64,000 nucleotides of DNA. It comes from Oscillospiraceae bacterium. Its GTDB lineage: Bacteria; Bacillota; Clostridia; Oscillospirales; Ruminococcaceae. Location of the stretch: positions 1 through 64,000 of the forward strand of contig JAFRJM010000019.1 of assembly GCA_017432285.1 (NCBI GenBank), given 5' to 3'. Under the pieces are notes generated by a model. That model was not told where the DNA came from. It did no database searches and worked only from the letters and a program-made list of their open reading frames with translations. Made by a program: the position numbers and the translations under genes. Positions 1 through 64,000 of the stretch are shown here, piece by piece. Position 1 is the stretch's first letter, and every line of letters starts with the position of its first letter.

Positions 1-1
1 A

Positions 2-811
2 GCAGCAGTTGCAGAAGCAGGCTTTGACAGCCTTGATGCAGCAGCAGCCGACGGCGTAGCATTCGTGTTCATGGGCCACGGCACAGCACACGTTGCAAAG
101 GTCACCTACAGCCAGATGCAGACCCAGATGGATAAACTCGGATACAAGAACGTATTCATCGGCACAGTTGAAGGCGAGCCGGAAGAGACAGCATGTGAAG
201 AAGTTATCGAAGCCGTCAAGGCAGCCGGATACACCAAGGTCGTTCTCAGACCTTTGATGGTAGTTGCAGGCGACCACGCCAACAACGACATGGCAGGCGA
301 CGATGAAGACTCCTGGAAGAGCATGTTCGAGGCATCCGGATACTTCGATTCAATCGATTGCCAGATCTCCGGACTTGGCAGGATCGAAGCAATTGAGCAG
401 CTTTATGTTGAGCACACCGGAGCTGTTATCGGAGGAACTATATTGGCAGACGGTATTTATACAGTCAAATTTGATACAGACAGCAGCATGTTCCACGTGA
501 ACGAGACATGCAATGGTATGGGCGAACTTACTGTCAAGGACGGCAAGATGATGCTCCATATAACACTGGTCTCCAAGAAGATCGTCAACCTGTATCCCGG
601 ACTTGCAGAAGATGCAAAGAAGGACGGAGCAGAACTGCTTCAGCCGACCACCGATACAGTTAAATACAGCGACGGAACTACAGAAGAAGTCTATGGTTTC
701 GATGTCCCGGTACCTGTGATCGGTCAGGAATTCGATCTTGCTATCATAGGAACAGCGGGCAAATGGTATGACCACAAGGTCATCGTATCTGATCCTGTCC
801 CAGTGGAATAA
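2..811 (+). CDS. cbiK: Sirohydrochlorin cobaltochelatase CbiK fused to a C-terminal NEAT-like domain (5' partial)
   Basis: Inserts Co2+ into sirohydrochlorin, the metal-insertion step of the anaerobic cobalamin route. The reading frame is open from base 2, so the start lies before the window; an internal GTG at 65 is not the start. Two chelatase histidine motifs are visible: GHGTAH just after the window start, and AGDHANNDMAGD about 60 residues later. After about 130 further visible residues the chelatase fold ends, and a beta-rich domain of about 115 residues follows, running from DGIYTVKF to WYDHKVIVSD. It resembles the single domain of the lipoprotein encoded next (shared DGIY and ELxVKDGKM motifs) and looks NEAT-like. 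Ordinary CbiK ends after the chelatase domain, so the tail is unusual. It may bind a tetrapyrrole or metal; whether the protein is exported cannot be judged without the N-terminus. Chelatase assignment is firm; the tail assignment is tentative. Confidence 0.88.
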   Translation, partial: AAVAEAGFDSLDAAAADGVAFVFMGHGTAHVAKVTYSQMQTQMDKLGYKNVFIGTVEGEPEETACEEVIEAVKAAGYTKVVLRPLMVVAGDHANNDMAGDDEDSWKSMFEASGYFDSIDCQISGLGRIEAIEQLYVEHTGAVIGGTILADGIYTVKFDTDSSMFHVNETCNGMGELTVKDGKMMLHITLVSKKIVNLYPGLAEDAKKDGAELLQPTTDTVKYSDGTTEEVYGFDVPVPVIGQEFDLAIIGTAGKWYDHKVIVSDPVPVE

Positions 812-857
812 GCTTTACAGTCAGATCCTGCACTGAATAACTGAAGAATAACTAGCG

Positions 858-898
858 GCGGCACGGCATCCCTGGATCGTGCCGCGTCGCCGTATTTT
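858..898 (+). terminator. Hairpin with T-rich tail after cbiK
   Basis: The 8-base arms at 858-865 and 878-885 pair, with an inner atcc/ggat pairing, and are followed by a short T-rich stretch at 893-898. It may act as a partial terminator or as a processing site between cbiK and the downstream transporter genes, which share its direction. Confidence 0.5.
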
Positions 899-918
899 AA
901 TGAAGGAGCAAAAAACGT

Positions 919-1353
919 ATGAAAAGGCTCGTTCGTCTTACTGCAGCTCTTATCTTGGTGCTGATGCTGTTCACTTTGGCATCATGCGGCGCCAAAAAAA
1001 CTGATGACGGTGGGAAAAAAGCCCTCAAAGACGGCATATATCAGATCGAAGTAACTCTTACCGGCGGGACCGGAAAAGCATCGGTGGCGTCTCCCACAGA
1101 ACTTGAAGTCAAAGACGGCAAGATGACTGCTACTATCATCTGGAGCAGTCCTAACTACGATTACATGATAGTAGATGACGAGCGTTATCTGCCGGAGATC
1201 ATTGACAACCATTCGGTGTTTAAGATCCCGGTGGCAGAGCTTGATAAGGAACTTCCGGTCATTGGTGATACAGTGGCTATGAGCACTCCTCATGAGATCG
1301 AGTATACGCTCTACTTTGATTCATCGACATTGAAAGACGGGGCTGCATCATGA
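919..1353 (+). CDS. Lipoprotein with a single NEAT-like domain
   Basis: A 144-residue putative surface lipoprotein. The N-terminus has a charged MKR start, a hydrophobic stretch and a lipobox-like LASC (Cys at residue 23). The rest is one beta-rich domain with DGIYQIEV, ELEVKDGKM, WSSPNYDYM and a closing IEYTLYFDSS strand. The domain resembles the C-terminal domain of the upstream CbiK. Its tyrosine-rich features resemble NEAT-type domains that bind haem, and similar small proteins occur beside iron/corrinoid importers. Here it would plausibly capture a metal or tetrapyrrole and pass it to the binding protein encoded next, whose start overlaps this stop by 4 bases. A start preceded by GAAGGAGC supports the chosen ATG. 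The ligand is not readable from sequence. Confidence 0.7.
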   Translation: MKRLVRLTAALILVLMLFTLASCGAKKTDDGGKKALKDGIYQIEVTLTGGTGKASVASPTELEVKDGKMTATIIWSSPNYDYMIVDDERYLPEIIDNHSVFKIPVAELDKELPVIGDTVAMSTPHEIEYTLYFDSSTLKDGAAS

Positions 1354-2516
1354 GATGCCGCTCGGTATTCCGGAAAATGCTGGTGCTGGTCTTTTTGGCA
1401 GCACTTGTGTTTGCGGTATCCGGATGTTCGGCTAAAACGAATGATAAACCTGCAGCAGACGGTCCGGAATGGAGCACACTGACAGCAGAAAGGGAACTGC
1501 CTCTTCGTTATGCTGATCAATACACTGTAACAGAATACACAGGCGGATATTATCTGATAGATATCAACACTACAGGGCGTTTTGTGCTGGTCCCTGAGGG
1601 AAGCGGCATACCTAAAAGCCTGGATGAAGATATAGTTCCGCTGTGTCAGCCGCTGGACAGCATCTATCTTACGGCGACTTCTACGATGGACTTCTTCCGT
1701 GCACTGGATGGGATCGGAAATATCCGTCTTTCCGGCACAGACAAGAACGGCTGGTATATCGAAGAGGCGAAGCAGGCTATGGACGAAGGGAAGATGTTGT
1801 TTGCAGGCAAATACAGCGCTCCGGACTACGAGCTTATCTTCTCCGAGAAATGCGATCTTGCCATCGAATCAACGATGATCTATCACTCACCCGAGATCAA
1901 GGAGCAGCTTGAAAAACTGGGGGTCCCCGTTATGGTGGAGCGTTCCAGCTATGAGGAGAATCCGCTCGGGCGGATGGAATGGATCAAACTGTACGGAGTC
2001 CTGCTTGGAAAGGAAACCGAAGCGGAGGCTCTGTTTGATGCTGAGGTCAAGGATGTGGAAGCGCTGGCAGGTCAGCCCGATACAGGCAAGAAAGTCGCCT
2101 TCTTCTACATCAACGCAGCTGGGACGGTGAACGTCCGTAAGACCGGAGATTATGTTCCCAGAATGATAGAGATGGCTGGTGGGAGCTATATCTTCACAGA
2201 TCTGGACAGCGGAAGCGGTCTGTCTACTGTGAATATGACTATGGAGGCGTTCTACGACAGAGCCAAGGATGCGGATCTTCTGATATATAACAGCACAATA
2301 GACGGCGAGCTCTATACGATGGATGAGCTCATGGCTAAAAGCCCGCTGCTGGCAGATTTTAAGGCTGTCAAGAGCGGGGACGTATGGTGTACGGGAAAGA
2401 ACCTGTTCCAGGAGCCGATGGGACTTGGAAAACTTATCGGAGACATGCACCGCGCACTGACCGATGATTACCCCGATGACGGGGAACTGACATATATGCA
2501 CAAACTTAAGAATTGA
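1350..2516 (+). CDS. ABC transporter substrate-binding lipoprotein (BtuF/FecB family)
   Basis: Extracellular solute-binding lipoprotein of the class III (BtuF/FhuD-like) fold, 388 residues. It has a signal peptide with lipobox VSGC (Cys near residue 26), then two lobes. The C-terminal lobe carries the family-typical stretches FYINAAGTVNVRKTGDYVPRM and VKSGDVWCTGKNLFQEP. The start overlaps the preceding stop (ATGA), and the permease and ATPase genes follow directly, so this is the receptor of a complete FecBCD/BtuFCD-type importer. Its position inside the cobalamin operon suggests a cobalt-linked substrate (cobinamide, cobalamin, a cobalt chelate) or a tetrapyrrole, but iron-siderophore or haem cannot be excluded from sequence alone. 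Confidence 0.85.
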   Translation: MRCRSVFRKMLVLVFLAALVFAVSGCSAKTNDKPAADGPEWSTLTAERELPLRYADQYTVTEYTGGYYLIDINTTGRFVLVPEGSGIPKSLDEDIVPLCQPLDSIYLTATSTMDFFRALDGIGNIRLSGTDKNGWYIEEAKQAMDEGKMLFAGKYSAPDYELIFSEKCDLAIESTMIYHSPEIKEQLEKLGVPVMVERSSYEENPLGRMEWIKLYGVLLGKETEAEALFDAEVKDVEALAGQPDTGKKVAFFYINAAGTVNVRKTGDYVPRMIEMAGGSYIFTDLDSGSGLSTVNMTMEAFYDRAKDADLLIYNSTIDGELYTMDELMAKSPLLADFKAVKSGDVWCTGKNLFQEPMGLGKLIGDMHRALTDDYPDDGELTYMHKLKN

Positions 2517-2527
2517 GGCTCTTGAAT

Positions 2528-3541
2528 ATGGAGAAAAGAGGTCACATTCGGCTGTGGATCGGCTTTGCCGGTCTGTTTGCTGCGCTCATTCTGCTGGTGA
2601 TATGGAATATCAACGCGGGAAGCGTTCATCTTCCGGTGAGTGAGATCATAGAGATCCTGTTCAGCCGTACCGGTGATAATGCGGCTATCGTATGGAATAT
2701 CAGGCTGCCGAGGATAATCTCCGCACTTATGCTGGGCGGGGCATTGGCCCTGTCCGGCTTTTTGCTGCAGACATTCTTTGCCAACCCTATTGCGGGACCG
2801 TTCATCCTTGGTATCTCGTCCGGAGCAAAGCTTATCCTTTCCCTGACACTGATAGGATTTCTCAGCCGCGGGGTGGCTGTAAGTTCTTTCGCACTGATAG
2901 TGGCTGCATTCCTCGGAGCGATTCTCTCTATGGGATTCGTGCTTGCTATCTCTCTCAAGGCTAAACAGATGTCACTGCTTATTATCGGCGGTGTCATGAT
3001 CGGATATATTTGCTCCGCAATAACTGACTTCGTAGTCACTTTCGCGGATGACGCGAACATCATCAACCTTCATCACTGGTCGCAGGGAAGTTTTTCCGGC
3101 ATGTCGTGGAGCAATGTCGGAGTGATGGTGATAGTGGTGATACCAGTGCTCATCTGCACGTTTATGCTTTCGAAACCGATCAGCGCATATCAGCTTGGTG
3201 AGGTATATGCCCAGAATATGGGCGTTAACATCAGGCTTTTCCGTATCGCACTAATTATTCTTTCCAGTCTGCTGTCAGCCTGCGTAACGGCTTTCGCAGG
3301 ACCGATCTCTTTCGTTGGAGTTGCTGTCCCGCACCTGATACGCAGCATATTCAAAACAGCGAAGCCCATTATCATGATCCCTGCCTGCTTCCTTGGCGGT
3401 GCAGTATTTTGTCTGTTCTGCGACCTTATCGCCAGAACAGCTGTTTCTCCGGCAGAGCTTAGTATAAGTTCGGTCACTGCGGTGTTCGGCGCCCCGGTGG
3501 TCATCATGGTCATGCTGCGCCGGCAGAAAGACCACATCTGA
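2528..3541 (+). CDS. FecCD/BtuC-family ABC transporter permease
   Basis: Polytopic inner-membrane permease of the FecCD/BtuC family, about 337 residues, the usual length. Family signatures are the RLPRIISALMLGGALALSG segment (coupling and first pore helices), ANPIAGPFILGISSGA, and the C-terminal GPISFVGVAVPHLIR motif that contacts the ATPase. An in-frame TTG at 2513 would overlap the previous gene, but the ATG at 2528 has a GAGG element at a suitable distance and is preferred. It is flanked by the cognate binding protein and ATPase. The substrate is as uncertain as for the receptor. Confidence 0.88.
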   Translation: MEKRGHIRLWIGFAGLFAALILLVIWNINAGSVHLPVSEIIEILFSRTGDNAAIVWNIRLPRIISALMLGGALALSGFLLQTFFANPIAGPFILGISSGAKLILSLTLIGFLSRGVAVSSFALIVAAFLGAILSMGFVLAISLKAKQMSLLIIGGVMIGYICSAITDFVVTFADDANIINLHHWSQGSFSGMSWSNVGVMVIVVIPVLICTFMLSKPISAYQLGEVYAQNMGVNIRLFRIALIILSSLLSACVTAFAGPISFVGVAVPHLIRSIFKTAKPIIMIPACFLGGAVFCLFCDLIARTAVSPAELSISSVTAVFGAPVVIMVMLRRQKDHI

Positions 3542-3557
3542 GGGGAGGCATAGCGGT

Positions 3558-4691
3558 ATGGATTACTATATTTCAACTGAGCATATGACCGTCGGCTATG
3601 ACGGTGTCCCTCTCATAGAGGATATCCAGATCGGTGTAAGCAGAGGTGAGATCCTGACGCTGATCGGCCCGAACGGTTCCGGCAAATCGACGATATTAAA
3701 AAGCATGATCCGCCAGCTCAAACTGATCGCGGGTACTGTTGTGCTTGACGGCCATTCCATCAGTGAGCTGAGTGAGAGGGAGCTGGCCAAAAAGCTTGCT
3801 ATCGTGATGACCGAGCGCATGCGCGCTGAGCTGATGACCTGCTGGGATGTCGTTGCCACAGGGCGTTATCCGTATACGGGACGGCTAGGTCTTCTGTCTG
3901 CAGAGGACAGACAGAAAGTGGATGAAGCGATCCGGATGGTACATGCTGAGGACTACGCAGAAAGTCCTTTCGACAGGATCAGCGATGGCCAGAGACAGCG
4001 CCTGCTGCTTGCCCGTGCTATCTGTCAGGAGCCGGAAGTTATAGTGCTGGATGAGCCGACATCGTTTCTGGATATCCGGCATAAAATGGAATTGCTTGAT
4101 GTGCTGAAGACGATGGTCAGCGCCCGCAATGTGGCTGTGGTTATGTCTCTGCACGAGCTCGATCTGGCCCAGAAGGTATCAGACCGTGTTGTTTGCGTAG
4201 CTAACCGAAGTGTAGACAGATACGGCACACCTGAAGAGATCTTCCAGGACGATTACATCCGTCAGCTTTACGGTATTGAAAAGGGAAGTTACAACTCGCT
4301 TTTCGGAAGTCTTGAGATGGAACCTGCAGAAGGTATCCCGTCAGTGTTCGTGATCGGGGGAGGCGGAAGCGGCATCCCGGTGTACCGTGCCCTGCAGCGC
4401 AACGATATATCATTTGCCGCAGGCATAATCCAGGAAAATGATCTGGACTGGCCTGTAGCTCATGCACTGGCTGCTGAGGTAGTTTCTGTGCCTGCATTTC
4501 AGATGCCTGATAAGGCAGCTGTCGAAAAGGCGAAGGAGCTCATTGACAGATGCGGAAGCGTTATCTGCTGCACGGATACTTTTGGAGAATGCAATCAGGC
4601 GTGCAAAGAGCTTAGGGAATATGCTGTATCGCGTTCTCTGCTGACAGAACCTTCCGAATTATTTGAAAAAGTGAAAAAAGAGGAAAAATGA
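3558..4691 (+). CDS. FecE/BtuD-type ABC ATPase with a C-terminal Rossmann-like extension
   Basis: Cytoplasmic ATPase energising the preceding permease. The N-terminal 255 residues form a standard nucleotide-binding domain: Walker A GPNGSGKST, signature ISDGQRQRLLLARA, Walker B VIVLDEPTSFLD and the H-loop MSLHELDLA. Canonical FecE/BtuD proteins stop here. This one continues for about 115 residues in a segment beginning around VFVIGGGGSGIPVYRALQ, which looks like a dinucleotide-type glycine loop and Rossmann half-fold, with a Cys pair near the end (VICCTDTFGECNQAC). The extension could sense a cytoplasmic ligand or belong to cobinamide handling; its role is unknown. The stop overlaps the cbiB start. 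Confidence 0.87.
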   Translation: MDYYISTEHMTVGYDGVPLIEDIQIGVSRGEILTLIGPNGSGKSTILKSMIRQLKLIAGTVVLDGHSISELSERELAKKLAIVMTERMRAELMTCWDVVATGRYPYTGRLGLLSAEDRQKVDEAIRMVHAEDYAESPFDRISDGQRQRLLLARAICQEPEVIVLDEPTSFLDIRHKMELLDVLKTMVSARNVAVVMSLHELDLAQKVSDRVVCVANRSVDRYGTPEEIFQDDYIRQLYGIEKGSYNSLFGSLEMEPAEGIPSVFVIGGGGSGIPVYRALQRNDISFAAGIIQENDLDWPVAHALAAEVVSVPAFQMPDKAAVEKAKELIDRCGSVICCTDTFGECNQACKELREYAVSRSLLTEPSELFEKVKKEEK

Positions 4692-5686
4692 TGAAGCAGG
4701 TCTGGCTGATAACCTTGGCGGCGATCTTTGCCGGTTTTTTGATTGACTGTGCGCTTGGCGACCCGGTCTGGTTCATCACGCATCCGATAATCCTTATCGG
4801 CAGACTTATATCCCGTTCGGAAAAGTTCCTACGCAGCAAGTTTCCCAAGACTGACAGAGGAGAACTGGCAGCCGGAGCTGTGATGGCAGTTTTTGTACCG
4901 CTGGTCAGCGTCGCTGTCTCTTTTGGCATCCTTTATGTATGTTATCTGATCCATCCGGTGGTCTATTTTGCTGTTTGCTCTATGATGTGCTGGCAGATCC
5001 TTGCTGCGAGATGTCTTCAGCAGGAGGCCTACAAAGTCATTAACTGTCTGGAGAAAGACGGACTTCCTGCAGCGAGGACACAGGTGGGTATGCTTGTAGG
5101 CAGGGATACAGATCAGCTTACAGAGGAACAGGTCCTTAAAGCCACAGTAGAGACTGTGGCGGAGAACACATCAGACGGCGAGATAGCACCCCTTTTCTGG
5201 ATGTTCCTTGGCGGACCTGTAGGCGGTTTCTTTTACAAAGCTATAAATACCATGGATTCCATGGTCGGTTATAAAAACGACAAGTATCTGTACTACGGCA
5301 GATTCGCAGCGAAACTGGATGATGTTGTTAACTTCATCCCGGCCAGACTTGCTGCTCTGGGATTCATAATCTCCGCACCGGTATTAGGGTTCGACGGCAG
5401 GAATGCTGCCCGCATCTGGAAGCGCGACCGCAGGAAACATGCAAGCCCGAATTCCGCGCAGACCGAATCAGCCTGTGCAGGAGCGCTTCATATACAGCTT
5501 GGAGGCGCTGCCAGTTATTTTGGAACGATGCATGACAAGCCCACGCTTGGTGATCCAGACAGGCCGATCGAGAGAGCTGATGTATCCCGCAGCTGTAAGC
5601 TGATGTTCGGGACAAGTGTGTTCTGGCTCGTTGTGTTTGAGGTGCTGAGTCTGCTTGTCCTTTTATTCGGAGGGGTTTGCGCATGA
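4688..5686 (+). CDS. cbiB: Adenosylcobinamide-phosphate synthase CbiB
   Basis: Integral membrane enzyme joining (R)-1-amino-2-propanol phosphate to adenosylcobyric acid to give adenosylcobinamide phosphate; 332 residues, typical for CbiB/CobD. Recognisable features are the early GDPVWFITHPIILIGRLI motif, the conserved VAENTSDGEIAPLFW block around residue 157, and the GFFYKAINTMDSMVGYKN block that follows, with several hydrophobic helices. ATG at 4688 overlaps the ATPase stop; a second ATG follows immediately. The next gene encodes the decarboxylase that makes the aminopropanol-phosphate substrate, so the two steps are adjacent. Confidence 0.95.
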   Translation: MMKQVWLITLAAIFAGFLIDCALGDPVWFITHPIILIGRLISRSEKFLRSKFPKTDRGELAAGAVMAVFVPLVSVAVSFGILYVCYLIHPVVYFAVCSMMCWQILAARCLQQEAYKVINCLEKDGLPAARTQVGMLVGRDTDQLTEEQVLKATVETVAENTSDGEIAPLFWMFLGGPVGGFFYKAINTMDSMVGYKNDKYLYYGRFAAKLDDVVNFIPARLAALGFIISAPVLGFDGRNAARIWKRDRRKHASPNSAQTESACAGALHIQLGGAASYFGTMHDKPTLGDPDRPIERADVSRSCKLMFGTSVFWLVVFEVLSLLVLLFGGVCA

Positions 5687-6732
5687 TCATTCACGCTCCA
5701 TATGTACATGGCGGTGACATATACCGGAACAGTATCACGCTGGATTTTTCTGTCAACGTGAATCCTCTTGGTATGCCTGAATCTGTAAGGAACGCCATCG
5801 TCAGGGCAGCGGATCATCTTGATGCCTATCCTGATCCCTACTGCGGAGAACTGAGAGCTAAGCTTGCAGAGACGATGCATATCGACGAGGACTGGATCCT
5901 GTGCGGAAACGGTGCCGCAGAGCTGATCTATCAGTTTATCTTCGCTGTCCGCCCAAAGAAGACGATCCTTCCGGTACCTTCATTTTCAGATTATGAAGCT
6001 GCTCTTAAGGCTGCGGACTGTGCTCCGGCATATTATTCACTTAAAAGGGAGGAAGGTTTCCTTCTCACAGATGATATCCTGTCTGCAATAAATGAAGACA
6101 CGGATATGATAATGCTCTGCAGTCCTAACAACCCTACCGGACGTCTTGTCGGCAGAGATCTTCTTGAACGGATCCTTGAGAGATGCAGGGAGACAGGGAC
6201 ATGGCTGTTCCTGGATGAATGCTTCGGAGAGCTGACTGACACTGAGACACCGTCGCTCGCGGATATGCTCAGACCCGGGGACAGAGTTTTTCTGCTTCGG
6301 GCATTTACAAAGATCTTTGCTATGCCCGGACTCCGTCTGGGATATGCAGTATGTCCCAATTCAGAACTGGTAGACCGTATATGCGTTCAGTCCCAGCCGT
6401 GGAACGTGTCCTCGCTCGCTCAGGCAGCCGGTGTAGCTGCACTGGACTGCGAAGGATGGGCAGAGACGACCAGAGCGCTGATGCGGAAGGAGAAAGACTA
6501 CCTTATCAGGGAGCTGGAAGGAATGCGGATATCCGTTCTTCATAGCGATGCCAACTTCCTTATGCTCTCAGGTGTATCGGGACTGTATGACAGATTGCTT
6601 GAAAGGGGCATTCTTATAAGAAACTGTGAAAACTACCACGGGCTCGGTGAAGGCTACTGCAGAATAGCTGTACGCACACACGAAGAGAACGAAGTGCTTA
6701 TCGAAACTGTCCGGGAGGTCCTTCATGAGTAA
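5683..6732 (+). CDS. cobD: Threonine-phosphate decarboxylase CobD (PLP-dependent, class I aminotransferase fold)
   Basis: Decarboxylates L-threonine-O-3-phosphate to aminopropanol phosphate, the nucleotide-loop linker. The protein has the fold-type I PLP architecture: SPNNPTGRLV near residue 145, an aspartate in LFLDECFGEL, and the Schiff-base lysine in TKIFAMPGLRLGYA. The ATG at 5683 overlaps the cbiB stop (ATGA) and sits behind AGGGG; a TTG at 5677 is less likely. Histidinol-phosphate aminotransferase is the close paralogue and the main alternative, but position between cbiB and cbiD argues for CobD. About 349 residues. Confidence 0.9.
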   Translation: MIIHAPYVHGGDIYRNSITLDFSVNVNPLGMPESVRNAIVRAADHLDAYPDPYCGELRAKLAETMHIDEDWILCGNGAAELIYQFIFAVRPKKTILPVPSFSDYEAALKAADCAPAYYSLKREEGFLLTDDILSAINEDTDMIMLCSPNNPTGRLVGRDLLERILERCRETGTWLFLDECFGELTDTETPSLADMLRPGDRVFLLRAFTKIFAMPGLRLGYAVCPNSELVDRICVQSQPWNVSSLAQAAGVAALDCEGWAETTRALMRKEKDYLIRELEGMRISVLHSDANFLMLSGVSGLYDRLLERGILIRNCENYHGLGEGYCRIAVRTHEENEVLIETVREVLHE

Positions 6733-7888
6733 TACCGGAATCGAAACATATTACGCTCTTAAAGATGGAAAGAAACTGCAGTTCGGTTACACTACCGGTA
6801 CCTGCGCGGCTGCTGCCACCAAGGCAGCGACTGTCATGCTGCTCACCGGCCGTATACCTGAGACAGTTCACATTATGACGCCTAAAGGGATCGCGTTGGA
6901 TCTTGAGGTGCTTAAACCCAGGCTTTCTGAAGATGCGGCCTCCTGCGCTATCAGGAAATACAGCGGGGACGATCCGGATGTTACTAACGGCATTCTGGTC
7001 TATTCCGAAGTACGCGTAAGTGCAGGCCCGGGCATCCACATCGACGGTGGGCTTGGTGTAGGACGTGTAACGAAACCCGGCCTTAAAGAGCCGATAGGCG
7101 AGGCGGCGATCAACCCGGTACCGAGGGAGATGATCCGTATGGCAGCTGAAGAGGCGCTTGATGAGTGCGAAGAGGTGACCGGACTGGACGTAGTAATCTC
7201 TATTCCTGACGGTGTCGAGATCGCGAAGAAGACTTTCAATCCCAGACTGGGCATTGAGGGAGGAATATCTGTTCTCGGAACCAGCGGTATAGTGGAGCCG
7301 ATGAGCGAAGATGCCCTGATCGAGAGCATTGAGCTCGAGATACGGCAGAGGAAAGCTCTGGGAAGCGACCGTCTGCTCATCACTCCGGGTAACTACGGAG
7401 CGGATTTTGCCAAGGCAGTCTGTCAGATGGATGAGGCTCAGCTTGTAAAATGTTCAAACTATATCGGACGCACGCTGGACATGGCTGCTTCTGAGGGCTT
7501 CAGTGAAGTGCTCCTTATCGGACACGTCGGAAAACTGGTCAAGCTGGCCGGCGGTATCATGAATACGCACTCCAAAGAGGGAGACTGCAGAGCAGAGATC
7601 ATGGCATCTCTTGCCATTAAGGCAGGAGCTTCAGCTGAACTTGCAAGAGCTGTCCTTGAAAGTGTCACAACCTCTGAGATGCTGCGGCTGATCCATGATG
7701 AAGGACTGCTTGAACCCGCTATGGAACTGATGGGTAAACAGATAGATTTCTACCTGCGCCGTAGATCACATGATCAGTTCGCGATCGGAGCCATAGTATT
7801 CACGGAAGATTACGGCATGTTATGCACTACAGGGCCGGCTGCAGAATGGCTTGAAGAAATTAAGCAGCAAAACGAGAGAAACGAATGA
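6725..7888 (+). CDS. cbiD: Cobalt-precorrin-5B C1-methyltransferase CbiD
   Basis: Methylates C1 of the corrin ring in the oxygen-independent pathway. The signature FGYTTGTCAAAATKAA lies near residue 21, followed by GDDPDVTNG and the LLIGHVGKLVKLAGGIMNTHS block, all typical of CbiD. At 387 residues it has family length. It overlaps cobD at the 5' end and cbiL at the 3' end. Together with CbiK and CbiG it shows that the early-cobalt, anaerobic route is used. Confidence 0.96.
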   Translation: MSNTGIETYYALKDGKKLQFGYTTGTCAAAATKAATVMLLTGRIPETVHIMTPKGIALDLEVLKPRLSEDAASCAIRKYSGDDPDVTNGILVYSEVRVSAGPGIHIDGGLGVGRVTKPGLKEPIGEAAINPVPREMIRMAAEEALDECEEVTGLDVVISIPDGVEIAKKTFNPRLGIEGGISVLGTSGIVEPMSEDALIESIELEIRQRKALGSDRLLITPGNYGADFAKAVCQMDEAQLVKCSNYIGRTLDMAASEGFSEVLLIGHVGKLVKLAGGIMNTHSKEGDCRAEIMASLAIKAGASAELARAVLESVTTSEMLRLIHDEGLLEPAMELMGKQIDFYLRRRSHDQFAIGAIVFTEDYGMLCTTGPAAEWLEEIKQQNERNE

Positions 7889-8565
7889 GTAAGGGAACAC
7901 TATACGGTGTCGGAGTCGGGTCGGGAGATCCGGAACTGCTGACTCTGAAGGCGGCAAGATTGCTGAGAGACTGCGATATCATCGCTATACCTCAGAAAAA
8001 GGACAGATGCTTTGCGCTGCGCATCGTCCTGGATGCTCTGCCTGAACTGGCAGACAAGTCCCTGCTTGAGATAGTTATGCCCATGACCCGCGATAAGGAT
8101 GCAAGAGAGCGTGCGCATCAGAAAGGTGCCGCTGCTTTGGCTGAGCAGCTGGATAAAGACTTAAATGTGGTCTATATCACGCTGGGAGATCCCACGATAT
8201 ACTCCACATACGGATATCTGCAGCGGCGGATACAGGAGATGGGGTATGAAACTGAAACAGTCCCGGGAGTACCGTCATTCTGTGCTGCGGCAGCAGCTCT
8301 GGACATTTCCCTGTGTGAAGACAGGGATGAGCTGCACCTGCTTCCAGGAGGGATAAATGCGGACCAGGCTCTGGCATACCCGGGGACAAAGGTGTTCATG
8401 AAAGGGGAGATCCCTGTACTGCTCGATGCGGCAAAGAACGCTGGTCAGACGCTTATAGGCGTTCAGAACTGCGGCACCGAAGCAGAAGAACTGTATCATT
8501 CAACGGAAGAGATACCGGCAGATGCCGGATACTATACACTGATCATTGCAAAGGAGAACAACTGA
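7885..8565 (+). CDS. cbiL: Precorrin-2/cobalt-factor II C20-methyltransferase CbiL
   Basis: SAM-dependent methylase of the tetrapyrrole methylase family acting at C20. The N-terminal GVGVGSGDPELLTLKAARLL is the family's first SAM-binding block. YITLGDPTIYSTYGYLQ is the GDP-type motif that distinguishes CbiL, and ETVPGVPSFCAAAA is the third conserved block. 226 residues. The start overlaps the cbiD stop by 4 bases and the stop shares a base with the cbiF start, consistent with tight translational coupling. Confidence 0.94.
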   Translation: MSKGTLYGVGVGSGDPELLTLKAARLLRDCDIIAIPQKKDRCFALRIVLDALPELADKSLLEIVMPMTRDKDARERAHQKGAAALAEQLDKDLNVVYITLGDPTIYSTYGYLQRRIQEMGYETETVPGVPSFCAAAAALDISLCEDRDELHLLPGGINADQALAYPGTKVFMKGEIPVLLDAAKNAGQTLIGVQNCGTEAEELYHSTEEIPADAGYYTLIIAKENN

Positions 8566-9326
8566 TGGTTCATTTCGTAGGAGCTGGCTGCGGTGCAGCC
8601 GATCTGATCACACTGCGCGGCAAGGAACTCATTGAGAAAGCTGATGTGATCATCTATGCAGGCTCATTGGTCAATCCTGAGCTTCTCTCCTGGAAAAAGG
8701 AGGAATGTCCTGTATATAACAGCGCGAAGATGACGCTGGAAGAGGTCATAGAGGTTATGCTGGATGCTGAGAGCAAAGGCCTTGATACCGTACGTCTTCA
8801 TACAGGAGACCCTTGTCTGTACGGAGCCATCCGGGAGCAGATGGATGTGCTTGATGAGCACGGAATCACATATGACTACTGCCCGGGAGTGAGCTCTCTC
8901 TGCGGAGCTGCTGCTGCGATCAACATGGAATATACACTTCCTGATGTTTCTCAGAGCGTGGTCATTACACGTATGGCAGGACGTACGCCTGTTCCGGAGA
9001 GGGAGAGTCTGCGCTCTTTTGCTGCGCATAAGACTACGATGGTCCTTTTCCTCAGCGCATCTCTGCTTGAGCAGTCTGCAGCTGAACTTATTGCAGGCGG
9101 ATATGATGAGGACACTCCTGTCGCAATCGTTTACAAAGCTTCATGGCCTGATGAGAAAGCATTCCGCTGCACCATCGGCACCATGGCAGAATGCGCAAGA
9201 GAGAATCAAGTCACCAAGACAGCGCTTATCATCGTGGGCGATGCAGTCAAACAGAGCAACTACAGACGTTCAGATCTGTACAATCCGGATTTCACCACCG
9301 GTTACAGGAAAGCTAAGGGGGAATAA
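8565..9326 (+). CDS. cbiF: Precorrin-4/cobalt-precorrin-4 C11-methyltransferase CbiF
   Basis: Methylates C11 of the contracted ring. Conserved blocks visible are VGAGCGAADLITLRGKELI (N-terminal SAM loop), VRLHTGDPCLYGAIREQ near residue 80, and YCPGVSSLCGAAAAIN near residue 105, ordered as in CbiF/CobM. The length of 253 residues is normal. TGATG junction with cbiL; cbiG begins 2 bases after the stop region. Confidence 0.94.
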   Translation: MVHFVGAGCGAADLITLRGKELIEKADVIIYAGSLVNPELLSWKKEECPVYNSAKMTLEEVIEVMLDAESKGLDTVRLHTGDPCLYGAIREQMDVLDEHGITYDYCPGVSSLCGAAAAINMEYTLPDVSQSVVITRMAGRTPVPERESLRSFAAHKTTMVLFLSASLLEQSAAELIAGGYDEDTPVAIVYKASWPDEKAFRCTIGTMAECARENQVTKTALIIVGDAVKQSNYRRSDLYNPDFTTGYRKAKGE

Positions 9327-9328
9327 TC

Positions 9329-10360
9329 ATGCGGCTTAGGATAGTATCCTATACCGAACAGGGCAGAAATACTGCAGCAGGCATCGCGGAGGCGATGAGG
9401 GCTGCTGGTCACAGCTGCCGTCAGTTTGCTTTGCCTAAGTTCTGTGCTGCAGGAGATGAGCCTCTTAAAGGACGGGCAGCGGAATGGGCTGCAGAAGGCT
9501 TCAGGGAAGCTGATGCATTGATCTTTTGCTGCGCTTCCGGTATCGCTGTGCGCGCTATTGCGCCATCGGTAAAAGACAAGACAACTGATCCCGCAGTTAT
9601 AGTCGTCGATGAGCTCGGTCACTATGTGATCCCTCTGCTTTCAGGGCATATCGGCGGAGCGAATGAGCTGGCGCTGGCTATCGCAGAGGAACTGGGAGCA
9701 ACGCCTGTGCTTACCACAGCTACGGATCTGCATGGACTGTTTGCTGTGGATGTGTTTGCCTCAAAGAACCATCTTGCTATCGGAAGCATGGCTCTCGCAA
9801 AGGCTGTCTCAGCGGCACTGCTGGCAGGAGATCCAGTCGGATTCCGGTCTGATTTCCCTTATGAAGGCACATTGCCGCAGGGACTTACGGAAGGCGAAGC
9901 AGAGCTTGGGATCTATATATCTGATGATCAGGCAGAGGATCCGTTCCCGAAAACACTGCACCTTGTCCCGAAGAGATACGCTGCAGGAATGGGATGCCGC
10001 AGGGGAAAGCCAAAGGAGGAACTCGAAGCATTTCTGCTTGAACAGCTTGAGGGCTGCGGAGTCTCGGCCAGGGAACTTCGCTGCATCGCCAGCATAGATC
10101 TCAAGGCTGATGAACCGGGACTGCTGGCTCTGAGCGGGCAGTATCGGATACCGCTGCTGACTTATTCTGCAGAGCAGCTTTCTGCAGTGCCGGGAGAATT
10201 CACAGCGTCAGCATTTGTTAAAGAGCATACCGGCGTGGATTCGGTGTGCGAGCGCGCAGCGGTCCTCGCATCAAACGGACCATTGATAGTTAAAAAGACA
10301 GCAGCGAACGGAATGACCTTCGCTCTTGCTAAATATGAGGAGGCGATCAGTTTTGAATAA
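9329..10360 (+). CDS. cbiG: Cobalt-precorrin-5A hydrolase CbiG
   Basis: Opens the delta-lactone of cobalt-precorrin-5A and releases acetaldehyde, a step unique to the anaerobic route. Three regions can be seen: an N-terminal domain with LIFCCASGIAVRAIAPSV, a central PLLSGHIGGANELALAIAE block with TTATDLHGLFAVDVFA, and a C-terminal domain starting near AAGMGCRRGKPKEELEAF. Length 343 residues. RBS-like GGGGAA precedes ATG 9329. The last codons overlap the TTG start of cbiH. Confidence 0.94.
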   Translation: MRLRIVSYTEQGRNTAAGIAEAMRAAGHSCRQFALPKFCAAGDEPLKGRAAEWAAEGFREADALIFCCASGIAVRAIAPSVKDKTTDPAVIVVDELGHYVIPLLSGHIGGANELALAIAEELGATPVLTTATDLHGLFAVDVFASKNHLAIGSMALAKAVSAALLAGDPVGFRSDFPYEGTLPQGLTEGEAELGIYISDDQAEDPFPKTLHLVPKRYAAGMGCRRGKPKEELEAFLLEQLEGCGVSARELRCIASIDLKADEPGLLALSGQYRIPLLTYSAEQLSAVPGEFTASAFVKEHTGVDSVCERAAVLASNGPLIVKKTAANGMTFALAKYEEAISFE

Positions 10361-11081
10361 GCTTTATATCGTCGGGATCGGTCCCGGAAACTATGAAAAC
10401 ATGACCTTGCGTGCCCAGCAGGTGCTGGCTGAGAGCGATATCATCATCGGATACACAGTCTATGTGAATCTGGTGAAGGATCATTATCCGGAAAAGGAGT
10501 TTCTGACCACGCCTATGCGTCAGGAGACCGAACGTGTCGATCTGGCTCTGGCCAAAGCGGCAGAAGGCAAAACAGTATCTCTCGTCTGCAGCGGCGACGG
10601 CGGAGTGTACGGTATGAGCGGCCTTGCGGAGGAACTTGCCCCGAACTATCCGGGCGTTTCAGTCGAAACGATCCCCGGAGTATCTGCTGTTCTCAGCGGA
10701 GCTGCACTTCTTGGTGCGCCGCTCATTCACGATTTCGCTGTTATCAGTCTCAGTGACCTGCTTACTCCATGGGAGAAGATTGAGAAGAGACTTTCTTGTG
10801 CGGCACAGGCTGACTTTGTCATATGCATCTACAATCCTGCCAGCCACAAAAGAAAAGATTATTTGCAGAAGGCATGTGATATCGTTCTCGAATATGCTTC
10901 ACCTGAGACCGTCTGCGGCATTGCCCGCAATATCGGCCGTGAGGGAGAATCCTATTCGATCATGACATTGAAAGAACTGAGGGATGCTGAGGCAGACATG
11001 TTCACAACAGTCTTTATCGGCAACTCCCAGACTAAAGTTATCGGTGACCGCATGGTCACACCTAGAGGTTATAAATTATGA
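10353..11081 (+). CDS. cbiH: Precorrin-3B/cobalt-factor III C17-methyltransferase CbiH
   Basis: Methylates C17 with ring contraction. The N-terminal LYIVGIGPGNYENMTLRAQ and the LVCSGDGGVYGMSGLA and ETIPGVSAVLSGAALLGAPL blocks are the tetrapyrrole-methylase signatures of CbiH/CobJ. I place the start at TTG 10353, 9 bases after a strong GAGGAGG at 10337-10343. A longer frame from 10326 would put the ribosome-binding site inside the gene and add residues that do not match the family. About 242 residues. Confidence 0.93.
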   Translation: MNKLYIVGIGPGNYENMTLRAQQVLAESDIIIGYTVYVNLVKDHYPEKEFLTTPMRQETERVDLALAKAAEGKTVSLVCSGDGGVYGMSGLAEELAPNYPGVSVETIPGVSAVLSGAALLGAPLIHDFAVISLSDLLTPWEKIEKRLSCAAQADFVICIYNPASHKRKDYLQKACDIVLEYASPETVCGIARNIGREGESYSIMTLKELRDAEADMFTTVFIGNSQTKVIGDRMVTPRGYKL

Positions 11082-13060
11082 GCAGCATCCTATTGTTTGC
11101 GGGAACAACGGAAGGCCGACGCATAGCTCAGGGCTGCCGGAACAAGCCCGTGACACTGCATGTCAGCGTAGCAACAGAATACGGAGAGACACTGATCGAG
11201 CCGGCGGATAACATCCATGTCGTTCATGGACGCAAAGATGCTGCAGAGATCGGTGCCATGATCGATGAGACCGGCGCGTCCCTGGTGATCGACGCTACGC
11301 ATCCCTATGCAGAAGAAGTCACCAGAACTCTTCATGAGGTCTGCGCTTCCAAAGGCATCGAGTATCTTCGTGTGCTGAGAGATCAGGAGAAGATATATCC
11401 TGAGATCTGTGAATTTGTGGATGACACCGATGCAGCCATCGATTATTTGCAGAAGGTGCACGGAAACGTTCTTCTCACAGTCGGTTCCAAGGAACTGGCC
11501 AGATATACTGAGATTGAGGATTATCAGACGAGACTTTTTGCGAGGATCCTTTCCTTACCTGAAGCAATGAAACAGGCAAGCGATCTCGGGTTCGGCGGAA
11601 AGAACCTTATATGCATGCAGGGACCCTTCAGTGAAGAGCTCAATATCGCAATGATGCGCTCTCTGAATATCCGTTATCTGGTCACTAAAGATACAGGCAG
11701 TACAGGAGGATTTCCGGAAAAGATACGCGCTGCCAAAGTATGCGGCGTGACTCCTGTAGTTATCCGCCGTCCGCTGAGCGAAGCCGGAGTCGGAGTAGAG
11801 GAGTGCTTGTCACTTATTGGAGAGCGTTACGGATTTACGCCCGAGTTTGACAAACATATTACTATCCTCGGTGTTGGAACGGGCAGCGCAGAGGGCATGA
11901 CTCTGGCTGCCGAACAGGCGTGCCGTGAAGCAGATCTTATAATCGGCGCAAAACGCCTTTGTGAGTCGCTTGAGCGTTTCCGCAAGCCTGTAACTGTTGC
12001 TATTGCAGCAAAAGATATCGATGAACTGATCCGCAGCACTCCTGCCCGCAATATAGTGGTTGCGATGTCAGGAGATACAGGATTTTACAGCGGCACGAAA
12101 AGTCTGCTGGCACGTATAGCCGACCTTCATCCAAATGTGCTTCCGGGAATATCATCAGTAGCATATCTCTCCAGCCGTACAGGCGTTTCCTGGGATGATG
12201 CCGTACTGGTAAGCGCTCACGGACGCAGCTGCAATATCGTTGCTAAAGTCCGTGACAATCCTAAGGTCATAGCACTGGTCGGAGGTGCTGACGGGGTCTC
12301 CGGTATGGCTAAAGAACTCACAGAGTATGGCCTTGGCGGAGTGCAGATCACTGTAGGAGAGAACCTTTCATATGAGAATGAGCGCATAACTTCCGGCACT
12401 GCGGATGAGCTCAGGGATCAGACCTTTGATTCACTGTCGCTCGTTCTTGTTCAGAATCCTGAGGCCTCAAAGGCAGTCGTCACTCACGGACGTGAGGATG
12501 ATGATTTCACTAGGACTGAAGTGCCTATGACCAAGCAGGAAGTGCGCGCTGTCACACTGGCAAAACTGCGCCTTACAAAGGACGCTGTTTGCTGGGATAT
12601 CGGTGCAGGAACAGGCTCGGTATCGCTTGAGATGGCTGAATGCTGCGTGGACGGACATGTCTGGGCGGTAGAACAAAAGGAAGATGCCTGTGAACTTATA
12701 GAAACGAACAAGCGTAAACTGAGGGTAGCCAATGTTACGGTAGTCTGCGGAAAAGCTCCTGACTGCCTGGCTGATTTGCCCGCGCCAACACATATTTTTG
12801 TGGGAGGAAGCAGCGGCAATCTGCGTGCTATCCTTGAGGCCGCGCTTGAGAAGAATCCTTCAGTCCGCATCGTTATTAACGCGATTACGCTGGAAACAGT
12901 AGCAGAAGCAGCTGAAGCGATGAAAGAGCTTCCGGTCGTAGATACTGATATCATCCAGCTCAGCGCTGCCAGAGGAAGAAAACTCGGACGCTACCATCTC
13001 ATGACCGGGATGAACCCGGTATTCATCCTTTCCTGTGAAGGAGGTCCGACTGATGCATAG
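11078..13060 (+). CDS. cbiJ/cbiE/cbiT: Triple fusion CbiJ-CbiE-CbiT: precorrin-6A reductase plus precorrin-6B C5,C15-methyltransferase/decarboxylase
   Basis: One 660-residue protein holding three consecutive activities. Residues 1-258 are the CbiJ reductase (ILLFAGTTEGRRIA start, DATHPYAEEV near 73, TKDTGSTGGFPEK near 205). Residues from about 261 to 460 are CbiE, a tetrapyrrole methylase (ITILGVGTGSAEGMTLAA, AMSGDTGFYSG, VLPGISSVAYLS). Residues from about 470 onwards are CbiT, a class I SAM methylase-decarboxylase (GAGTGSVSLEMA at 509). CbiE-CbiT fusions equal CobL of aerobic organisms; the added N-terminal CbiJ is less usual. Start overlaps cbiH, and the end overlaps the cbiA start. Fusion suggests substrate channelling between precorrin-6A and precorrin-8 (inference). 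Confidence 0.94.
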   Translation: MSSILLFAGTTEGRRIAQGCRNKPVTLHVSVATEYGETLIEPADNIHVVHGRKDAAEIGAMIDETGASLVIDATHPYAEEVTRTLHEVCASKGIEYLRVLRDQEKIYPEICEFVDDTDAAIDYLQKVHGNVLLTVGSKELARYTEIEDYQTRLFARILSLPEAMKQASDLGFGGKNLICMQGPFSEELNIAMMRSLNIRYLVTKDTGSTGGFPEKIRAAKVCGVTPVVIRRPLSEAGVGVEECLSLIGERYGFTPEFDKHITILGVGTGSAEGMTLAAEQACREADLIIGAKRLCESLERFRKPVTVAIAAKDIDELIRSTPARNIVVAMSGDTGFYSGTKSLLARIADLHPNVLPGISSVAYLSSRTGVSWDDAVLVSAHGRSCNIVAKVRDNPKVIALVGGADGVSGMAKELTEYGLGGVQITVGENLSYENERITSGTADELRDQTFDSLSLVLVQNPEASKAVVTHGREDDDFTRTEVPMTKQEVRAVTLAKLRLTKDAVCWDIGAGTGSVSLEMAECCVDGHVWAVEQKEDACELIETNKRKLRVANVTVVCGKAPDCLADLPAPTHIFVGGSSGNLRAILEAALEKNPSVRIVINAITLETVAEAAEAMKELPVVDTDIIQLSAARGRKLGRYHLMTGMNPVFILSCEGGPTDA

Positions 13061-14408
13061 CCCAAGACTGGTCTTCGCCGCACCGTCCAGCGGAAGCGGC
13101 AAGACGACAGTGACCTGCGGTATCCTGCAGGCGCTGAAGAACAGAGGAATGAATGTCTTCTCCTTTAAATGCGGGCCTGACTATATAGACCCCATGTTTC
13201 AGGAGAAGGTCATAGGCGTGCGCTCCGGAACTCTTGATCTGTTCTTTTCAGGAGAGGATACATTGAAACGGCTCTTCTGCAGGAATGCGGAGGGATCCGA
13301 TATTTCTGTAGTCGAGGGTGTGATGGGTTTCTATGACGGGCTCGGCTCTGATACAGACAGGGCCTCCACATATCATGTCGCTAAGGTGCTTCAGGCGCCC
13401 GTTATCCTAATAGTCAACGCCAGGGGACAGGCACTTTCCACTCTCGCTGAACTGGATGGCTTCATGAAGTTCCGTCCGGACAGCGGCATCAGGGGAGTGA
13501 TCTTCAACCAGATGAGCGAGCATGTCTTCAAAGCGCTGGAACCTGAAGTGCGCAGGATGGGTATACTTCCTATCGGATATCTCCCGAAGGTAAGCGATCT
13601 GGTCATAGAGAGCCGCCATCTTGGACTGGTCACGCCCGGTGAGATAGACGGTCTCAGCGACCGTCTTCAGAAACTGGCTGAAACACTGGAGAAGACGCTT
13701 GATTTTGAAGCACTGCTTAAACTGTCGGCAGAAGCGCCGGATCTTGCTTATTTGCCTGATCCTGATATCCCTGATATGCCGAGGACAAAGATCGCTGTTG
13801 CAAAAGATGAGGCGTTCTGCTTCCTGTATAAAGACAATCTGGCCTTGCTTGAGAGCTTAGGGGCAGAACTTCTGTATTTCTCACCGATACATGATCAAAC
13901 TGTTCCGGATGAGGCACAGGGACTTCTGCTTCCGGGAGGATATCCGGAGCTCTATGCAAAAGAGATAAGCGAAAACGTCTCCATGCTCGAGTCAGTTGCT
14001 TCGGCAATACGGAGCGGTATGCCGTGTCTTGCGGAATGCGGAGGTTTCCTCTATCTTCATAAGGAACTGGAGGATATGGACGGCACTTATTGGCCGATGG
14101 CCGGGGTGCTGGATGCCAAAGCATGGCGGACGAACAGACTTGGAAGATTCGGATATATCACGTTAGCGAGCAACGGGGACAACTGGCTGCTCCCTGAGGG
14201 TGAGCAGATCAGGGCTCATGAGTTCCATTATTATGAAAGCAGTGACTGTGGTACGGACTTGCACGCGCAGAAACCAACCGGTAGCCGCAGCTGGGACTGC
14301 ATACATATAAAAGGAAACCTGATGGCAGGTTTTCCACACATGTTCTATGAATCGGATCCGAAATTTGTGGAAAGATTCCTGCGCCGCTGCGCAGGAGAGG
14401 AGGAGTAA
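13053..14408 (+). CDS. cbiA: Cobyrinic acid a,c-diamide synthase CbiA
   Basis: ATP- and glutamine-dependent amidation of the a and c side chains. An N-terminal P-loop (APSSGSGKTTVTCG, residues 8-21) heads the dethiobiotin-synthetase-like ATPase domain. A class I glutamine amidotransferase domain follows, with the nucleophile region PCLAECGGFLYLHKEL and the histidine segment RAHEFHYYESSD. I choose ATG 13053, preceded by AAGGAGG; the in-frame GTG at 13035 would encode this ribosome-binding site. About 451 residues. Overlaps the end of the cbiJET fusion. Confidence 0.95.
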   Translation: MHSPRLVFAAPSSGSGKTTVTCGILQALKNRGMNVFSFKCGPDYIDPMFQEKVIGVRSGTLDLFFSGEDTLKRLFCRNAEGSDISVVEGVMGFYDGLGSDTDRASTYHVAKVLQAPVILIVNARGQALSTLAELDGFMKFRPDSGIRGVIFNQMSEHVFKALEPEVRRMGILPIGYLPKVSDLVIESRHLGLVTPGEIDGLSDRLQKLAETLEKTLDFEALLKLSAEAPDLAYLPDPDIPDMPRTKIAVAKDEAFCFLYKDNLALLESLGAELLYFSPIHDQTVPDEAQGLLLPGGYPELYAKEISENVSMLESVASAIRSGMPCLAECGGFLYLHKELEDMDGTYWPMAGVLDAKAWRTNRLGRFGYITLASNGDNWLLPEGEQIRAHEFHYYESSDCGTDLHAQKPTGSRSWDCIHIKGNLMAGFPHMFYESDPKFVERFLRRCAGEEE

Positions 14409-14411
14409 TAC

Positions 14412-15914
14412 ATGGCAAAAGCATTGATGATACAGGGAACCATGTCCAATGCAGGCAAGAGCCTTATAGCGGCAGGCCTCTGCAGGGTGTTTAAGCAGGA
14501 CGGCTACAAAGTGGCTCCTTTCAAGGCCCAGAACATGGCGCTAAACTCCTTTATCACTCGTGAAGGCCTGGAAATGGGCCGCGCCCAGGTGGTCCAGGCG
14601 GAAGCAGCAGGTGTTGAGCCTTCAGTTCTCATGAACCCTATACTCCTCAAGCCAACCACAGATATGGGCTCGCAGATAATCCTCAATGGAGAGGTCTGGG
14701 GTCAGCTGTCTGCACAGGACTATTTTGCCCAGAAAAAGAAACTCCTGCCTGAGGTGCTTAAAGCATATCAGACTCTGTCGGATCAGAACGATGCCATCAT
14801 TATTGAAGGTGCCGGCAGTCCTGTTGAGATCAACCTTAAGGACAGCGATGTTTATGTCAATATGGATATGGCAAAAGCTGCCAAGGCTCCTGTTCTTCTG
14901 GTGGGAGACGTCGACAGGGGAGGCGTTTTTGCCCAGCTCTACGGTACTGTAGCTTTGTTCACCGAAGAAGAGCGCGCAATGGTCAAAGGCGTCATCATCA
15001 ACAAGTTCCGTGGGGATCAGACGATCCTGGATCCGGGCATCAAGATGCTGGAAGATCTTATCCATATTCCGGTAGTCGGAGTCGTGCCGTGGGTACGGCT
15101 GGATATAGATGATGAAGACAGCCTTTCAGAGAGGCTCACCAACCGTGAGGCGTCTCTGGTTGATATCGCTGTGGTACGCCTTCCGCGTATCGCAAACTTT
15201 ACGGATTTCAAGGCGCTGGAAGGCATAGACGGTGTTTCAGTGCGTTACATAAATTCAACACGCCAGTTCGGTGAGCCAGACATGGTGATCATCCCTGGTA
15301 CGAAGAACACAATGGCAGACCTGCTCTGGATGCGTCAGAACGGCTTGGAAGCTAAGATTCAGCGCTTCGCAGATGTCGGCGGTCCGGTGCTTGGTATCTG
15401 CGGCGGATATCAGATGCTCGGTGAAGAACTGAGTGACCCGTTCAATGTCGAACACGGCGGGACTTTGCGCGGAATGGGACTTCTTCCTGTTTCCACAGAG
15501 TTTACAGCACAGAAGACACGGACCCGTGTGGACGGAAGCTTCGGAGCGATGGGAGGGATATTCTCAGAACTTACAGGAAAGCACTTCGAGGGATATGAGA
15601 TCCATATGGGAGTTACCAACAGCAGCGCAGGCATCGCTCAGATCGTCGACGGTGTCAGCGGGACCAGCAGGATAGACGGCTGCCAGAACGGCAATGTATA
15701 CGGCAGCTACGTGCATGGTATACTTGATGGAGACGAAGTTGCAGGTACCATCGTCAGAGCCCTTGCGATGAAGAAGGGTGTAGATCCTGCAGATCTTGGT
15801 AAAGTGGACGGAGAAGCCCACAAACAGCAACAGTATGACCTGCTGGCTGATACTTTGCGTAAAAGTATGGATATGGAACTTGTTTATCGAATCTGGACGG
15901 AGGGGTTGAAATGA
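14412..15914 (+). CDS. cbiP: Cobyric acid synthase CbiP (CobQ)
   Basis: Amidates the remaining four carboxylates of adenosylcobyrinic diamide. N-terminal ATPase domain begins [20 protein letters not shown], continues with [11 protein letters not shown] and [12 protein letters not shown], and includes [16 protein letters not shown]. The C-terminal glutaminase domain contains [16 protein letters not shown] with its nucleophilic Cys, and GSYVHGILD with the catalytic His. 500 residues, family length. ATG 14412 lies 3 bases after the cbiA stop, behind GGAGAGGAGG. Confidence 0.96.
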
Positions 15915-16576
15915 GAATAATGAATCTTGCTCCGGCGGATATTGAGAAGGAAAGTTTCAGGATCATTACGGAGGAACTGGGTGACAGAGTGCTGGAACCG
16001 GAACAGGCTCCTATTATAAAGAGAGTAATACACACCACTGCGGATTTCGGATTTGCTGATACTCTGTACTTTTCGCCTGACGTTGTCAGGATAGCGAAGG
16101 AAGCGATCAGAGGGGGAGCTACAGTCGTAACTGATACACAGATGGGTCTTGCAGGTATAAGCAAGAGGACGCTGGAGCGCTTCGGCGGCAAGGCTGTGTG
16201 TTTCATGAGCGACCCGGATGTTGCGGAGGAAGCCAAGCGCCTCGGATGCACAAGAGCACGAACAAGTATGGACAAAGCTTCCAGACTGGGTGACAATGTC
16301 ATCTATGCTATCGGCAATGCACCAACAGCTTTGATAAGACTGCGCGAACTTATCGACGAAGGATACCGTCCGAAACTTATCATCGGTGTGCCTGTAGGTT
16401 TTGTAAATGTGGTGGCTTCCAAAGAACTCATCATGGAGACAGATGTGCCATGTATCGTAGCTCAGGGACGCAAAGGCGGAAGCAACGTTGCCGCCTGCAT
16501 AGTCAATGCATTGCTGTATCTGATGGACGAGACTAGAGGCGGCGACAGACCTGCCGAAAAGAAGGAGAAAGAATGA
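15911..16576 (+). CDS. cbiC: Precorrin-8X/cobalt-precorrin-8 methylmutase CbiC
   Basis: Moves the C11 methyl group to C12, giving (cobalt-)cobyrinate. Typical features are the N-terminal [25 protein letters not shown] with the catalytic His near residue 42, a [11 protein letters not shown] segment, [11 protein letters not shown], and [14 protein letters not shown]. 221 residues. ATGA overlap with cbiP; the stop overlaps cobT. Confidence 0.95.
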
Positions 16577-17955
16577 TGGAAAACAGTTCTTCATTTTTCT
16601 GCAATAAGGCCTGCAAATACTTTCCGTGTCACAAGGTAGAGGATACGGATACTTTCAACTGCCTGTTCTGCTACTGTCCTCTTTATATGCTCGGAGATAG
16701 ATGCGGAGGTAATTTCCGCTACACCAAAAGAGGTATAAAAGATTGTACACTGTGTACGATACCTCACAGACCGGATTCGGCAGAATATATCCGTACCCGT
16801 TTTGCAGAGATAGCAGCTAATGCAGGGATCGCGCCTACCGCTCCGCAGCCCGAACTTTTTTCTGAACCGGATGATCAGAAGGATCCCTATGCGGTGATCG
16901 CAGCATGGAATGAGGCTATAGCACCGCAGGATGAAGAAGCCGCAAGAGCCTCAAAAGCGCATTGGGACAGCGTAGCGAAACCTTTGGACGGTCTTGGGAA
17001 ACTAGAGACGATCGTCACACGTATTGCTGCACTTACCGGTAAGGAGAATGTGAACATCGAAAAGAGAGCGGTAGCAGTTCTGTGCGCGGACAACGGTGTT
17101 GTTGAAGAGGGAGTGACTCAGACAGACGCTTCTGTTACTGCTACTATGGCAAGAAATGTCGCAAGTCACAGATCTTCTGTATGTTTGATGGCAAAATCAG
17201 CCAGAGCAGATGTGTACTCCATAGATATAGGGATACTGCACAGGGTGGATGGTACTATCGACCTCCATGTGGGCGACGGTACAGCCAATATGACGAAAGG
17301 CCCGGCTATGACTGCTGAGCAGGCTATAAAGGCACTCAAGAACGGTGTTGCTCTTGCAAAGTCTTTTGCTGATAGAGGTTACCGCATTCTGGTAACAGGT
17401 GAAATGGGAATAGGGAACACAACTACCTCTAGCGCCATTGCATCTGTGCTGCTTGATCTCCCGGTCAAGACAGTTACCGGAAGAGGCGCAGGCCTCTCCG
17501 ATGAAGGCCTGGAAAGAAAGCGCACTGCCATTAAAAAAGCTATAGAAATCAATAAGCCGGATCCTTCTGATGCTTTTGATGTTTTACAGAAGCTTGGCGG
17601 ATTCGATCTGGCAGGTCTGGCAGGACTATATATCGGCGCAGCTCTATGCCGTATGCCGATCCTCATAGACGGACTCCCGAGCTCAGTGGCTGCACTTGTG
17701 GCATCGAGGCTTGTTCCGAACTGCACGATAGCAATGCTGCCCAGTCACTGCTCTGCAGAGCCGGTGGCTCAGGCGATCCTGAAGGAATTAGGATTGGAAG
17801 CAATTATATTTGCAAACATGAAACTTGGTGAAGGAACCGGAGCAGTTTGTATGTTGCCTTTGATCGATGAGGCTTTGGCGGTTTATCACGGCTCGGTCAG
17901 GTTCAACGCTACGGGAATAGAACAGTATCAGCCATTGGGAGGAACTACGGAATGA
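16573..17955 (+). CDS. cobT: Cysteine-rich domain fused to nicotinate-nucleotide-DMB phosphoribosyltransferase CobT
   Basis: Activates the lower-ligand base as alpha-ribazole phosphate. Residues from about 115 onwards are CobT: RASKAHWDSVAKPLDGLGKLE start, ADNGVVEEGVTQTD, GEMGIGNTTTSSA, and the catalytic glutamate motif KLGEGTGAV. The first 80 residues are a separate Cys-rich small domain with CNKACKYFPCH, FNCLFCYCPLYML, RCGGNF and KDCTLC. Nine or more cysteines suggest an Fe-S cluster or zinc site. This small domain is known as a stand-alone neighbour of cobalamin genes and is fused here. ATG 16573 and 16576 are adjacent; the former overlaps the cbiC stop. Confidence 0.94.
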   Translation: MMENSSSFFCNKACKYFPCHKVEDTDTFNCLFCYCPLYMLGDRCGGNFRYTKRGIKDCTLCTIPHRPDSAEYIRTRFAEIAANAGIAPTAPQPELFSEPDDQKDPYAVIAAWNEAIAPQDEEAARASKAHWDSVAKPLDGLGKLETIVTRIAALTGKENVNIEKRAVAVLCADNGVVEEGVTQTDASVTATMARNVASHRSSVCLMAKSARADVYSIDIGILHRVDGTIDLHVGDGTANMTKGPAMTAEQAIKALKNGVALAKSFADRGYRILVTGEMGIGNTTTSSAIASVLLDLPVKTVTGRGAGLSDEGLERKRTAIKKAIEINKPDPSDAFDVLQKLGGFDLAGLAGLYIGAALCRMPILIDGLPSSVAALVASRLVPNCTIAMLPSHCSAEPVAQAILKELGLEAIIFANMKLGEGTGAVCMLPLIDEALAVYHGSVRFNATGIEQYQPLGGTTE

Positions 17956-18482
17956 TGATCCTGCTTACAGGCGGTTCAGCCTGCGGCAAGAGTTCATATG
18001 CTGAAGATATATGTCTGCAGGGTCCCGCACCGCGCTTCTATCTGGCAGCTATGCAGCCGTATGGCGAGGACGGACAGAGAAAAGTACAGCGTCACAGGGC
18101 ACTGCGGGCAGGAAAAGGTTTCGAGACTATAGAACGTTATACGGATTATGCCTCGCTGAAGCTTCCTGCCAGAGGCACAGCACTTCTGGAGTGCATTTGC
18201 AATCTGACTGCGAACGAGATGTTCGATGAGAACGGAAACCAGAGCGACCCATGCGAGCGTGTGCTGTCCGGAGTGGAGAATTTGGCTCAGCAGTGTGACC
18301 TGCTGATAGTTATTACGAACGATGTCGGTTCGGGCGGTGACATATATGAGGATGGAACGAATGATTATATCCGTGCAGTCGGTGCGATCAATTCGGTTTT
18401 GGCTTCCCGGGCGGACACAGTCATTGAGATGGTAGCAGGTATACCTATTCTGGTGAAAGGAGAACTCCCGTTATGCAATTGA
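17952..18482 (+). CDS. cobU: Adenosylcobinamide kinase/guanylyltransferase CobU
   Basis: Phosphorylates adenosylcobinamide and transfers GMP to form adenosylcobinamide-GDP. The P-loop is TGGSACGKSSYAE (residues 6-18), close to the family form. VQRHRALRAGKGFETIE supplies the His expected to carry GMP. A NDVGSGGDIYEDG segment and the terminal VAGIPILVKGE follow. 176 residues. The central segment differs from the usual EVGxGIVP form, which is instead kept by the short relative two genes downstream. Overlaps cobT and cobS. Confidence 0.88.
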   Translation: MMILLTGGSACGKSSYAEDICLQGPAPRFYLAAMQPYGEDGQRKVQRHRALRAGKGFETIERYTDYASLKLPARGTALLECICNLTANEMFDENGNQSDPCERVLSGVENLAQQCDLLIVITNDVGSGGDIYEDGTNDYIRAVGAINSVLASRADTVIEMVAGIPILVKGELPLCN

Positions 18483-19252
18483 TCTGGCATGCGATCGTAT
18501 CCGCATTTTCAACATTTTCGATCATCCCGACGCCGCGCATCGAATGGAATTCAAAGAGCCTCAGCGGGCTTCTTGGAGCACTGCCGCTCGTCGGAGTGGC
18601 GATCGGCGGGATAGGCTATCTGTATTATCTGCTTGCGGGAATGCTGGAACTTCCCGCTATCCTTTCTGCAGCAGCAATGACACTTATACCGATAGGGATA
18701 TCCGGAGGCATTCATCTGGACGGTTTTACTGATACGGTTGATGCGATCTCCAGTTACGGAGATGCAGAGAAAAAACGGGCGATCCTTAAGGATCCTCACG
18801 TCGGTGCTTTTGCTGTTATCGGCATTGCATTCTATTTTCTATTTTATTTCTCTCTCTGTGCTTCGCTGCCATTCACAAGTGATATGGTGATCCTTCTGGG
18901 AGTCACCCATGTGCTTGGCAGAACAGTAGGTGCTCTTGCCAGTTCGCTTATCCCTACATCTACCAAGAAGGGAATGCTTCATGCTTTCCTGGAAGATGCT
19001 TCCCGCGGGAATGTATATGCTCTTTTGGTCTGGGCTTTACTTAGTCTGGCGGTAGCTGCATATATTATGCCTATGGCATCAGGCGTTTTCCTGTTGCTAT
19101 CTGTATGTGTATTTTTCTATGTGAAAGGTCTGGCTCAGAAACAGTTCGGCGGTATGTCCGGCGACATAGCGGGTTTCTGTATCTCTCTTACTGAGATCGT
19201 GCTGTTGCTTGGCCTTGTGCTTTCTGAAAGGGTGGTGACACTGTGGTTCTGA
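18473..19252 (+). CDS. cobS: Adenosylcobinamide-GDP ribazoletransferase CobS (cobalamin synthase)
   Basis: Polytopic membrane enzyme joining adenosylcobinamide-GDP and alpha-ribazole to form adenosylcobalamin. The diagnostic motif GIHLDGFTDTVDAISSYG lies near residue 80, followed by KKRAILKDPHVGAFAV. The rest is a series of hydrophobic helices, and GGMSGDIAGFCISLTEI is the conserved C-terminal motif. 259 residues. Start overlaps cobU by 10 bases; the end overlaps the next short gene. Confidence 0.95.
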   Translation: MQLIWHAIVSAFSTFSIIPTPRIEWNSKSLSGLLGALPLVGVAIGGIGYLYYLLAGMLELPAILSAAAMTLIPIGISGGIHLDGFTDTVDAISSYGDAEKKRAILKDPHVGAFAVIGIAFYFLFYFSLCASLPFTSDMVILLGVTHVLGRTVGALASSLIPTSTKKGMLHAFLEDASRGNVYALLVWALLSLAVAAYIMPMASGVFLLLSVCVFFYVKGLAQKQFGGMSGDIAGFCISLTEIVLLLGLVLSERVVTLWF

Positions 19253-19608
19253 TACTTGGGGGCGTAGGTTCAGGAAAGCGGGATTATGCCCGTTCACTTG
19301 GATATACCGATGACGAGATGAGCCGGGATGTCTTTTCTGATGCTCCGGTGCTTATAGAACTGGAAGAAACGGTACGCAGAGCACCTCAGAAAGCAGAAGC
19401 CTTGCTTGAACCTCTGTGCACTAAAGAACTTGTGCTGTGTGCTGAGGTAGGAAGCGGAGTCATTCCGCTGTCAGCTGAGGACCGCCGTTTCCGTGAAGCG
19501 ACGGGACGGCTCTGTGTTCAGCTTGCAAAACAGGCGCAGAGCGTAGTGAGGATCGTCTCAGGGATACCGACAGTGATCAAAGGAGAGATGCCATGCGAGC
19601 GTTGCTGA
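19243..19608 (+). CDS. Short CobU-like P-loop protein
   Basis: A 121-residue protein with a CobU-type P-loop (LILGGVGSGK at the N-terminus). Its second half contains EVGSGVIPLSAEDRRFREATGRL and IVSGIPTVIKGE, which match the C-terminal half of standard CobU better than the longer gene at 17952 does. It lacks the HRxRR segment that carries the guanylylated His, so it probably cannot perform the GMP transfer by itself. Possible roles are a kinase-only partner, a subunit complementing the 17952 product, or a regulatory GTP-binding protein. GTG start overlapping cobS; its end overlaps cobC by 16 bases. Confidence 0.75.
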   Translation: MVLILGGVGSGKRDYARSLGYTDDEMSRDVFSDAPVLIELEETVRRAPQKAEALLEPLCTKELVLCAEVGSGVIPLSAEDRRFREATGRLCVQLAKQAQSVVRIVSGIPTVIKGEMPCERC

Positions 19609-20174
19609 TACGCCATGGAAAGACACAGGGGAATTCAGAACGCCGCTACATTGGCATCACTGATGAACCTCTTAGCGATGTGGGAAGGGCTGAGGTCGAA
19701 AGAGTACGGCCTGACTCATCGTTGAAACTTGTATATGTTTCACCGCTTCTGCGTGCAAGACAGACAGCATCGATTCTGTTTCCCCAGGCGGAACAGCGTG
19801 TGATCCCTGACCTGCGAGAAACGGATTTCGGAGTGTTTGAGGGACGTTCAGCGGATGAAATGTTCGACGACGCTGATTACCGCGAATGGGTGGACGGAAT
19901 GTGCCTCGGACCTTGTCCGGGAGGAGAATCCCGCGGAGATGTGACCCGCAGAGCTGTTCCGGCTTTCATCGAGGCTGTTCATGATGCGGAGGCAGCCGGA
20001 GTTGAAGAGGCTGTGTTTGTGACTCACGGAGGCGTGATAATGTCGATTCTGGAGGAACTGGCTGTGCCAAAGCGTGATTATTACGAATACCAGTTGAAGA
20101 ACCTCTGCGGATGGCGGGCTGAATGTACATGGGATGATGATAAACTGGTGCTTAGAGATATCAGGCTGATCTGA
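19593..20174 (+). CDS. cobC: Histidine phosphatase, likely alpha-ribazole phosphatase CobC
   Basis: Phosphoglycerate-mutase-superfamily phosphatase expected to remove the 5'-phosphate of alpha-ribazole phosphate or of cobalamin phosphate. Catalytic features are LIRHGKTQGN at the N-terminus, RARQTASIL with the second arginine, ETDFGVFEGRSADE and VTHGGVIMSILEE with the second catalytic His. 193 residues. It is the last gene of the cobalamin operon and is followed by a strong terminator. Family membership is certain; substrate comes from context. Confidence 0.88.
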   Translation: MRALLIRHGKTQGNSERRYIGITDEPLSDVGRAEVERVRPDSSLKLVYVSPLLRARQTASILFPQAEQRVIPDLRETDFGVFEGRSADEMFDDADYREWVDGMCLGPCPGGESRGDVTRRAVPAFIEAVHDAEAAGVEEAVFVTHGGVIMSILEELAVPKRDYYEYQLKNLCGWRAECTWDDDKLVLRDIRLI

Positions 20175-20190
20175 CTTATCTATACAAATA

Positions 20191-20226
20191 GAAAAGCGAT
20201 GTAACTGCTGAGTTACATCGCTTTTC
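20191..20226. terminator. Bidirectional terminator between cobC and yjjW
   Basis: A perfect 16-bp inverted repeat (20191-20206 with 20211-20226) around a 4-base loop, with an A-run on one side and a T-run on the other. It sits between convergent genes and can end transcription in both directions. Confidence 0.9.
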
Positions 20227-20239
20227 TGGTATTGCGAAA

Positions 20240-21082
20240 TCACACTACGGTGACATGAATCATTCCGTTATTGCGTGCTGTCTGTTCGAGGTGTGCCATC
20301 CAATCAGGAGATGGTTCTTTTATGGTCTGCCTGTAAGGTTCTCTTACTCCATAATGTCGGTACGAGATTATCCGGTAATGGATGTCTCCTTTATTCTGGT
20401 ACTCAGCAAGTGACCTGCTGACATCGTCCACAGTCTTCTCTGAACTGAAATCAGGTGAGCATACAGTACGGACTTCCGTCAACTTCCCCAGGGAAGCAAG
20501 ATAGATCGCTTTATCCATAATGCCGGAACCGTCACCACCTATAAGTGAACAGTATTCTTCAGTTTCTGTTGACTTGACATCCAGCATCACTCCATCACAT
20601 GCGTCAAGAAGATCCTGATTGTCCCTGAAATCCATTGACCCGTTGCTGTCTATCAGCGCGGTAAGGCCAAGACCCTTGACTTTACCGAACAATTCAATAA
20701 GAAATGGTTTGTACAATGTGCATTCTCCGCCGGAAGTAGATATGCCCTTAATAAATGGGGCATTTCTTTTTATGCGTTCAAACACTTCATCTGCTGTCAT
20801 CCATTTGACTCGCGGCGAAGAGAGATGCGGACAGGTTTTAAGACATGTATCGCATTTGCAGCACAGATCTTCATTCCAGACAACTTTTCCGTCTACGATG
20901 GAGAGAGCATGTACGGGACATGTTTCAACACATAGACCGCAGTTCATGCACAGGTTTATCGTTTCCGGGTTGTGGCAGTATGCGCAGTGGTAGTTACAGC
21001 CCTGAAAAAAGACCGCAGTGCGGTTTCCGGGGCCGTCTACAAATGACTGATCTATTATCTTGTTTATCGGTGCTTTAATCAT
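20240..21082 (-). CDS. yjjW: YjjW-type glycyl radical enzyme activase (radical SAM)
   Basis: Radical-SAM enzyme that installs the glycyl radical on its partner. The N-terminus has DGPGNRTAVFFQGC followed by the cluster motif CNYHCAYC (Cys 29, 33, 36). An inserted ferredoxin-like segment with CMNCGLCVETCP and CCKCDTCLKTCP would bind two further 4Fe-4S clusters. SGGECTLYKPF is the SAM-contacting glycine-rich motif, and DSNGSMDF and MLDVKS follow. 280 residues. It overlaps the end of the upstream yjjI by 4 bases, so the pair is translationally coupled. Pyruvate formate-lyase activase is the general family; pairing with YjjI fixes the subtype. Confidence 0.9.
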   Translation of the reverse strand: MIKAPINKIIDQSFVDGPGNRTAVFFQGCNYHCAYCHNPETINLCMNCGLCVETCPVHALSIVDGKVVWNEDLCCKCDTCLKTCPHLSSPRVKWMTADEVFERIKRNAPFIKGISTSGGECTLYKPFLIELFGKVKGLGLTALIDSNGSMDFRDNQDLLDACDGVMLDVKSTETEEYCSLIGGDGSGIMDKAIYLASLGKLTEVRTVCSPDFSSEKTVDDVSRSLAEYQNKGDIHYRIISYRHYGVREPYRQTIKEPSPDWMAHLEQTARNNGMIHVTVV

Positions 21083-22614
21083 TCAACAGAACGTACCTTG
21101 CGCTCAAGAGTGTGATGCTCCTGAAGAGTGACATATGCGACGCTGGACATGTCATTGATAGCGGCTTCATTGTTGTCGTGCACCGCCATGACTTCGGACT
21201 TCTTCACCAGATATCCGGTGACACGGATCAGGTCACTGTCTTCAGCATATGTTGAGATGTAGCGCATTCCGAGTTTGAAAGCGCCTTTGAAGATATCCAG
21301 GATCGCTCCGGGGTTCTTCTTTGCAGTCACTTCGAAGGGGAAGATATCGCCAACACCTGTCTGGAAATAGTGGTGATACAAGGCACACTGACGAAGATGG
21401 TCATAAAGCGGGATCTCTCTTCCGATTGGGATACGGGTAGCAGGAGTGACACCAGGCTCACCAAGGCCTACCTGTGCATGGAGAAGGAATTTATGACCGA
21501 ATGCAGGAGAGTATTTACTTTCATGCCGATTGACCAGTGCTTCCAGCGCATCCATTACACGAACGCCCATCTGGTTGGCGTCATCTGTTTCTCCGAAGAG
21601 ATCCGGCTTACCATCCAGAGCCATAAGGGTATCTACGCATTCCGCCAGTCCGACCATTCCGAATAAGCCTACGAATTTGTCCAGATCGATGAGGCCTTCC
21701 TTGACCAGCCATGAGCTCTTGAAAAAAGCAGATTTCTCAACGATGAATTCAATAGTAGTTTCCATCTGTCCTGCCATCACTTCGACTGCATGAGGAAGAA
21801 CATTATCAAAGAAATCATCAACGCTCTTTGATGCTCTTGCAGCGTGCCCGAGCTCTAAGCGGTGAAGCAGGAAAGCTCCGCCTCCCAAAGGAAGTCCGTT
21901 GTAGCAGCTGGCGATTGCGTACGGGTAAGGAGCAAAAGCTTTCTTATATTCCGGATCATATGCAAACGCCGGGTTTGCGCTGACGAGCGAAGTGGAGATG
22001 CAATGCTCTGCAAAACTGTCTGGAGTGATATCCGGGTCGTAAAGGAGCGTCATATTGGGAATTGCATTCTGCAGCTCGGCAACAAGATCCAGGATGATAT
22101 TTCCGGCACGCGTCTCTTCAGGTCCGAGATTAGCATGAACGAAGCTGTCTCCGAGAGTGCGGTCAAGCTGGATCATGAATCCGCGAAGGATCGTGCGGAT
22201 CTCATCATCAGTCAGACCATCGCAGAAGGGCTCAAACAGTTCTCCGAAGTTTCCGAGATATACCGGGAAGTGGGTCACAGAAGGGGTGTTATGGTACATA
22301 ACTAGAAGATTCGTCACGGCCTCATAAAGATTCTTCGGAGGATCAAGACGGAGGAATTTGCTTCCGTTCTTCATGAATTTGGCGTAGTCGGGGAGTATAT
22401 ACCGGGCAACATAAGGGATGTGATCCATCTCAATCATCATCTGTTCTTCGTACAGCTTTACGAATTCCTCAGTATAAGGTCCTTCAATGCATGGAAGGGT
22501 TTTACATGCAACACCTGCAAGCTGCATTACCTGCTGCTCATGTGTTAATGCCGGGTTCTGTACGACATCCATTACAGCCTGGCGGGCTTCATCAATATTC
22601 TCAAACCAGATCAT
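21079..22614 (-). CDS. yjjI: YjjI family glycyl radical enzyme
   Basis: A 511-residue glycyl radical enzyme of the YjjI type, much shorter than pyruvate formate-lyase. The glycyl loop is IRVTGYLVKKSEV with the radical glycine at about residue 467. A candidate catalytic cysteine lies in the mid region (AIASCYNGLPLGGGAFLLHR, or GLAECVDTL further on); I cannot tell which. The substrate of this family is not established in my knowledge. Followed directly by its activase. The ribosome-binding site AAGGAG precedes the ATG at 22614. Confidence 0.88.
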   Translation of the reverse strand: MIWFENIDEARQAVMDVVQNPALTHEQQVMQLAGVACKTLPCIEGPYTEEFVKLYEEQMMIEMDHIPYVARYILPDYAKFMKNGSKFLRLDPPKNLYEAVTNLLVMYHNTPSVTHFPVYLGNFGELFEPFCDGLTDDEIRTILRGFMIQLDRTLGDSFVHANLGPEETRAGNIILDLVAELQNAIPNMTLLYDPDITPDSFAEHCISTSLVSANPAFAYDPEYKKAFAPYPYAIASCYNGLPLGGGAFLLHRLELGHAARASKSVDDFFDNVLPHAVEVMAGQMETTIEFIVEKSAFFKSSWLVKEGLIDLDKFVGLFGMVGLAECVDTLMALDGKPDLFGETDDANQMGVRVMDALEALVNRHESKYSPAFGHKFLLHAQVGLGEPGVTPATRIPIGREIPLYDHLRQCALYHHYFQTGVGDIFPFEVTAKKNPGAILDIFKGAFKLGMRYISTYAEDSDLIRVTGYLVKKSEVMAVHDNNEAAINDMSSVAYVTLQEHHTLERKVRSVE

Positions 22615-22668
22615 AGTTTTCTCCTTAGGATATTATCTATCAATAATCTTAACATGACAGATATAAGT

Positions 22669-22694
22669 TAAGAAGTGACACAGGTCACTTCTTA
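22669..22694 (-). terminator. Hairpin after cysK
   Basis: 10-bp inverted repeat (22669-22678 with 22685-22694), loop of 6, 20 bases past the cysK stop on the minus strand. The following minus-strand bases are AT-rich but have no clean T-run, so termination may be partial. Transcription of yjjI must begin in the 55 bases beyond it or read through. Confidence 0.5.
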
Positions 22695-22713
22695 ATCTGA
22701 AACAGAACATTTA

Positions 22714-23649
22714 TTAATCTTCATTGAAAAGGGGAGTCGAATAATAACGGTCTCCGCTGTCCGGAAGAAGAGCCACGATAGTTTTACCCTTGTTCTCAGG
22801 CTTCTTAGCAAGCACTATAGCAGCATACAGAGCGGCTCCGGAGGATATACCTACAGAGATTCCCTCTTTCTTTGCGAGCAGTTTTGCTGCGTAAAGAGCG
22901 TCATCTATCTCAGCAGGGAATATCTCATCGTATACCTTTGTGTTGAGAACAGAGGGAACAAAGTTTGCGCCGATGCCCTGGATCTTATGGGGACCTGCGT
23001 GTCCTTTGGAAAGAAGTGGAGAATCAGCAGGCTCGATGGCGATGACTTTGATATCCGGTTTTTTCTCTTTGAGATATTCGCCGACACCTGTTATAGTTCC
23101 GCCGGTTCCTATGCCTGCTATGAAGAAATCCACATTTCCGTCAGTATCATTCCAGATCTCAGGTCCGGTAGTCTTTTTATGCATGGCAGGGTTCGCCGGA
23201 TTGTCGAATTGTCCGGCAATAATGCTGCCAGGGATCTCCTTCTTAAGCTCTTCAGCCTTGTCGATAGCTCCCTGCATGCCTTTTGCGCCTTCTGTCAGGA
23301 CTATTTCTGCACCGTATGCCTTGAGGATATTCCTTCTTTCAACGCTCATAGTTTCAGGCATTGTAAGTATCATTCGGTATCCCTTTCCGGCAGCGATAGC
23401 GGCAAGCCCGATACCGGTATTTCCGCTTGTGGGTTCTATGATAGTTGAACCGGGTTTCAAAAGTCCCTTGGCTTCAGCATCTTCGATCATCGCTTTGCCG
23501 ATCCTGTCTTTGACGCTTCCTGCCGGATTCAAGTATTCAAGTTTTACAAGTATAGTAGCTTCAGCTCCGACCTCTTTTTCAAGATTCGTCACTTCCACCA
23601 GAGGTGTGTTTCCTATAAGATCCAAGATCCCTTTGTATATTTTTGCCAT
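22714..23649 (-). CDS. cysK: Cysteine synthase A (O-acetylserine sulfhydrylase)
   Basis: PLP enzyme making L-cysteine from O-acetylserine and sulfide. The Schiff-base lysine is K47 in NPAGSVKDRIG; EPTSGNTGIGLA binds the substrate carboxylate; AGIGTGGTITGVGEYL holds the PLP phosphate; and GISSGAALYAA is near the C-terminus. 311 residues, the usual length. It is the last gene of an iscS-iscU-cysK cluster, linking cysteine supply to Fe-S assembly. Confidence 0.95.
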   Translation of the reverse strand: MAKIYKGILDLIGNTPLVEVTNLEKEVGAEATILVKLEYLNPAGSVKDRIGKAMIEDAEAKGLLKPGSTIIEPTSGNTGIGLAAIAAGKGYRMILTMPETMSVERRNILKAYGAEIVLTEGAKGMQGAIDKAEELKKEIPGSIIAGQFDNPANPAMHKKTTGPEIWNDTDGNVDFFIAGIGTGGTITGVGEYLKEKKPDIKVIAIEPADSPLLSKGHAGPHKIQGIGANFVPSVLNTKVYDEIFPAEIDDALYAAKLLAKKEGISVGISSGAALYAAIVLAKKPENKGKTIVALLPDSGDRYYSTPLFNED

Positions 23650-23675
23650 AAATGTATTTCTCCGTTTCTGTTTGA

Positions 23676-24074
23676 TTATTCTTGTACTTCGGCGTCTTCT
23701 TTCGGCAGCTTGCTGTAGTAGTCATTAAGTGCGGACTGAATGGCTTCTTCAGCAAGCACAGAACAGTGCATCTTGTATGCCGGGAGTCCGTCAAGTGCTT
23801 CAGCGACAGCCTTGTTTGTCAGCTGCATGGCTTCTTCGACTGGCTTGCCCTTGATAAGTTCGGTAGCCATTGAGCTGGAAGCAATAGCGCTTCCGCAGCC
23901 GAACGTCTCAAACTTGACGTCTACGATGATTCCGTCCTCGATCTTGAGGTACATCTTCATGATGTCGCCGCATTTTGCGTTACCTACTTCTCCTATCCCG
24001 TTTGCGTCCTCGATCACACCGACGTTGCGTGGATTGCGGAAGTGATCCATAACTTTTTCACTATATAATGCCAT
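23676..24074 (-). CDS. iscU: Fe-S cluster scaffold IscU/NifU N-terminal type
   Basis: Scaffold on which iron and sulfide from the desulfurase are assembled. The three ligand cysteines are C35 (NAKCGD), C60 (TFGCGSAIASSS) and C104 (KMHCSVLAEEAI), with D37 next to the first. An upstream in-frame ATG at 24116 overlaps the iscS coding end and would add 14 unrelated residues; ATG 24074, giving MALYSEKVMDHFRNPRNVG, is the family start and is preceded by TGAGGAGGC. 132 residues. Lies between iscS and cysK. Confidence 0.93.
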   Translation of the reverse strand: MALYSEKVMDHFRNPRNVGVIEDANGIGEVGNAKCGDIMKMYLKIEDGIIVDVKFETFGCGSAIASSSMATELIKGKPVEEAMQLTNKAVAEALDGLPAYKMHCSVLAEEAIQSALNDYYSKLPKEDAEVQE

Positions 24075-24085
24075 GATATGCCTCC

Positions 24086-25270
24086 TCAAAGAATGAATTG
24101 TGCTTTGCCGGAGCACAGATCCCGCCAGACAGGGGAGAAGCTCCGCAGATACTCTACAACTTCCTTAACAGATTTGATTATGTAATCTATCTGTTCTTCA
24201 GTGATATCTTCGCCTACCGTAAGACGGAGGGAACCGTGCGCCACATCATGCACTCTTCCGATTGCCAGAAGAACATGGCTGGGATCAAGTGATCCGGATG
24301 TACATGCACTTCCGGAAGAAGCCGCGATCCCTTTATCATCGAGAAGAAGAAGCAGAGATTCTCCCTCGATACCCTCGAAACAGAAGTTAACATTTCCGGG
24401 AAGTCTTCTTGTTGCATCGCCGTTGAGCGCGGAGTGGGGGATCCTGCTCAGACCTTCGATCAGTTTATCACGCATGGCTGTCATGACCTTGGCATTCTCT
24501 TCCATATGCTCACTGGCTTCTTTTATTGCTGCAGCCATCGCTGCTATTCCCGGAACATTCTCTGTACCGGCGCGTCTTCCTTGTTCCTGAGCACCGCCCT
24601 CTATGAGGTTGGTGATGCGGATCCCTTTCTTTACATATAGGAATCCCACACCTTTAGGCCCGTGATATTTGTGCGCGGAAGAGGAGAGCATGTCAATATT
24701 GTCATCTACAACATTTACCGGAACATGACCTATAGCCTGAACAGCGTCGGTGTGGAAGAGAACTTTCTTCTCTCTGCAAACTGCTCCGATCTCACGGATG
24801 GGCTGGATCGTTCCGATCTCATTGTTAGCGAACATGATCGTGACAAGACACGTATCATCACGGATAGCCGCTTCAACTTCTTCAGGTCTGACTATGCCGT
24901 TTTCATGAACATCCAAAAGGGTGACTTCAAATCCTTCAGCTTCAAGTCTTTTCAGCGTATGAAGCACTGCGTGATGCTCAAAAGCGGTAGATATGATATG
25001 TTTTTTGCCGTTTTTCTTTCCTATTTCAGCTCCGATACGGATAGCTTGGTTATCTGCTTCGCTTCCGCCGGATGTGAAGATGATCTCTCTGGGTTCAGCG
25101 CCGATAACAGAAGCTACATCTTCACGAGCTTTCTCTATTATCTCTTTTGCTTCCTGTCCAAGGCTGTACAAACTGGACGGATTGCCGTACATCTCTTTCA
25201 TGACGGATGTCATTGTTGAGATAGCTGTGTCGCTCATCCTTGTGGTCGCGGCATTATCAGCATAGATCAC
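24086..25270 (-). CDS. iscS: Cysteine desulfurase NifS/IscS
   Basis: PLP enzyme converting L-cysteine to alanine and delivering sulfane sulfur to the IscU scaffold. The start YADNAATTRMSD is typical. HH at 99-100, the Schiff-base lysine K201 in SSSAHKYHGPKG and the persulfide cysteine C323 in SSGSACTSGSLDPSHVL are all present. 394 residues. GTG start at 25270 in a 154-bp divergent promoter region shared with the Rrf2 regulator. The last 25 residues are somewhat extended relative to NifS. Confidence 0.94.
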   Translation of the reverse strand: MIYADNAATTRMSDTAISTMTSVMKEMYGNPSSLYSLGQEAKEIIEKAREDVASVIGAEPREIIFTSGGSEADNQAIRIGAEIGKKNGKKHIISTAFEHHAVLHTLKRLEAEGFEVTLLDVHENGIVRPEEVEAAIRDDTCLVTIMFANNEIGTIQPIREIGAVCREKKVLFHTDAVQAIGHVPVNVVDDNIDMLSSSAHKYHGPKGVGFLYVKKGIRITNLIEGGAQEQGRRAGTENVPGIAAMAAAIKEASEHMEENAKVMTAMRDKLIEGLSRIPHSALNGDATRRLPGNVNFCFEGIEGESLLLLLDDKGIAASSGSACTSGSLDPSHVLLAIGRVHDVAHGSLRLTVGEDITEEQIDYIIKSVKEVVEYLRSFSPVWRDLCSGKAQFIL

Positions 25271-25424
25271 TGTGTTAGACTCCCTTCATTTTTATTACCT
25301 TATAAAGTGTATTCTTAATTACCTACCATGTCAATAGGCGAATAGTGCAATTAAAGATATAATGTGATATACTCTAGATACGCCTATTAACCTATAGGGA
25401 AGGTGGGTATATGCAGGAGGCTTA
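25271..25424. promoter_or_regulatory. Divergent iscS/Rrf2 promoter region with inverted repeats
   Basis: AATAGGCG at 25333-25340 and CGCCTATT at 25381-25388 form an exact 8-base inverted repeat flanking two good -10 boxes on the plus strand (TATAAT 25358-25363 and TATACT 25368-25373). The second arm runs into CCTATAGG at 25391-25398, a perfect palindrome just upstream of the regulator's ribosome-binding site. ACCTA at 25321 and TAGG at 25335 give a further paired element. This layout fits autoregulation by the Rrf2 protein and control of iscS; the binding assignment is inference. Confidence 0.55.
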
Positions 25425-25427
25425 ATG

Positions 25428-25826
25428 ATGTTTTCTACAAAAGGACGCTATGCGCTTAGAGTAATGGTAGATCTTGCAGAGCACGCTGACGAAGGATATA
25501 TTCCTCTCAAGGATATCGCTGAGAGGCAGAATATCTCCAAGAAATACCTTGAAGTGATCATGAAGGAGCTTGTCAACGGGAAGCTCGTAACCGGTGTCAG
25601 TGGAAAAGGCGGAGGCTATAAGCTTATTAAAAGGCCTGAAGAATACAGTGTGGGAGAGATCCTGGAATACTCAGAAGGACCTCTTGCTTCAGTTGCGTGT
25701 CTTGCAAATGATGCGATCCAATGTCCGCGGGCTGCTGTATGTGAAACACTTCCTTTATGGGAGGAATATGACAAAATGACCCATGATTTTTTCTATGGGA
25801 AGAAACTGAGCGACATGATCCGATAA
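25428..25826 (+). CDS. Rrf2 family transcriptional regulator (IscR/CymR-like)
   Basis: DNA-binding regulator of about 132 residues. The N-terminal winged helix begins FSTKGRYALRVMVDLAEH, with recognition region IAERQNISKKYLEVIMKEL and wing KGGGYKLIKRP. The C-terminal part has three cysteines in SVACLANDAIQCPRAAVC, spaced much as in IscR-type 2Fe-2S sensors, and CymR-type proteins usually lack them. ATG 25425 and 25428 are adjacent; the second is better spaced from GGAGG. Divergence from iscS-iscU-cysK suggests it senses Fe-S status or cysteine supply and controls that operon. Confidence 0.9.
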   Translation: MFSTKGRYALRVMVDLAEHADEGYIPLKDIAERQNISKKYLEVIMKELVNGKLVTGVSGKGGGYKLIKRPEEYSVGEILEYSEGPLASVACLANDAIQCPRAAVCETLPLWEEYDKMTHDFFYGKKLSDMIR

Positions 25827-25879
25827 TTCTGAAACATATAGACGGTGCTTTTCCGCTGTCCGGGGCATATATAGAACTT

Positions 25880-26242
25880 ATGAAAGAAGGGTTCTATGAG
25901 TTTTCCAATTTCCTTATTGAGACCGCAGACAATACTTCCATCCTTCTGTGGGGAGAGGGAGTAACAGATGATCAGATAGAAAAGGTCAGAGGGCTGCATC
26001 CGGATATCATCCTTATGCAGGTGCCGAGCAATCCTCCTGAGCAGATCGGGAAACTGGTGAGTGTGTGCGGGGCTTCATATGTTATTCCGCACCATCATGA
26101 TACATATTATGGAAAAAAGGATATGGATGCCATGATGAAAGAACTCGGGGAAGCAGTTACGTCTCATTCTCCGGGAACAGTTTTTGTGGATCCCGTTCCG
26201 GGGAAATGGTATTCATTTTCCAAAATATTGAAAGTAGAATAA
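25880..26242 (+). CDS. C-terminal fragment resembling an MBL-fold metallo-hydrolase
   Basis: A 120-residue product resembling the last third of UlaG-like metallo-beta-lactamase-fold hydrolases: an EFSNFLIETADNTSILLWG strand pair, ADI-type PDIILMQVPSNP, and VIPHHHDTYYG with the late metal-site histidine. The N-terminal half with the HxHxDH motif is absent. The frame is open upstream to at least 25820 and the similarity seems to begin before the first ATG, right after the Rrf2 stop, with no ribosome-binding site in good position. This suggests a 5'-truncated relic instead of an intact gene. A functional small protein translated from a non-ATG start cannot be excluded. Confidence 0.5.
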   Translation: MKEGFYEFSNFLIETADNTSILLWGEGVTDDQIEKVRGLHPDIILMQVPSNPPEQIGKLVSVCGASYVIPHHHDTYYGKKDMDAMMKELGEAVTSHSPGTVFVDPVPGKWYSFSKILKVE

Positions 26243-26259
26243 TATTATTACAAATATAT

Positions 26260-26300
26260 ACAGGGCTGATGCAAAGAAAATCTGCTTCAGCCCTGTTTCT
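26260..26300. terminator. Bidirectional terminator between the fragment gene and the esterase cluster
   Basis: 10-bp arms at 26260-26269 and 26287-26296 enclose a 17-base partly paired loop. The plus-strand side ends in TTTCT, and the minus-strand side continues in AT-rich sequence. It separates convergent transcription units. Confidence 0.8.
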
Positions 26301-26314
26301 ATATATAAATAGTA

Positions 26315-27163
26315 TTATAAAGGAAGATTTGAAGAATCAAGCCGGATCGGAAGCCATGCCATGAATGTCTGGATCCATCGATCCCAGTATTCCCATGTAT
26401 GTTCGCCGTAAGGTTCCTCATAGTAGGTGTAACGGAAAGGGTCACCCTCGAGACTCTGGAAGAAGTTTCTCATATCCTGAGACATGGCGAGGTTTCTGTC
26501 GAAACTTCCGCATGTGTGGAATATTGCGGGAAGAGGTTTTCCGGATCTCAGATCGTTTTCTGCGAGAGTGTACAGATCTTCTCCAGTTCCTCGCGGATTT
26601 CCTTCTTTTCCTATGCCCCAGCACAGCAGATGGCGTGCATCAGCTACAGCAGGGGAGAATTCCTCAAGAGAATTTCTTGCATGGAACCCTATTGGGCGGA
26701 TATAAGCATGGTTACCGTTGGAGATAGCGCCAATTGCTGCGTAACGTTCCGGATAGGTAAGTCCTATCTTGGAGGCGCCGTAACCTCCCATAGAGCATCC
26801 TGCCACGAATGTGTCCTCACGTCTTGATGAGATAGGGTAGATCCTGCGAATGAGGGAAGGCAGCTCTTCTGTGAGGTAAGTGAAGAAAGATTCACCGTAT
26901 ACCATATCAGCATATCCGGACAGTTGTGCGGAAGGCATAACGATAGCTACTTTTCTGTCTGTTGAGTACCGTTCTATGGAAGTGTATCTCATCCAGTGGC
27001 TGTAGTCATGGGAAGTGCCATGGAGAAGGTACAGCACCGGCCACCCGGTCGAAGGCATATCAGGTTCAGGCGGAGCCATCTCACCTTTGTCAGGAAGTAC
27101 GACCAGAACATCCTGGTCCATGCAGAGAGTCTGCGAATAGAATGAAAGTTTACTCACTGACAT
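26315..27163 (-). CDS. Esterase of the esterase-D/feruloyl esterase family (PF00756 type)
   Basis: Cytoplasmic alpha/beta-hydrolase of 282 residues. The oxyanion motif LYLLHGTSHDYSHW lies near residue 45, the nucleophile S124 in AGCSMGGYGASK, the acid in CGSFDRN near residue 218, and the catalytic His in YGEHTWEYWDRW near 260. All triad parts are present, so it should be active on small acyl esters, perhaps acetyl or feruloyl sugars as in the family. There is no signal peptide. ATG 27163 overlaps the end of the upstream hydrolase gene, with GGAGG in front, so the two are coupled at the end of the esterase array. Confidence 0.88.
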   Translation of the reverse strand: MSVSKLSFYSQTLCMDQDVLVVLPDKGEMAPPEPDMPSTGWPVLYLLHGTSHDYSHWMRYTSIERYSTDRKVAIVMPSAQLSGYADMVYGESFFTYLTEELPSLIRRIYPISSRREDTFVAGCSMGGYGASKIGLTYPERYAAIGAISNGNHAYIRPIGFHARNSLEEFSPAVADARHLLCWGIGKEGNPRGTGEDLYTLAENDLRSGKPLPAIFHTCGSFDRNLAMSQDMRNFFQSLEGDPFRYTYYEEPYGEHTWEYWDRWIQTFMAWLPIRLDSSNLPL

Positions 27164-27875
27164 GATTGCTGCCTCCTATTTGATCTATGTATGATCCCAG
27201 CCAGTCAGACCATGTCTTCCAGTTTGATGTGCCGGGAAGGGTATACAATGTTGTATCAGAACCAAGAACAGAAGCGATGTGCTGAGCGGAAGCAGCGCCA
27301 GAATCCTGTTCCTTTGCGCAGATGAAGAAAGTCTGGCCATCATTTTTGGAGCAGAGATCTTCAAATTCTTTCTGCTTCTCAGAGCGCTGTTCCGATGTTC
27401 CGTACAGGCATTCCAGACGTTTCTCTGTGAACCATCCGCCGGATATCTGTGTAATATCCAGTCTTCCAGAGAATGATAATGCACCGGCAAACAGTTCAGG
27501 CATATCCAGTGCTAGTCTTATAGCTGCAATACCTCCGGTAGAAACTCCTACAGCATAGCAGGATTTTTCTTTCAGAGGTACACCCGGAAGGTTTGTGGCG
27601 ATATAAGACACCATTTCTTTGAGGGAAGAATAAAAGTTATATCCGTATGCCATATCTGTATAGCAGCCTTCCAGAGAGGGAACGATAACGAAAGCAGTCT
27701 TATACTGGTCGCACAGAACAGATACTTTTGTGCTCGTTATCCATTGAAGGCCGTTTCCTCCCTCCGGGCAGAGAAGGAAAACAGTCCGTTCTGCTTCAGC
27801 GTCAGGAAGAAGGACTCTGATCTCTGTAGCCATGGCAATGGCATTGGAAAAACAGTTGTGAGTGATAAGGATCAT
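27150..27875 (-). CDS. Esterase-like alpha/beta hydrolase with degenerate catalytic His
   Basis: A 241-residue relative of the neighbouring esterase. The nucleophile is kept (S112 in AVGVSTGGIAA, although the family form is GxSMGG) and KEQDSG may supply the acid. However, the place of the catalytic His in the family motif (G-x-H-x-W) reads GTSNWKTWSDW, with Ser at about 217, and I re-read the codons to confirm this. It may be inactive, use another base, or act as a binding partner for the intact esterase encoded downstream, with which it overlaps by 14 bases. No signal peptide. Confidence 0.78.
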   Translation of the reverse strand: MILITHNCFSNAIAMATEIRVLLPDAEAERTVFLLCPEGGNGLQWITSTKVSVLCDQYKTAFVIVPSLEGCYTDMAYGYNFYSSLKEMVSYIATNLPGVPLKEKSCYAVGVSTGGIAAIRLALDMPELFAGALSFSGRLDITQISGGWFTEKRLECLYGTSEQRSEKQKEFEDLCSKNDGQTFFICAKEQDSGAASAQHIASVLGSDTTLYTLPGTSNWKTWSDWLGSYIDQIGGSNHVSE

Positions 27876-27896
27876 AATTGTTCCTTTCTTTTTAGA

Positions 27897-27931
27897 AGAT
27901 ACACCCTGTTGGATTCCAGCAGGGTGTATCT
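27897..27931 (-). terminator. Long hairpin between the array and the small hydrolase genes
   Basis: 12-bp perfect arms (27897-27908 and 27920-27931) with further pairing inside the loop. It follows the stop of the last carboxylesterase and precedes the next start by about 20 bases. There is no T-run on the minus strand, so an mRNA-processing or stability element is as likely as a terminator. Confidence 0.5.
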
Positions 27932-27973
27932 GTGACCAAGACGAGAAAAACGTCTCAGTAGCATTGCAAAATA

Positions 27974-29530
27974 TTAGTCAGCAGCTCTTGCGTTGTTGCT
28001 GAGCTGGGATTTCTCTCCGCGTTCGTTCTCATATCTTGCTTCCTCGCTGTGGAGGAGGAAGTCATTGATGTCAAGCAGGCACTGAGTCTGTTTTGTGATC
28101 TCAGTTGTTGTCTTGATCTCATCGAAGAACAGCATCTGGTTCGGCTCTTCCTTGGAGTAGGTCTTCCATTCAGGCATCGGGGTGCCGTCCTGATCCAGTC
28201 CGTTGGGGTTGCCGGTCTTTGCGAAGTTTGTCCAGTAGTTGCACATCTTTCTTGCAAGATCATAATGATGGCCGTCGAATGGTCTCCAGCATTTGTTCAG
28301 GGTCTCAAAAGTGAACCAGAGCTCTGAGCTGTGGAATGCACCTGCATCGTCGCCGGGGATCGTGGGTCCGAAGGTGTAATAGTATGCCGGATGGCCTTTG
28401 TCTGCAAGAGCTTCGCACATCAGCTTCTCTGTGAGATCGAAACCAACGATCTTCTTGTTGATGTCGCCGTCGCATGCCTCACGGTATGCTTCTGCATACT
28501 CGCCGAAATTCTTCTTGAGCCACTCTTCTTCTTCGCCCGGTTTGGGAACGAGGAAGAACTCGTTGTTGGTGTTGCCGGTCATGAAGTACTCGGGGTTCAT
28601 TACGCCCTGTGCTGCCAGCTCATACCACTGAGCAGGTACGAACTCACCGTCGATTGCGGGGTTGAAGAACTGGTGGGACTCATGATACTTCTCTTCGATG
28701 AACTTCCAGGGCAGTTTGCGTGCTTCTTCGATAGTATCGCAGCCAAGCACGTCCTTTACGAAGTGAACGCCCTTTTCAAGAGCAACTTCCATCGGGTCAG
28801 CGATAGGCATGAAGCATTTCGGATATTTGGCAAGGATTCCGCCGCAGGACTGTGCGATAGCTTTCTCGAACAATCCCTTGCTCTTCGGAGAAGTGCAGTG
28901 ATACATCGTGCTGCCGCCGCCAGCGGACTGACCGTAAATGGTGATGTTGTCTGGGTCACCGCCGAAATTGGCGATATTGCGTTTGATCCATGCAAGAGCA
29001 TATGCCTGGTCGAGCAGACCATAGTTTGCCGGATGCTCTGGATCCTCTTTGACGAGGTCGGGGTGGGTGAGGAAACCGAAGCAGTTCAGACGGTATGCGA
29101 TGGAAACGAGGATGACGCCTCTGCGGTTCAGAGCTTCTCCGTCGAACTCCATCTCGTGGCAGTAGCCTTCCTGCAGGCCGCCGCCGAAGATCCATACCAT
29201 GACAGGAAGTTTCTCATCGCCTGTCTTAGCAGGTGTCCAGATGTTAAGAGCAAGGCTTCCGGCCTCGTCCATCGGGACCTCAGGATCGCAGTGCCACTCT
29301 TTTGAATAGAATGCATCAGGATTGATGCCCGGCACTTTCTGAACAGTGATAGGTGCGAACTCAAGGCAGTCGCGGACGCCTTCCCAAGGCTCTACGGGCT
29401 GCGGAGCACGCCAACGGTTCTCGCCGACAGGATCGGCTGCAAAGGGGATGCCTTTGAAAACGGTGGTGCGAACATCAGAACCCTGAATGCCGCGGACCCA
29501 GCCGCTTTCGGTTTTTGCGATACGTAGCAT
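27974..29530 (-). CDS. Type B carboxylesterase, array copy 10
   Basis: A 518-residue alpha/beta-hydrolase of the carboxylesterase type B (para-nitrobenzyl/cholinesterase) family. Triad: S202 in YGQSAGGGS, E324 in GNTNNEFF, H400 in GAFHSSELWF; oxyanion loop FGGGLQEG near 115. It has no signal peptide, so it is cytoplasmic. The N-terminal 230 residues and the C-terminal third are nearly identical to the next gene upstream (29582), while residues about 230-370, which line the acyl pocket and lid, differ. The two also share the sequence around the start and ribosome-binding site, so this is a recent tandem duplicate. Last member of the ten-gene run in transcription order. Confidence 0.93.
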   Translation of the reverse strand: MLRIAKTESGWVRGIQGSDVRTTVFKGIPFAADPVGENRWRAPQPVEPWEGVRDCLEFAPITVQKVPGINPDAFYSKEWHCDPEVPMDEAGSLALNIWTPAKTGDEKLPVMVWIFGGGLQEGYCHEMEFDGEALNRRGVILVSIAYRLNCFGFLTHPDLVKEDPEHPANYGLLDQAYALAWIKRNIANFGGDPDNITIYGQSAGGGSTMYHCTSPKSKGLFEKAIAQSCGGILAKYPKCFMPIADPMEVALEKGVHFVKDVLGCDTIEEARKLPWKFIEEKYHESHQFFNPAIDGEFVPAQWYELAAQGVMNPEYFMTGNTNNEFFLVPKPGEEEEWLKKNFGEYAEAYREACDGDINKKIVGFDLTEKLMCEALADKGHPAYYYTFGPTIPGDDAGAFHSSELWFTFETLNKCWRPFDGHHYDLARKMCNYWTNFAKTGNPNGLDQDGTPMPEWKTYSKEEPNQMLFFDEIKTTTEITKQTQCLLDINDFLLHSEEARYENERGEKSQLSNNARAAD

Positions 29531-29581
29531 ATTGTTGCCTCCATATATAATATGAATTTTGTTTTTGTTTAAATGCCCTGT

Positions 29582-31147
29582 TTACGGGTGGGCTTTGCCG
29601 TATTTTGCGTTGCTGGTCGACGTGATCGAGAAGAAAGCGTCAAGGTTTTTCGCTCTGGCTTCAGGATCATTCAGCAGATAGCGGTTGATCTCAAGCAGGC
29701 ATGCTGTCTGATCAGAGAGCTCTTTGGTCGTAGATACTTCATCCATGAAGAGCATCTGGTTCGGTTCTTCCCTGGAATAGGTCTTCCACTCTGGCATCGG
29801 AGTGCCGTCCTGATCGACTCCGTTCGGATCGCCTGTCTTGGCGAAGTTCGTCCAGTAATTGGCCATCTTTCTCGCCAGATCATAGTGATGTCCGTCGAAA
29901 GGTCTCCAGCACTTGTTCAGTGTCTCAAATACGAACCACAGATCGGAGCTGTGGAATGCACCTGCTTCGTCTCCGGGGATCGTCGGTCCGAATGTGTAGT
30001 AATAGATAGGACGTCCGATATCGGCGAGAGCCTCACATAGGAGCTTTTCAGTTAGATCGAATCCAAGCACTTTCTTATAGATGTCTCCGCCGCAAGCTTC
30101 ACGGTATTTTTCTGCGTTGTCGCCGAAGCTGTCCTTGAGCCATTTTTCAGGATCGTCACCCGGGGTGTAGATGAACTCGTTGTCGGTATTTCCGATCATC
30201 AGATATTTGGGGTTCAGCTGACCGGCCATTGCGCGCTCATACCACTGGTCAAGAACGAATTTTCCGTCGATGTTTGCTGTGAAACGAAGGTGAGATTTCT
30301 GATACTGTTCTTCTACGAATCTCCAGTCAAGTTTCCTCGCTTCTTCGATAGTGTCGACGCCTAGCCAGTCGTGCAGGAAGCGTACGCCTCTTTCCTCTGC
30401 AGTCTCCATCGGATCTGCAAGAGGGATGAAGCAGCGCGGATAGGTAGTGGGGATACCCGCTGCGGACTGTGATATTGCCTTGTCAAACAAGCCTGCGCTC
30501 TTCGGGGAAGTGCACTGGAACATCGTGCTTCCTCCGCCGGCTGACTGTCCAAATATAGTGATGTTGTCCGGATCACCGCCGAAATTGGCGATATTGCGTT
30601 TGACCCAAGCTATAGCATAGTTCTGGTCAAGCAAACCGAAGTTTGTCGGGTTTTCGGGGTCCTCTTTTGTCAGATCAGGGTGGGCAAGGAAGCCGAATAC
30701 ATTGAGACGATAGGGGATGGAAACGAGAATGACGCCTTTGCGGTTCATGGCTTCACCGTCGAACTCCATTTCGTGGCAATAGCCTTCCTGGAATCCGCCG
30801 CCAAAGATCCAAATCATGACGGGAAGTTTCTCGTCGCCTGTCTTGGCAGGTGTCCAGATATTGAGGGCCAGGCTTCCTGCTTCATCCATAGGAACTTCAG
30901 GGTCGCAGTGCCACTCTTTTGAATAGAAAGCATCAGGATTGATTCCTGGAACCTTCTGAACAGTGATAGGAGCGAACTCAATGCAGTCGCGGACCCCTTC
31001 CCAGGGTTCTACAGGCTGCGGTGCTCGCCAGCGATTCTCACCGACAGGATCGGCAGCAAAGGGAATGCCTCTGAAAACGGTGGTGCGGACATCAGAACCC
31101 TGAATGCCGCGGACCCAGCCGCTTTCGGTTTTCGCAACACGTAACAT
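29582..31147 (-). CDS. Type B carboxylesterase, array copy 9
   Basis: 521 residues, with triad S202 (FGQSAGGGS), E324 (GNTDNEF) and H399 (GAFHSSDLWF). Its closest relative is the neighbour at 27974. The fold-defining WRPFDGHHYDLARKM segment after the His is shared with all array members. The last 30 residues carry a Ser/Asn-rich tail ending in KYGKAHP that its twin lacks. Cytoplasmic by absence of a signal sequence. Separated from copy 8 by 47 bases with no terminator. Confidence 0.93.
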   Translation of the reverse strand: MLRVAKTESGWVRGIQGSDVRTTVFRGIPFAADPVGENRWRAPQPVEPWEGVRDCIEFAPITVQKVPGINPDAFYSKEWHCDPEVPMDEAGSLALNIWTPAKTGDEKLPVMIWIFGGGFQEGYCHEMEFDGEAMNRKGVILVSIPYRLNVFGFLAHPDLTKEDPENPTNFGLLDQNYAIAWVKRNIANFGGDPDNITIFGQSAGGGSTMFQCTSPKSAGLFDKAISQSAAGIPTTYPRCFIPLADPMETAEERGVRFLHDWLGVDTIEEARKLDWRFVEEQYQKSHLRFTANIDGKFVLDQWYERAMAGQLNPKYLMIGNTDNEFIYTPGDDPEKWLKDSFGDNAEKYREACGGDIYKKVLGFDLTEKLLCEALADIGRPIYYYTFGPTIPGDEAGAFHSSDLWFVFETLNKCWRPFDGHHYDLARKMANYWTNFAKTGDPNGVDQDGTPMPEWKTYSREEPNQMLFMDEVSTTKELSDQTACLLEINRYLLNDPEARAKNLDAFFSITSTSNAKYGKAHP

Positions 31148-31194
31148 ATTGTTGCCTCCGTAATTATTAAATTAATAAAGCTTGGACACAGGGA

Positions 31195-32757
31195 TCATTT
31201 CTTGTTAATGTCTACCAGGAATCTGTCTCTCTCACTCGGGCCATCATCCATATAGACTTCGTCGTAGAAGCGCATGGAGCAGGGATTCTCGGTGGTGTAC
31301 GGTGTCCAGGTGGGCATCGGTGTGCCGTCTTTGTCCAGACCATTGGGATCGCCGTACTTCGCGAAGTTGGTCCAGTAGTTGCACATCTTTCTGGCGAGAT
31401 CGAAATGGTGACCGTCAAAAGGCCTCCAGCATTTCATCAGGGTCTCGAACTCGAACCACAGGTCGCTGGAATGGAACGCACCGGCATCGTCTCCGGGGAT
31501 CGTCGGTCCGAATACGTATGTATAGAACTTGCGTCCCTGTTTTGCCACTGCCTCGTCGAACACTTCGTTGCCAAGCCACATCTGGCTGACGGAAGCGTTC
31601 ATGTAGTAATCGCCGGGCATGCTCTTGACAAGCTGACGATATTCTTCTGCGTGCGGTCCGAAGGTCTTGTCGATCCAGCGGTCCACTTTGGTGACTTCGT
31701 CCAATTCTTCCTCTTCACCGTTGTCAGTGACCTGCCCGAAAGCAAACATCTTCATGGTCTTGGCGTCTCCGTCCGGCTCCAGCAGGAACTCGTCCTTGGT
31801 GTTGCCGATCATGAATGTGTCGACATGGATATCGCCATCGAGGATAGCCTGATCGTTGGGCTTCACGACGATTTTGCCGTCAATGCAGGAGCCAAGTCTT
31901 AAAGGCAGTTCGTTGAAACGCTCAGAAAGGTCCTTCGCATCCAGGGCTCTCGCTTCCGCCAGCGTGCTGACACCGAGTGCTTTGAATACTTCCACACCAA
32001 GCTGTTCCTGCTCCGCAAGTGAACGTGTCAGTCTGGGAATAGGACGGCTGGGATAATCGAAGCCCATACCGCCGATGGATTCAATGATGCCTTTCTGGAA
32101 GAGACCCTTGGTCTTGGGGGACATCATTTGTGTCAGCGTGCTTCCGCCGCCTGCGGACTGCCCGAAGACTGTGATGTTCTCCGGATCGCCTCCGAAATTG
32201 GCGATGTTGCGTTTGACCCACGCGATACCTGCTGCCTGATCCTGATAGCAGAAGTTCGCCGGAGCTTCCGGGTTTTCTGCTGTGATCTCAGGGTGGGCGA
32301 GCAGTCCGAATACGTTAACACGGTAACCGATAGAGACAAGGATAACGCCGCGCGAGGCGATGCGCTCACCGTCGAACTCCATCTCATGGGGATAGCCTTC
32401 CTGCAGGCCGCCGCCGAAGATCCATACCATTACGGGAAGTTTTTCGTCCGTGGATTTGGCAGGCGTCCAGATGTTGGCTCTCAGGCAATCCTCGCCCATG
32501 GGGACTGCCGGGTCAACGTGCCACTCTTTGGAATAGAATTTTTCGGGGTCTTTGCCGGGAATGCGCTGCATGGGGATCGGTCCGAATTCGGAGCAGTCAC
32601 GGACGCCTTCCCAATCCTTGGCGGGCTGTGGAGGACGCCAGCGGTTCTCACCGGCTGTGGTATCTGCAAAAGGAATGCCTTTGTAAACGGTGATCCGCGC
32701 GTCTGTGCCTACTACACCGCGGACGCGGCCGTTCTCAGTTCTGGTTTCTCTAAGCAT
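31195..32757 (-). CDS. Type B carboxylesterase, array copy 8
   Basis: 520 residues when started at ATG 32757 behind GGAGGC; the in-frame ATG at 32799 overlaps the upstream gene and adds an unrelated leader. Triad S201 (FGQSAGGGS), E323 (GNTKDEF), H429 (GAFHSSDLWF). It belongs to the subgroup with copies 6 and 7 (RITVYKGIPFADTTAGENRW near residue 21) but has about 20 extra, acidic residues between the Glu and His regions (DNGEEEELDEVTK), probably a surface loop. Ends in a short KK tail. Confidence 0.92.
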   Translation of the reverse strand: MLRETRTENGRVRGVVGTDARITVYKGIPFADTTAGENRWRPPQPAKDWEGVRDCSEFGPIPMQRIPGKDPEKFYSKEWHVDPAVPMGEDCLRANIWTPAKSTDEKLPVMVWIFGGGLQEGYPHEMEFDGERIASRGVILVSIGYRVNVFGLLAHPEITAENPEAPANFCYQDQAAGIAWVKRNIANFGGDPENITVFGQSAGGGSTLTQMMSPKTKGLFQKGIIESIGGMGFDYPSRPIPRLTRSLAEQEQLGVEVFKALGVSTLAEARALDAKDLSERFNELPLRLGSCIDGKIVVKPNDQAILDGDIHVDTFMIGNTKDEFLLEPDGDAKTMKMFAFGQVTDNGEEEELDEVTKVDRWIDKTFGPHAEEYRQLVKSMPGDYYMNASVSQMWLGNEVFDEAVAKQGRKFYTYVFGPTIPGDDAGAFHSSDLWFEFETLMKCWRPFDGHHFDLARKMCNYWTNFAKYGDPNGLDKDGTPMPTWTPYTTENPCSMRFYDEVYMDDGPSERDRFLVDINKK

Positions 32758-32785
32758 AAAAATGCCTCCGTTTATGTTTTTTGAA

Positions 32786-34312
32786 TTAAAGAAGTCCAAG
32801 ATTTTTAAGGTTGATATTTACGACTGCCTGGATGACCGGATCTTCCTTCTCAAGAGGATAGATCTCATCGCCGAGGAAGAGGATGTTTCTTTCTTCGTTA
32901 TATTTTTTCCACTCAGGCATATCTGTTCCGTCAGCATCCTTGCCGTTCGGGTTGCCTGTGCGGGCGAAGTTTGCGAAGTAGTTGCACATCTTTCTGGCAA
33001 GATCATAGTGGTGGCCGTCGAACGGTCTCCAGCAGTTGCGGATGTTGTCGAACTCGAACCAGAGGTCGCTGGAGTGGAATGAACCTGCATCATCGCCCGG
33101 GATCTCAGGATCGAAGATCTCGAAGTATGTGTCTTTTCCGGCGTGGAGCAGAAGCTCTGCGCTCAGGAGGTTTGCAGCATGGAAGGATGAGAATGTGGCA
33201 GCTTTCTTGAGCGCTTCCGGATCATCGCTTCCAGCCTTCTCGCGTACAGCGGCCATGAATTCATCAGCATATTTGCCAAATGATTCATTTACCCACTGAT
33301 CGAGATCGCCTCTCGGACCTGTCGGGAATTCATCACCGGTAACCGTTAGCATGATGTCGATATCATTCATGTCGCCGTCAAGCATAGCCTGATTAGGATC
33401 CTTTACGCAGAACACGTTGTCTACCAGCGGGAACATGAATTTGAAGGTCTCGGCGCGGTACTGTACCTGTTTGTCGGAGACATATCTCGCATCGAGTGCT
33501 CTTGCTTCTTCGATCGTCTTTACACCGAGGTAATCCAGGAATTCCTGTCCGAAAGCTTCACCATAGGCAAGGTCCTTGGTTCCGATTCCGAAGAATTTGC
33601 TCTCAGGAAGTGCAAGGGCACCGAAACCGGGGGACTGGAAGATAGCACGCTGGAACAGCCCTTTGGCAAGAGGAGATGCTGAAAGATATTCAGAGGCATG
33701 TCCGCCGCCGGACTGGCCGAAGATAGTTACGTTATCAGGATCTCCGCCGAAGTTGGCAATGTTGTTCTTTATCCACTTCAGGGCTGCGATGCAGTCGAGG
33801 AGTCCATAGTTTGCAGGATCGCCTGGCTGAGCTTCTGTGATCTCTTTATGAGCCATGAATGCGAAAACGTTAAGACGGTATGTGATCGACACAAGAACGA
33901 TGCCGCGTTTTGCGAACTGCTCTCCGTCGAACTCCATCTCATGGCCGTATCCTTCCTGCATTCCGCCGCCATGGATCCACATCATGACAGGCATCTTCTC
34001 GTCGCCGGTCTTTGCGGTAGTCCACACGTTCAGATAGAGGCAGTCTTCGTCCATTGAGATCTCCGGATCGACGTGCCATTCCTTTGAATAGAAAGCATTC
34101 GGATCGAGACCGGGTGTGGTCTGCATTGCGATCGGACCGTACTCATAGCAGTCACGGATGCCTTCCCAGTTGGCTGCAGGCTGGGGAGCGCGCCAGCGGA
34201 GCTCTCCTACAGGAGGTGCAGCATAGGGGATTCCCTTGAATACTGTTACACGGGCATTGGTTCCGGCAAAGCCGCGGACCATTCCGTTTTCAGTCTTTGT
34301 TACTCGAAGCAT
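32786..34312 (-). CDS. Type B carboxylesterase, array copy 7
   Basis: 508 residues. Triad S201 in FGQSGGGHAS (Gly instead of Ala after the nucleophile), E328 in VTGDEFP and H413 in GSFHSSDLWF. It forms a second subgroup with the gene at 38936, sharing WIHGGGMQEGYGHE in the oxyanion loop instead of the WIFGGG form, and a KQVQYRAETFKFM pocket segment. The start is 14 bases after the stop of copy 6. No signal peptide. Confidence 0.92.
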   Translation of the reverse strand: MLRVTKTENGMVRGFAGTNARVTVFKGIPYAAPPVGELRWRAPQPAANWEGIRDCYEYGPIAMQTTPGLDPNAFYSKEWHVDPEISMDEDCLYLNVWTTAKTGDEKMPVMMWIHGGGMQEGYGHEMEFDGEQFAKRGIVLVSITYRLNVFAFMAHKEITEAQPGDPANYGLLDCIAALKWIKNNIANFGGDPDNVTIFGQSGGGHASEYLSASPLAKGLFQRAIFQSPGFGALALPESKFFGIGTKDLAYGEAFGQEFLDYLGVKTIEEARALDARYVSDKQVQYRAETFKFMFPLVDNVFCVKDPNQAMLDGDMNDIDIMLTVTGDEFPTGPRGDLDQWVNESFGKYADEFMAAVREKAGSDDPEALKKAATFSSFHAANLLSAELLLHAGKDTYFEIFDPEIPGDDAGSFHSSDLWFEFDNIRNCWRPFDGHHYDLARKMCNYFANFARTGNPNGKDADGTDMPEWKKYNEERNILFLGDEIYPLEKEDPVIQAVVNINLKNLGLL

Positions 34313-34326
34313 TATATTTCCTCCAA

Positions 34327-35841
34327 TTACGGTTTATTGACTCTGAGTAAGAATTTGCGTTTTTCTGTGTAGGGGCTGTGATCCATAACGATCTCGTCAC
34401 CGAAGAAGATATTGCATCTGTCTTCATCTGTGAATGCATCCCAGTGGAGCATCGGTGTGCCGTCTTTATCAAGTCCGTTAGGATCACCGGTCTTTACGAA
34501 GTTGGCCCAGTAGTTTGCCATCTTTCTGGAAAGATCGAAGTGGTGCCCGTCAAACGGTCTCCAGCATTTCAGAAGGTTCTCGCTCATGAACCACAGATCA
34601 CTTGAGTGGAATGCACCGGCATCGTCTCCGGGGATAGTGGGTCCGAAGATGTAATAATGTACATCGCGTCCCTGTTTTGCGAACTCTTCAAGTGCAAGCT
34701 GTGAGCCAAGCTCAAATGTGCCGACTGTAGCTACTTTGCGGAGAGATTCACCGGACTCTGCTGCCATCTTGCGGCAGATATCGAGATATTCGTCTGCGTT
34801 TTCACCGAAGCTGTCTTTTGCCCATGCTTCGATCTCTGCTTCGTCATCGGATCTCGGTCCGTTCATGAACTCATTTGTGGTATTGCCGATAAGGATCGGG
34901 ATGCGGGGCAGTTCATCATTCACGATAGCTTCATTCTGGCTCTTGGGAAGGAACTTGCCGTCTACCATCGGTCCGAACATGTATCCGGACTCAAGGCATT
35001 TCTCTTCGATGAACCATGCATCGAGCTTCCTTGCTTCAGCAATAGTATCTACGCCGAGGACCTCTTTCAGGAACTTTGCGCCATACTGCTGAGCATCTTC
35101 AAAAGTGAAGGAGCGGAATCCGAGAATCGACTTCGGATATCTGAATCCGAGTCCGCCAGCGGACTGGATGATAACTTTCTGATAAAGGTGTCTGCTGCCG
35201 GGGGAGGTGAGGTGGTTCCATACGCTTCCGCCGCCTGCTGACTGACCGCCGATAGTGATGTTCTGGGGATCCCCGCCAAAATTGGCGATATTCCTTACGA
35301 TCCACTCAAGACCTGCTCTCTGGTCGAGCATACCAAAGTTAGTAGGAGCTTCCGGTGCTTCTGCTGTGAGTTCGGGATGGCAGAGGAATCCGAATACGTT
35401 TACACGGTATGCTACGGAGACATAGATGATTCCGCGGCTAGCGAGACGCTCGCCGTCGAATTCCATCTCGTGGGCATAACCTTCTTTGAAGGCACCGCCG
35501 AAGAACCATACGAATACCGGGAGCTTCTCATCTGTGCTCTTCGCAGGAGTCCAGATGTTAAGCCTCAGGCTGTCTTCGCCCATAGGTACTTCAGGGTCAA
35601 CATGCCACTCTTTTGAATAGAATGCATCAGGGTTTTTGCCGGGGATCGCCTGCATAGTGATAGGCCCGAACTCAGAGCACTCGCGGACACCTTCCCAGGG
35701 TTCTGCGGGCTGAGGAGCACGCCAGCGGTTATCACCGCATGTCGGTGCTGCATAGGGAATGCCTTTGTATGCAGTGATCCTTGCATCTGTTCCGACAACT
35801 CCGCGTACGCGTCCGTTCTCGGTAATAGTTTCACGCAACAT
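34327..35841 (-). CDS. Type B carboxylesterase, array copy 6
   Basis: 504 residues; triad S201 (IGGQSAGGGS), E324 (GNTTNEF) and H412 (GAFHSSDLWF). The oxyanion segment reads WFFGGAFKEGY, with Ala at a position that is Gly in the others, which may change the pocket. Shares MLRETITENGRVRGVVGTDAR with the gene at 35863, then diverges. Cytoplasmic. Confidence 0.92.
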   Translation of the reverse strand: MLRETITENGRVRGVVGTDARITAYKGIPYAAPTCGDNRWRAPQPAEPWEGVRECSEFGPITMQAIPGKNPDAFYSKEWHVDPEVPMGEDSLRLNIWTPAKSTDEKLPVFVWFFGGAFKEGYAHEMEFDGERLASRGIIYVSVAYRVNVFGFLCHPELTAEAPEAPTNFGMLDQRAGLEWIVRNIANFGGDPQNITIGGQSAGGGSVWNHLTSPGSRHLYQKVIIQSAGGLGFRYPKSILGFRSFTFEDAQQYGAKFLKEVLGVDTIAEARKLDAWFIEEKCLESGYMFGPMVDGKFLPKSQNEAIVNDELPRIPILIGNTTNEFMNGPRSDDEAEIEAWAKDSFGENADEYLDICRKMAAESGESLRKVATVGTFELGSQLALEEFAKQGRDVHYYIFGPTIPGDDAGAFHSSDLWFMSENLLKCWRPFDGHHFDLSRKMANYWANFVKTGDPNGLDKDGTPMLHWDAFTDEDRCNIFFGDEIVMDHSPYTEKRKFLLRVNKP

Positions 35842-35862
35842 AGAATAGCCTCCGTTTATAAA

Positions 35863-37371
35863 TTATTTTGTTACTTTTTCAATATTCAGATCGAGCAGGA
35901 ACTGATCCTTCTCGCTTGACGGATCTTTTTCGACTGAGATCTCGTCATAGAATCGGATGGAATATGGGGTCTCCGTAGTGTATGCCGGCCAGGTCGGCAT
36001 CGGTGTGCCGTCCTTGTCCAGACCGTTGGGATCGCCTGTTTTTGCAAAGTTAGTCCAGTAATTGCACATCTTGCGGGAGAGATCGAAATGATGTCCGTCA
36101 AGAGGTCTCCAGCATTTCATAAGAGTCTCAAACTGGAACCACAGGTCACAGGAGTGGAATGCTCCGGCATCATCACCGGGGATAGTCGGGCCAAAGACGT
36201 AGCTGAAGAATTTCCGGCCCTGTTCGGCTGCAAAGTGATACATCATCTGGTTTCCGAGCCACATCTGATGTACTGTGGCATTTTCGCGGTAATCACCCGG
36301 CATAGCTTTCACTATGGCGCGGTACTCATCCGCTTTGTCACCGAATTCCTTATCAATATATGCATCAACAGATGCGTCATCGTTTCCCGGTATCTCGACC
36401 AGGAACTCGTCCTTTGTGTTGCCTATCATGAAAGCATCAGCATGATAGTCACCGTCGATGACAGACTGGTCGAGTGTTTTTGTCAGGAATTTACCGTCGA
36501 TGGTAGCGCCCCAGAATGTATAGCTCTCATTGAATTTGGTCTCGATATACTGGGCATCCAGTTTTCTGGCTTCAGCAAGGTTGCTGACACCGAGTTTCTT
36601 GAAGAACTCCACACCGCGCTGTTCCATTGTTTCCAGACTGTCCTGAGGCATTCCATGGACGGTGGGAACAACAGGGTTCATTCCGCCGATAGACTCGATA
36701 ATGCCTTTCTGGAAGAGGCCTACGGTCTTTGGGGAGCACATCTGTGCAAGAATGCTCATTCCGCCTGCTGATTGTCCAAAGATAGTGATGTTTTCCGGAT
36801 CACCGCCGAAATGGGAAATGTTCCTCTTTACCCATGCGATACCGAAAGCCTGGTCCTGGAAAGCAAAGTTCGCAGGTGCTTCAGGGCTTTCTGCAGTGAT
36901 CTCCGGATGGCATAACAGTCCGAACACATTTACGCGGTATCCGATAGAGACGAGAATGACACCGCGTGAAGCGATACGCTCACCGTCAAATTCCATCTCC
37001 TGGGGATAGCCCTGTTGCAGGCCGCCGCCGAAGATCCATACCATTACGGGCAGTTTCTCGTCTGTGGATTTGGCAGGTGTCCAGATATTAGCTCTGAGGC
37101 AGTCTTCGCCCATTGGAATGTCGGGATCCACATGCCACTCTTTAGCGTAGAATCCGCCATGGCTTATACCGGGGGTACGCTGGATCGGGATAGGGCCGAA
37201 TTCAGAGCAGTCTCTTGTCCCTTCCCAGTCCTTTGCGGGCTGGGGAGGGCGCCAGCGGTTCTCGCCGGCTGTGGTGTCTGCAAAAGGAATACCTTTATAT
37301 ACTGTTATTCTTGCATCTGTTCCGACAACGCCGCGAACACGGCCGTTTTCGGTAATGGTCTCGCGCAGCAT
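35863..37371 (-). CDS. Type B carboxylesterase, array copy 5
   Basis: 502 residues; triad S201 (FGQSAGGMS), E322 (GNTKDEF), H406 (GAFHSCDLWF). It is the near twin of the next gene upstream (37391): same length and few substitutions along the whole protein, including the variable middle region, so this is the most recent duplication in the array. Differences include FYAKEWH versus FYSKEWH and LDGHH versus FDGHH. Confidence 0.93.
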   Translation of the reverse strand: MLRETITENGRVRGVVGTDARITVYKGIPFADTTAGENRWRPPQPAKDWEGTRDCSEFGPIPIQRTPGISHGGFYAKEWHVDPDIPMGEDCLRANIWTPAKSTDEKLPVMVWIFGGGLQQGYPQEMEFDGERIASRGVILVSIGYRVNVFGLLCHPEITAESPEAPANFAFQDQAFGIAWVKRNISHFGGDPENITIFGQSAGGMSILAQMCSPKTVGLFQKGIIESIGGMNPVVPTVHGMPQDSLETMEQRGVEFFKKLGVSNLAEARKLDAQYIETKFNESYTFWGATIDGKFLTKTLDQSVIDGDYHADAFMIGNTKDEFLVEIPGNDDASVDAYIDKEFGDKADEYRAIVKAMPGDYRENATVHQMWLGNQMMYHFAAEQGRKFFSYVFGPTIPGDDAGAFHSCDLWFQFETLMKCWRPLDGHHFDLSRKMCNYWTNFAKTGDPNGLDKDGTPMPTWPAYTTETPYSIRFYDEISVEKDPSSEKDQFLLDLNIEKVTK

Positions 37372-37390
37372 GGAAATTATCTCCTTAATA

Positions 37391-38899
37391 TTAGCCAGTA
37401 ACTTTGTTTATGTTCAGATTGAGCAGGAACTGATCCTTCTCGCTTGACGGATCCTTTTCCATGAAGATCTCATCATAGAAACGGATTGAGCACGGGGCCT
37501 CCTCTGTATAAGGAGTCCATGTCGGCATCGGTGTGCCGTCCTTGTCGTTTCCGTTAGGATCGCCTGTCTTAGCAAAGTTTGTCCAGTAGTTGCACATCTT
37601 GCGGGAGAGATCGAAATGATGTCCGTCAAACGGTCTCCAGCATTTCATGAGTGTCTCGAACTGGAACCACAGGTCGCAGGAATGGAATGATCCTGCATCG
37701 TCTCCGGGGATAGTCGGTCCGAAGACATAGCTGTAGAATTTGCGTCCCTGTTTCGCAGCAAAGTGATACATCATCTGGTTTCCAAGCCACATCTGATGGA
37801 CTGTGGCATTTGTGCGGTAGTCACCGGGCATGGCTTTCACTATGGCGCGGTACTCATCCGCTTTGTCACCGAATTCCTTATCTATATATGCATCAACTGC
37901 TGCATCGTCATCACCGGGGATGTTTACCACGAACTCGTCCTTGGTATTGCCGATCATGAAGGCATCTGCATGATAATCGCCGTCGATGACTGACTGGTCA
38001 AGAGTCTTTGTCAGGAACTTGCCATCGATGGTGGCACCCCAGAAGTTATAGCCTTCATTGAATTTGTCTTCGATGTACTGTGCGTCAAGTTTTCTGGCTT
38101 CAGCAAGGCTGCTGACACCGAGCTTCTTGAAGAATTCGACACCGCGCTGCTCCATAGTCTCCAGTGTATCCTGAGGCATACCCATTACTGTAGGGACAAC
38201 AGGGTTCATTCCGCCGATGGATTCAATGATACCTTTCTGGAACAGGCCCTTTGTTTTGGGAGAGCACATCTGCGCCAGAACGCTCATGCCGCCTGCAGAC
38301 TGTCCGAAGATCGTGATGTTCTCCGGGTCTCCGCCGAAGTTAGCGATATTTCTCTTTACCCATGCGATACCTGCAGCCTGATCCTGGAATGCGAAGTTGG
38401 CGGGTGCTTCAGGGTTCTCAGCTGTGATCTCAGGGTGGCAGAGCAATCCGAATACATTTACACGGTATCCGATAGAGACAAGCACTACTCCTCTGGAGGC
38501 GATGCGCTCGCCGTCAAATTCCATCTCGTGAGGGTAGCCTTCCTGCAGTCCGCCGCCGAAGATCCATACCATTACGGGCAGTTTCTCATCTGCGGATTTG
38601 GCAGGTGTCCATACGTTGGCTCTGAGGCTGTCTTCGCCCATGGGGACTTCCGGATCCACATGCCATTCTTTTGAGTAGAAAGCATTGGGGTCTCTTCCCG
38701 GAACACGCTGCATTGAGATAGGACCGAATTCGGAGCAGTCCCTTACACCTTCCCAGTCCTTAGCGGGCTGCGGAGGACGCCAACGGTTCTCGCCGGCTGT
38801 AGTGTCTGCGAAGGGGATGCCTTTGTAAACAGTGATCCTTGCGTCTGTAGCCACTACACCGCGAACACGTCCGTTCTCAGTAAAAGTTTCTCTTAACAT
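37391..38899 (-). CDS. Type B carboxylesterase, array copy 4
   Basis: 502 residues; triad S201 (FGQSAGGMS), E322 (GNTKDEF), H406 (GSFHSCDLWF). Twin of the gene at 35863. The shared pocket segment (NPVVPTVxGMPQD, NFWGATIDGKFLTK) is unlike that of any other copy, which suggests the pair prefers one substrate type. No signal sequence. Confidence 0.93.
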   Translation of the reverse strand: MLRETFTENGRVRGVVATDARITVYKGIPFADTTAGENRWRPPQPAKDWEGVRDCSEFGPISMQRVPGRDPNAFYSKEWHVDPEVPMGEDSLRANVWTPAKSADEKLPVMVWIFGGGLQEGYPHEMEFDGERIASRGVVLVSIGYRVNVFGLLCHPEITAENPEAPANFAFQDQAAGIAWVKRNIANFGGDPENITIFGQSAGGMSVLAQMCSPKTKGLFQKGIIESIGGMNPVVPTVMGMPQDTLETMEQRGVEFFKKLGVSSLAEARKLDAQYIEDKFNEGYNFWGATIDGKFLTKTLDQSVIDGDYHADAFMIGNTKDEFVVNIPGDDDAAVDAYIDKEFGDKADEYRAIVKAMPGDYRTNATVHQMWLGNQMMYHFAAKQGRKFYSYVFGPTIPGDDAGSFHSCDLWFQFETLMKCWRPFDGHHFDLSRKMCNYWTNFAKTGDPNGNDKDGTPMPTWTPYTEEAPCSIRFYDEIFMEKDPSSEKDQFLLNLNINKVTG

Positions 38900-38935
38900 G
38901 ATCGTTTCTCCTGTTCTATTTGCTGTATATATTTG

Positions 38936-40459
38936 TTATTTCAGACCGTAGTATTTAAGGTTCGCATCCAAAACGTAGCGAATGACCGGATCCATGTATT
39001 CTTCCTGTTTGACTTCATCGCCAAATTCGATTGCGCGTCCGGTCTCTATATAAGGTCTCCACTCAGGCATTGGTGTGCCGTCCGCATCATTGCCGTTCGG
39101 GTTGCCGGTGCGTGCGAAGTTAGAGAAGTAGTTGCACATCTTTCTTGCAAGGTCATAGTGGTGTCCGTCGAACGGCCTCCAGCATGCCGCCAGAGTCTCA
39201 AAAGCGAACCACAGATCGCAGGAGTGGAATGCGCCGACTCCGTCTCCCGGGATATACGGGTCAAACAGGCTGAAATAGACCTTATGGCCGTACTTGGTCA
39301 GGATCTCTGCGGTAAGCCTGTTGGATGCGTGCATGGATGAGAAGTTTGCTGCACGGAGCAGATCCTCTCTGCTGTCGTTCCCGGCTTTATATTTTGAGAC
39401 TTTGATATAGCCGTCTGCATAATCGCCGAATTCTCTCTTTGCCCATTCCTCGAAAGGCTCTCTCGGATCGACAGGGAACTCATCGCGTGTGCAGGTAACC
39501 ATGACGTCCACATCGTTGACCTCATTGGCTGCCAGTGCGCGGCCGGGTCCTTTTACACAGAATATCCCGTCTACGAGACCGGTCATGAATTTGAAGGTCT
39601 CTGCGCGGAACTTGACCTGTTTGTCGTTGATATAGTCTGCGTCCAGTTTTCTGGCTTCCTCGATGCTGCTGACTCCGAGATAATCAAGGAATGCCTTACC
39701 GAGCTCTTCTCCGTAAGCCAGATCATGTGTCTCGGTATCGAAAACACCTTTCGGGATGCGGGAAGCGTTGAACCCCGAAGACATTGTGATCGCTCTCCTG
39801 CAGAGACCGACAGTCATAGGGGAGGTGATGAGGAAAAGGGTAGCGTCAGCACCGCCGGACTGTCCGAAGATGGTGACATTGTCCGGATCGCCGCCGAAGT
39901 TGGCGATATTCCTCTTGATCCACTTCATTGCAGCTACGCAGTCGAGAAGGCCGAAGTTGCATGGATCGCCGGGCTGTGCTTCCGTCAGACCTTTGTGTGC
40001 CATGAAGGCAAACACATTCAGACGGTATGTAATTGAGACAAGAACTATTCCGCGTTTTGCGAAGTTCTCTCCGTTGAATTCCTGTTCGTGGCCATAGCCT
40101 TCCTGCATTCCGCCTCCGTGGATCCACATCATGACGGGAAGCTTCTCGTCGGTGGAATTTGCAGGGGTCCAGACGTTCAGGTAAAGGCAGTCCTCACTCA
40201 TGGGGATCTCCGGATCCACATGCCATTCTTTTGAATAGAAAGCGTTGGGGTCGGTTCCGGGTCTGTTCTGCATTGCTATCGGGCCGTAATCATAACATTC
40301 ACGTACGCCATCCCAGTTTGCAGCGGGCTGGGGAGCACGCCAGCGGAGATCTCCTACAGGCGGTGCGGCATACGGGATTCCTTTATAAACAGTGATACGT
40401 GCATTGACTCCCGCGACACCGCGGACACGTCCGTTCTCTGTAAAAGTCTCACGCAGCAT
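38936..40459 (-). CDS. Type B carboxylesterase, array copy 3
   Basis: 507 residues; triad S201 (FGQSGGADAT), E327 (CTRDEFP), H412 (GAFHSCDLWF). Subgroup partner of copy 7 with WIHGGGMQEGYGHE. It lies directly downstream of a 99-base spacer with a hairpin, the largest gap in the array, so it may head a second transcript. Confidence 0.92.
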   Translation of the reverse strand: MLRETFTENGRVRGVAGVNARITVYKGIPYAAPPVGDLRWRAPQPAANWDGVRECYDYGPIAMQNRPGTDPNAFYSKEWHVDPEIPMSEDCLYLNVWTPANSTDEKLPVMMWIHGGGMQEGYGHEQEFNGENFAKRGIVLVSITYRLNVFAFMAHKGLTEAQPGDPCNFGLLDCVAAMKWIKRNIANFGGDPDNVTIFGQSGGADATLFLITSPMTVGLCRRAITMSSGFNASRIPKGVFDTETHDLAYGEELGKAFLDYLGVSSIEEARKLDADYINDKQVKFRAETFKFMTGLVDGIFCVKGPGRALAANEVNDVDVMVTCTRDEFPVDPREPFEEWAKREFGDYADGYIKVSKYKAGNDSREDLLRAANFSSMHASNRLTAEILTKYGHKVYFSLFDPYIPGDGVGAFHSCDLWFAFETLAACWRPFDGHHYDLARKMCNYFSNFARTGNPNGNDADGTPMPEWRPYIETGRAIEFGDEVKQEEYMDPVIRYVLDANLKYYGLK

Positions 40460-40520
40460 GACATATTCTCCTTGTTATTTTTTGTTGATGTTTCAATACT
40501 TCTTGTATGAAAAGTTGCCA

Positions 40521-40549
40521 ATAGCGGCTGATATGGAACCAGCCGCTAT
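40521..40549 (-). terminator. Hairpin inside the esterase array
   Basis: 9-bp perfect arms (40521-40529 and 40541-40549) just after the stop of the gene at 40559, followed on the minus strand by a weak T-containing tail (AACTTTTC). It is the only hairpin in the intergenic spacers from 27974 to 43663 that I could find and may attenuate distal genes. Confidence 0.55.
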
Positions 40550-40558
40550 CTGTTCGTT

Positions 40559-42097
40559 TTAAAGGTTTGCTTTGATTAGAAGTTCTGTCTTGGGATCGAC
40601 AGGATCATGTTTGACATAGAGCTCATCGACAAATTCAATCTGGCAGGGATCTGCTTCAGTGTAAGGATCCCACTCCGGCATCGGCGTGCCGTCCTTGTCA
40701 TTTCCGTTAGGATCGCCTGTCTTTGCAAAGTTGGTCCAGTAGTTGCACATCTTTCTTGCGAGGTCAAAGTGATGGCCATCAAAAGGTCTCCAGCATTTCA
40801 TGAGAGTCTCAAATTCGAACCAGAGGTCGCAGGAATGGAATGCGCCTGCGTTGTCACCCGGGATGGTCGGGCCGAAATGATACAGATATGTCTTCTGTCC
40901 GGCTTTTTCTCTCTGACGCGCAAGTACATAGAGGCTGAAGCAGCTGATGAACACTGTTGCCTCATGAGCAACGGTTGTTCCTTTCTCTGCTGCAGCTTTG
41001 CGGCAAACATCAAGATATTCGTCAGCGTACTCACCGAATTCGCTGCGGATCCATGCTTCTGTCTCTTCATCTGATGCGAATGCATCCGGAGGAGCCATAG
41101 GATGCTTCTGACCGGGGCCTCTGTAGAATCCCTCATTGGTGTTGTAACCCGTCATGATCGGGATCGGAAGCATACGTCCTTCACGTGCTGTTACCGTATA
41201 GTCTTCTGTTACATAATTGCCGTCGTCAACGACACGGAGCCAGAGATTGGACTCGAGGAATTTATCTTCAATGTATTTTGCATCGAGTTTTCTTGCTTCA
41301 GCGAGTGAGTTCACGCCGAGTGACTTGAAGAATTCCACGCCGATCTTTTCAGCTTCTTCAAGGGTGCCTACGCCGCCCATAAATGATTTAGGATATTTCG
41401 TGCCGGTTCCGCCGAATGACTGCGGGATAGCTTTCTGGAACAGGCCTTTATTCTGCGGAGCTGCGAGGTGGTGCATAACTGCCACACCGCCGGCAGACTG
41501 GCCAAATACTGTGATGTTCTCAGGGTCACCGCCGAAGTTGGCGATGTTTCTTTTTACCCATTCGATACCGAAACGCTGGTCAAGAAGTCCGTAGTTAGCT
41601 GGCTGATCGGGATTCTCTGCTGTGATTTCGGGGTGGCAGAGGAAGCCGAAGCAGTTGAGACGGTAACCGAGGGAAACGAGGATGACGCCTCTGGATGCGA
41701 AGCGCTCGCCGTCAAACTCCTGCTCATGTGGATATCCTTCGCGGAATCCGCCGCCGAAGATCCATACCATTACAGGGAGCTTGTCCTCAGTTGTTTTGGC
41801 AGGTGTCCAGATGTTGGCCCTGAGGCTGTCCTCGCCCATGGGAACTTCCGGATCCACGTGCCACTCTTTTGCATAGAATGCCTCAGGATCTTTTCCGGGG
41901 ATGTCCTGCATGGAGATCGGTCCGAATTCGGAGCAGTCTCTCACACCTTCCCAGTCCTTTGCGGGCTGCGGGGGACGCCAGCGGTTCTCGCCGGACGTAT
42001 CGGCTGCAAATGGAATGCCTTTGTAGACTGTGATGCGCGCATCGGTTCCTACGACACCGCGTACGCGGCCGTTCTCAGTTCTGGTTTCTCTTAGCAT
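40559..42097 (-). CDS. Type B carboxylesterase, array copy 2
   Basis: 512 residues; triad S201 (FGQSAGGVA), E322 (GYNTNEGF), H421 (GAFHSCDLWF). The glutamate motif is NEGF, the form seen in many para-nitrobenzyl esterases, and an inserted QKHPMAPPDAFASDEE segment follows it. N-terminal 200 residues track copies 4, 5 and 8. Starts 18 bases after copy 1. Confidence 0.92.
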   Translation of the reverse strand: MLRETRTENGRVRGVVGTDARITVYKGIPFAADTSGENRWRPPQPAKDWEGVRDCSEFGPISMQDIPGKDPEAFYAKEWHVDPEVPMGEDSLRANIWTPAKTTEDKLPVMVWIFGGGFREGYPHEQEFDGERFASRGVILVSLGYRLNCFGFLCHPEITAENPDQPANYGLLDQRFGIEWVKRNIANFGGDPENITVFGQSAGGVAVMHHLAAPQNKGLFQKAIPQSFGGTGTKYPKSFMGGVGTLEEAEKIGVEFFKSLGVNSLAEARKLDAKYIEDKFLESNLWLRVVDDGNYVTEDYTVTAREGRMLPIPIMTGYNTNEGFYRGPGQKHPMAPPDAFASDEETEAWIRSEFGEYADEYLDVCRKAAAEKGTTVAHEATVFISCFSLYVLARQREKAGQKTYLYHFGPTIPGDNAGAFHSCDLWFEFETLMKCWRPFDGHHFDLARKMCNYWTNFAKTGDPNGNDKDGTPMPEWDPYTEADPCQIEFVDELYVKHDPVDPKTELLIKANL

Positions 42098-42115
42098 ATT
42101 AATATCCTTCTTTCC

Positions 42116-43663
42116 TTAGTCTTTATTGAAATAAGGGTCATAGTTGATCTTAACGATGAATTCTGTAACTTCATCCGGACCAGACTCGGATAGAGCGACT
42201 TCATCGAAGAAGTTCATGTTGCGGTGTCCGTCCTTGTATTCAGGCCAGTAGGGGAGATCTGTTCCATCGTTGTCTTTTCCGTTGGGGTTGCCGGTCTTAA
42301 TGAAGTTGCTCCAGTAGTTGCACATCTTGCGGGCAACATCATAGTGATGTCCATCAAATGGTCTCCAGCTGTTGGCGAGGGTCTCGAATGAGAACCACAG
42401 GTCGCTTGAGTGGAATGAACCCGCATCGTCACCGGGCATCGTCGGGTTAAACTCATAGGTGTACACAGGTCTGCCCTGAGCCTCGAACAGTTTTCCGATC
42501 ATATAGTTCGAAGTTCTGTTGATGTTGATCATAGCAGCTTTGCGCACTGCCTCAACATCGGTGGTTCCAGCTTGTTTTATAGCTGTATCGATGTATTCTT
42601 TTCCGTGGCCGTTCAGCTTTTTGTCGCCCCATTCGACCATCTCTTCAAGGGTATCTCCCTCCGGATAGAAATTGACCTCGTCTGAAGTGTATCCGGTGAG
42701 GAAGGGGACTCTGTGAGTCTCATCGTTGATAAGATAATCTGTAGGATCCTTGGGCAGGAACTTGCCGTCCACACACTGTACGAAGCGATGGAAGGTCTTT
42801 TCCATATATTCGACGAACTTGTCGCGGATGAAGAATGCATCCAGTTTGCGTGCTTCTGCGATAGTATCGCACCCAAGATACTCTTTCAGGAAAGCGGCAC
42901 CCTGTTTTTCACACGATTCAAGAGAACGGTAAGGCCCGAAGAAGCAGGGAGGATATACTGCCGGGAAGCAGCCCCCTGAACTGGACTGAACGGTAGCTCT
43001 CTGGAACAGGCCTTCTGTTGTAGGAGATGCCATCATTGCCATTACCTGCAGGCCGCCTGCAGACTGGCCACCTATAGTGATGTTTTCCGGGTCGCCGCCG
43101 AAATTGGCTATATTTCGTTTGATCCATTCAAGTCCGGCTTTCACATCAAGATAACCGAAGTTAGCAGGAGCATCAGGCTGGTCTCTTGTAAGGTCCGGGT
43201 GAGCTAAGAATCCGAACACGTTGACACGGTATGCGATGGATACGACAACTATGCCTCTGGAAGCCATGTGTTCACCGTCAAACTCCATCTCATGTGAATA
43301 ACCTTCTGTAAGACCGCCGCCGAATATCCACGCATAAACCGGCAGTTTGTCATCGGTGCTGTTTGCGGGTGTCCAGATATTGAGTGCAAGGCTGTCTTCG
43401 CTCATGGCGATCTCAGGCTCTACATGCCACTCCTTTGAATAGAAGGCATCACGATCCTCACCGGGTGTCTTCTGCATGGTGATGGGCGGAAATACATAGC
43501 AGTCCCTTACACCTTCCCACGGCTCTACCGGCTGTGGTGCGCGCCAGCGGTTTTCACCGGATGTGTCAGCTGCGAAAGGGATGCCTTTATACACTGTGAT
43601 TCTTGCGTTGTTGCCGGCTACTCCGCGAACGAGACCGGACTCAGTTTTTGTCATTCTAAGCAT
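42116..43663 (-). CDS. Type B carboxylesterase, array copy 1 (promoter-proximal)
   Basis: 515 residues; triad S201 (IGGQSAGGLQ), E329 (GYTSDEV), H418 (GSFHSSDLWF). First gene of the run, behind an AGGAGGG ribosome-binding site and a good -35/-10 pair. It is the most divergent array copy in the pocket region (SSSGGCFPAVYPPCFFGPY). No signal peptide. Divergent from the MFS transporter gene, with operator-like sites between them. Confidence 0.92.
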   Translation of the reverse strand: MLRMTKTESGLVRGVAGNNARITVYKGIPFAADTSGENRWRAPQPVEPWEGVRDCYVFPPITMQKTPGEDRDAFYSKEWHVEPEIAMSEDSLALNIWTPANSTDDKLPVYAWIFGGGLTEGYSHEMEFDGEHMASRGIVVVSIAYRVNVFGFLAHPDLTRDQPDAPANFGYLDVKAGLEWIKRNIANFGGDPENITIGGQSAGGLQVMAMMASPTTEGLFQRATVQSSSGGCFPAVYPPCFFGPYRSLESCEKQGAAFLKEYLGCDTIAEARKLDAFFIRDKFVEYMEKTFHRFVQCVDGKFLPKDPTDYLINDETHRVPFLTGYTSDEVNFYPEGDTLEEMVEWGDKKLNGHGKEYIDTAIKQAGTTDVEAVRKAAMININRTSNYMIGKLFEAQGRPVYTYEFNPTMPGDDAGSFHSSDLWFSFETLANSWRPFDGHHYDVARKMCNYWSNFIKTGNPNGKDNDGTDLPYWPEYKDGHRNMNFFDEVALSESGPDEVTEFIVKINYDPYFNKD

Positions 43664-43701
43664 AAAAAAGACCCTCCTACTCCATTCTGTAAGTTGTCTA
43701 A

Positions 43702-43731
43702 ATCATACCACTTGTTAAGTAGTTAAATCAA
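43702..43731 (-). promoter_or_regulatory. Promoter of the carboxylesterase array
   Basis: On the minus strand, TTGATT (43726-43731) and TATGAT (43702-43707) are separated by 18 bases and lie about 40-65 bases before the first array gene. This fits a housekeeping-sigma promoter. The TTGTACAA pair lies about 70-90 bases upstream of it. Confidence 0.6.
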
Positions 43732-43797
43732 TAAAACATACAACTTTTCTTTAAAATATATGGATATGAACAATACAAATCTGGGTTATTTGGCACA

Positions 43798-43818
43798 TTG
43801 TACAAATAAGTTGTACAA
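43798..43818. promoter_or_regulatory. Pair of AraR-like operators between array and MFS gene
   Basis: Two exact TTGTACAA palindromes at 43798-43805 and 43811-43818, with centres 13 bases apart. The motif is the core of the AraR box known from Bacillus (TTGTAC half-sites). They are closer to the MFS gene, whose promoter must overlap them, and upstream of the array promoter. Confidence 0.65.
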
Positions 43819-43907
43819 AAATGTATGGAAATATGTACGCAACAGGGTTTACAATCCGCAAGGGTATCAGTTATCATTGTAAAGTAGGCCAGAAGGGAGG
43901 TAGCGCT

Positions 43908-45110
43908 ATGGCAGAGAATAGAGCGGAAAACACCGAATTAGCTCAGGAAAAAGTATGGACGATACCTTTCTTAATGGTCTTTTTGAACAGTATGGTGGTC
44001 AGCAGCACACAGTGGGCTGTAGCTCCGATGATGAGCTCCTACTGCATCGATCTTGGTGCGACACTGAAAACAGCATCATTTGTTTCGACCCTTATGTCGA
44101 TGACTGCGATGTTCCTTCGCCCGATATCCGGATATGTTGTTGACAGGATGAACCGCAAAAAGCTTCTGACGATCACTACTGCTGTCAACGTGGTACTCGC
44201 CATCATGCACACCTTTGCCAACAATATTCCTTTCCTGGCAGTGTGCCGTGTCCTGCAGGGCGTGACATTCGCCTTTTCAGGAGTAGCGTCTATGGCTTTA
44301 AGTACGTCAGTGGTTCCAACTTCGAGGCTCGGAGAGGGAATGGGATGGATGGCTCTTGCAAATGTCATCTCCCAGTCATTAGGCCCTTCTATCGGAACGT
44401 TCCTTATTGAGAAATTCGGATATTCAGCATGTTTCGTGTTCTGTGCTTTTGCTAGCGCGCTTTCATTGTTCATTCTTAGGTTCATTCCATATACTTATGA
44501 ACCTAGTACGACAGAGCGAAAGAAGTTCCACATCACAGATCTTATTTCACTTTATATCGTGCCTTACTCAGTGATCATGGGATTGTTCAGCAGCTGCAAT
44601 GGTCTTGATAACACATTCCTCGCACTCTTGGGCAAAGAGAGGGGAATCACAGGATTTGCGTTGTTCTTTACTGCTTACTCCATCGTTATGTTCGTTTGCC
44701 GACCGATAGCAGGAAAACTGCTTGACCGCTACGGACTGGATTACACGATATATCCTGCTCTGATGCTTACTGCTGCATCTGCATGTCTGACTGGCTCTGC
44801 GTATTCAATGGCAGCGATCCTGATCGCTGGAGCTCTTAAAGGAATCGGTCAGTCTGCCGGTTCTCCGGGTATTCAGGCAACATGTCTGAAGAAACTTGGA
44901 AAAGAGAGGGCGGGCATTATCAGCAGCACATGTTATATATTCCAGGATATCGGAAACTCTATCGCTCCGATAATTGGAGGATTTGTTGCTGAGCGCTGGG
45001 GATATACGACAATGTTCTGGGGTTACGGTATCATCCTTGTGGTATGCGGAAGCCTGATCTACAGGATCAAGTCCCAGTATGATAAGACGCACCCGTACGT
45101 AGAAAATTGA
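43908..45110 (+). CDS. Major facilitator superfamily transporter
   Basis: About 400 residues with 12 predicted hydrophobic helices. The loop between helices 2 and 3 is RPISGYVVDRMNRKKLLT, the MFS signature, and the corresponding loop of the second half is RPIAGKLLDRYGLD. ATG 43908 follows GGGAGG; a longer frame from 43821 would start inside the operator region and is rejected. Divergent from the esterase array and convergent with araR. Likely imports an organic solute, plausibly the ester substrate or product of the array, or exports released acids; direction and substrate cannot be read from sequence. Confidence 0.88.
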   Translation: MAENRAENTELAQEKVWTIPFLMVFLNSMVVSSTQWAVAPMMSSYCIDLGATLKTASFVSTLMSMTAMFLRPISGYVVDRMNRKKLLTITTAVNVVLAIMHTFANNIPFLAVCRVLQGVTFAFSGVASMALSTSVVPTSRLGEGMGWMALANVISQSLGPSIGTFLIEKFGYSACFVFCAFASALSLFILRFIPYTYEPSTTERKKFHITDLISLYIVPYSVIMGLFSSCNGLDNTFLALLGKERGITGFALFFTAYSIVMFVCRPIAGKLLDRYGLDYTIYPALMLTAASACLTGSAYSMAAILIAGALKGIGQSAGSPGIQATCLKKLGKERAGIISSTCYIFQDIGNSIAPIIGGFVAERWGYTTMFWGYGIILVVCGSLIYRIKSQYDKTHPYVEN

Positions 45111-45157
45111 CACATATACTTTTTTCATATAACCTCCTATTCCTCATTAGGCAAGCA

Positions 45158-45186
45158 CCGCGATATGTGATCGCGGCGTTTGTCTT
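45158..45186 (+). terminator. Terminator of the MFS gene
   Basis: 7-bp GC-rich arms (45158-45164 and 45170-45176) with a 5-base loop, followed by a T-rich run to 45188 on the plus strand. Confidence 0.75.
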
Positions 45187-45204
45187 TTCAGGAGAAAAAT
45201 ACAC

Positions 45205-45238
45205 AAAAAGCCATCCGCAAAGGATGGCTTTATTTATT
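45205..45238. terminator. Terminator between MFS gene and araR, usable in both directions
   Basis: Arms aagccatcc (45208-45216) and ggatggctt (45222-45230) around gcaaa, flanked by A-runs on the left and TTTATTTATT on the right. The left A-run reads as a T-run for the minus-strand araR transcript. Confidence 0.85.
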
Positions 45239-45261
45239 GATGTTTTTGCCAAAAATGTGGG

Positions 45262-46395
45262 TTATTTCTCCCAGGCTATCATTTCAGATTTTGTTTCTTT
45301 TCCTGCGATCATGTCAAGAAGTTTCTTTCCGACGATTTCGCCGATACTGTCTTTCGGGTATCCGAGAGAATATGTTTCGATGCCTCTTGCGCTGCGAAGC
45401 GGGATGTGACGGTCAAAACTGTATAGAGCACGTACGCTTATGTCACCCTCTACTTTGTCAAGAACATCCAGAATAGCTTGGGAAACGGTGTCATTATAAC
45501 ATACCAGAGCTGTGCATTTTGTGAACATGTTCTTGAACAGCGGGAAATCAGTCGTGCGTTCCTCAAGATAGTTGCGGATGATGGGAGAGGATTCTGTCGT
45601 ATACCAGATGACGTTCTTGTCATCGAAATCTGCTTTATGGTAGAGCATACAGTCGATATAACCTGAGAACCTGACGAAGCCCTGCATATCATCGGATTTG
45701 AACACACCGCCGATGGCATGGTGTCCGTCATTGATCAGCTTTTCCGTAAGTGCATAGCCTCCGGCATAGTCATCAAGAACAACGTGTCTGATATTTGCTA
45801 CTTTATCGGAAAGAGCAGTTCCTCCAGCATCGTTATGACGGGAAATGACATGCGGATAATTTGGGATCTCTAGTCCAGGATAATAGTTATTGAACATAAC
45901 GATTGGTATGCCCATATCAGCCAGTTTGCTGTAGAGAAAAACGTTGGGGTTGGGCATGGTGGTCTTCGTGCCTTCGATAGCTATCCCGTCAACAGGATGC
46001 TCAAGCAGATCCTCTAGGATCTTGCGTTCGGTAGCGATGCTGTTGTTCGTAGCCCTGACATTCACTGTATATCCGGCCCCGCTCACAAGGTTGTCGATGC
46101 CGCGGAGTATGGAAGGGAAGATGTATTCACTGATGTACGAAGTGATGATAGTGATATGCATCGTCTTCGTACGGACAGGGACTTCAAAAGCAACATAAGA
46201 GCCGCTGCCCTGTACACTTGTGATAAGATTGTCTTTTGAAAGGTCATTCAATGCCTTGCGGATCGTCTGTCTGCTGACACCAAATCTTTCACTGAGAGCG
46301 CTTTCCGTAGGAAGTTTATCACCCTTTTTGTATTCGCTGTTCAGTATCTGGGCGCGAAGTTCAGCAGCGATAGCCACCGATTTAGAATATGCCAT
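45262..46395 (-). CDS. araR: AraR-type transcriptional repressor (GntR DNA-binding head, LacI-like sensor)
   Basis: 377 residues from ATG 46395, which has AAAGGAG in front; a frame from 46533 would run through the promoter and is rejected. Residues about 8-70 are a GntR-type winged helix (GDKLPTESALSERFGVSRQTIRKALNDL, wing GSGSYV). From about residue 78 a periplasmic-binding-protein-like sensor follows (PSILRGIDNLVSGAGYTV, DGIAIEGT, and VCYNDTVSQAILDVLD). This head-sensor combination is the one found in AraR, which is released from DNA by L-arabinose. TTGTACAA sites overlap its own promoter and lie before the arabinose/esterase operon, supporting the call. One line of doubt is that sensor specificity could have shifted to an ester-related ligand. 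Confidence 0.87.
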   Translation of the reverse strand: MAYSKSVAIAAELRAQILNSEYKKGDKLPTESALSERFGVSRQTIRKALNDLSKDNLITSVQGSGSYVAFEVPVRTKTMHITIITSYISEYIFPSILRGIDNLVSGAGYTVNVRATNNSIATERKILEDLLEHPVDGIAIEGTKTTMPNPNVFLYSKLADMGIPIVMFNNYYPGLEIPNYPHVISRHNDAGGTALSDKVANIRHVVLDDYAGGYALTEKLINDGHHAIGGVFKSDDMQGFVRFSGYIDCMLYHKADFDDKNVIWYTTESSPIIRNYLEERTTDFPLFKNMFTKCTALVCYNDTVSQAILDVLDKVEGDISVRALYSFDRHIPLRSARGIETYSLGYPKDSIGEIVGKKLLDMIAGKETKSEMIAWEK

Positions 46396-46419
46396 GGTGC
46401 AGCTCCTTTCGTTTTTTTC

Positions 46420-46449
46420 AGTATATACACCAACAGACAAAATGTACAA
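46420..46449 (-). promoter_or_regulatory. araR promoter
   Basis: On the minus strand TTGTAC (46444-46449) and TATACT (46420-46425) are spaced by 18 bases. The -35 box is part of an operator palindrome, so the repressor should block its own transcription. Confidence 0.6.
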
Positions 46450-46464
46450 CATTATTTTGTACAA
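46442..46464. promoter_or_regulatory. Pair of AraR-like operators at araR
   Basis: ATGTACAA at 46442-46449 (one mismatch) and an exact TTGTACAA at 46457-46464, centres 15 bases apart. They overlap and abut the -35 box of araR. Confidence 0.65.
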
Positions 46465-46510
46465 ATTTTTGCTGATTAGTGCGAAAGGGTGTGTTTTTGG
46501 CTCAAAAAAT

Positions 46511-46567
46511 GCCATGTTAAGTACAGTTAACATGCCTTAATAAGCCATGTTAAGTGCGGTTAACATT
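46511..46567. repeat. Tandem pair of a second operator-like palindrome
   Basis: CATGTTAA-N6-TTAACATG at 46513-46534 (perfect) is repeated at 46546-46567 with one mismatch in the right arm. Both copies share the leading GC and lie exactly 33 bases apart, about three helical turns. The sequence is unlike the TTGTACAA box and unlike the 14-base catabolite-response element, so another regulator is likely. Confidence 0.6.
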
Positions 46568-46646
46568 GAAAAATTTGGTGAAAATAACAAAAGTTGTCAC
46601 TGTTTTGTAGGAAATATGTCATCATTTGTGGTGATAATCACGATTT

Positions 46647-46654
46647 TTGTACAA
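46647..46654. promoter_or_regulatory. AraR-like operator, upstream site
   Basis: Exact TTGTACAA palindrome 38 bases before the -35 box of the operon promoter. Its centre is 97 bases from the next TTGTACAA, a distance compatible with DNA looping. Confidence 0.55.
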
Positions 46655-46691
46655 CTTCATGTATCAATATGACAAAAAGCTCTAAAAATAA

Positions 46692-46720
46692 TTGACAACA
46701 ATAGACAACTGATGATAAAT
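46692..46720 (+). promoter_or_regulatory. Promoter of the esterase/arabinose operon
   Basis: Consensus TTGACA (46692-46697), 17-base spacer, then ATAAAT (46715-46720). The first gene starts at 46792, leaving a leader of about 65 bases. Confidence 0.55.
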
Positions 46721-46743
46721 TTTACAAAGATAGATGTTTAAAC

Positions 46744-46751
46744 TTGTACAA
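46744..46751. promoter_or_regulatory. AraR-like operator downstream of the promoter
   Basis: Exact TTGTACAA located about 17-24 bases after the expected transcription start, where a bound repressor would block elongation. Confidence 0.6.
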
Positions 46752-46791
46752 TTTACGCCGTCCCAAATCAGACAAATTTTGGAGGATAAAA

Positions 46792-48333
46792 ATGATCAAG
46801 GAAACCAGAGTAGAGAACGGATTTGTTCGAGGAGTGCCCGGTGCGGATCCCAGGGTTATCTCTTACAAAGGTATTCCTTTTGCTGCTCCTCCTGTAGGCG
46901 AGAATCGCTGGAGAGCTCCTCAGCCTGCAAAAGATTGGGAAGGCGTTTTAGATTGCTGCAGATTTGGCCCGATAAGCATGCAGCGTGCCCCTTGGCTTAC
47001 ACAGAACATTTATACTAAAGAATGGAACGTAGACCCCACGCTTGAAATGAGCGAGGACAGTCTTACATTAAATATATGGACCCCCGCACAGACAGTGGAA
47101 GACAGACTGCCTGTTTATGTATGGTATTTCGGCGGCGGTATGATGGAAGGCAACCCCACAGAGATGGAGTTCAACGGCGAGCGTCTCGCGCGCCGCGGCA
47201 TCGTTGTTGTCACCATCAACTATCGTCTGAATGTCTTCGGCCTTCTGGCACATCCTGAGATCACGGCAGAAAGTCCGGAATTCCCGACCAACTTCGGCCT
47301 TCTGGATCAGCGTTTTGGTACGATGTGGGTCAAGCGCAACATCACCGCTTTTGGCGGAGATCCTGAGAACATCACAATCGGAGGTCAGTCCGGCGGAGGA
47401 AGAAGCACTCAGATGCAGGTGTGCTCTCCTTTGAATAAGGGACTCTTCCAGAGAGCGATCGTTATGAGCTCGACTCGCTTCGGCGGCTATGATGTTCTGA
47501 CCAATCTCAGTTCATGCAGGACACTTGCTCAGGCGGAAGCAGACGGTGTAGAATTCTTCAAGGAAGCTGGCATAAAAGATCTTGCAGAAGCACGTGCACT
47601 TCCTGCTGAAGAATTGATGCAAAAGTTTGTTAAGTATGCTAGACTAGAAAATGGCCTTGGCCCCGGAATCAAATTCTGGCTTCCTGTCATCGATGGAAAC
47701 TTTTGCACAGGCAGTTTCAGCGATCAGCTCACAACTAACAAACGCAATATGGTTCCTCTGATGATCAGCAATACTGCTGATGAAGGCCGTATCGCTCCTC
47801 AGGTAAGTTCTTTTGAAGAACTTGAGGCACTTGCAGCAAGGAATTTCGGCGACCGCGCAGGAGATTTCCTGGATGCCGTTAAAGCGGACACTCTCGAAGA
47901 GACTTTGAAAAATGCCACTTATAGTCCGATGGAACTCGGAATGCGTCTCTATTTCGAGGGAACAGCAAAAGAGTATCCTGAGATCAACAACTATGCAGTA
48001 CTGTTTGACTGCGAGATCCCTGGTGATGATCATCCCGGAACATTCCATTCAAGCGATCTCTGGTTCCACTTTGAATCTCTTGGCGCATGCTGGAGGCCGT
48101 TCAAGGGCAAGAGCTACGACATGGCGAGACAGATAGCAAACTATGTTGCCAGCTTTGTAAAGGACGGTGACCCCAACTGCTGCGACTGTGACGGTGTACC
48201 ACAGGCTGAATGGAAGCCATACACACAGTGCCGCGGACAGATGCATTACACCGATGTCTGCAAGCAGGAAGATGATTCCTTCGAGACACCTGTAATGAGA
48301 TTCTTGGTAGATTACTACCTCGCACAATTTTAG
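46792..48333 (+). CDS. Type B carboxylesterase, eleventh copy, first gene of the arabinose operon
   Basis: 513 residues from ATG 46792 behind GGAGG; the earlier in-frame ATG at 46744 falls in the operator. Triad S200 (IGGQSGGGRS), E331 (SNTADEG) and H419 (GTFHSSDLWF). It shares the array family signature (KEWNVDPTLEMSED near residue 77), but WRPFKGKSYDMARQ replaces the otherwise constant WRPFDGHHYDLARK, and the pocket differs throughout, so it split early from the others. No signal peptide. Co-transcription with arabinose import and isomerisation genes is the best clue to the function of the whole family. Confidence 0.93.
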   Translation: MIKETRVENGFVRGVPGADPRVISYKGIPFAAPPVGENRWRAPQPAKDWEGVLDCCRFGPISMQRAPWLTQNIYTKEWNVDPTLEMSEDSLTLNIWTPAQTVEDRLPVYVWYFGGGMMEGNPTEMEFNGERLARRGIVVVTINYRLNVFGLLAHPEITAESPEFPTNFGLLDQRFGTMWVKRNITAFGGDPENITIGGQSGGGRSTQMQVCSPLNKGLFQRAIVMSSTRFGGYDVLTNLSSCRTLAQAEADGVEFFKEAGIKDLAEARALPAEELMQKFVKYARLENGLGPGIKFWLPVIDGNFCTGSFSDQLTTNKRNMVPLMISNTADEGRIAPQVSSFEELEALAARNFGDRAGDFLDAVKADTLEETLKNATYSPMELGMRLYFEGTAKEYPEINNYAVLFDCEIPGDDHPGTFHSSDLWFHFESLGACWRPFKGKSYDMARQIANYVASFVKDGDPNCCDCDGVPQAEWKPYTQCRGQMHYTDVCKQEDDSFETPVMRFLVDYYLAQF

Positions 48334-48340
48334 TTAATAT

Positions 48341-48363
48341 CAGAGATGATCCTTAAATCTCTG
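48341..48363 (+). other. Short stem-loop between esterase and binding-protein genes
   Basis: 7-bp arms (48341-48347, 48357-48363) followed by an A-rich, not T-rich, stretch. More likely mRNA processing or chance than termination. Confidence 0.3.
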
Positions 48364-48401
48364 AAAAATAAAAAAACAAAAATCTAAAGAGGAGAAAAAC
48401 A

Positions 48402-49367
48402 ATGAAAAGGTTAGTAGCATTAATTCTTGTTCTTGTGCTTGCTTTCGCTCTCACATCCTGTGGCGGCGGCGGAAAATCCGATGCTAAGAAGTACAAGATC
48501 GGCGTTATCTACACAGCTAACTCAGCATTCTGGACCTCAGTTGGTGACGGCGCTGCTGCAAAAGCAGAAGAGCTGAACAAAACAGGCAAATACAACATCA
48601 CCACCTATGCAACAGGTCCTGCAGAGTCCGGTACATCTGCACAGGTCGCTCTCTTTGAGGACTTCCTGTCACAGGGCTATGACGGAATCATCGTCGCAGT
48701 TTCTGACCCGGCAACGCTGACCAACAAAATCAATGAGGCTATGGACAAGGGCATCATGGTTGTTACCATGGATACAGACGCTCCGGATTCCAAGAGACTC
48801 TGCTTCGTTGGAACAGATAACTACAACTATGGCGTTCTCCAGGGCGAGACCTGCGTAGAAGTTATGGGCAACAAAGGTAAGCTCATCGTCTTCAACGCAT
48901 TCCCGGAGACACTCGGCCAGGCTCAGCGTACAAAGGGCATTCAGGATGCTATCGCTGCTGCAGGCAACAAGATCGAACTCATTTACTCCACATTCACAGG
49001 CCAGATCGACCTTCTGACAATGTGTGAGGACGCTTGGACACACTATGCAGATGCAGACTGCTGCGTTATGACCTACGCCGCTGGCGAGCAGGTTGCTAAC
49101 GTCTTCAGAGAGAAAGGCTGGACAAAGGCCGACAAGCATGCAGTTCTTGCTGATGACCTCGATCCTATTATTCTTTCAATCAAAGACGGCACATGCGACT
49201 GCTCCTGCGTACAGGGCCAGTATCAGTGGGGCTATGTCGGATGCCAGGTCGTTGTCGATGCACTCGACGGCAAGATGCCTGATTCCGACTTCATCGAGAC
49301 CGCTGCTTTCGTCTGCGATGCAAGCAACGTCGAAGAGAAATATCCGAACGTCAAACCCGCTTCCTAA
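48402..49367 (+). CDS. Sugar ABC transporter substrate-binding lipoprotein (RbsB/Peripla_BP_4 family)
   Basis: 321-residue lipoprotein with signal peptide and lipobox LTSC (Cys near residue 20). Then comes the two-lobed sugar-binding fold: YKIGVIYTANSAFWTSVGDG, DGIIVAVSDPATLTNKINEA, VVTMDTDAPDSKRL, and TDNYNYGVLQGETCVEVMG. Receptor for the permease and ATPase encoded next. Within an operon holding araA, L-arabinose or an arabinose-containing compound is the expected ligand. Several cysteines near the end (DCSC) are unusual for the family. Confidence 0.9.
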   Translation: MKRLVALILVLVLAFALTSCGGGGKSDAKKYKIGVIYTANSAFWTSVGDGAAAKAEELNKTGKYNITTYATGPAESGTSAQVALFEDFLSQGYDGIIVAVSDPATLTNKINEAMDKGIMVVTMDTDAPDSKRLCFVGTDNYNYGVLQGETCVEVMGNKGKLIVFNAFPETLGQAQRTKGIQDAIAAAGNKIELIYSTFTGQIDLLTMCEDAWTHYADADCCVMTYAAGEQVANVFREKGWTKADKHAVLADDLDPIILSIKDGTCDCSCVQGQYQWGYVGCQVVVDALDGKMPDSDFIETAAFVCDASNVEEKYPNVKPAS

Positions 49368-49418
49368 TCTGAATAACTAAGGGTTTTGATGCTTCAGATG
49401 CATTGAATTGACACTTAG

Positions 49419-49448
49419 GGATATCCCGGAGATTTCTCCGGGATATCC
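49419..49448 (+). other. Strong intercistronic stem-loop after the binding-protein gene
   Basis: Perfect 13-bp arms (49419-49431 and 49436-49448) with an ATTT loop and no T-run after them. Such hairpins after binding-protein genes commonly protect the upstream mRNA, so that receptor exceeds permease; that role is inferred here. Confidence 0.65.
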
Positions 49449-49490
49449 GACAATCAAAGGATATCATTATTTTGTGGAGGTACCTAAACA

Positions 49491-50462
49491 ATGAAGGGGA
49501 AAAAGGCCAATCTTCTTGCCTGGATTCTCGACCGCAGAGCGTTGAGCCTGGCAATATTAATCCTTACCCTGGCTATTATCATGTCGTTGACTACGACAAC
49601 ATTCCTTAAATCAGAGAACCTGTTCAACATTTTCAAACAGGCTACAATTACTATCATTCTTGCTACCGGTATGACATTTATCATTTCCGGCGGCGGTATC
49701 GACCTCTCGGTCGCCAACATCATGTCGCTGTCATGTGTTATGACTTGTATCGTTTACAATGCAACACACAGCGACATTCTTTCTATCCTTACCGGCGCAT
49801 GCATCGGCATTGCAGCTGGTATTGCAAACGGTGTTCTTGCAACACACTTCGAGCTTCCTCCATTCATCGTCTCGATGGGCGTTTCCAACGTCTGCGGAGG
49901 TCTTGCTCTTGTTATCACAAAAGGTTTCCCGGTCCTTGTTAACGATCAGTCCCTGATGTACAAGATTGGACAGAAGTCCACACTGGGAATCCCGAACCTT
50001 ATCTTCATGATCCCGATTTTCGTAGCTATCGGACAGTTCGTCCTTCGTGAGACAGTTCTTGGTAGCCGCATGCAGGCTGTCGGTGGTAACGCAACAGCAG
50101 CTGCTCTTTCCGGATTGAATGTCAAATTCATGAAAGTTCTCACAACCACAATTGGTGGTCTCTTCGCAGGAATTTCCGGCTATCTGCTTGCAGGACGTCT
50201 TAACAGCGGAAGCCCGAGCTCAGGCGGTACACTTGGTATGGACGCTATCTGCGCCACAGTCGTTGGTGGTACTTCCATGATGGGCGGCGGCGGAGACGTT
50301 GTCGGATCAATGGTTGGCGCTATCCTGATGCAGATCATCAAGAACGGCCTTACACAGTATGAAGTTAACATGTACTGGCAGACAGCTGTTATCGGTGTCG
50401 TTCTTATCGCAGTCTGCGCAATCGACGTTATTGCTAGGAAAGCAAGCACACTGAAGAAATAA
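49491..50462 (+). CDS. Sugar ABC transporter permease (RbsC/AraH family)
   Basis: 323-residue membrane permease with about eight to ten hydrophobic helices. Family motifs are TGMTFIISGGGIDLSVANIMSL, PPFIVSMGV, VGGNATAAALSGLNV and the C-terminal GMDAICATVVGGTSMMGGGGDV, all in expected order. One permease gene suggests a homodimer, as in RbsC. The start follows GGAGG in a 123-base spacer that holds a strong hairpin. Confidence 0.93.
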   Translation: MKGKKANLLAWILDRRALSLAILILTLAIIMSLTTTTFLKSENLFNIFKQATITIILATGMTFIISGGGIDLSVANIMSLSCVMTCIVYNATHSDILSILTGACIGIAAGIANGVLATHFELPPFIVSMGVSNVCGGLALVITKGFPVLVNDQSLMYKIGQKSTLGIPNLIFMIPIFVAIGQFVLRETVLGSRMQAVGGNATAAALSGLNVKFMKVLTTTIGGLFAGISGYLLAGRLNSGSPSSGGTLGMDAICATVVGGTSMMGGGGDVVGSMVGAILMQIIKNGLTQYEVNMYWQTAVIGVVLIAVCAIDVIARKASTLKK

Positions 50463-50497
50463 TTCTTGAATGAAACAATTAATCAGGAGGCAAAATT

Positions 50498-52027
50498 ATG
50501 AGCGAATATGTCCTTGAAATGAAGGGAATCGGCAAAGACTTCCCCGGTGTTCGCGCCTTGGACGATGTTTCATTCAACCTTAAAGCGGGGGAAATCCACT
50601 GCCTAATCGGTGAGAACGGTGCTGGTAAGAGTACTCTTATCAAATGCCTCGGCGGCATTCATATGCCTGATCAGGGCGAGATCCTTATTGACGGAGAGCC
50701 TGTAACAATCGATACAGCTAGAGTCTCTAAAGATCATGGTATCGGTATCATTTATCAGGAGTTCAACCTTGTTCCCGGATTTACCATCGCAGAGAATATC
50801 TACCTTGGACGTGAATACACAAAAGGCAAAAGATTTAAGAGGATCGACCGCGAATCAATGTTCAGAGATGCGGATGAGATCCTTAAATCTCTGGGTCAGG
50901 AAGATCACCTGAACTCAAAAGTCAGAGTATATCAGCTTACGATCTCCCAGCAGCAGATGGTTGAGATCTCCAAAGCTGTTTCCAACAAATCAAAAATAAT
51001 CGTTTTCGACGAGCCTACTGCAGTTCTTACACAGAAAGAGACAGATCTTCTGTTTGAAATTATTGCAAAGCTCAAAAAAGAAGGTACAGGTATCATTTAC
51101 ATCACCCACCGTCTGGACGAGGTCCTGATGCTGGCAGACCGTATTACCGGACTTAGAGACGGTAAGGTCACAGGAACCATCGACAATGGTCCTGAAGTAA
51201 CAAAGGATGACCTTGTTGCTATGATGGTCGGCCGTAAACTGGATGCCTACTATCCTGAGAGAAAGACAACTCCTACCGATGAAGTCGTCTTTGAAGCAAA
51301 GAACTTCAACCTCGCAGGTGTATTTGAGAATGTAAACCTGAAGCTCCACAAACGCGAGATTCTCGGAATCTGCGGACTTGTCGGCGCTGGCCGTACAGAA
51401 ACGATGAAATCTTTCATCGGCGCTATGCCGCATGACACCGGCGAACTCTATGTCGACGGAGAACAGATCCACAACATTACTCCTTACGAACTGATCAAAC
51501 ACGGAACAGTTCTTCTCCCTGAAGACCGTAAGAACGAGGGCTTGAGCCTGGCTCAGAAGGCTGGTACAAACCTTTGCATCCCGAACTATGACCAGTTGAC
51601 AAGAGAAAAAGCAAAGTGGATCCTCGACCACAAGAAAGAGAAGGAATTTATCGATAAGTACTTCAATTTGCTGATGGTCAAACCTGCACTGCCGGATCGT
51701 CTTGCAATGCACTTCTCCGGTGGTAACCAGCAGAAGCTCATCATTGCCAAGTGGATGGCTAGAAACCCCCATGTTCTTATCATGGACGAGCCGACCCGAG
51801 GCATTGACGTTAACGCTAAAGCTGAGATCTACAACATCATGAATGATCTTTCCGCTGACGGAATGAGCATCATCATGGTTTCTTCCGAAATGCCTGAGCT
51901 GATGGGCGTTTGCGACCGTATCATGGTCATGTATGAAGGAAGATTTATTGACGAGTTCACAAGAGATGAGTTCAACGAGACAGACCTCGGACGTGCTCAG
52001 TCTGGAATTCGTGTTCATACAAACTGA
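50498..52027 (+). CDS. Sugar ABC transporter double ATPase (RbsA/AraG family)
   Basis: 509 residues with two nucleotide-binding halves. First half: Walker A GENGAGKSTLIKCLG, Walker B IIVFDEPTAVLT, signature region degenerate (LTISQQQMVEISKA). Second half: degenerate Walker A GLVGAGRTETMKS, signature FSGGNQQKLIIAKWMA, Walker B VLIMDEPTRGIDV. This asymmetry is normal for RbsA/AraG. Completes the importer with the binding protein and permease encoded before it. Confidence 0.94.
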   Translation: MSEYVLEMKGIGKDFPGVRALDDVSFNLKAGEIHCLIGENGAGKSTLIKCLGGIHMPDQGEILIDGEPVTIDTARVSKDHGIGIIYQEFNLVPGFTIAENIYLGREYTKGKRFKRIDRESMFRDADEILKSLGQEDHLNSKVRVYQLTISQQQMVEISKAVSNKSKIIVFDEPTAVLTQKETDLLFEIIAKLKKEGTGIIYITHRLDEVLMLADRITGLRDGKVTGTIDNGPEVTKDDLVAMMVGRKLDAYYPERKTTPTDEVVFEAKNFNLAGVFENVNLKLHKREILGICGLVGAGRTETMKSFIGAMPHDTGELYVDGEQIHNITPYELIKHGTVLLPEDRKNEGLSLAQKAGTNLCIPNYDQLTREKAKWILDHKKEKEFIDKYFNLLMVKPALPDRLAMHFSGGNQQKLIIAKWMARNPHVLIMDEPTRGIDVNAKAEIYNIMNDLSADGMSIIMVSSEMPELMGVCDRIMVMYEGRFIDEFTRDEFNETDLGRAQSGIRVHTN

Positions 52028-52077
52028 TTTCATAATCAGATGAACTGGTAAAAATTTAGAGAGGATGGGTATCGCAC

Positions 52078-53136
52078 ATGAGTATTCAGAAAGAATTGCT
52101 CGGAATGTCGCCTGAAGGCAAACAGTATGAAAGATATATCTTGAAAGACGAAGCAACAGGCGGCTATATTGCTGTCCTTAACCATGGCTGTGCACTGCAG
52201 CAGATATGCGTTCCTGACAGGGAAGGCAATCTGGTTGATGTAGCTGTAGGCTATGACACAGTAGAAGAATATGCTGCTACCCATTCTCTGTTTGGTACAA
52301 TACTGGGTCGCTATGCGAACCGTATTGCTGGCGGAAAATTCACCATAGACGGCAAAGAATACCAGGTCACAGTAAATGAGCGTGGTTTTAACTGCCTGCA
52401 TGGTGGTGCCAGCGGTTTCCACAACAAAGTATTTGATGCTGAGGTTGATGGAGATACACTGGTTCTCCGCTATACCTCCCCAGATAATGATGAAGGTTTT
52501 CCCGGAACTTTGACACTCACTGAAAGAGTGTCATTCCGGGATGGCCGAATCGATCTTCAGTATTCCGCAACATGCGATAAAGACACTGTATGGAACTGCT
52601 CAAACCACAGTTTCTTCAATCTTAGCGGGCAGGGAACTGGAGACACACTCGATCATGAGCTGAAGCTGAATTGCAGCAGGTTCTGCCCCTGCAATGAGAC
52701 GCTTATTCCTACAGGAGAACTCAGATCTGTGGAAGGCACAGTGTTTGACTTCACTAAAGGGAAGACTATCGGACAGAATATCCATGACCCTGATCCTATG
52801 CTTCAGGGGCCTCACGGATATGATGTCACATATTCAGTTGATGGTTGGGACGGAAATCTGAATCTTATCGCAGAAGCGAAATCACCGAAGACCGGTATCG
52901 TCATGAAGACATATTCAACTTTACCGGCTCTCCAGCTGTACACCGGAAATGCTCTTGGCTTGTTCCCGGCTCTTACAGATGGAAAAGGCGGATGCAAGTA
53001 CGTTGCTTACGGCGGATTCTGCCTTGAGACACAGAACTTCCCGAATGCTATGAATACCCCTGAATTCAACAATGACGTTATCCTGCGCGCAGGTACAACT
53101 CGTTCCTGCCACACAGTTTATGAGTTCAGTTTGTAA
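52078..53136 (+). CDS. galM: Aldose 1-epimerase (mutarotase)
   Basis: Interconverts alpha and beta anomers of the imported sugar. 352 residues; substrate-binding region GRYANRIAGGKFTIDGKEY, LHGGASGFHNKVFD, catalytic His in WNCSNHSFFNLSG, and catalytic Glu in GFCLETQNFPNAMN. Cytoplasmic. Mutarotases often accompany arabinose isomerase, because the isomerase acts on one anomer or ring form. Confidence 0.92.
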   Translation: MSIQKELLGMSPEGKQYERYILKDEATGGYIAVLNHGCALQQICVPDREGNLVDVAVGYDTVEEYAATHSLFGTILGRYANRIAGGKFTIDGKEYQVTVNERGFNCLHGGASGFHNKVFDAEVDGDTLVLRYTSPDNDEGFPGTLTLTERVSFRDGRIDLQYSATCDKDTVWNCSNHSFFNLSGQGTGDTLDHELKLNCSRFCPCNETLIPTGELRSVEGTVFDFTKGKTIGQNIHDPDPMLQGPHGYDVTYSVDGWDGNLNLIAEAKSPKTGIVMKTYSTLPALQLYTGNALGLFPALTDGKGGCKYVAYGGFCLETQNFPNAMNTPEFNNDVILRAGTTRSCHTVYEFSL

Positions 53137-53180
53137 TACATTTTTGAATGCAAGCATAATCAAGAGAGAAGGATTTCATA

Positions 53181-54647
53181 ATGAAAAAATACGAATTTTG
53201 GTTTTTAGTCGGATCACAGGATCTTTACGGACCAGAAGTGCTTAAGATCGTTGCTACCAGAGCAGAAGAGATGGCAGAAGAGCTTTCAAAGGTCCTCCCG
53301 TATCCGCTGGTATATAAAGTAACTGCTGATACCAATGCACAGATCACTGAAGTCATCAAAGAAGCAAACTATGATGACAACTGTGCAGGTATCGTGACAT
53401 GGTGCCACACATTCAGCCCCAGCAAGATGTGGATCAACGGATTGACACAACTTCAGAAGCCGTATCTTCATTTTGCGACACAGTATAACAGAGAGATCCC
53501 GAACGAAGAGATCGACATGGACTTCATGAACCTGAACCAAGCTGCTCATGGAGACCGTGAGCACGGCTTCATCGGGACAAGACTGCGTCTCAACCGCAAG
53601 GTCATCGCAGGCTATTGGAAAAATGAGGATGTACAGAAGAGGATTGGCACATGGATGCGTACAGCTGTAGGTGTCGCTTTCTCTAGGTCCCTCAAAGTCA
53701 TGAGATTCGGAGACAACATGCGCGAAGTCGCAGTCACCGAAGGCGATAAGGTTGAAGCTCAGATCAAGTTCGGGTGGCAGGTCAATACCTGGGCAGTTGG
53801 TGATCTTGTAAAGGTCATGAATGCTGTTACTGAGGAAGAGATCGATGAGCTTATGGCTACATATGAATCTCAGTATGACATTAATACAGACAACATTGCT
53901 GCTATCCGCTATCAGGCAAAGGAAGAGATAGCAATTAAGAAGATGCTGGATGAGAATGGATGCAGAGCGTTTGCAAATACCTTCCAGGATCTGTATGGTA
54001 TGGAACAGCTTCCGGGACTTGCTTCACAGCACCTTATGTCACAGGGATATGGCTTCGGTGCAGAAGGCGACTGGAAAGTATCCGCAATGACAGCCATCAT
54101 GAAAGCTATGGGTGAAGGCGGAAATGGTGCTTCAGCATTCATGGAGGACTATACATATCACCTCGTGGACGACGAGAAACTTTCCCTTGGAGCACACATG
54201 CTTGAGGTTTGCCCGTCGATAGCTGCTGACAAACCGAGGATCGAGACCCACCATCTTGGCATCGGCATGAATGAGAAGGATCCGGCCCGTCTTGTGTTCT
54301 CAGGAAAAGAAGGAAACGCTATCGTTGTTTCCCTGATTGACATGGGCGGACGCATGCGCCTCATCTGCCAGGATATCGTAGCGGTTAAGCCGATAATGGA
54401 AATGCCGAATCTTCCGGTCGCGCGTGTTATGTGGAGAGGACTCCCGAACCTTGAGACCGGCGTAGAGTGCTGGATCCATGCAGGCGGCGCGCATCATACA
54501 GTCCTCAGTTTCGACGTCACTGCAGAAATGATGCATGACTGGGCAAATATGATGGATATAGAGTTCGTTCATATAGGAGAAGGTACAACAACAGAAGCGT
54601 TCGAGAGAGAACTCTTCCTTAACGACATAGCCTGGAAACTCAGATAA
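53181..54647 (+). CDS. araA: L-arabinose isomerase
   Basis: Converts L-arabinose to L-ribulose using Mn2+. The start EFWFLVGSQDLYGPE is diagnostic. The four metal ligands expected in AraA are present: Glu in GAEGDWKVSAM, Glu in AFMEDYTYHL, His in GAHMLEVCPS and His in AGGAHHTVLSF. 488 residues, within the usual range. This gene is the firmest evidence that the operon handles L-arabinose. Confidence 0.96.
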   Translation: MKKYEFWFLVGSQDLYGPEVLKIVATRAEEMAEELSKVLPYPLVYKVTADTNAQITEVIKEANYDDNCAGIVTWCHTFSPSKMWINGLTQLQKPYLHFATQYNREIPNEEIDMDFMNLNQAAHGDREHGFIGTRLRLNRKVIAGYWKNEDVQKRIGTWMRTAVGVAFSRSLKVMRFGDNMREVAVTEGDKVEAQIKFGWQVNTWAVGDLVKVMNAVTEEEIDELMATYESQYDINTDNIAAIRYQAKEEIAIKKMLDENGCRAFANTFQDLYGMEQLPGLASQHLMSQGYGFGAEGDWKVSAMTAIMKAMGEGGNGASAFMEDYTYHLVDDEKLSLGAHMLEVCPSIAADKPRIETHHLGIGMNEKDPARLVFSGKEGNAIVVSLIDMGGRMRLICQDIVAVKPIMEMPNLPVARVMWRGLPNLETGVECWIHAGGAHHTVLSFDVTAEMMHDWANMMDIEFVHIGEGTTTEAFERELFLNDIAWKLR

Positions 54648-54717
54648 TTACACAATTTAACGGTCATCTCCTCTTAATATAGGGGAGGTGGCTGACTAAT
54701 TTATAGGAGAAACGAAA

Positions 54718-56277
54718 ATGGATTGGAATCGTGCAGTAATCGGAATCGAATTCGGTTCAACCAGAATCAAAGCAGTTTTGATGGATGAGAACCACCTTCC
54801 TGTAGCATCAGGAAGCTATGACTGGGAGAACCAGTTTGTGGACGGCATCTGGACATATTCAATGGATGAGATCCATAAGGGAATGCATGAGTGCTACGCA
54901 GATCTTGCTCGCGATGTGAAAGAGCAGTTCGGAACAGATCTCACAAAGGTCGGAGCTCTTGGAATCTCCGGAATGATGCATGGATATCTTCCTTTCGATG
55001 CAGAGGGCAATCTCCTTGTTCCTTTCCGTACATGGAGAAACACCATTACCGGTGAAGCGGCAGAGAAGCTCACAGAGCTGTTTGGATTCAATATTCCTCA
55101 GCGCTGGAGTATTGCTCACCTTTATCAGGCTATTCTGAATAAAGAACCACATGTAGATAAGATCGCTTACATCACCACACTGGCCGGTTATATCCATTGG
55201 AAGTTGACGGGTCAGAAGGTTATGGGAATCGGTGAAGCATCCGGTATGTTCCCGATAGACAGCGACGCTCTCGATTTCAATCAGACAATGGTTGAGAAAT
55301 TCGACGAGATTTCCGGAATGCCCTGGAAATTCCGTGATATCTTCCCGAAGGTACTGGTTGCTGGAGATGATGCAGGTAAACTTACATCGGAAGGCGTTGA
55401 GTTCCTTGATCCGTCCGGATTGCTTGAGGCAGGTATCCCTGTAGCTCCTCCGGAAGGCGATGCAGGAACAGGAATGGCTGCAACCAACTCCGTACGTGTA
55501 CGCACAGGTAACGTCTCTGCAGGAACATCCGACTTCGCTATGCTGGTAACTGAGAAGAATCCGGGTGTTCACAGAGAGATAGATATGGTAACTACTCCGT
55601 CCGGAATGCCTGTTGCAATGGTGCACTGCAACAATTGCACGTCCGACCTCAATGCCTGGGGCAACCTCCTGAAAGAGTTCGCCGGACTTCTCGGCGTTGA
55701 ACTGAATCTTGGACAGGTCCTCACCATGATATTCCAGAGATCTCTGGAAGCAGATGAAGACTGCGGCGGATTACTCAGTTACAACTATTTCTCAGGTGAA
55801 GGTGTCACAGATATCGATGAAGGCAGACCGGTATTCCTCCGCAAGCCGGACGCAAATCTTTCATTTGCAAACTTCGGAAGAGCGCACGTCATGTCTGCTC
55901 TGGCAACATTGAAAGTCGGTCTGGATATCCTTATAAATGAGGAAAAAGTCACTGTAGATAAACTGTATGGACACGGCGGATTCTTCAAGACCCCGGTCGC
56001 CGGACAGAAGATGCTTTCAGCAGCATGCGGAGTTCCAGTATCTGTAATGAAGACAGCAGGAGAGGGTGGCCCTTACGGAATGGCTCTGCTGTCCGCATAC
56101 ATGATTAACAGAGAAGACGGCGAAACGCTGGAAGACTATCTCGATAATAAAGTGTTCGCAGAAGCTGAATCCTCAACAGTCATGGCTGAGCCGGAACTTG
56201 TGAAGTCTTTCGATGCATATCTTGATGCATACGTAAAGGCATTCCCAGTTGAAAGAGCAGCAGTACATCTGTTTTAA
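54718..56277 (+). CDS. FGGY-family carbohydrate kinase, probably L-ribulokinase
   Basis: 519 residues with the FGGY two-domain fold: phosphate-1 region GIEFGSTRIKAVLMDENH, GALGISGMMHGYLP, adenosine-pocket region with SAGTSDFAML, and a C-terminal glycine-rich GEGGPYGMALLSAY. It is not a close match to classical AraB (no long ribulokinase insertions) and looks like the YgcE/xylulokinase-like subgroup seen next to araA in many Clostridia. Position after araA suggests phosphorylation of L-ribulose. No araD epimerase follows in this window. Confidence 0.82.
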   Translation: MDWNRAVIGIEFGSTRIKAVLMDENHLPVASGSYDWENQFVDGIWTYSMDEIHKGMHECYADLARDVKEQFGTDLTKVGALGISGMMHGYLPFDAEGNLLVPFRTWRNTITGEAAEKLTELFGFNIPQRWSIAHLYQAILNKEPHVDKIAYITTLAGYIHWKLTGQKVMGIGEASGMFPIDSDALDFNQTMVEKFDEISGMPWKFRDIFPKVLVAGDDAGKLTSEGVEFLDPSGLLEAGIPVAPPEGDAGTGMAATNSVRVRTGNVSAGTSDFAMLVTEKNPGVHREIDMVTTPSGMPVAMVHCNNCTSDLNAWGNLLKEFAGLLGVELNLGQVLTMIFQRSLEADEDCGGLLSYNYFSGEGVTDIDEGRPVFLRKPDANLSFANFGRAHVMSALATLKVGLDILINEEKVTVDKLYGHGGFFKTPVAGQKMLSAACGVPVSVMKTAGEGGPYGMALLSAYMINREDGETLEDYLDNKVFAEAESSTVMAEPELVKSFDAYLDAYVKAFPVERAAVHLF

Positions 56278-56305
56278 TCGGACCGGGCGATAGATCGTAA
56301 TTAGT

Positions 56306-56333
56306 ATCGGCCGGAAGAGTTGTTCCGGCCGAT
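56306..56333 (+). terminator. Hairpin after the kinase gene
   Basis: 11-bp perfect GC-rich arms (56306-56316 and 56323-56333), loop of 6, followed by only TTCTGC. Without a T-run it may be an attenuator or processing site ahead of the last two genes. Confidence 0.5.
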
Positions 56334-56360
56334 TTCTGCAAAATATGGAGGTACATTGTT

Positions 56361-57239
56361 ATGAGTTTGATGCGTATGAATTACCGCAGCCAACTGCTCG
56401 GAAAGTTTGTGGACATTTCTGTCGTGTTTCCTACTGACAGGATGACGCTGCCGGAAAATCTTATGCCTGATGCCTACCGCTATCATGCTGTAGATAATGT
56501 CAGGAACTTTGAGTACAAGCCTGGTATGAAATATCAGACCATCTATCTGATACATGGCGGCGGAGACGATGACACACTGGTATATCGTTATTCCAATGCA
56601 GAGAGATATGCACAGGAGAACTGTGTCATGCTCGTCACACCGAATATTGCAAACAGCTTTGGTGTTGACACTGAATATGGCGTAAATTATCAGAGCTTCC
56701 TTACCAAGGAGCTTCCGTGGCTGGTACAGACTCTCTTCCCGTCATCACCCAAACGTGAAGACAACTTTATCATGGGTTATGCAATGGGCGGAAATGTAGC
56801 GCTTGGTACTGCACTCATGCATCCTGAACTGTATGCTGGATGCTGCGACATGTCCGGCGGTATCGGCCTTACACTGGATACTGACAGATTCATGGAGGAA
56901 CTCCGTCAGGATCACTTCGCCAAGGGATTCAAACTTTATCCGGCAACATTCGGAACCGGAGATCTTCACGGAACACGTCACGATATGATGAAGGCTGCGA
57001 AGGAAGCCATAGCCGGGGGCAATCCTGTTCCGGTGCGTATGGTTTGCGGCGGAGACGAGTTTATTCTCGGAAGAGTTGAGAATGACGTAAGGCTTCTCAA
57101 GGAGATCGGATATCCTGTAGAGTATATCTGCGATCCTGGTTACACTCATGACTTCCCGATTTGGGAGAAACATATCCCGCTTGCAATGTCTGAATTCTTC
57201 ACACTGAAGCGCAGGCCAATCTATGAGGATGAACAATAA
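56361..57239 (+). CDS. Esterase-fold protein of the PF00756 type lacking the nucleophilic serine
   Basis: 292 residues related to the esterase at 26315. The oxyanion region IYLIHGGGDDDTLVYR, strand VMLVTPN, acid region VCGGDEFILG and a His in YTHDFPIWEKHIP are all there. But the nucleophile elbow reads MGYAMGGNVALG, with Ala141 in place of Ser; the codon is GCA. Without Ser the protein should not form an acyl-enzyme. It could be a sugar-ester binding or scaffold protein, or carry out a different chemistry. The remaining fold is undamaged and in a well-expressed position, arguing against simple decay. No signal peptide. Confidence 0.82.
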   Translation: MSLMRMNYRSQLLGKFVDISVVFPTDRMTLPENLMPDAYRYHAVDNVRNFEYKPGMKYQTIYLIHGGGDDDTLVYRYSNAERYAQENCVMLVTPNIANSFGVDTEYGVNYQSFLTKELPWLVQTLFPSSPKREDNFIMGYAMGGNVALGTALMHPELYAGCCDMSGGIGLTLDTDRFMEELRQDHFAKGFKLYPATFGTGDLHGTRHDMMKAAKEAIAGGNPVPVRMVCGGDEFILGRVENDVRLLKEIGYPVEYICDPGYTHDFPIWEKHIPLAMSEFFTLKRRPIYEDEQ

Positions 57240-57320
57240 AGATAGTTTATTAATATTCTAAGTTTGATATCAGAGTATTCAAATAGTAAAAAAACACTCT
57301 AAGGAGGAAATAATAAAAAG

Positions 57321-58799
57321 ATGCAAAATGTTCCAGAAGTAAAACTCGGCATTATTGCTGTAAGCCGTGACTGCTTCCCAATTGCTCTCTCCACACAGAG
57401 GAGAAAGAACCTTGTTGCTGCATATAAGGGCGACATCTATGAGTGCCAGATCACTGTAGAGAACGAGCTCGATATGCTCAAAGCTTTGGATGACGTCAAA
57501 GCTGCAGATTGCAATGCTTTGGTAGTATTCCTTGGAAACTTCGGCCCTGAGACCCCTGAGACTCTCATTGCTGAGAAATTTGACGGCCCCTGCATGTTCG
57601 TAGCAGCTGCTGAGGGAGACGGAGACCTCATCAACGGACGCGGCGATGCATATTGCGGTATGCTTAACTGCTCCTATAACCTTGGCATGCGCCATCTCAA
57701 AGCCTACATCCCGGAGTATCCTGTAGGCACTGCAGATGATCTTGCAAAGATGATTGCTGATTTCATCCCGATCGCACGTGCTGTTATCGGTGTAAGAAAC
57801 CTCAAGATCATCACCTTTGGACCTCGTCCTCAGGACTTCTTTGCCTGCAACGCACCGATCAAAGGCCTCTATGAAATTGGCGTAGAGATCGAAGAGAACA
57901 GCGAGCTGGATCTTCTTGTCGCTTACAAAGCACACGCAAACGATCCTCGTATCGATGATGTCTGCAAAGACATGGCTGAAGAGCTTGGCCTTTCAGGAAA
58001 CAGATATCCTGAACTTCTTCCTAGAATGGCTCAGTTTGAGCTCACGCTCCTTGACTGGGCAGACCAGCATAAAGGCGCCAGAAAGTATGTAGCTTTTGCT
58101 GATAAGTGCTGGCCGGCATTCCCGGAACAGTTTGGATTCGAGCCCTGCTTCGTAAACAGCCGTCTCGCAGCACGCGGAATCCCGGTATCCTGCGAAGTTG
58201 ATATTTACGGATGCCTGTCCGAGTATATCGGATCCTGCATCAGTGATGATGCAGTCACACTGCTCGATATCAACAACTCTGTTCCTGCACAGATGTGGGA
58301 GAAAGAGATCAAGGGCAAATATGACTATACCCTTACCGATACATTCATGGGCTTCCACTGCGGAAATACACCTTCCTGCAAGATGTGTTCAGACAGAGCT
58401 ATCAAATATCAGCTCATTCAGCACCGTCTGCTTGAGCCAGAAGGAAGCGAGCCTGACTTCACACGCGGAACTCTGGAAGGAGATATCGCACCCAGCGAGA
58501 TCACATTCTATCGTCTGCAGTGCGACAGCGAGGGCAACCTCCGCTCCTATATCGCAGAGGGAGAAGTCCTGCCTGTTGCTACAACATCCTTTGGCGGAAT
58601 CGGCGTATTTGCTATTCCTGAGATGGGACGCTTCTATCGTCACGTCCTGATCGAGAAACACTATCCGCACCACGGAGCAGTTGCTTTCGGTCATTACGGC
58701 AAGACCTTCTATGAAGTATTCAAGTTCCTCGGAGTAAAGGATATTGCCTACAATCAGCCGAAGAGCCTGCCGTATCCGACAGAGAATCCCTGGGCATAA
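57321..58799 (+). CDS. L-fucose/L-arabinose isomerase family protein
   Basis: 492 residues of the FucI-like isomerase fold. Expected metal ligands appear in CEVDIYGCLSEYI (Glu), TLLDINNS (Asp) and the C-terminal YPHHGAVAFGHYGK (His); FHCGNTPSCKMC has clustered cysteines. It is distinct from AraA (no GSQDLYG start). The substrate could be D-arabinose, L-fucose or another aldose that enters with the arabinose compounds. Last gene of the operon, followed by a strong terminator. Confidence 0.82.
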   Translation: MQNVPEVKLGIIAVSRDCFPIALSTQRRKNLVAAYKGDIYECQITVENELDMLKALDDVKAADCNALVVFLGNFGPETPETLIAEKFDGPCMFVAAAEGDGDLINGRGDAYCGMLNCSYNLGMRHLKAYIPEYPVGTADDLAKMIADFIPIARAVIGVRNLKIITFGPRPQDFFACNAPIKGLYEIGVEIEENSELDLLVAYKAHANDPRIDDVCKDMAEELGLSGNRYPELLPRMAQFELTLLDWADQHKGARKYVAFADKCWPAFPEQFGFEPCFVNSRLAARGIPVSCEVDIYGCLSEYIGSCISDDAVTLLDINNSVPAQMWEKEIKGKYDYTLTDTFMGFHCGNTPSCKMCSDRAIKYQLIQHRLLEPEGSEPDFTRGTLEGDIAPSEITFYRLQCDSEGNLRSYIAEGEVLPVATTSFGGIGVFAIPEMGRFYRHVLIEKHYPHHGAVAFGHYGKTFYEVFKFLGVKDIAYNQPKSLPYPTENPWA

Positions 58800-58818
58800 T
58801 TATTGCTAAACAAATAGA

Positions 58819-58851
58819 ACGGAGACGTCCAGCCGGACGTCTCCGTTTTTG
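58819..58851 (+). terminator. Terminator of the esterase/arabinose operon
   Basis: Perfect 12-bp arms (58819-58830 and 58835-58846), loop AGCC, followed by TTTTTG. Textbook intrinsic terminator between convergent operons. Confidence 0.92.
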
Positions 58852-58869
58852 TGCAAAAGAAAAGGACCG

Positions 58870-59856
58870 TCAACGGTCCTCTCTGAAATAAGATTGCCCC
58901 AAACTTGCCGGCGGATCATTCTCTCTTTTTTTCTTCATTGAAACAATGACCAGAACAGCCAGAGTTACGACGTAGGGGATCATTTTGTACAGTTCCTTGA
59001 CTGCCATATGAGCACCTGTCGGGAGGAACAGGTTAAGGATGTATAAGCCGCCGAAAAGAAGGCTTGCAGGGACAGCAGATGCCGGATTCCATACTGTAAA
59101 GATGACTAAGGCAATGGCCAGCCAGCCTCTGTCTCCGAAGCCGTTGTTGCTCCATACGCCGTTGGCATAGTCCATGATATAGTACAGACCGCCAAGACCT
59201 GCGATAACACTGCCCGCACATGTTGCGATGTATTTGTATTTGATAACGTTGATTCCTACGGCATCAGCAGTAGCCGGGTTTTCTCCGACAGATCTCAGAT
59301 GAAGACCTACACGTGTCTTTTTAAGGAGCCATGCTGAAAAGAATGCGATCGCTAAGGAAAGATACACAAGGAAGCCATAACTGAGAAAGACCTTTCCGAT
59401 AGCGCCGAACTTATCTGCAAATGGTAAGGATGTCTTGAAAAACTTTGATGTCGTACTCAAAGCGATACTTGGAACATCACTGTTTGAGAGCTTTACCAAA
59501 CTTCCTCCGAAGAAGTTTCCGACGCCTACACCGAAAGTTGTAAGTGCAAGACCGGTAACGTTCTGGTTTGCTCTCAGAGTCACTGTAAGGAAACAATAGA
59601 TAAGTCCCATAAGCAGTGAAGCGAGTATGCAAGAGAGGAGAGGGATCAGTACTGCAAGGAGACCGTTCATCTCCGCTGCGTGCTCTTCATACAGGAATGC
59701 CCCGGTAACTCCGCCGATAGCGCCGACATACATTATTCCGGGGATACCGAGATTCAGGTTACCGCTTTTTTCTGTATAGATCTCACCGACACATCCATAG
59801 AGAAGGGGGACGCCCTGCATTACTGCACGTGGAATGAAAGATACAAGATCAAACAT
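58870..59856 (-). CDS. BMP-type (nucleoside) ABC transporter permease, second subunit
   Basis: 328-residue membrane protein of the BPD_transp_2 family, NupQ/YufQ-like. Features: PLLYGCVGEIYTEKSGNLNLGIPGIMYVGA at the N-terminus (in two conserved parts), VGENPATADAVGINVIKYK and GFGDRGWLAIALVIF near the C-terminus. It overlaps the preceding permease by one base. With that gene it forms the heterodimeric channel for the importer. The substrate is expected to be purine or other nucleosides by family. Confidence 0.9.
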   Translation of the reverse strand: MFDLVSFIPRAVMQGVPLLYGCVGEIYTEKSGNLNLGIPGIMYVGAIGGVTGAFLYEEHAAEMNGLLAVLIPLLSCILASLLMGLIYCFLTVTLRANQNVTGLALTTFGVGVGNFFGGSLVKLSNSDVPSIALSTTSKFFKTSLPFADKFGAIGKVFLSYGFLVYLSLAIAFFSAWLLKKTRVGLHLRSVGENPATADAVGINVIKYKYIATCAGSVIAGLGGLYYIMDYANGVWSNNGFGDRGWLAIALVIFTVWNPASAVPASLLFGGLYILNLFLPTGAHMAVKELYKMIPYVVTLAVLVIVSMKKKRENDPPASLGQSYFREDR

Positions 59857-60953
59857 TATTTCGCCTCCTTAGAAGAATGCTTTGTTCTTGGAACAATACG
59901 GTAGGAGATGAAGAACTCACTTCCTATTATGAAGAACAGGATTATACCTGTCAGAATGTCTGAGAAACTTGTGTTTAACTCAAAAACCGTTGCGATCTCT
60001 CCGGCTCCTCGTTCCAGGAACACCAGTAAGAAACTGGTAAGAAGCATCGCTGCAGTGTTGAATTTTGACATCCAGCTGACCATGACAGCTGTAAAACCAC
60101 GTCCTCCGGCAAGGGTGGTGGTTATAGTGTGGTTCGTTCCTGCTACCAGAAGCAATCCTGCAAGGCCGCATAAAGCTCCGCTTAAGGCAGCAGTTCGAAT
60201 TATGACAGACGGGACTTTGATCCCCAGATATCTCGCTGTTCTTTCGCTTTCTCCAACTACGGAAAGCTCATAACCGTGCTTTGTGGTGCGGAGGTATATC
60301 GTAAGGAAGATACATACAGCGATTACTATCAGAATATTCAAAAGGTATTTCTGTCCGAGAAGGGAGGGGAACCATCCTTCATGATTGTCTGCATTGATTA
60401 CTCCGACAGCGCCGCTGCCTTTTGGGTTTTCCCATAGCACCACATAATAAGCTACAAGCTGGGTGGCTATATAATTCAGCATCAGCGTGCTGAGTGTTTC
60501 ATTCGTTTTCCAGCGCGATTTAAATATTGCCGGAATAGCAGCCCACACGGCTCCTGCGGCAATACTTGTAACTGCCATAACCGGATAAAGGATGGTAGGG
60601 GGAAGATTACCTAGTTTCAGCATACATGCTGCGGTAGCCAGGCATCCCATAAGTATCTGGCCTTCAGCGCCTACGTTCCAGAATTTCATCATGAAAGCGG
60701 GGGTGACAGCAAGGCTGGCGCATAGGAGCATTGCAGTGTTTTGGAGGGTCGTCCATACTTTACGCTTTGTTCCTACAGCTCCGACTATTATTGTTTTATA
60801 AACTTTGACAGGGTCAAGACCTGTAAGCATCGTTGTGAGAAGTCCGCATATAATCAGCGATATAACAATGGACAGAAGCCTTATCAGGGCTGCGCGGTAC
60901 CAGGGGAGCAGCGGACGACGAACGATATGGAAAAGAGGTTCTTTATGTTGCAT
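59856..60953 (-). CDS. BMP-type (nucleoside) ABC transporter permease, first subunit
   Basis: About 365 residues with roughly ten hydrophobic helices, NupP/YufP-like. Motifs: NVGAEGQILMGCLA in the first half, VGESERTARYLGIKVPSVIIR as the ATPase-coupling loop, and AGGRGFTAVMVSWMSKF. I start it at ATG 60953, which has GGAGGA in front; a TTG at 60971 would include this ribosome-binding site. The start overlaps the end of the ATPase gene by 11 bases. Confidence 0.9.
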   Translation of the reverse strand: MQHKEPLFHIVRRPLLPWYRAALIRLLSIVISLIICGLLTTMLTGLDPVKVYKTIIVGAVGTKRKVWTTLQNTAMLLCASLAVTPAFMMKFWNVGAEGQILMGCLATAACMLKLGNLPPTILYPVMAVTSIAAGAVWAAIPAIFKSRWKTNETLSTLMLNYIATQLVAYYVVLWENPKGSGAVGVINADNHEGWFPSLLGQKYLLNILIVIAVCIFLTIYLRTTKHGYELSVVGESERTARYLGIKVPSVIIRTAALSGALCGLAGLLLVAGTNHTITTTLAGGRGFTAVMVSWMSKFNTAAMLLTSFLLVFLERGAGEIATVFELNTSFSDILTGIILFFIIGSEFFISYRIVPRTKHSSKEAK

Positions 60954-62478
60954 CGCTGATTCCTCCTCCAAGTTTAGTCATCATCAGTCCCACATCACGT
61001 TTTTGAGCATTTCGGCCTTCAATGATCCCGCTGACTTTCCCGCCGCACAGTACCAGGATGCGGTCGCTCAGTTCGAGAAGAACATCGAGATCCTCACCGA
61101 CATATATGACAGCGACTCCGTTCCGTTTCTGACGGTTTATAAGGTCATATATGGTGTAGCTGCTGTTAATGTCCAGACCTCTGACAGCATAGGCTGTGAG
61201 CAGAACAGTCGGGGCAGCAGCGATCTCACGTCCTACAAGGACTTTCTGTATATTTCCTCCGCTAAGTGTCCTGACAGGAACTGTAATACCGGGAGTGTCT
61301 ACAGACAGATCGGAAACAACGTTCTCAGCCAGACGGCGGGGGTCTTTTTTGTTCAGGAATGCAGTGCGTCCTTTGCGGTAGGACCTTAGCATCATATTGT
61401 CGGAAAGGTCCATGTTTGCGACCAGACCCATCCCAAGTCTGTCTTCAGGAACGAAACTGAGGGTGATGCCCATTTTTGCTATATCAAAAGGATCTTTTCC
61501 TATAAGTTCGTCATTTGTGCCATCAGGAGCAAGATAAGTGATCGTTCCTGCATCTACAGGCTGAAGGCCTGCAATTGCTTCAAGAAGCTCCTTTTGACCG
61601 CTGTTGCTTATGCCAGCTATACCCAGTATCTCACCGCTGTATGCGGTAAAGCTCACATGGTCCAGTTTAAGGACGCCGTCTTCGCTTGTCACTGTAAGAT
61701 CCTTTACTTCAAGCCGCGGCTGCGGATCTACAGGGTCAGGACGTTCAATATTAAGTTCCACAGGACGGCCTATAAGCAGACTGGCCATCTCCTGTGCATT
61801 TGTGTCTTTTGTGAGCATGTCACCGACGAATTGTCCGTGCCTGAGAATAGCAACACGGTCAGACAATTCTTCGACTTCGTTCATTTTGTGAGTGATGATA
61901 ACGATTGCCTTACCTGCGTCACGCATTGAACGGAGTATCATAAACAGACGGTCTGTTTCCTGAGGAGTGAGAACTGCTGTCGGTTCATCAAGAATGAGTA
62001 TATCTGCTCCTCTGTAGAGGACTTTTAATATCTCAACTGTCTGTTTCTGGGAAACAGACATGTCATATACCTTCTGATCAAGGTCAACAGCGAATCCGTA
62101 TTTTTTGCAGATCTCACGGATATCGCTTTTGGCCTTTTCCATATCAAGTTTTCCTTCATTGCCCAGAACGATATTCTCCGCGGCAGAAAATACATCTACC
62201 AGTTTAAAATGCTGGTGGATCATTCCTATGCCACGGTCAAGGGCGTCTTTTGGAGAGCGTATTACTGTTTCTTCGCCATTCAGGTATATCGTGCCTGAAT
62301 CCGGATAATACAATCCGGTAAGAATGTTCATGAGCGTAGTCTTGCCGCTTCCGTTCTCGCCGAGAAGAGCAAGGATCTCGCCGCGGTAGATATCGAGCCA
62401 GATATCATCGTTGGCTTTACGGCCGCCGAAAGATTTGGTGATACCTCTTAGTTTTACGACAGGCGTATTTGTTGTCAA
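60943..62478 (-). CDS. BMP-type (nucleoside) ABC transporter double ATPase
   Basis: 511 residues with two nucleotide-binding halves, NupO/YufO-like. First half: Walker A GENGSGKTTLMNIL, IHQHFKLVDVFSAAENI, signature MSVSQKQTVEILK, Walker B ILILDEPTAVLT. Second half: degenerate Walker A GISNSGQKELLEA and signature LSGGNIQKVLVGREIA. The second Walker B is unusual (VLLTAYAVRGLD, where the family has PTRGLD). TTG start at 62478, 10 bases after CAGGAGG. Confidence 0.92.
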   Translation of the reverse strand: MTTNTPVVKLRGITKSFGGRKANDDIWLDIYRGEILALLGENGSGKTTLMNILTGLYYPDSGTIYLNGEETVIRSPKDALDRGIGMIHQHFKLVDVFSAAENIVLGNEGKLDMEKAKSDIREICKKYGFAVDLDQKVYDMSVSQKQTVEILKVLYRGADILILDEPTAVLTPQETDRLFMILRSMRDAGKAIVIITHKMNEVEELSDRVAILRHGQFVGDMLTKDTNAQEMASLLIGRPVELNIERPDPVDPQPRLEVKDLTVTSEDGVLKLDHVSFTAYSGEILGIAGISNSGQKELLEAIAGLQPVDAGTITYLAPDGTNDELIGKDPFDIAKMGITLSFVPEDRLGMGLVANMDLSDNMMLRSYRKGRTAFLNKKDPRRLAENVVSDLSVDTPGITVPVRTLSGGNIQKVLVGREIAAAPTVLLTAYAVRGLDINSSYTIYDLINRQKRNGVAVIYVGEDLDVLLELSDRILVLCGGKVSGIIEGRNAQKRDVGLMMTKLGGGISDAT

Positions 62479-62507
62479 ACGGGTACCTCCTGCCCGCAGT
62501 AAAGCGG

Positions 62508-62547
62508 GGAAAAATACGAAAGGGGAAGCTTCATCAGAAGCTTCCCC
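62508..62547 (-). terminator. Attenuator after the BMP lipoprotein gene
   Basis: Perfect 11-bp arms (62522-62532 and 62537-62547) followed on the minus strand by TTTCGTATTTTT, 13 bases past the lipoprotein stop. It should partly stop transcription before the ATPase gene, giving more receptor than channel. Confidence 0.75.
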
Positions 62548-62559
62548 CCGATATAAAGA

Positions 62560-63837
62560 CTAACCGATAATTGTGATTCCGTCGAGAAGGAGATAGAAAT
62601 AAGGTGCGCTTCTTACTTCGCTTTCATGGATATATCCATCTTTTACTACTTCGGTGTCAGGTGTGTAATCAGGGTCGAATACACAGTCTGCCAGATAACT
62701 GGTCACGTATCCATCAGCATCCATTGTTGCGCTTGTGTTGGTGAATGTGTCAGGATTGACATAAGTGATGGTGAAAGTGCTGGTGTCATAGACATGGATC
62801 TCACCGCTCATGAGTTTTTCACGGACTTCTTCGAGTTTTTCTGCTGTGCCGGGAGCACATGCTTTTTCATTGATATCAGTAAGAGCAACAGAACCTGTAG
62901 CAAGAGTTCCGCACCAGTCTGTATCGAATGACTTACCGGCTTTAACTGCCTCGATCATGTAAGTCATATATGGACTCCAGTCGATACGGGAAGAAACAAG
63001 GAATGTGTTGGGGCATGAATCGATCGTGCTGCCGTTATAGGAGACGTTGGGAACACCTGCATTCTCGCATGCTGTAGGAGCACCCATAGAGTCAGCGTGC
63101 TGGCTTATAAGTTTGCATCCGCGGTCGATGAAGTGCTGAGCAGCTTCTTTTTCCAGTGTCTCTTCATACCATTCGCCTGTAAACGTTACTTCCATTTTGG
63201 CGGTCGGGCAGATGCTGCGTGCGCCAAGGTAGAAAGAAGTAAAGCCAGAATAAACTTCTGCGTAGGGTTTTGCTCCGACATAACCGATCAGTGCTTCTTC
63301 AGGTGTGAATTCGCCATTCTCGATCATCTCATTGAGCTTGAGACCTGCTACGACGCCTGCAAGATAACGGCCGTCATAAATGTGAGCAAAAGCATTGTGG
63401 AAGTTGGGAATATTCTCTGTCCATGCGCGGTCTCCGGTTGCAGAAACGAATTCAACATCGGGGAATTCTTTTGCTGCTTCGATCATGTATGGCTGGTGAC
63501 CGAAACTGTCGGAGAAAACGAGGGAGCAGCCTGCGTCGACAAGTTCTTCGGCTGCAGTCAGGCATTCGCTGTCTTCCGGAATACCGACTTTCTGGATGTA
63601 CTCAACACCTTCTGCTTCGCAGACTTCTTTTGCAGAACGCATGAAGTTGAGGTCATAAGTGGAGTTCTCGTCATGAAGGAAGATAAATCCGATCTTGATC
63701 TTCTCCGGTTCTGACGGGGAAGGAGTGTCAGGTGTGCCTGGATCGGCAGGAGTGTCATTTCCGCCGCTGCTGCCACCGCAGGCAGCCAATCCAAAGACGA
63801 GTACCAGTGCCATTAAAAGTGCAAAGAGTTTTTTCAT
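62560..63837 (-). CDS. BMP family ABC transporter substrate-binding lipoprotein
   Basis: 425-residue lipoprotein of the basic membrane protein (Med/PnrA) family. Signal peptide with lipobox LAAC (Cys near residue 20), then a Gly/Pro/Asp-rich linker. The BMP fold follows: IGFIFLHDENSTYDLNFMRSAKE, VFSDSFGHQPYMIEAAKEFP, NFHNAFAHIYDGRYLAGVVAG, GYVGAKPYAEVYSGFTSF and QHADSMGAP. Binding proteins of this family bind nucleosides; the next genes supply matching ATPase and permeases. First gene of its operon. Confidence 0.92.
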   Translation of the reverse strand: MKKLFALLMALVLVFGLAACGGSSGGNDTPADPGTPDTPSPSEPEKIKIGFIFLHDENSTYDLNFMRSAKEVCEAEGVEYIQKVGIPEDSECLTAAEELVDAGCSLVFSDSFGHQPYMIEAAKEFPDVEFVSATGDRAWTENIPNFHNAFAHIYDGRYLAGVVAGLKLNEMIENGEFTPEEALIGYVGAKPYAEVYSGFTSFYLGARSICPTAKMEVTFTGEWYEETLEKEAAQHFIDRGCKLISQHADSMGAPTACENAGVPNVSYNGSTIDSCPNTFLVSSRIDWSPYMTYMIEAVKAGKSFDTDWCGTLATGSVALTDINEKACAPGTAEKLEEVREKLMSGEIHVYDTSTFTITYVNPDTFTNTSATMDADGYVTSYLADCVFDPDYTPDTEVVKDGYIHESEVRSAPYFYLLLDGITIIG

Positions 63838-63879
63838 TTGATTTTCCGTCCTTTTTCATTTTTTGTACCAAGTTTAGGT

Positions 63880-63990
63880 CTGAAAATAAAAAAGAGAGAC
63901 ATTTACTGTCTCTTCCGGAACCACAAATCAGAGGGATAGATACATATACGATTCCCTTGCTGTTTTGTGCCGGTAGTCCCGCCATTTTCG
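63880..63990 (-). promoter_or_regulatory. Structured leader with terminator-like hairpin before the BMP operon
   Basis: Reading the minus strand, CCGG plus cacaaa (63964-63973) pairs with tttgtg plus CCGG (63915-63927). The enclosed AGGGA/TCCCT pair (63932-63936, 63953-63957) makes a second helix. Immediately after comes a 7-bp hairpin (63895-63901 with 63907-63913) and a T-rich run (63883-63893). Either a terminator of an upstream gene outside the window or the expression platform of a riboswitch; I could not match it to a known aptamer. Confidence 0.45.
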
Positions 63991-64000
63991 GCAGCGGGGT

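What the first reader, a model, noticed from the sequence alone, without database searches (positions are those of the whole stretch)
27974..43663. Ten tandem type B carboxylesterase genes in one run
Ten consecutive same-strand genes, each about 500-520 codons, encode members of one carboxylesterase subfamily. All have an intact Ser (about 201), Glu (about 322-331) and His (about 399-429) triad, and spacers mostly are 14-51 bases. I know of no described locus with so many adjacent type B carboxylesterases in a bacterium. All share a family-specific block (Y-[SA]-K-E-W-H near residue 77 and W-R-P-[FL]-D-G-H-H after the His), so the expansion occurred within this lineage. Conserved triads in every copy argue for selection, not decay.
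Basis: partly seen in the sequence, partly recalled or inferred. Interest (0 to 1): 0.88.

Follow-up and report, generated by a model that had tools for sequence, protein, structure and literature searches.

The report
Ten-gene esterase array, genus-wide esterase expansion
Ten side-by-side genes for ester-cutting enzymes are real, and they are the tip of a much larger build-up of two families of such enzymes in a group of gut bacteria known here only from assembled genomes, which probably uses ester-decorated plant molecules that it takes into the cell.

Summary
In detail: ten co-directional PF00135 (type B carboxylesterase) genes at 27974-43663, all with intact Ser/Glu/His triads, 47-90% identical. 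An eleventh PF00135 gene and two PF00756 esterases lie close by. It is not misassembly: an independent roe-deer MAG has nine such genes in nearly the same order, ending in the same two PF00756 genes, and three related MAGs carry 7-8-gene arrays. It is not a local oddity: the window's own 2.13-Mb genome holds 41 full-length PF00135 genes (12 on one other contig) and 35 PF00756 matches. PF00756 is high in 4 of 4 genus genomes tested (24-35, against 0-2 in 8 controls); GH43 and GDSL are not. Most array paralogues have separate orthologues in sister species and evolve under purifying selection; none of the ten has an export signal. In five related MAGs the sister array follows a sugar-type ABC ATPase and aldose epimerase, and the epimerase-esterase pairing recurs in three diverged loci. 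Best reading: a cytosolic esterase battery stripping acyl groups from imported plant compounds, probably acylated sugars. Substrates are untested.

The parts
42116..43663 (-). array gene A, PF00135 carboxylesterase, 515 aa, first of the array
40559..42097 (-). array gene B, PF00135, 512 aa; groups with G002 C29:41494
40460..40558 (-). B-C spacer (99 nt) with a 13-bp-stem hairpin (z -4.9)
38936..40459 (-). array gene C, PF00135, 507 aa
37391..38899 (-). array gene D, PF00135, 502 aa; AlphaFold2 model pLDDT 95.1, pTM 0.94
35863..37371 (-). array gene E, PF00135, 502 aa; 90% identical to D (closest pair of the ten)
34327..35841 (-). array gene F, PF00135, 504 aa; groups with a gene of the G002 array (C5:119196)
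32786..34312 (-). array gene G, PF00135, 508 aa
31195..32757 (-). array gene H, PF00135, 520 aa (start moved from TTG 32799 to ATG 32757); groups with G002 C7:100818
29582..31147 (-). array gene I, PF00135, 521 aa; pair with J
27974..29530 (-). array gene J, PF00135, 518 aa, last of the ten
27150..27875 (-). PF00756 esterase a, 241 aa, GVSTG; relatives lie beside PF00135 genes in 4 other MAGs
26315..27163 (-). PF00756 esterase b, 282 aa, GCSMG; relatives lie beside PF00135 genes in 4 other MAGs
43821..45110 (+). MFS transporter, divergent from the array
45262..46533 (-). GntR-type regulator; weak match to a periplasmic-binding (LacI-like) sugar domain, below cut-off
46744..48333 (+). eleventh PF00135 esterase, divergent, GQSGG; first ATG at codon 17
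48402..52027 (+). ribose/arabinose/xylose-type ABC importer: binding lipoprotein 48402-49367, permease 49491-50462, ATPase 50498-52027
52078..56277 (+). aldose 1-epimerase (52078-53136), L-arabinose isomerase (53181-54647), FGGY sugar kinase (54718-56277)
56361..57239 (+). PF00756 protein with Ala at the place of the nucleophile (GYAMG)

Best explanation
The array is one block of a large cytosolic esterase repertoire in a genus of Clostridia whose identified members come from ruminant guts. Shown: 41 full-length PF00135 esterases and 35 PF00756 matches in a 2.1-Mb genome, intact triads in every full-length PF00135 copy examined, no export signal in all but one of them, paralogues mostly older than the species and under purifying selection, and a conserved catalytic core with a divergent middle part (residues 201-380). 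Inferred: that middle part shapes the substrate site (recalled for this fold, not measured); the cell imports ester-decorated plant compounds, most likely acetylated, feruloylated or coumaroylated sugars and small oligosaccharides, through pentose/ribose-type ABC importers and MFS carriers; each paralogue strips a different acyl or leaving group; the freed sugar goes to epimerase, isomerase and kinase. Also inferred: A to J and the two PF00756 genes form one transcript.
For: Copy number: 41 full-length PF00135 genes in G000. All 9 genus genomes have 17-29 matches with at most 20 candidates scored each, against 0-5 in 28 other family genomes. PF00756: 35, 29, 25, 24 matches in G000, G002, G003, G007 against 0-2 in 8 family controls. 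MFS: 38, 26, 21, 23 against 1-16. Not raised: GH43 3-5 against 0-6; GDSL 3-6 against 1-13. Triads: Ser and His in 114 of 114 aligned proteins, Glu in 91, Asp in 23. Cytosolic: 112 of 113 lack a hydrophobic N-terminus. Selection: dN/dS 0.011-0.110 in 18 usable orthologue pairs. Divergence is highest at residues 201-260, 281-380 and after 460. Sugar link: ATPase (92-100% identical, some cut by locus ends) and aldose epimerase (85-100%) precede the sister array on its strand in five MAGs: RGIG5635, RGIG2315, RGIG7575, RGIG8248, RUG11783; the permease is seen in three, the others being cut. In three diverged loci (L047, L052, L060; epimerase 47-51% identical) an epimerase ends 27-33 bases before an esterase. 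In the window importer, epimerase, AraA and kinase lie beyond the eleventh esterase. Precedent: cytosolic feruloyl/coumaroyl esterase XuaH in an arabinoxylodextrin import operon (PMC11127375, passages).
Against: Genome-wide, CUT2 permease operons are not significantly close to PF00135 genes (p 0.09-0.41 over two genomes and three distances). MFS proximity is weak (best p 0.038 in G000, 0.099 in G002). PF00756/PF00135 proximity is significant in G000 (p 6e-4) but not in G002 (p 0.64). Most neighbours of PF00135 genes in G000 are varied: of 100 scanned, 4 sugar-binding proteins, 4 MFS, 5 PF00756. The five importer-array operons are orthologous, so they are not independent. In the window itself the importer is divergent from the array. 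Three PF00135 proteins (A, J and the eleventh) match no curated functional model above cut-off. No substrate was tested.
Confidence: 0.55

Rival explanations
1. Detoxification: the cytosolic esterases disarm ester-type plant secondary metabolites (or feed xenobiotics) that enter the cell; the MFS carriers export products.
For: MFS genes are raised in number and one lies beside the array; the 25 NCBIfam models shown for it include many multidrug types, all below cut-off. Most neighbours of PF00135 genes are not sugar genes. Solved relatives include cholinesterases, liver carboxylesterases and a fumonisin esterase.
Against: Esterases share co-directional runs with a sugar-type importer and aldose epimerase in five MAGs, and with an epimerase in three diverged loci. 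Parallel growth of PF00756, the family that includes feruloyl esterases, fits plant-wall esters better.
Confidence: 0.18
2. Broad scavenging of small esters as carbon and acid sources (acetyl, methyl, phenolic and choline-type esters) with no special link to sugars; the importer linkage is incidental.
For: No genome-wide proximity to CUT2 importers. GH43 is not raised. The invariant W79 of the array lies in the sequence region where cholinesterases carry their choline-site Trp (that role is recalled; profile alignment with 6emi, register uncertain by about two residues).
Against: Importer, epimerase and esterases lie together with short spacers in five MAGs, and epimerase with esterase in three diverged loci.
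Confidence: 0.18
3. Neutral or dosage-driven tandem amplification: many copies with the same activity.
For: D/E are 90% identical and adjacent; arrays differ in make-up between species.
Against: All other pairs are 47-77% identical, most have separate orthologues in other species, dN/dS is low, triads are intact in all full-length copies aligned, and the middle part diverges.
Confidence: 0.07
4. Assembly or binning artefact.
For: The genome is a fragmented assembly (46 contigs, 54.6% complete).
Against: Nearly collinear array with the same two PF00756 genes in an independent roe-deer MAG; 7-8-gene arrays in sheep, goat and buffalo MAGs; copies too different to be collapsed repeats.
Confidence: 0.01

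Closest known systems
Type B carboxylesterases (PF00135) of solved structure: p-nitrobenzyl esterase (1qe3), thermostable carboxylesterase Est50 (2ogt), fumonisin B1 esterase (8s6d)
   Same: Same family by sequence profile, GxSxG and matching Glu and His, similar length.
   Different: The best single-protein match is 188 bits, so specificity cannot be carried over; copy number in the hosts of these enzymes was not examined here.
Xua system of Ruminiclostridium cellulolyticum (PMC11127375, abstract and passages)
   Same: ABC importer with cytosolic esterases that remove acyl groups from imported sugars.
   Different: Two esterases, XuaH (A85-esteraseD-FGH, a subset of CE1) and XuaJ (CE20), with four intracellular glycoside hydrolases; here eight to ten PF00135 enzymes and no glycoside hydrolase inside the array.
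Candidatus Solibacter usitatus Ellin6076 type B carboxylesterase paralogues (PMC3174227, passages; genome size from the listing)
   Same: A reported bacterial multiplication of type B carboxylesterases (a table passage gives 9).
   Different: 9 in a 9.9-Mb soil genome; here 41 in 2.1 Mb.
[not shown]
   Same: A bacterial lineage-specific expansion with tandem arrays of up to nine paralogues.
   Different: Binding proteins, not enzymes; reported for one strain, with smaller expansions elsewhere.

Membership tests
Type B carboxylesterase (Pfam PF00135) | Profile score above the curated cut-off | tested here: met
   All ten over the cut-off in the whole-genome search; A and J also by hmmscan
Type B carboxylesterase (Pfam PF00135) | Ser-Glu-His triad with GxSxG and oxyanion glycines | tested here: met
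   10 of 10; in 114 aligned proteins Ser, His and both glycines 114, Glu 91, Asp 23
Type B carboxylesterase (Pfam PF00135) | Esterase activity | not testable with these tools
   No assay possible
Named equivalogs of NCBIfam | Score above the curated cut-off of any functional model | tested here: not met
   Best about 42 bits against a cut-off of 350 (LipP1); A, J and the eleventh gene tested
PF00756 esterases (the Pfam family of CE1-type feruloyl esterases), the two flanking genes | PF00756 score above cut-off and GxSxG | tested here: met
   32.4 and 56.5 bits, cut-off 22; GVSTG and GCSMG
CE1-type feruloyl esterases, the two flanking genes | Feruloyl esterase activity or a curated feruloyl model above cut-off | tested here: inconclusive
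   No NCBIfam model above cut-off; activity not testable
Xua-like acyl-sugar import and degradation operon | ABC sugar importer in the same operon as cytosolic esterases | tested here: inconclusive
   Co-directional and tightly spaced in five related MAGs; in the window the importer is divergent, beyond an MFS gene and a regulator; no transcript data
Xua-like acyl-sugar import and degradation operon | Intracellular glycoside hydrolases in the operon | tested here: not met
   None within the array; a GH36 gene lies after the G002 array behind a DUF554 gene

The most novel reading that the evidence does not exclude
An undescribed ecological type: a genus of small-genome gut anaerobes specialised on ester bonds rather than glycosidic bonds. 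It has multiplied two cytosolic esterase families (and carriers) to some 70-75 genes, each array member tuned to a different acyl ornament, so that it harvests the decorated fragments other fibre degraders leave behind. Genomes of a second family of the order (G116, G142, G170) show a weaker parallel of the same double expansion.
Probability: 0.4. Interest if true: 0.75.

Novelty: new variant of a known kind. Interest (0 to 1): 0.6.

Why it matters
If true, removing acyl groups from plant-derived compounds in the gut of grazing animals is a niche of its own, held by a genus with about forty PF00135 enzymes on one scaffold. That gives a natural panel for mapping esterase specificity and candidate enzymes for lignocellulose and feed use. 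It also makes a testable statement about who consumes acetylated and feruloylated sugar fragments.

Tried and rejected
Misassembly: made very unlikely by independent assemblies. Simple recent tandem duplication: not borne out by the tree. General growth of all ester hydrolases or of one hemicellulase family: not seen in the GDSL and GH43 counts; other glycoside hydrolases were not counted. PF20434 counts (50, 48, 45, 36 against 0-4) mostly re-find PF00135 genes and were not used. Genome-wide proximity to CUT2 importers: not significant. MFS proximity: weak. Promoter-like sites over 26000-45500 are no more frequent than in shuffles (18 against 18.7). The B-C hairpin pattern recurs in no other fetched locus: the two hits, L008 and L026, are copies of this place. 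The structure model of D is very good, but its fold could not be searched and no coordinates were given, so pocket geometry was not measured. NG86 dN/dS is rough because dS exceeds 1 in every pair; 3 of 24 pairs gave no dS and were dropped; paralogue pairs gave D/E 0.058, I/J 0.131, C/G 0.146. A first dN/dS script stopped after three pairs and was rewritten. In the tree, hits under 100 bits or under 400 aa were dropped; G003 is represented by 28 rows because not all its loci were fetched, G007 by 6 rows of its array only. One intended outgroup (L031) gave no ORF, so a single outgroup was used.
Full report
Ten PF00135 genes stand in one direction at 27974-43663. A and F to J have a GGAGG ribosome-binding site, C to E AGGAG, B a weaker AGAAGG. 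Protein identity among the ten is 47-90%. Ser, Glu and His of the triad are invariant; the Glu and His positions agree with the profile alignment to carboxylesterase 2ogt (the catalytic role of its residues is recalled). Gene H very likely starts at ATG 32757, not at the TTG listed by the ORF scan. The AlphaFold2 model of D, made from an alignment of 50 window and locus proteins, has mean pLDDT 95.1 and pTM 0.94.

The surroundings widen the finding. Two PF00756 esterases follow J (27150-27875 and 26315-27163). On the other side come an MFS carrier, a GntR-type regulator, an eleventh PF00135 gene and then, on the plus strand, a ribose/arabinose/xylose-type ABC importer (its ATPase scores below the cut-off of each single-sugar model), an aldose 1-epimerase, an L-arabinose isomerase (above its curated cut-off) and an FGGY kinase.

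The array is not an assembly error. A roe-deer jejunum MAG (L038) has nine PF00135 genes from its contig start: A (cut by the contig end), B, a gene split in two pieces (best matches D and E), C, D, F, G, H, J. They are followed by two PF00756 genes, 64% and 79% identical to the window's. The order is that of the window, with an extra split gene after B and without E and I. Sheep (G002 = RGIG5635) and goat (G003 = RGIG2315) MAGs have eight PF00135 genes in a row, and a buffalo MAG (G007 = RGIG7575) has seven before its contig ends (genomes identified by matching contig lengths). UBA1771 has eight in one 15-kb stretch (L054). Only these three of the nine genus genomes were matched to named records; the window's own source is not known.

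The whole genome shows that the array is one block among many. G000 (2.13 Mb, 46 contigs, 54.6% complete) has 41 full-length PF00135 genes, 12 of them on contig C28 in short runs. G002 has 38, two of them identical and probably an assembly duplicate. Among 61 relatives, all 9 genus genomes have 17-29 matches with at most 20 candidates scored; the 28 other genomes of the family have 0-5. In 295 genomes of the order the highest first-look counts besides G000's own 47 are 26, 20 and 18, all in one other family; in 398 genomes of the phylum the next highest is 12 (first-look counts are upper bounds, only the best 3 or 4 candidates were scored, and 141 and 286 genomes without a match were not listed).

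A second esterase family grew with it. PF00756 gives 35, 29, 25 and 24 matches in G000, G002, G003 and G007 (33, 27, 25 and 23 over the family's cut-off), against 0-2 in 8 genomes of the family. In G000 they form clusters of up to six matches, the largest of weak matches. The three genomes of the other PF00135-rich family have 13-15 PF00756 matches, seven of their relatives 0-7. MFS matches are 38, 26, 21 and 23 against 1-16 (33 and 22 genes in G000 and G002 after pieces were merged by hand). GH43 (3-5 against 0-6) and GDSL hydrolases (3-6 against 1-13) are not raised. Matches can be pieces of one gene, so counts of matches are approximate.

History and selection. In a tree of 113 PF00135 proteins from four genus genomes plus one outgroup (quick method, LG+G4), the ten fall in one supported group of 37 that also holds most members of the sister arrays. 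B, H and I/J group with G002/G003 genes outside the sister array, F and C/G with genes inside it, A only weakly. So most paralogues predate these species and were regrouped. Pairwise dN/dS is 0.058 for D/E, 0.131 for I/J and 0.146 for C/G, and for orthologues 0.045-0.110 (window against G002, 5 pairs), 0.026-0.061 (window against L038, 6 usable of 8) and 0.011-0.067 (G002 against G003, 7 usable of 8) (dS is above 1 in every pair, so these are rough). In ten orthologue groups the blocks around the catalytic residues are conserved, while residues 201-260, 281-380 and the C-terminus vary most.

How it may work. None of the ten has an export signal, and 112 of 113 collected PF00135 proteins lack a hydrophobic N-terminus (a simple hydropathy test). 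The substrates must therefore come in. In G002 a CUT2-type permease, ATPase and aldose epimerase precede the array, the epimerase ending 39 bases before the first esterase. The same ATPase and epimerase precede the arrays of G003, G007, RGIG8248 and RUG11783 (92-95% and 85-96% identical to those of G002), and the permease those of G007 and RGIG8248; in the other two it lies beyond the fetched stretch or the contig. These five are orthologous. More telling, in three diverged loci an epimerase only 47-51% identical ends 27-33 bases before an esterase (L047, L052, L060), and L052 also has permease and ATPase (44% and 59%) just before its esterases. The two PF00756 genes occur beside a J-type esterase in the window and L038, beside J- and B-type esterases in RGIG5635 and RGIG2315, and beside a PF00135 gene of untested type in RGIG7575. 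The closest worked example is the Xua operon of Ruminiclostridium cellulolyticum, where cytosolic esterases are believed to strip acyl groups from imported arabinoxylo-oligosaccharides (PMC11127375, abstract and passages). I therefore favour cytosolic deacylation of imported acylated sugars, at slightly better than even odds. Against it stand the weak genome-wide proximity tests (G002's length was taken as 2.3 Mb and permease pairs were merged by hand) and the varied neighbours of PF00135 genes (100 neighbours scanned in G000: 5 PF00756, 4 MFS, 4 sugar-binding proteins, no glycoside hydrolase among the 25 of 107 families shown).

Novelty. The enzyme families are known. A genus-wide double expansion of esterases with eight- to ten-gene arrays was not found in the open-access library: six searches aimed at it, two at the mechanism and one at a MAG name, with only the top 12-15 papers seen of the longer lists; most subscription journals are missing. 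Candidatus Solibacter (9 type B carboxylesterases, 9.9 Mb; PMC3174227, passages) is the nearest reported expansion seen. A 2025 paper notes type B carboxylesterase homologues often in human gut Lachnospiraceae and Bacteroidaceae (PMC12547972, passages); no array was mentioned in those passages.

Noticed in passing
56361-57239 (+): PF00756 protein in the sugar gene cluster with Ala at the place of the catalytic Ser (GYAMG): possibly a non-enzymatic relative.
   Followed up: no
L038 2951-4441: The third array gene of the roe-deer MAG is split into two frames (pieces of 774 and 699 bases): a decayed copy or a sequencing error.
   Followed up: no
40460-40558 (-): Strong hairpin (13-bp stem, z -4.9) in the B-C spacer, the longest spacer of the array; could be an RNA processing or attenuation site. 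Its pattern was not found elsewhere in the fetched loci.
   Followed up: partly
58870-63837 (-): A second ABC importer (two PF02653 permeases; ATPase; lipoprotein binding protein). The binding protein reads like the BMP/nucleoside type (recalled resemblance; no NCBIfam match at 1e-30).
   Followed up: no
20240-22614 (-): YjjI-family glycyl radical enzyme (above its cut-off) with a radical SAM gene beside it, of unknown function.
   Followed up: no
G116, G142, G170 (family f7 of the order): Weaker double expansion of PF00135 (first-look counts 18, 20, 26) and PF00756 (15, 14, 13 matches) in a second family.
   Followed up: partly
G000 contigs C44, C36, C30: Clusters of four, four and six PF00756 matches (the six are weak), a second kind of esterase array in the same genome.
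   Followed up: partly
G002 C10 and C15 (L144, L145): Identical esterase genes on two contigs: probably an assembly duplicate, so the G002 count is one too high.
   Followed up: partly
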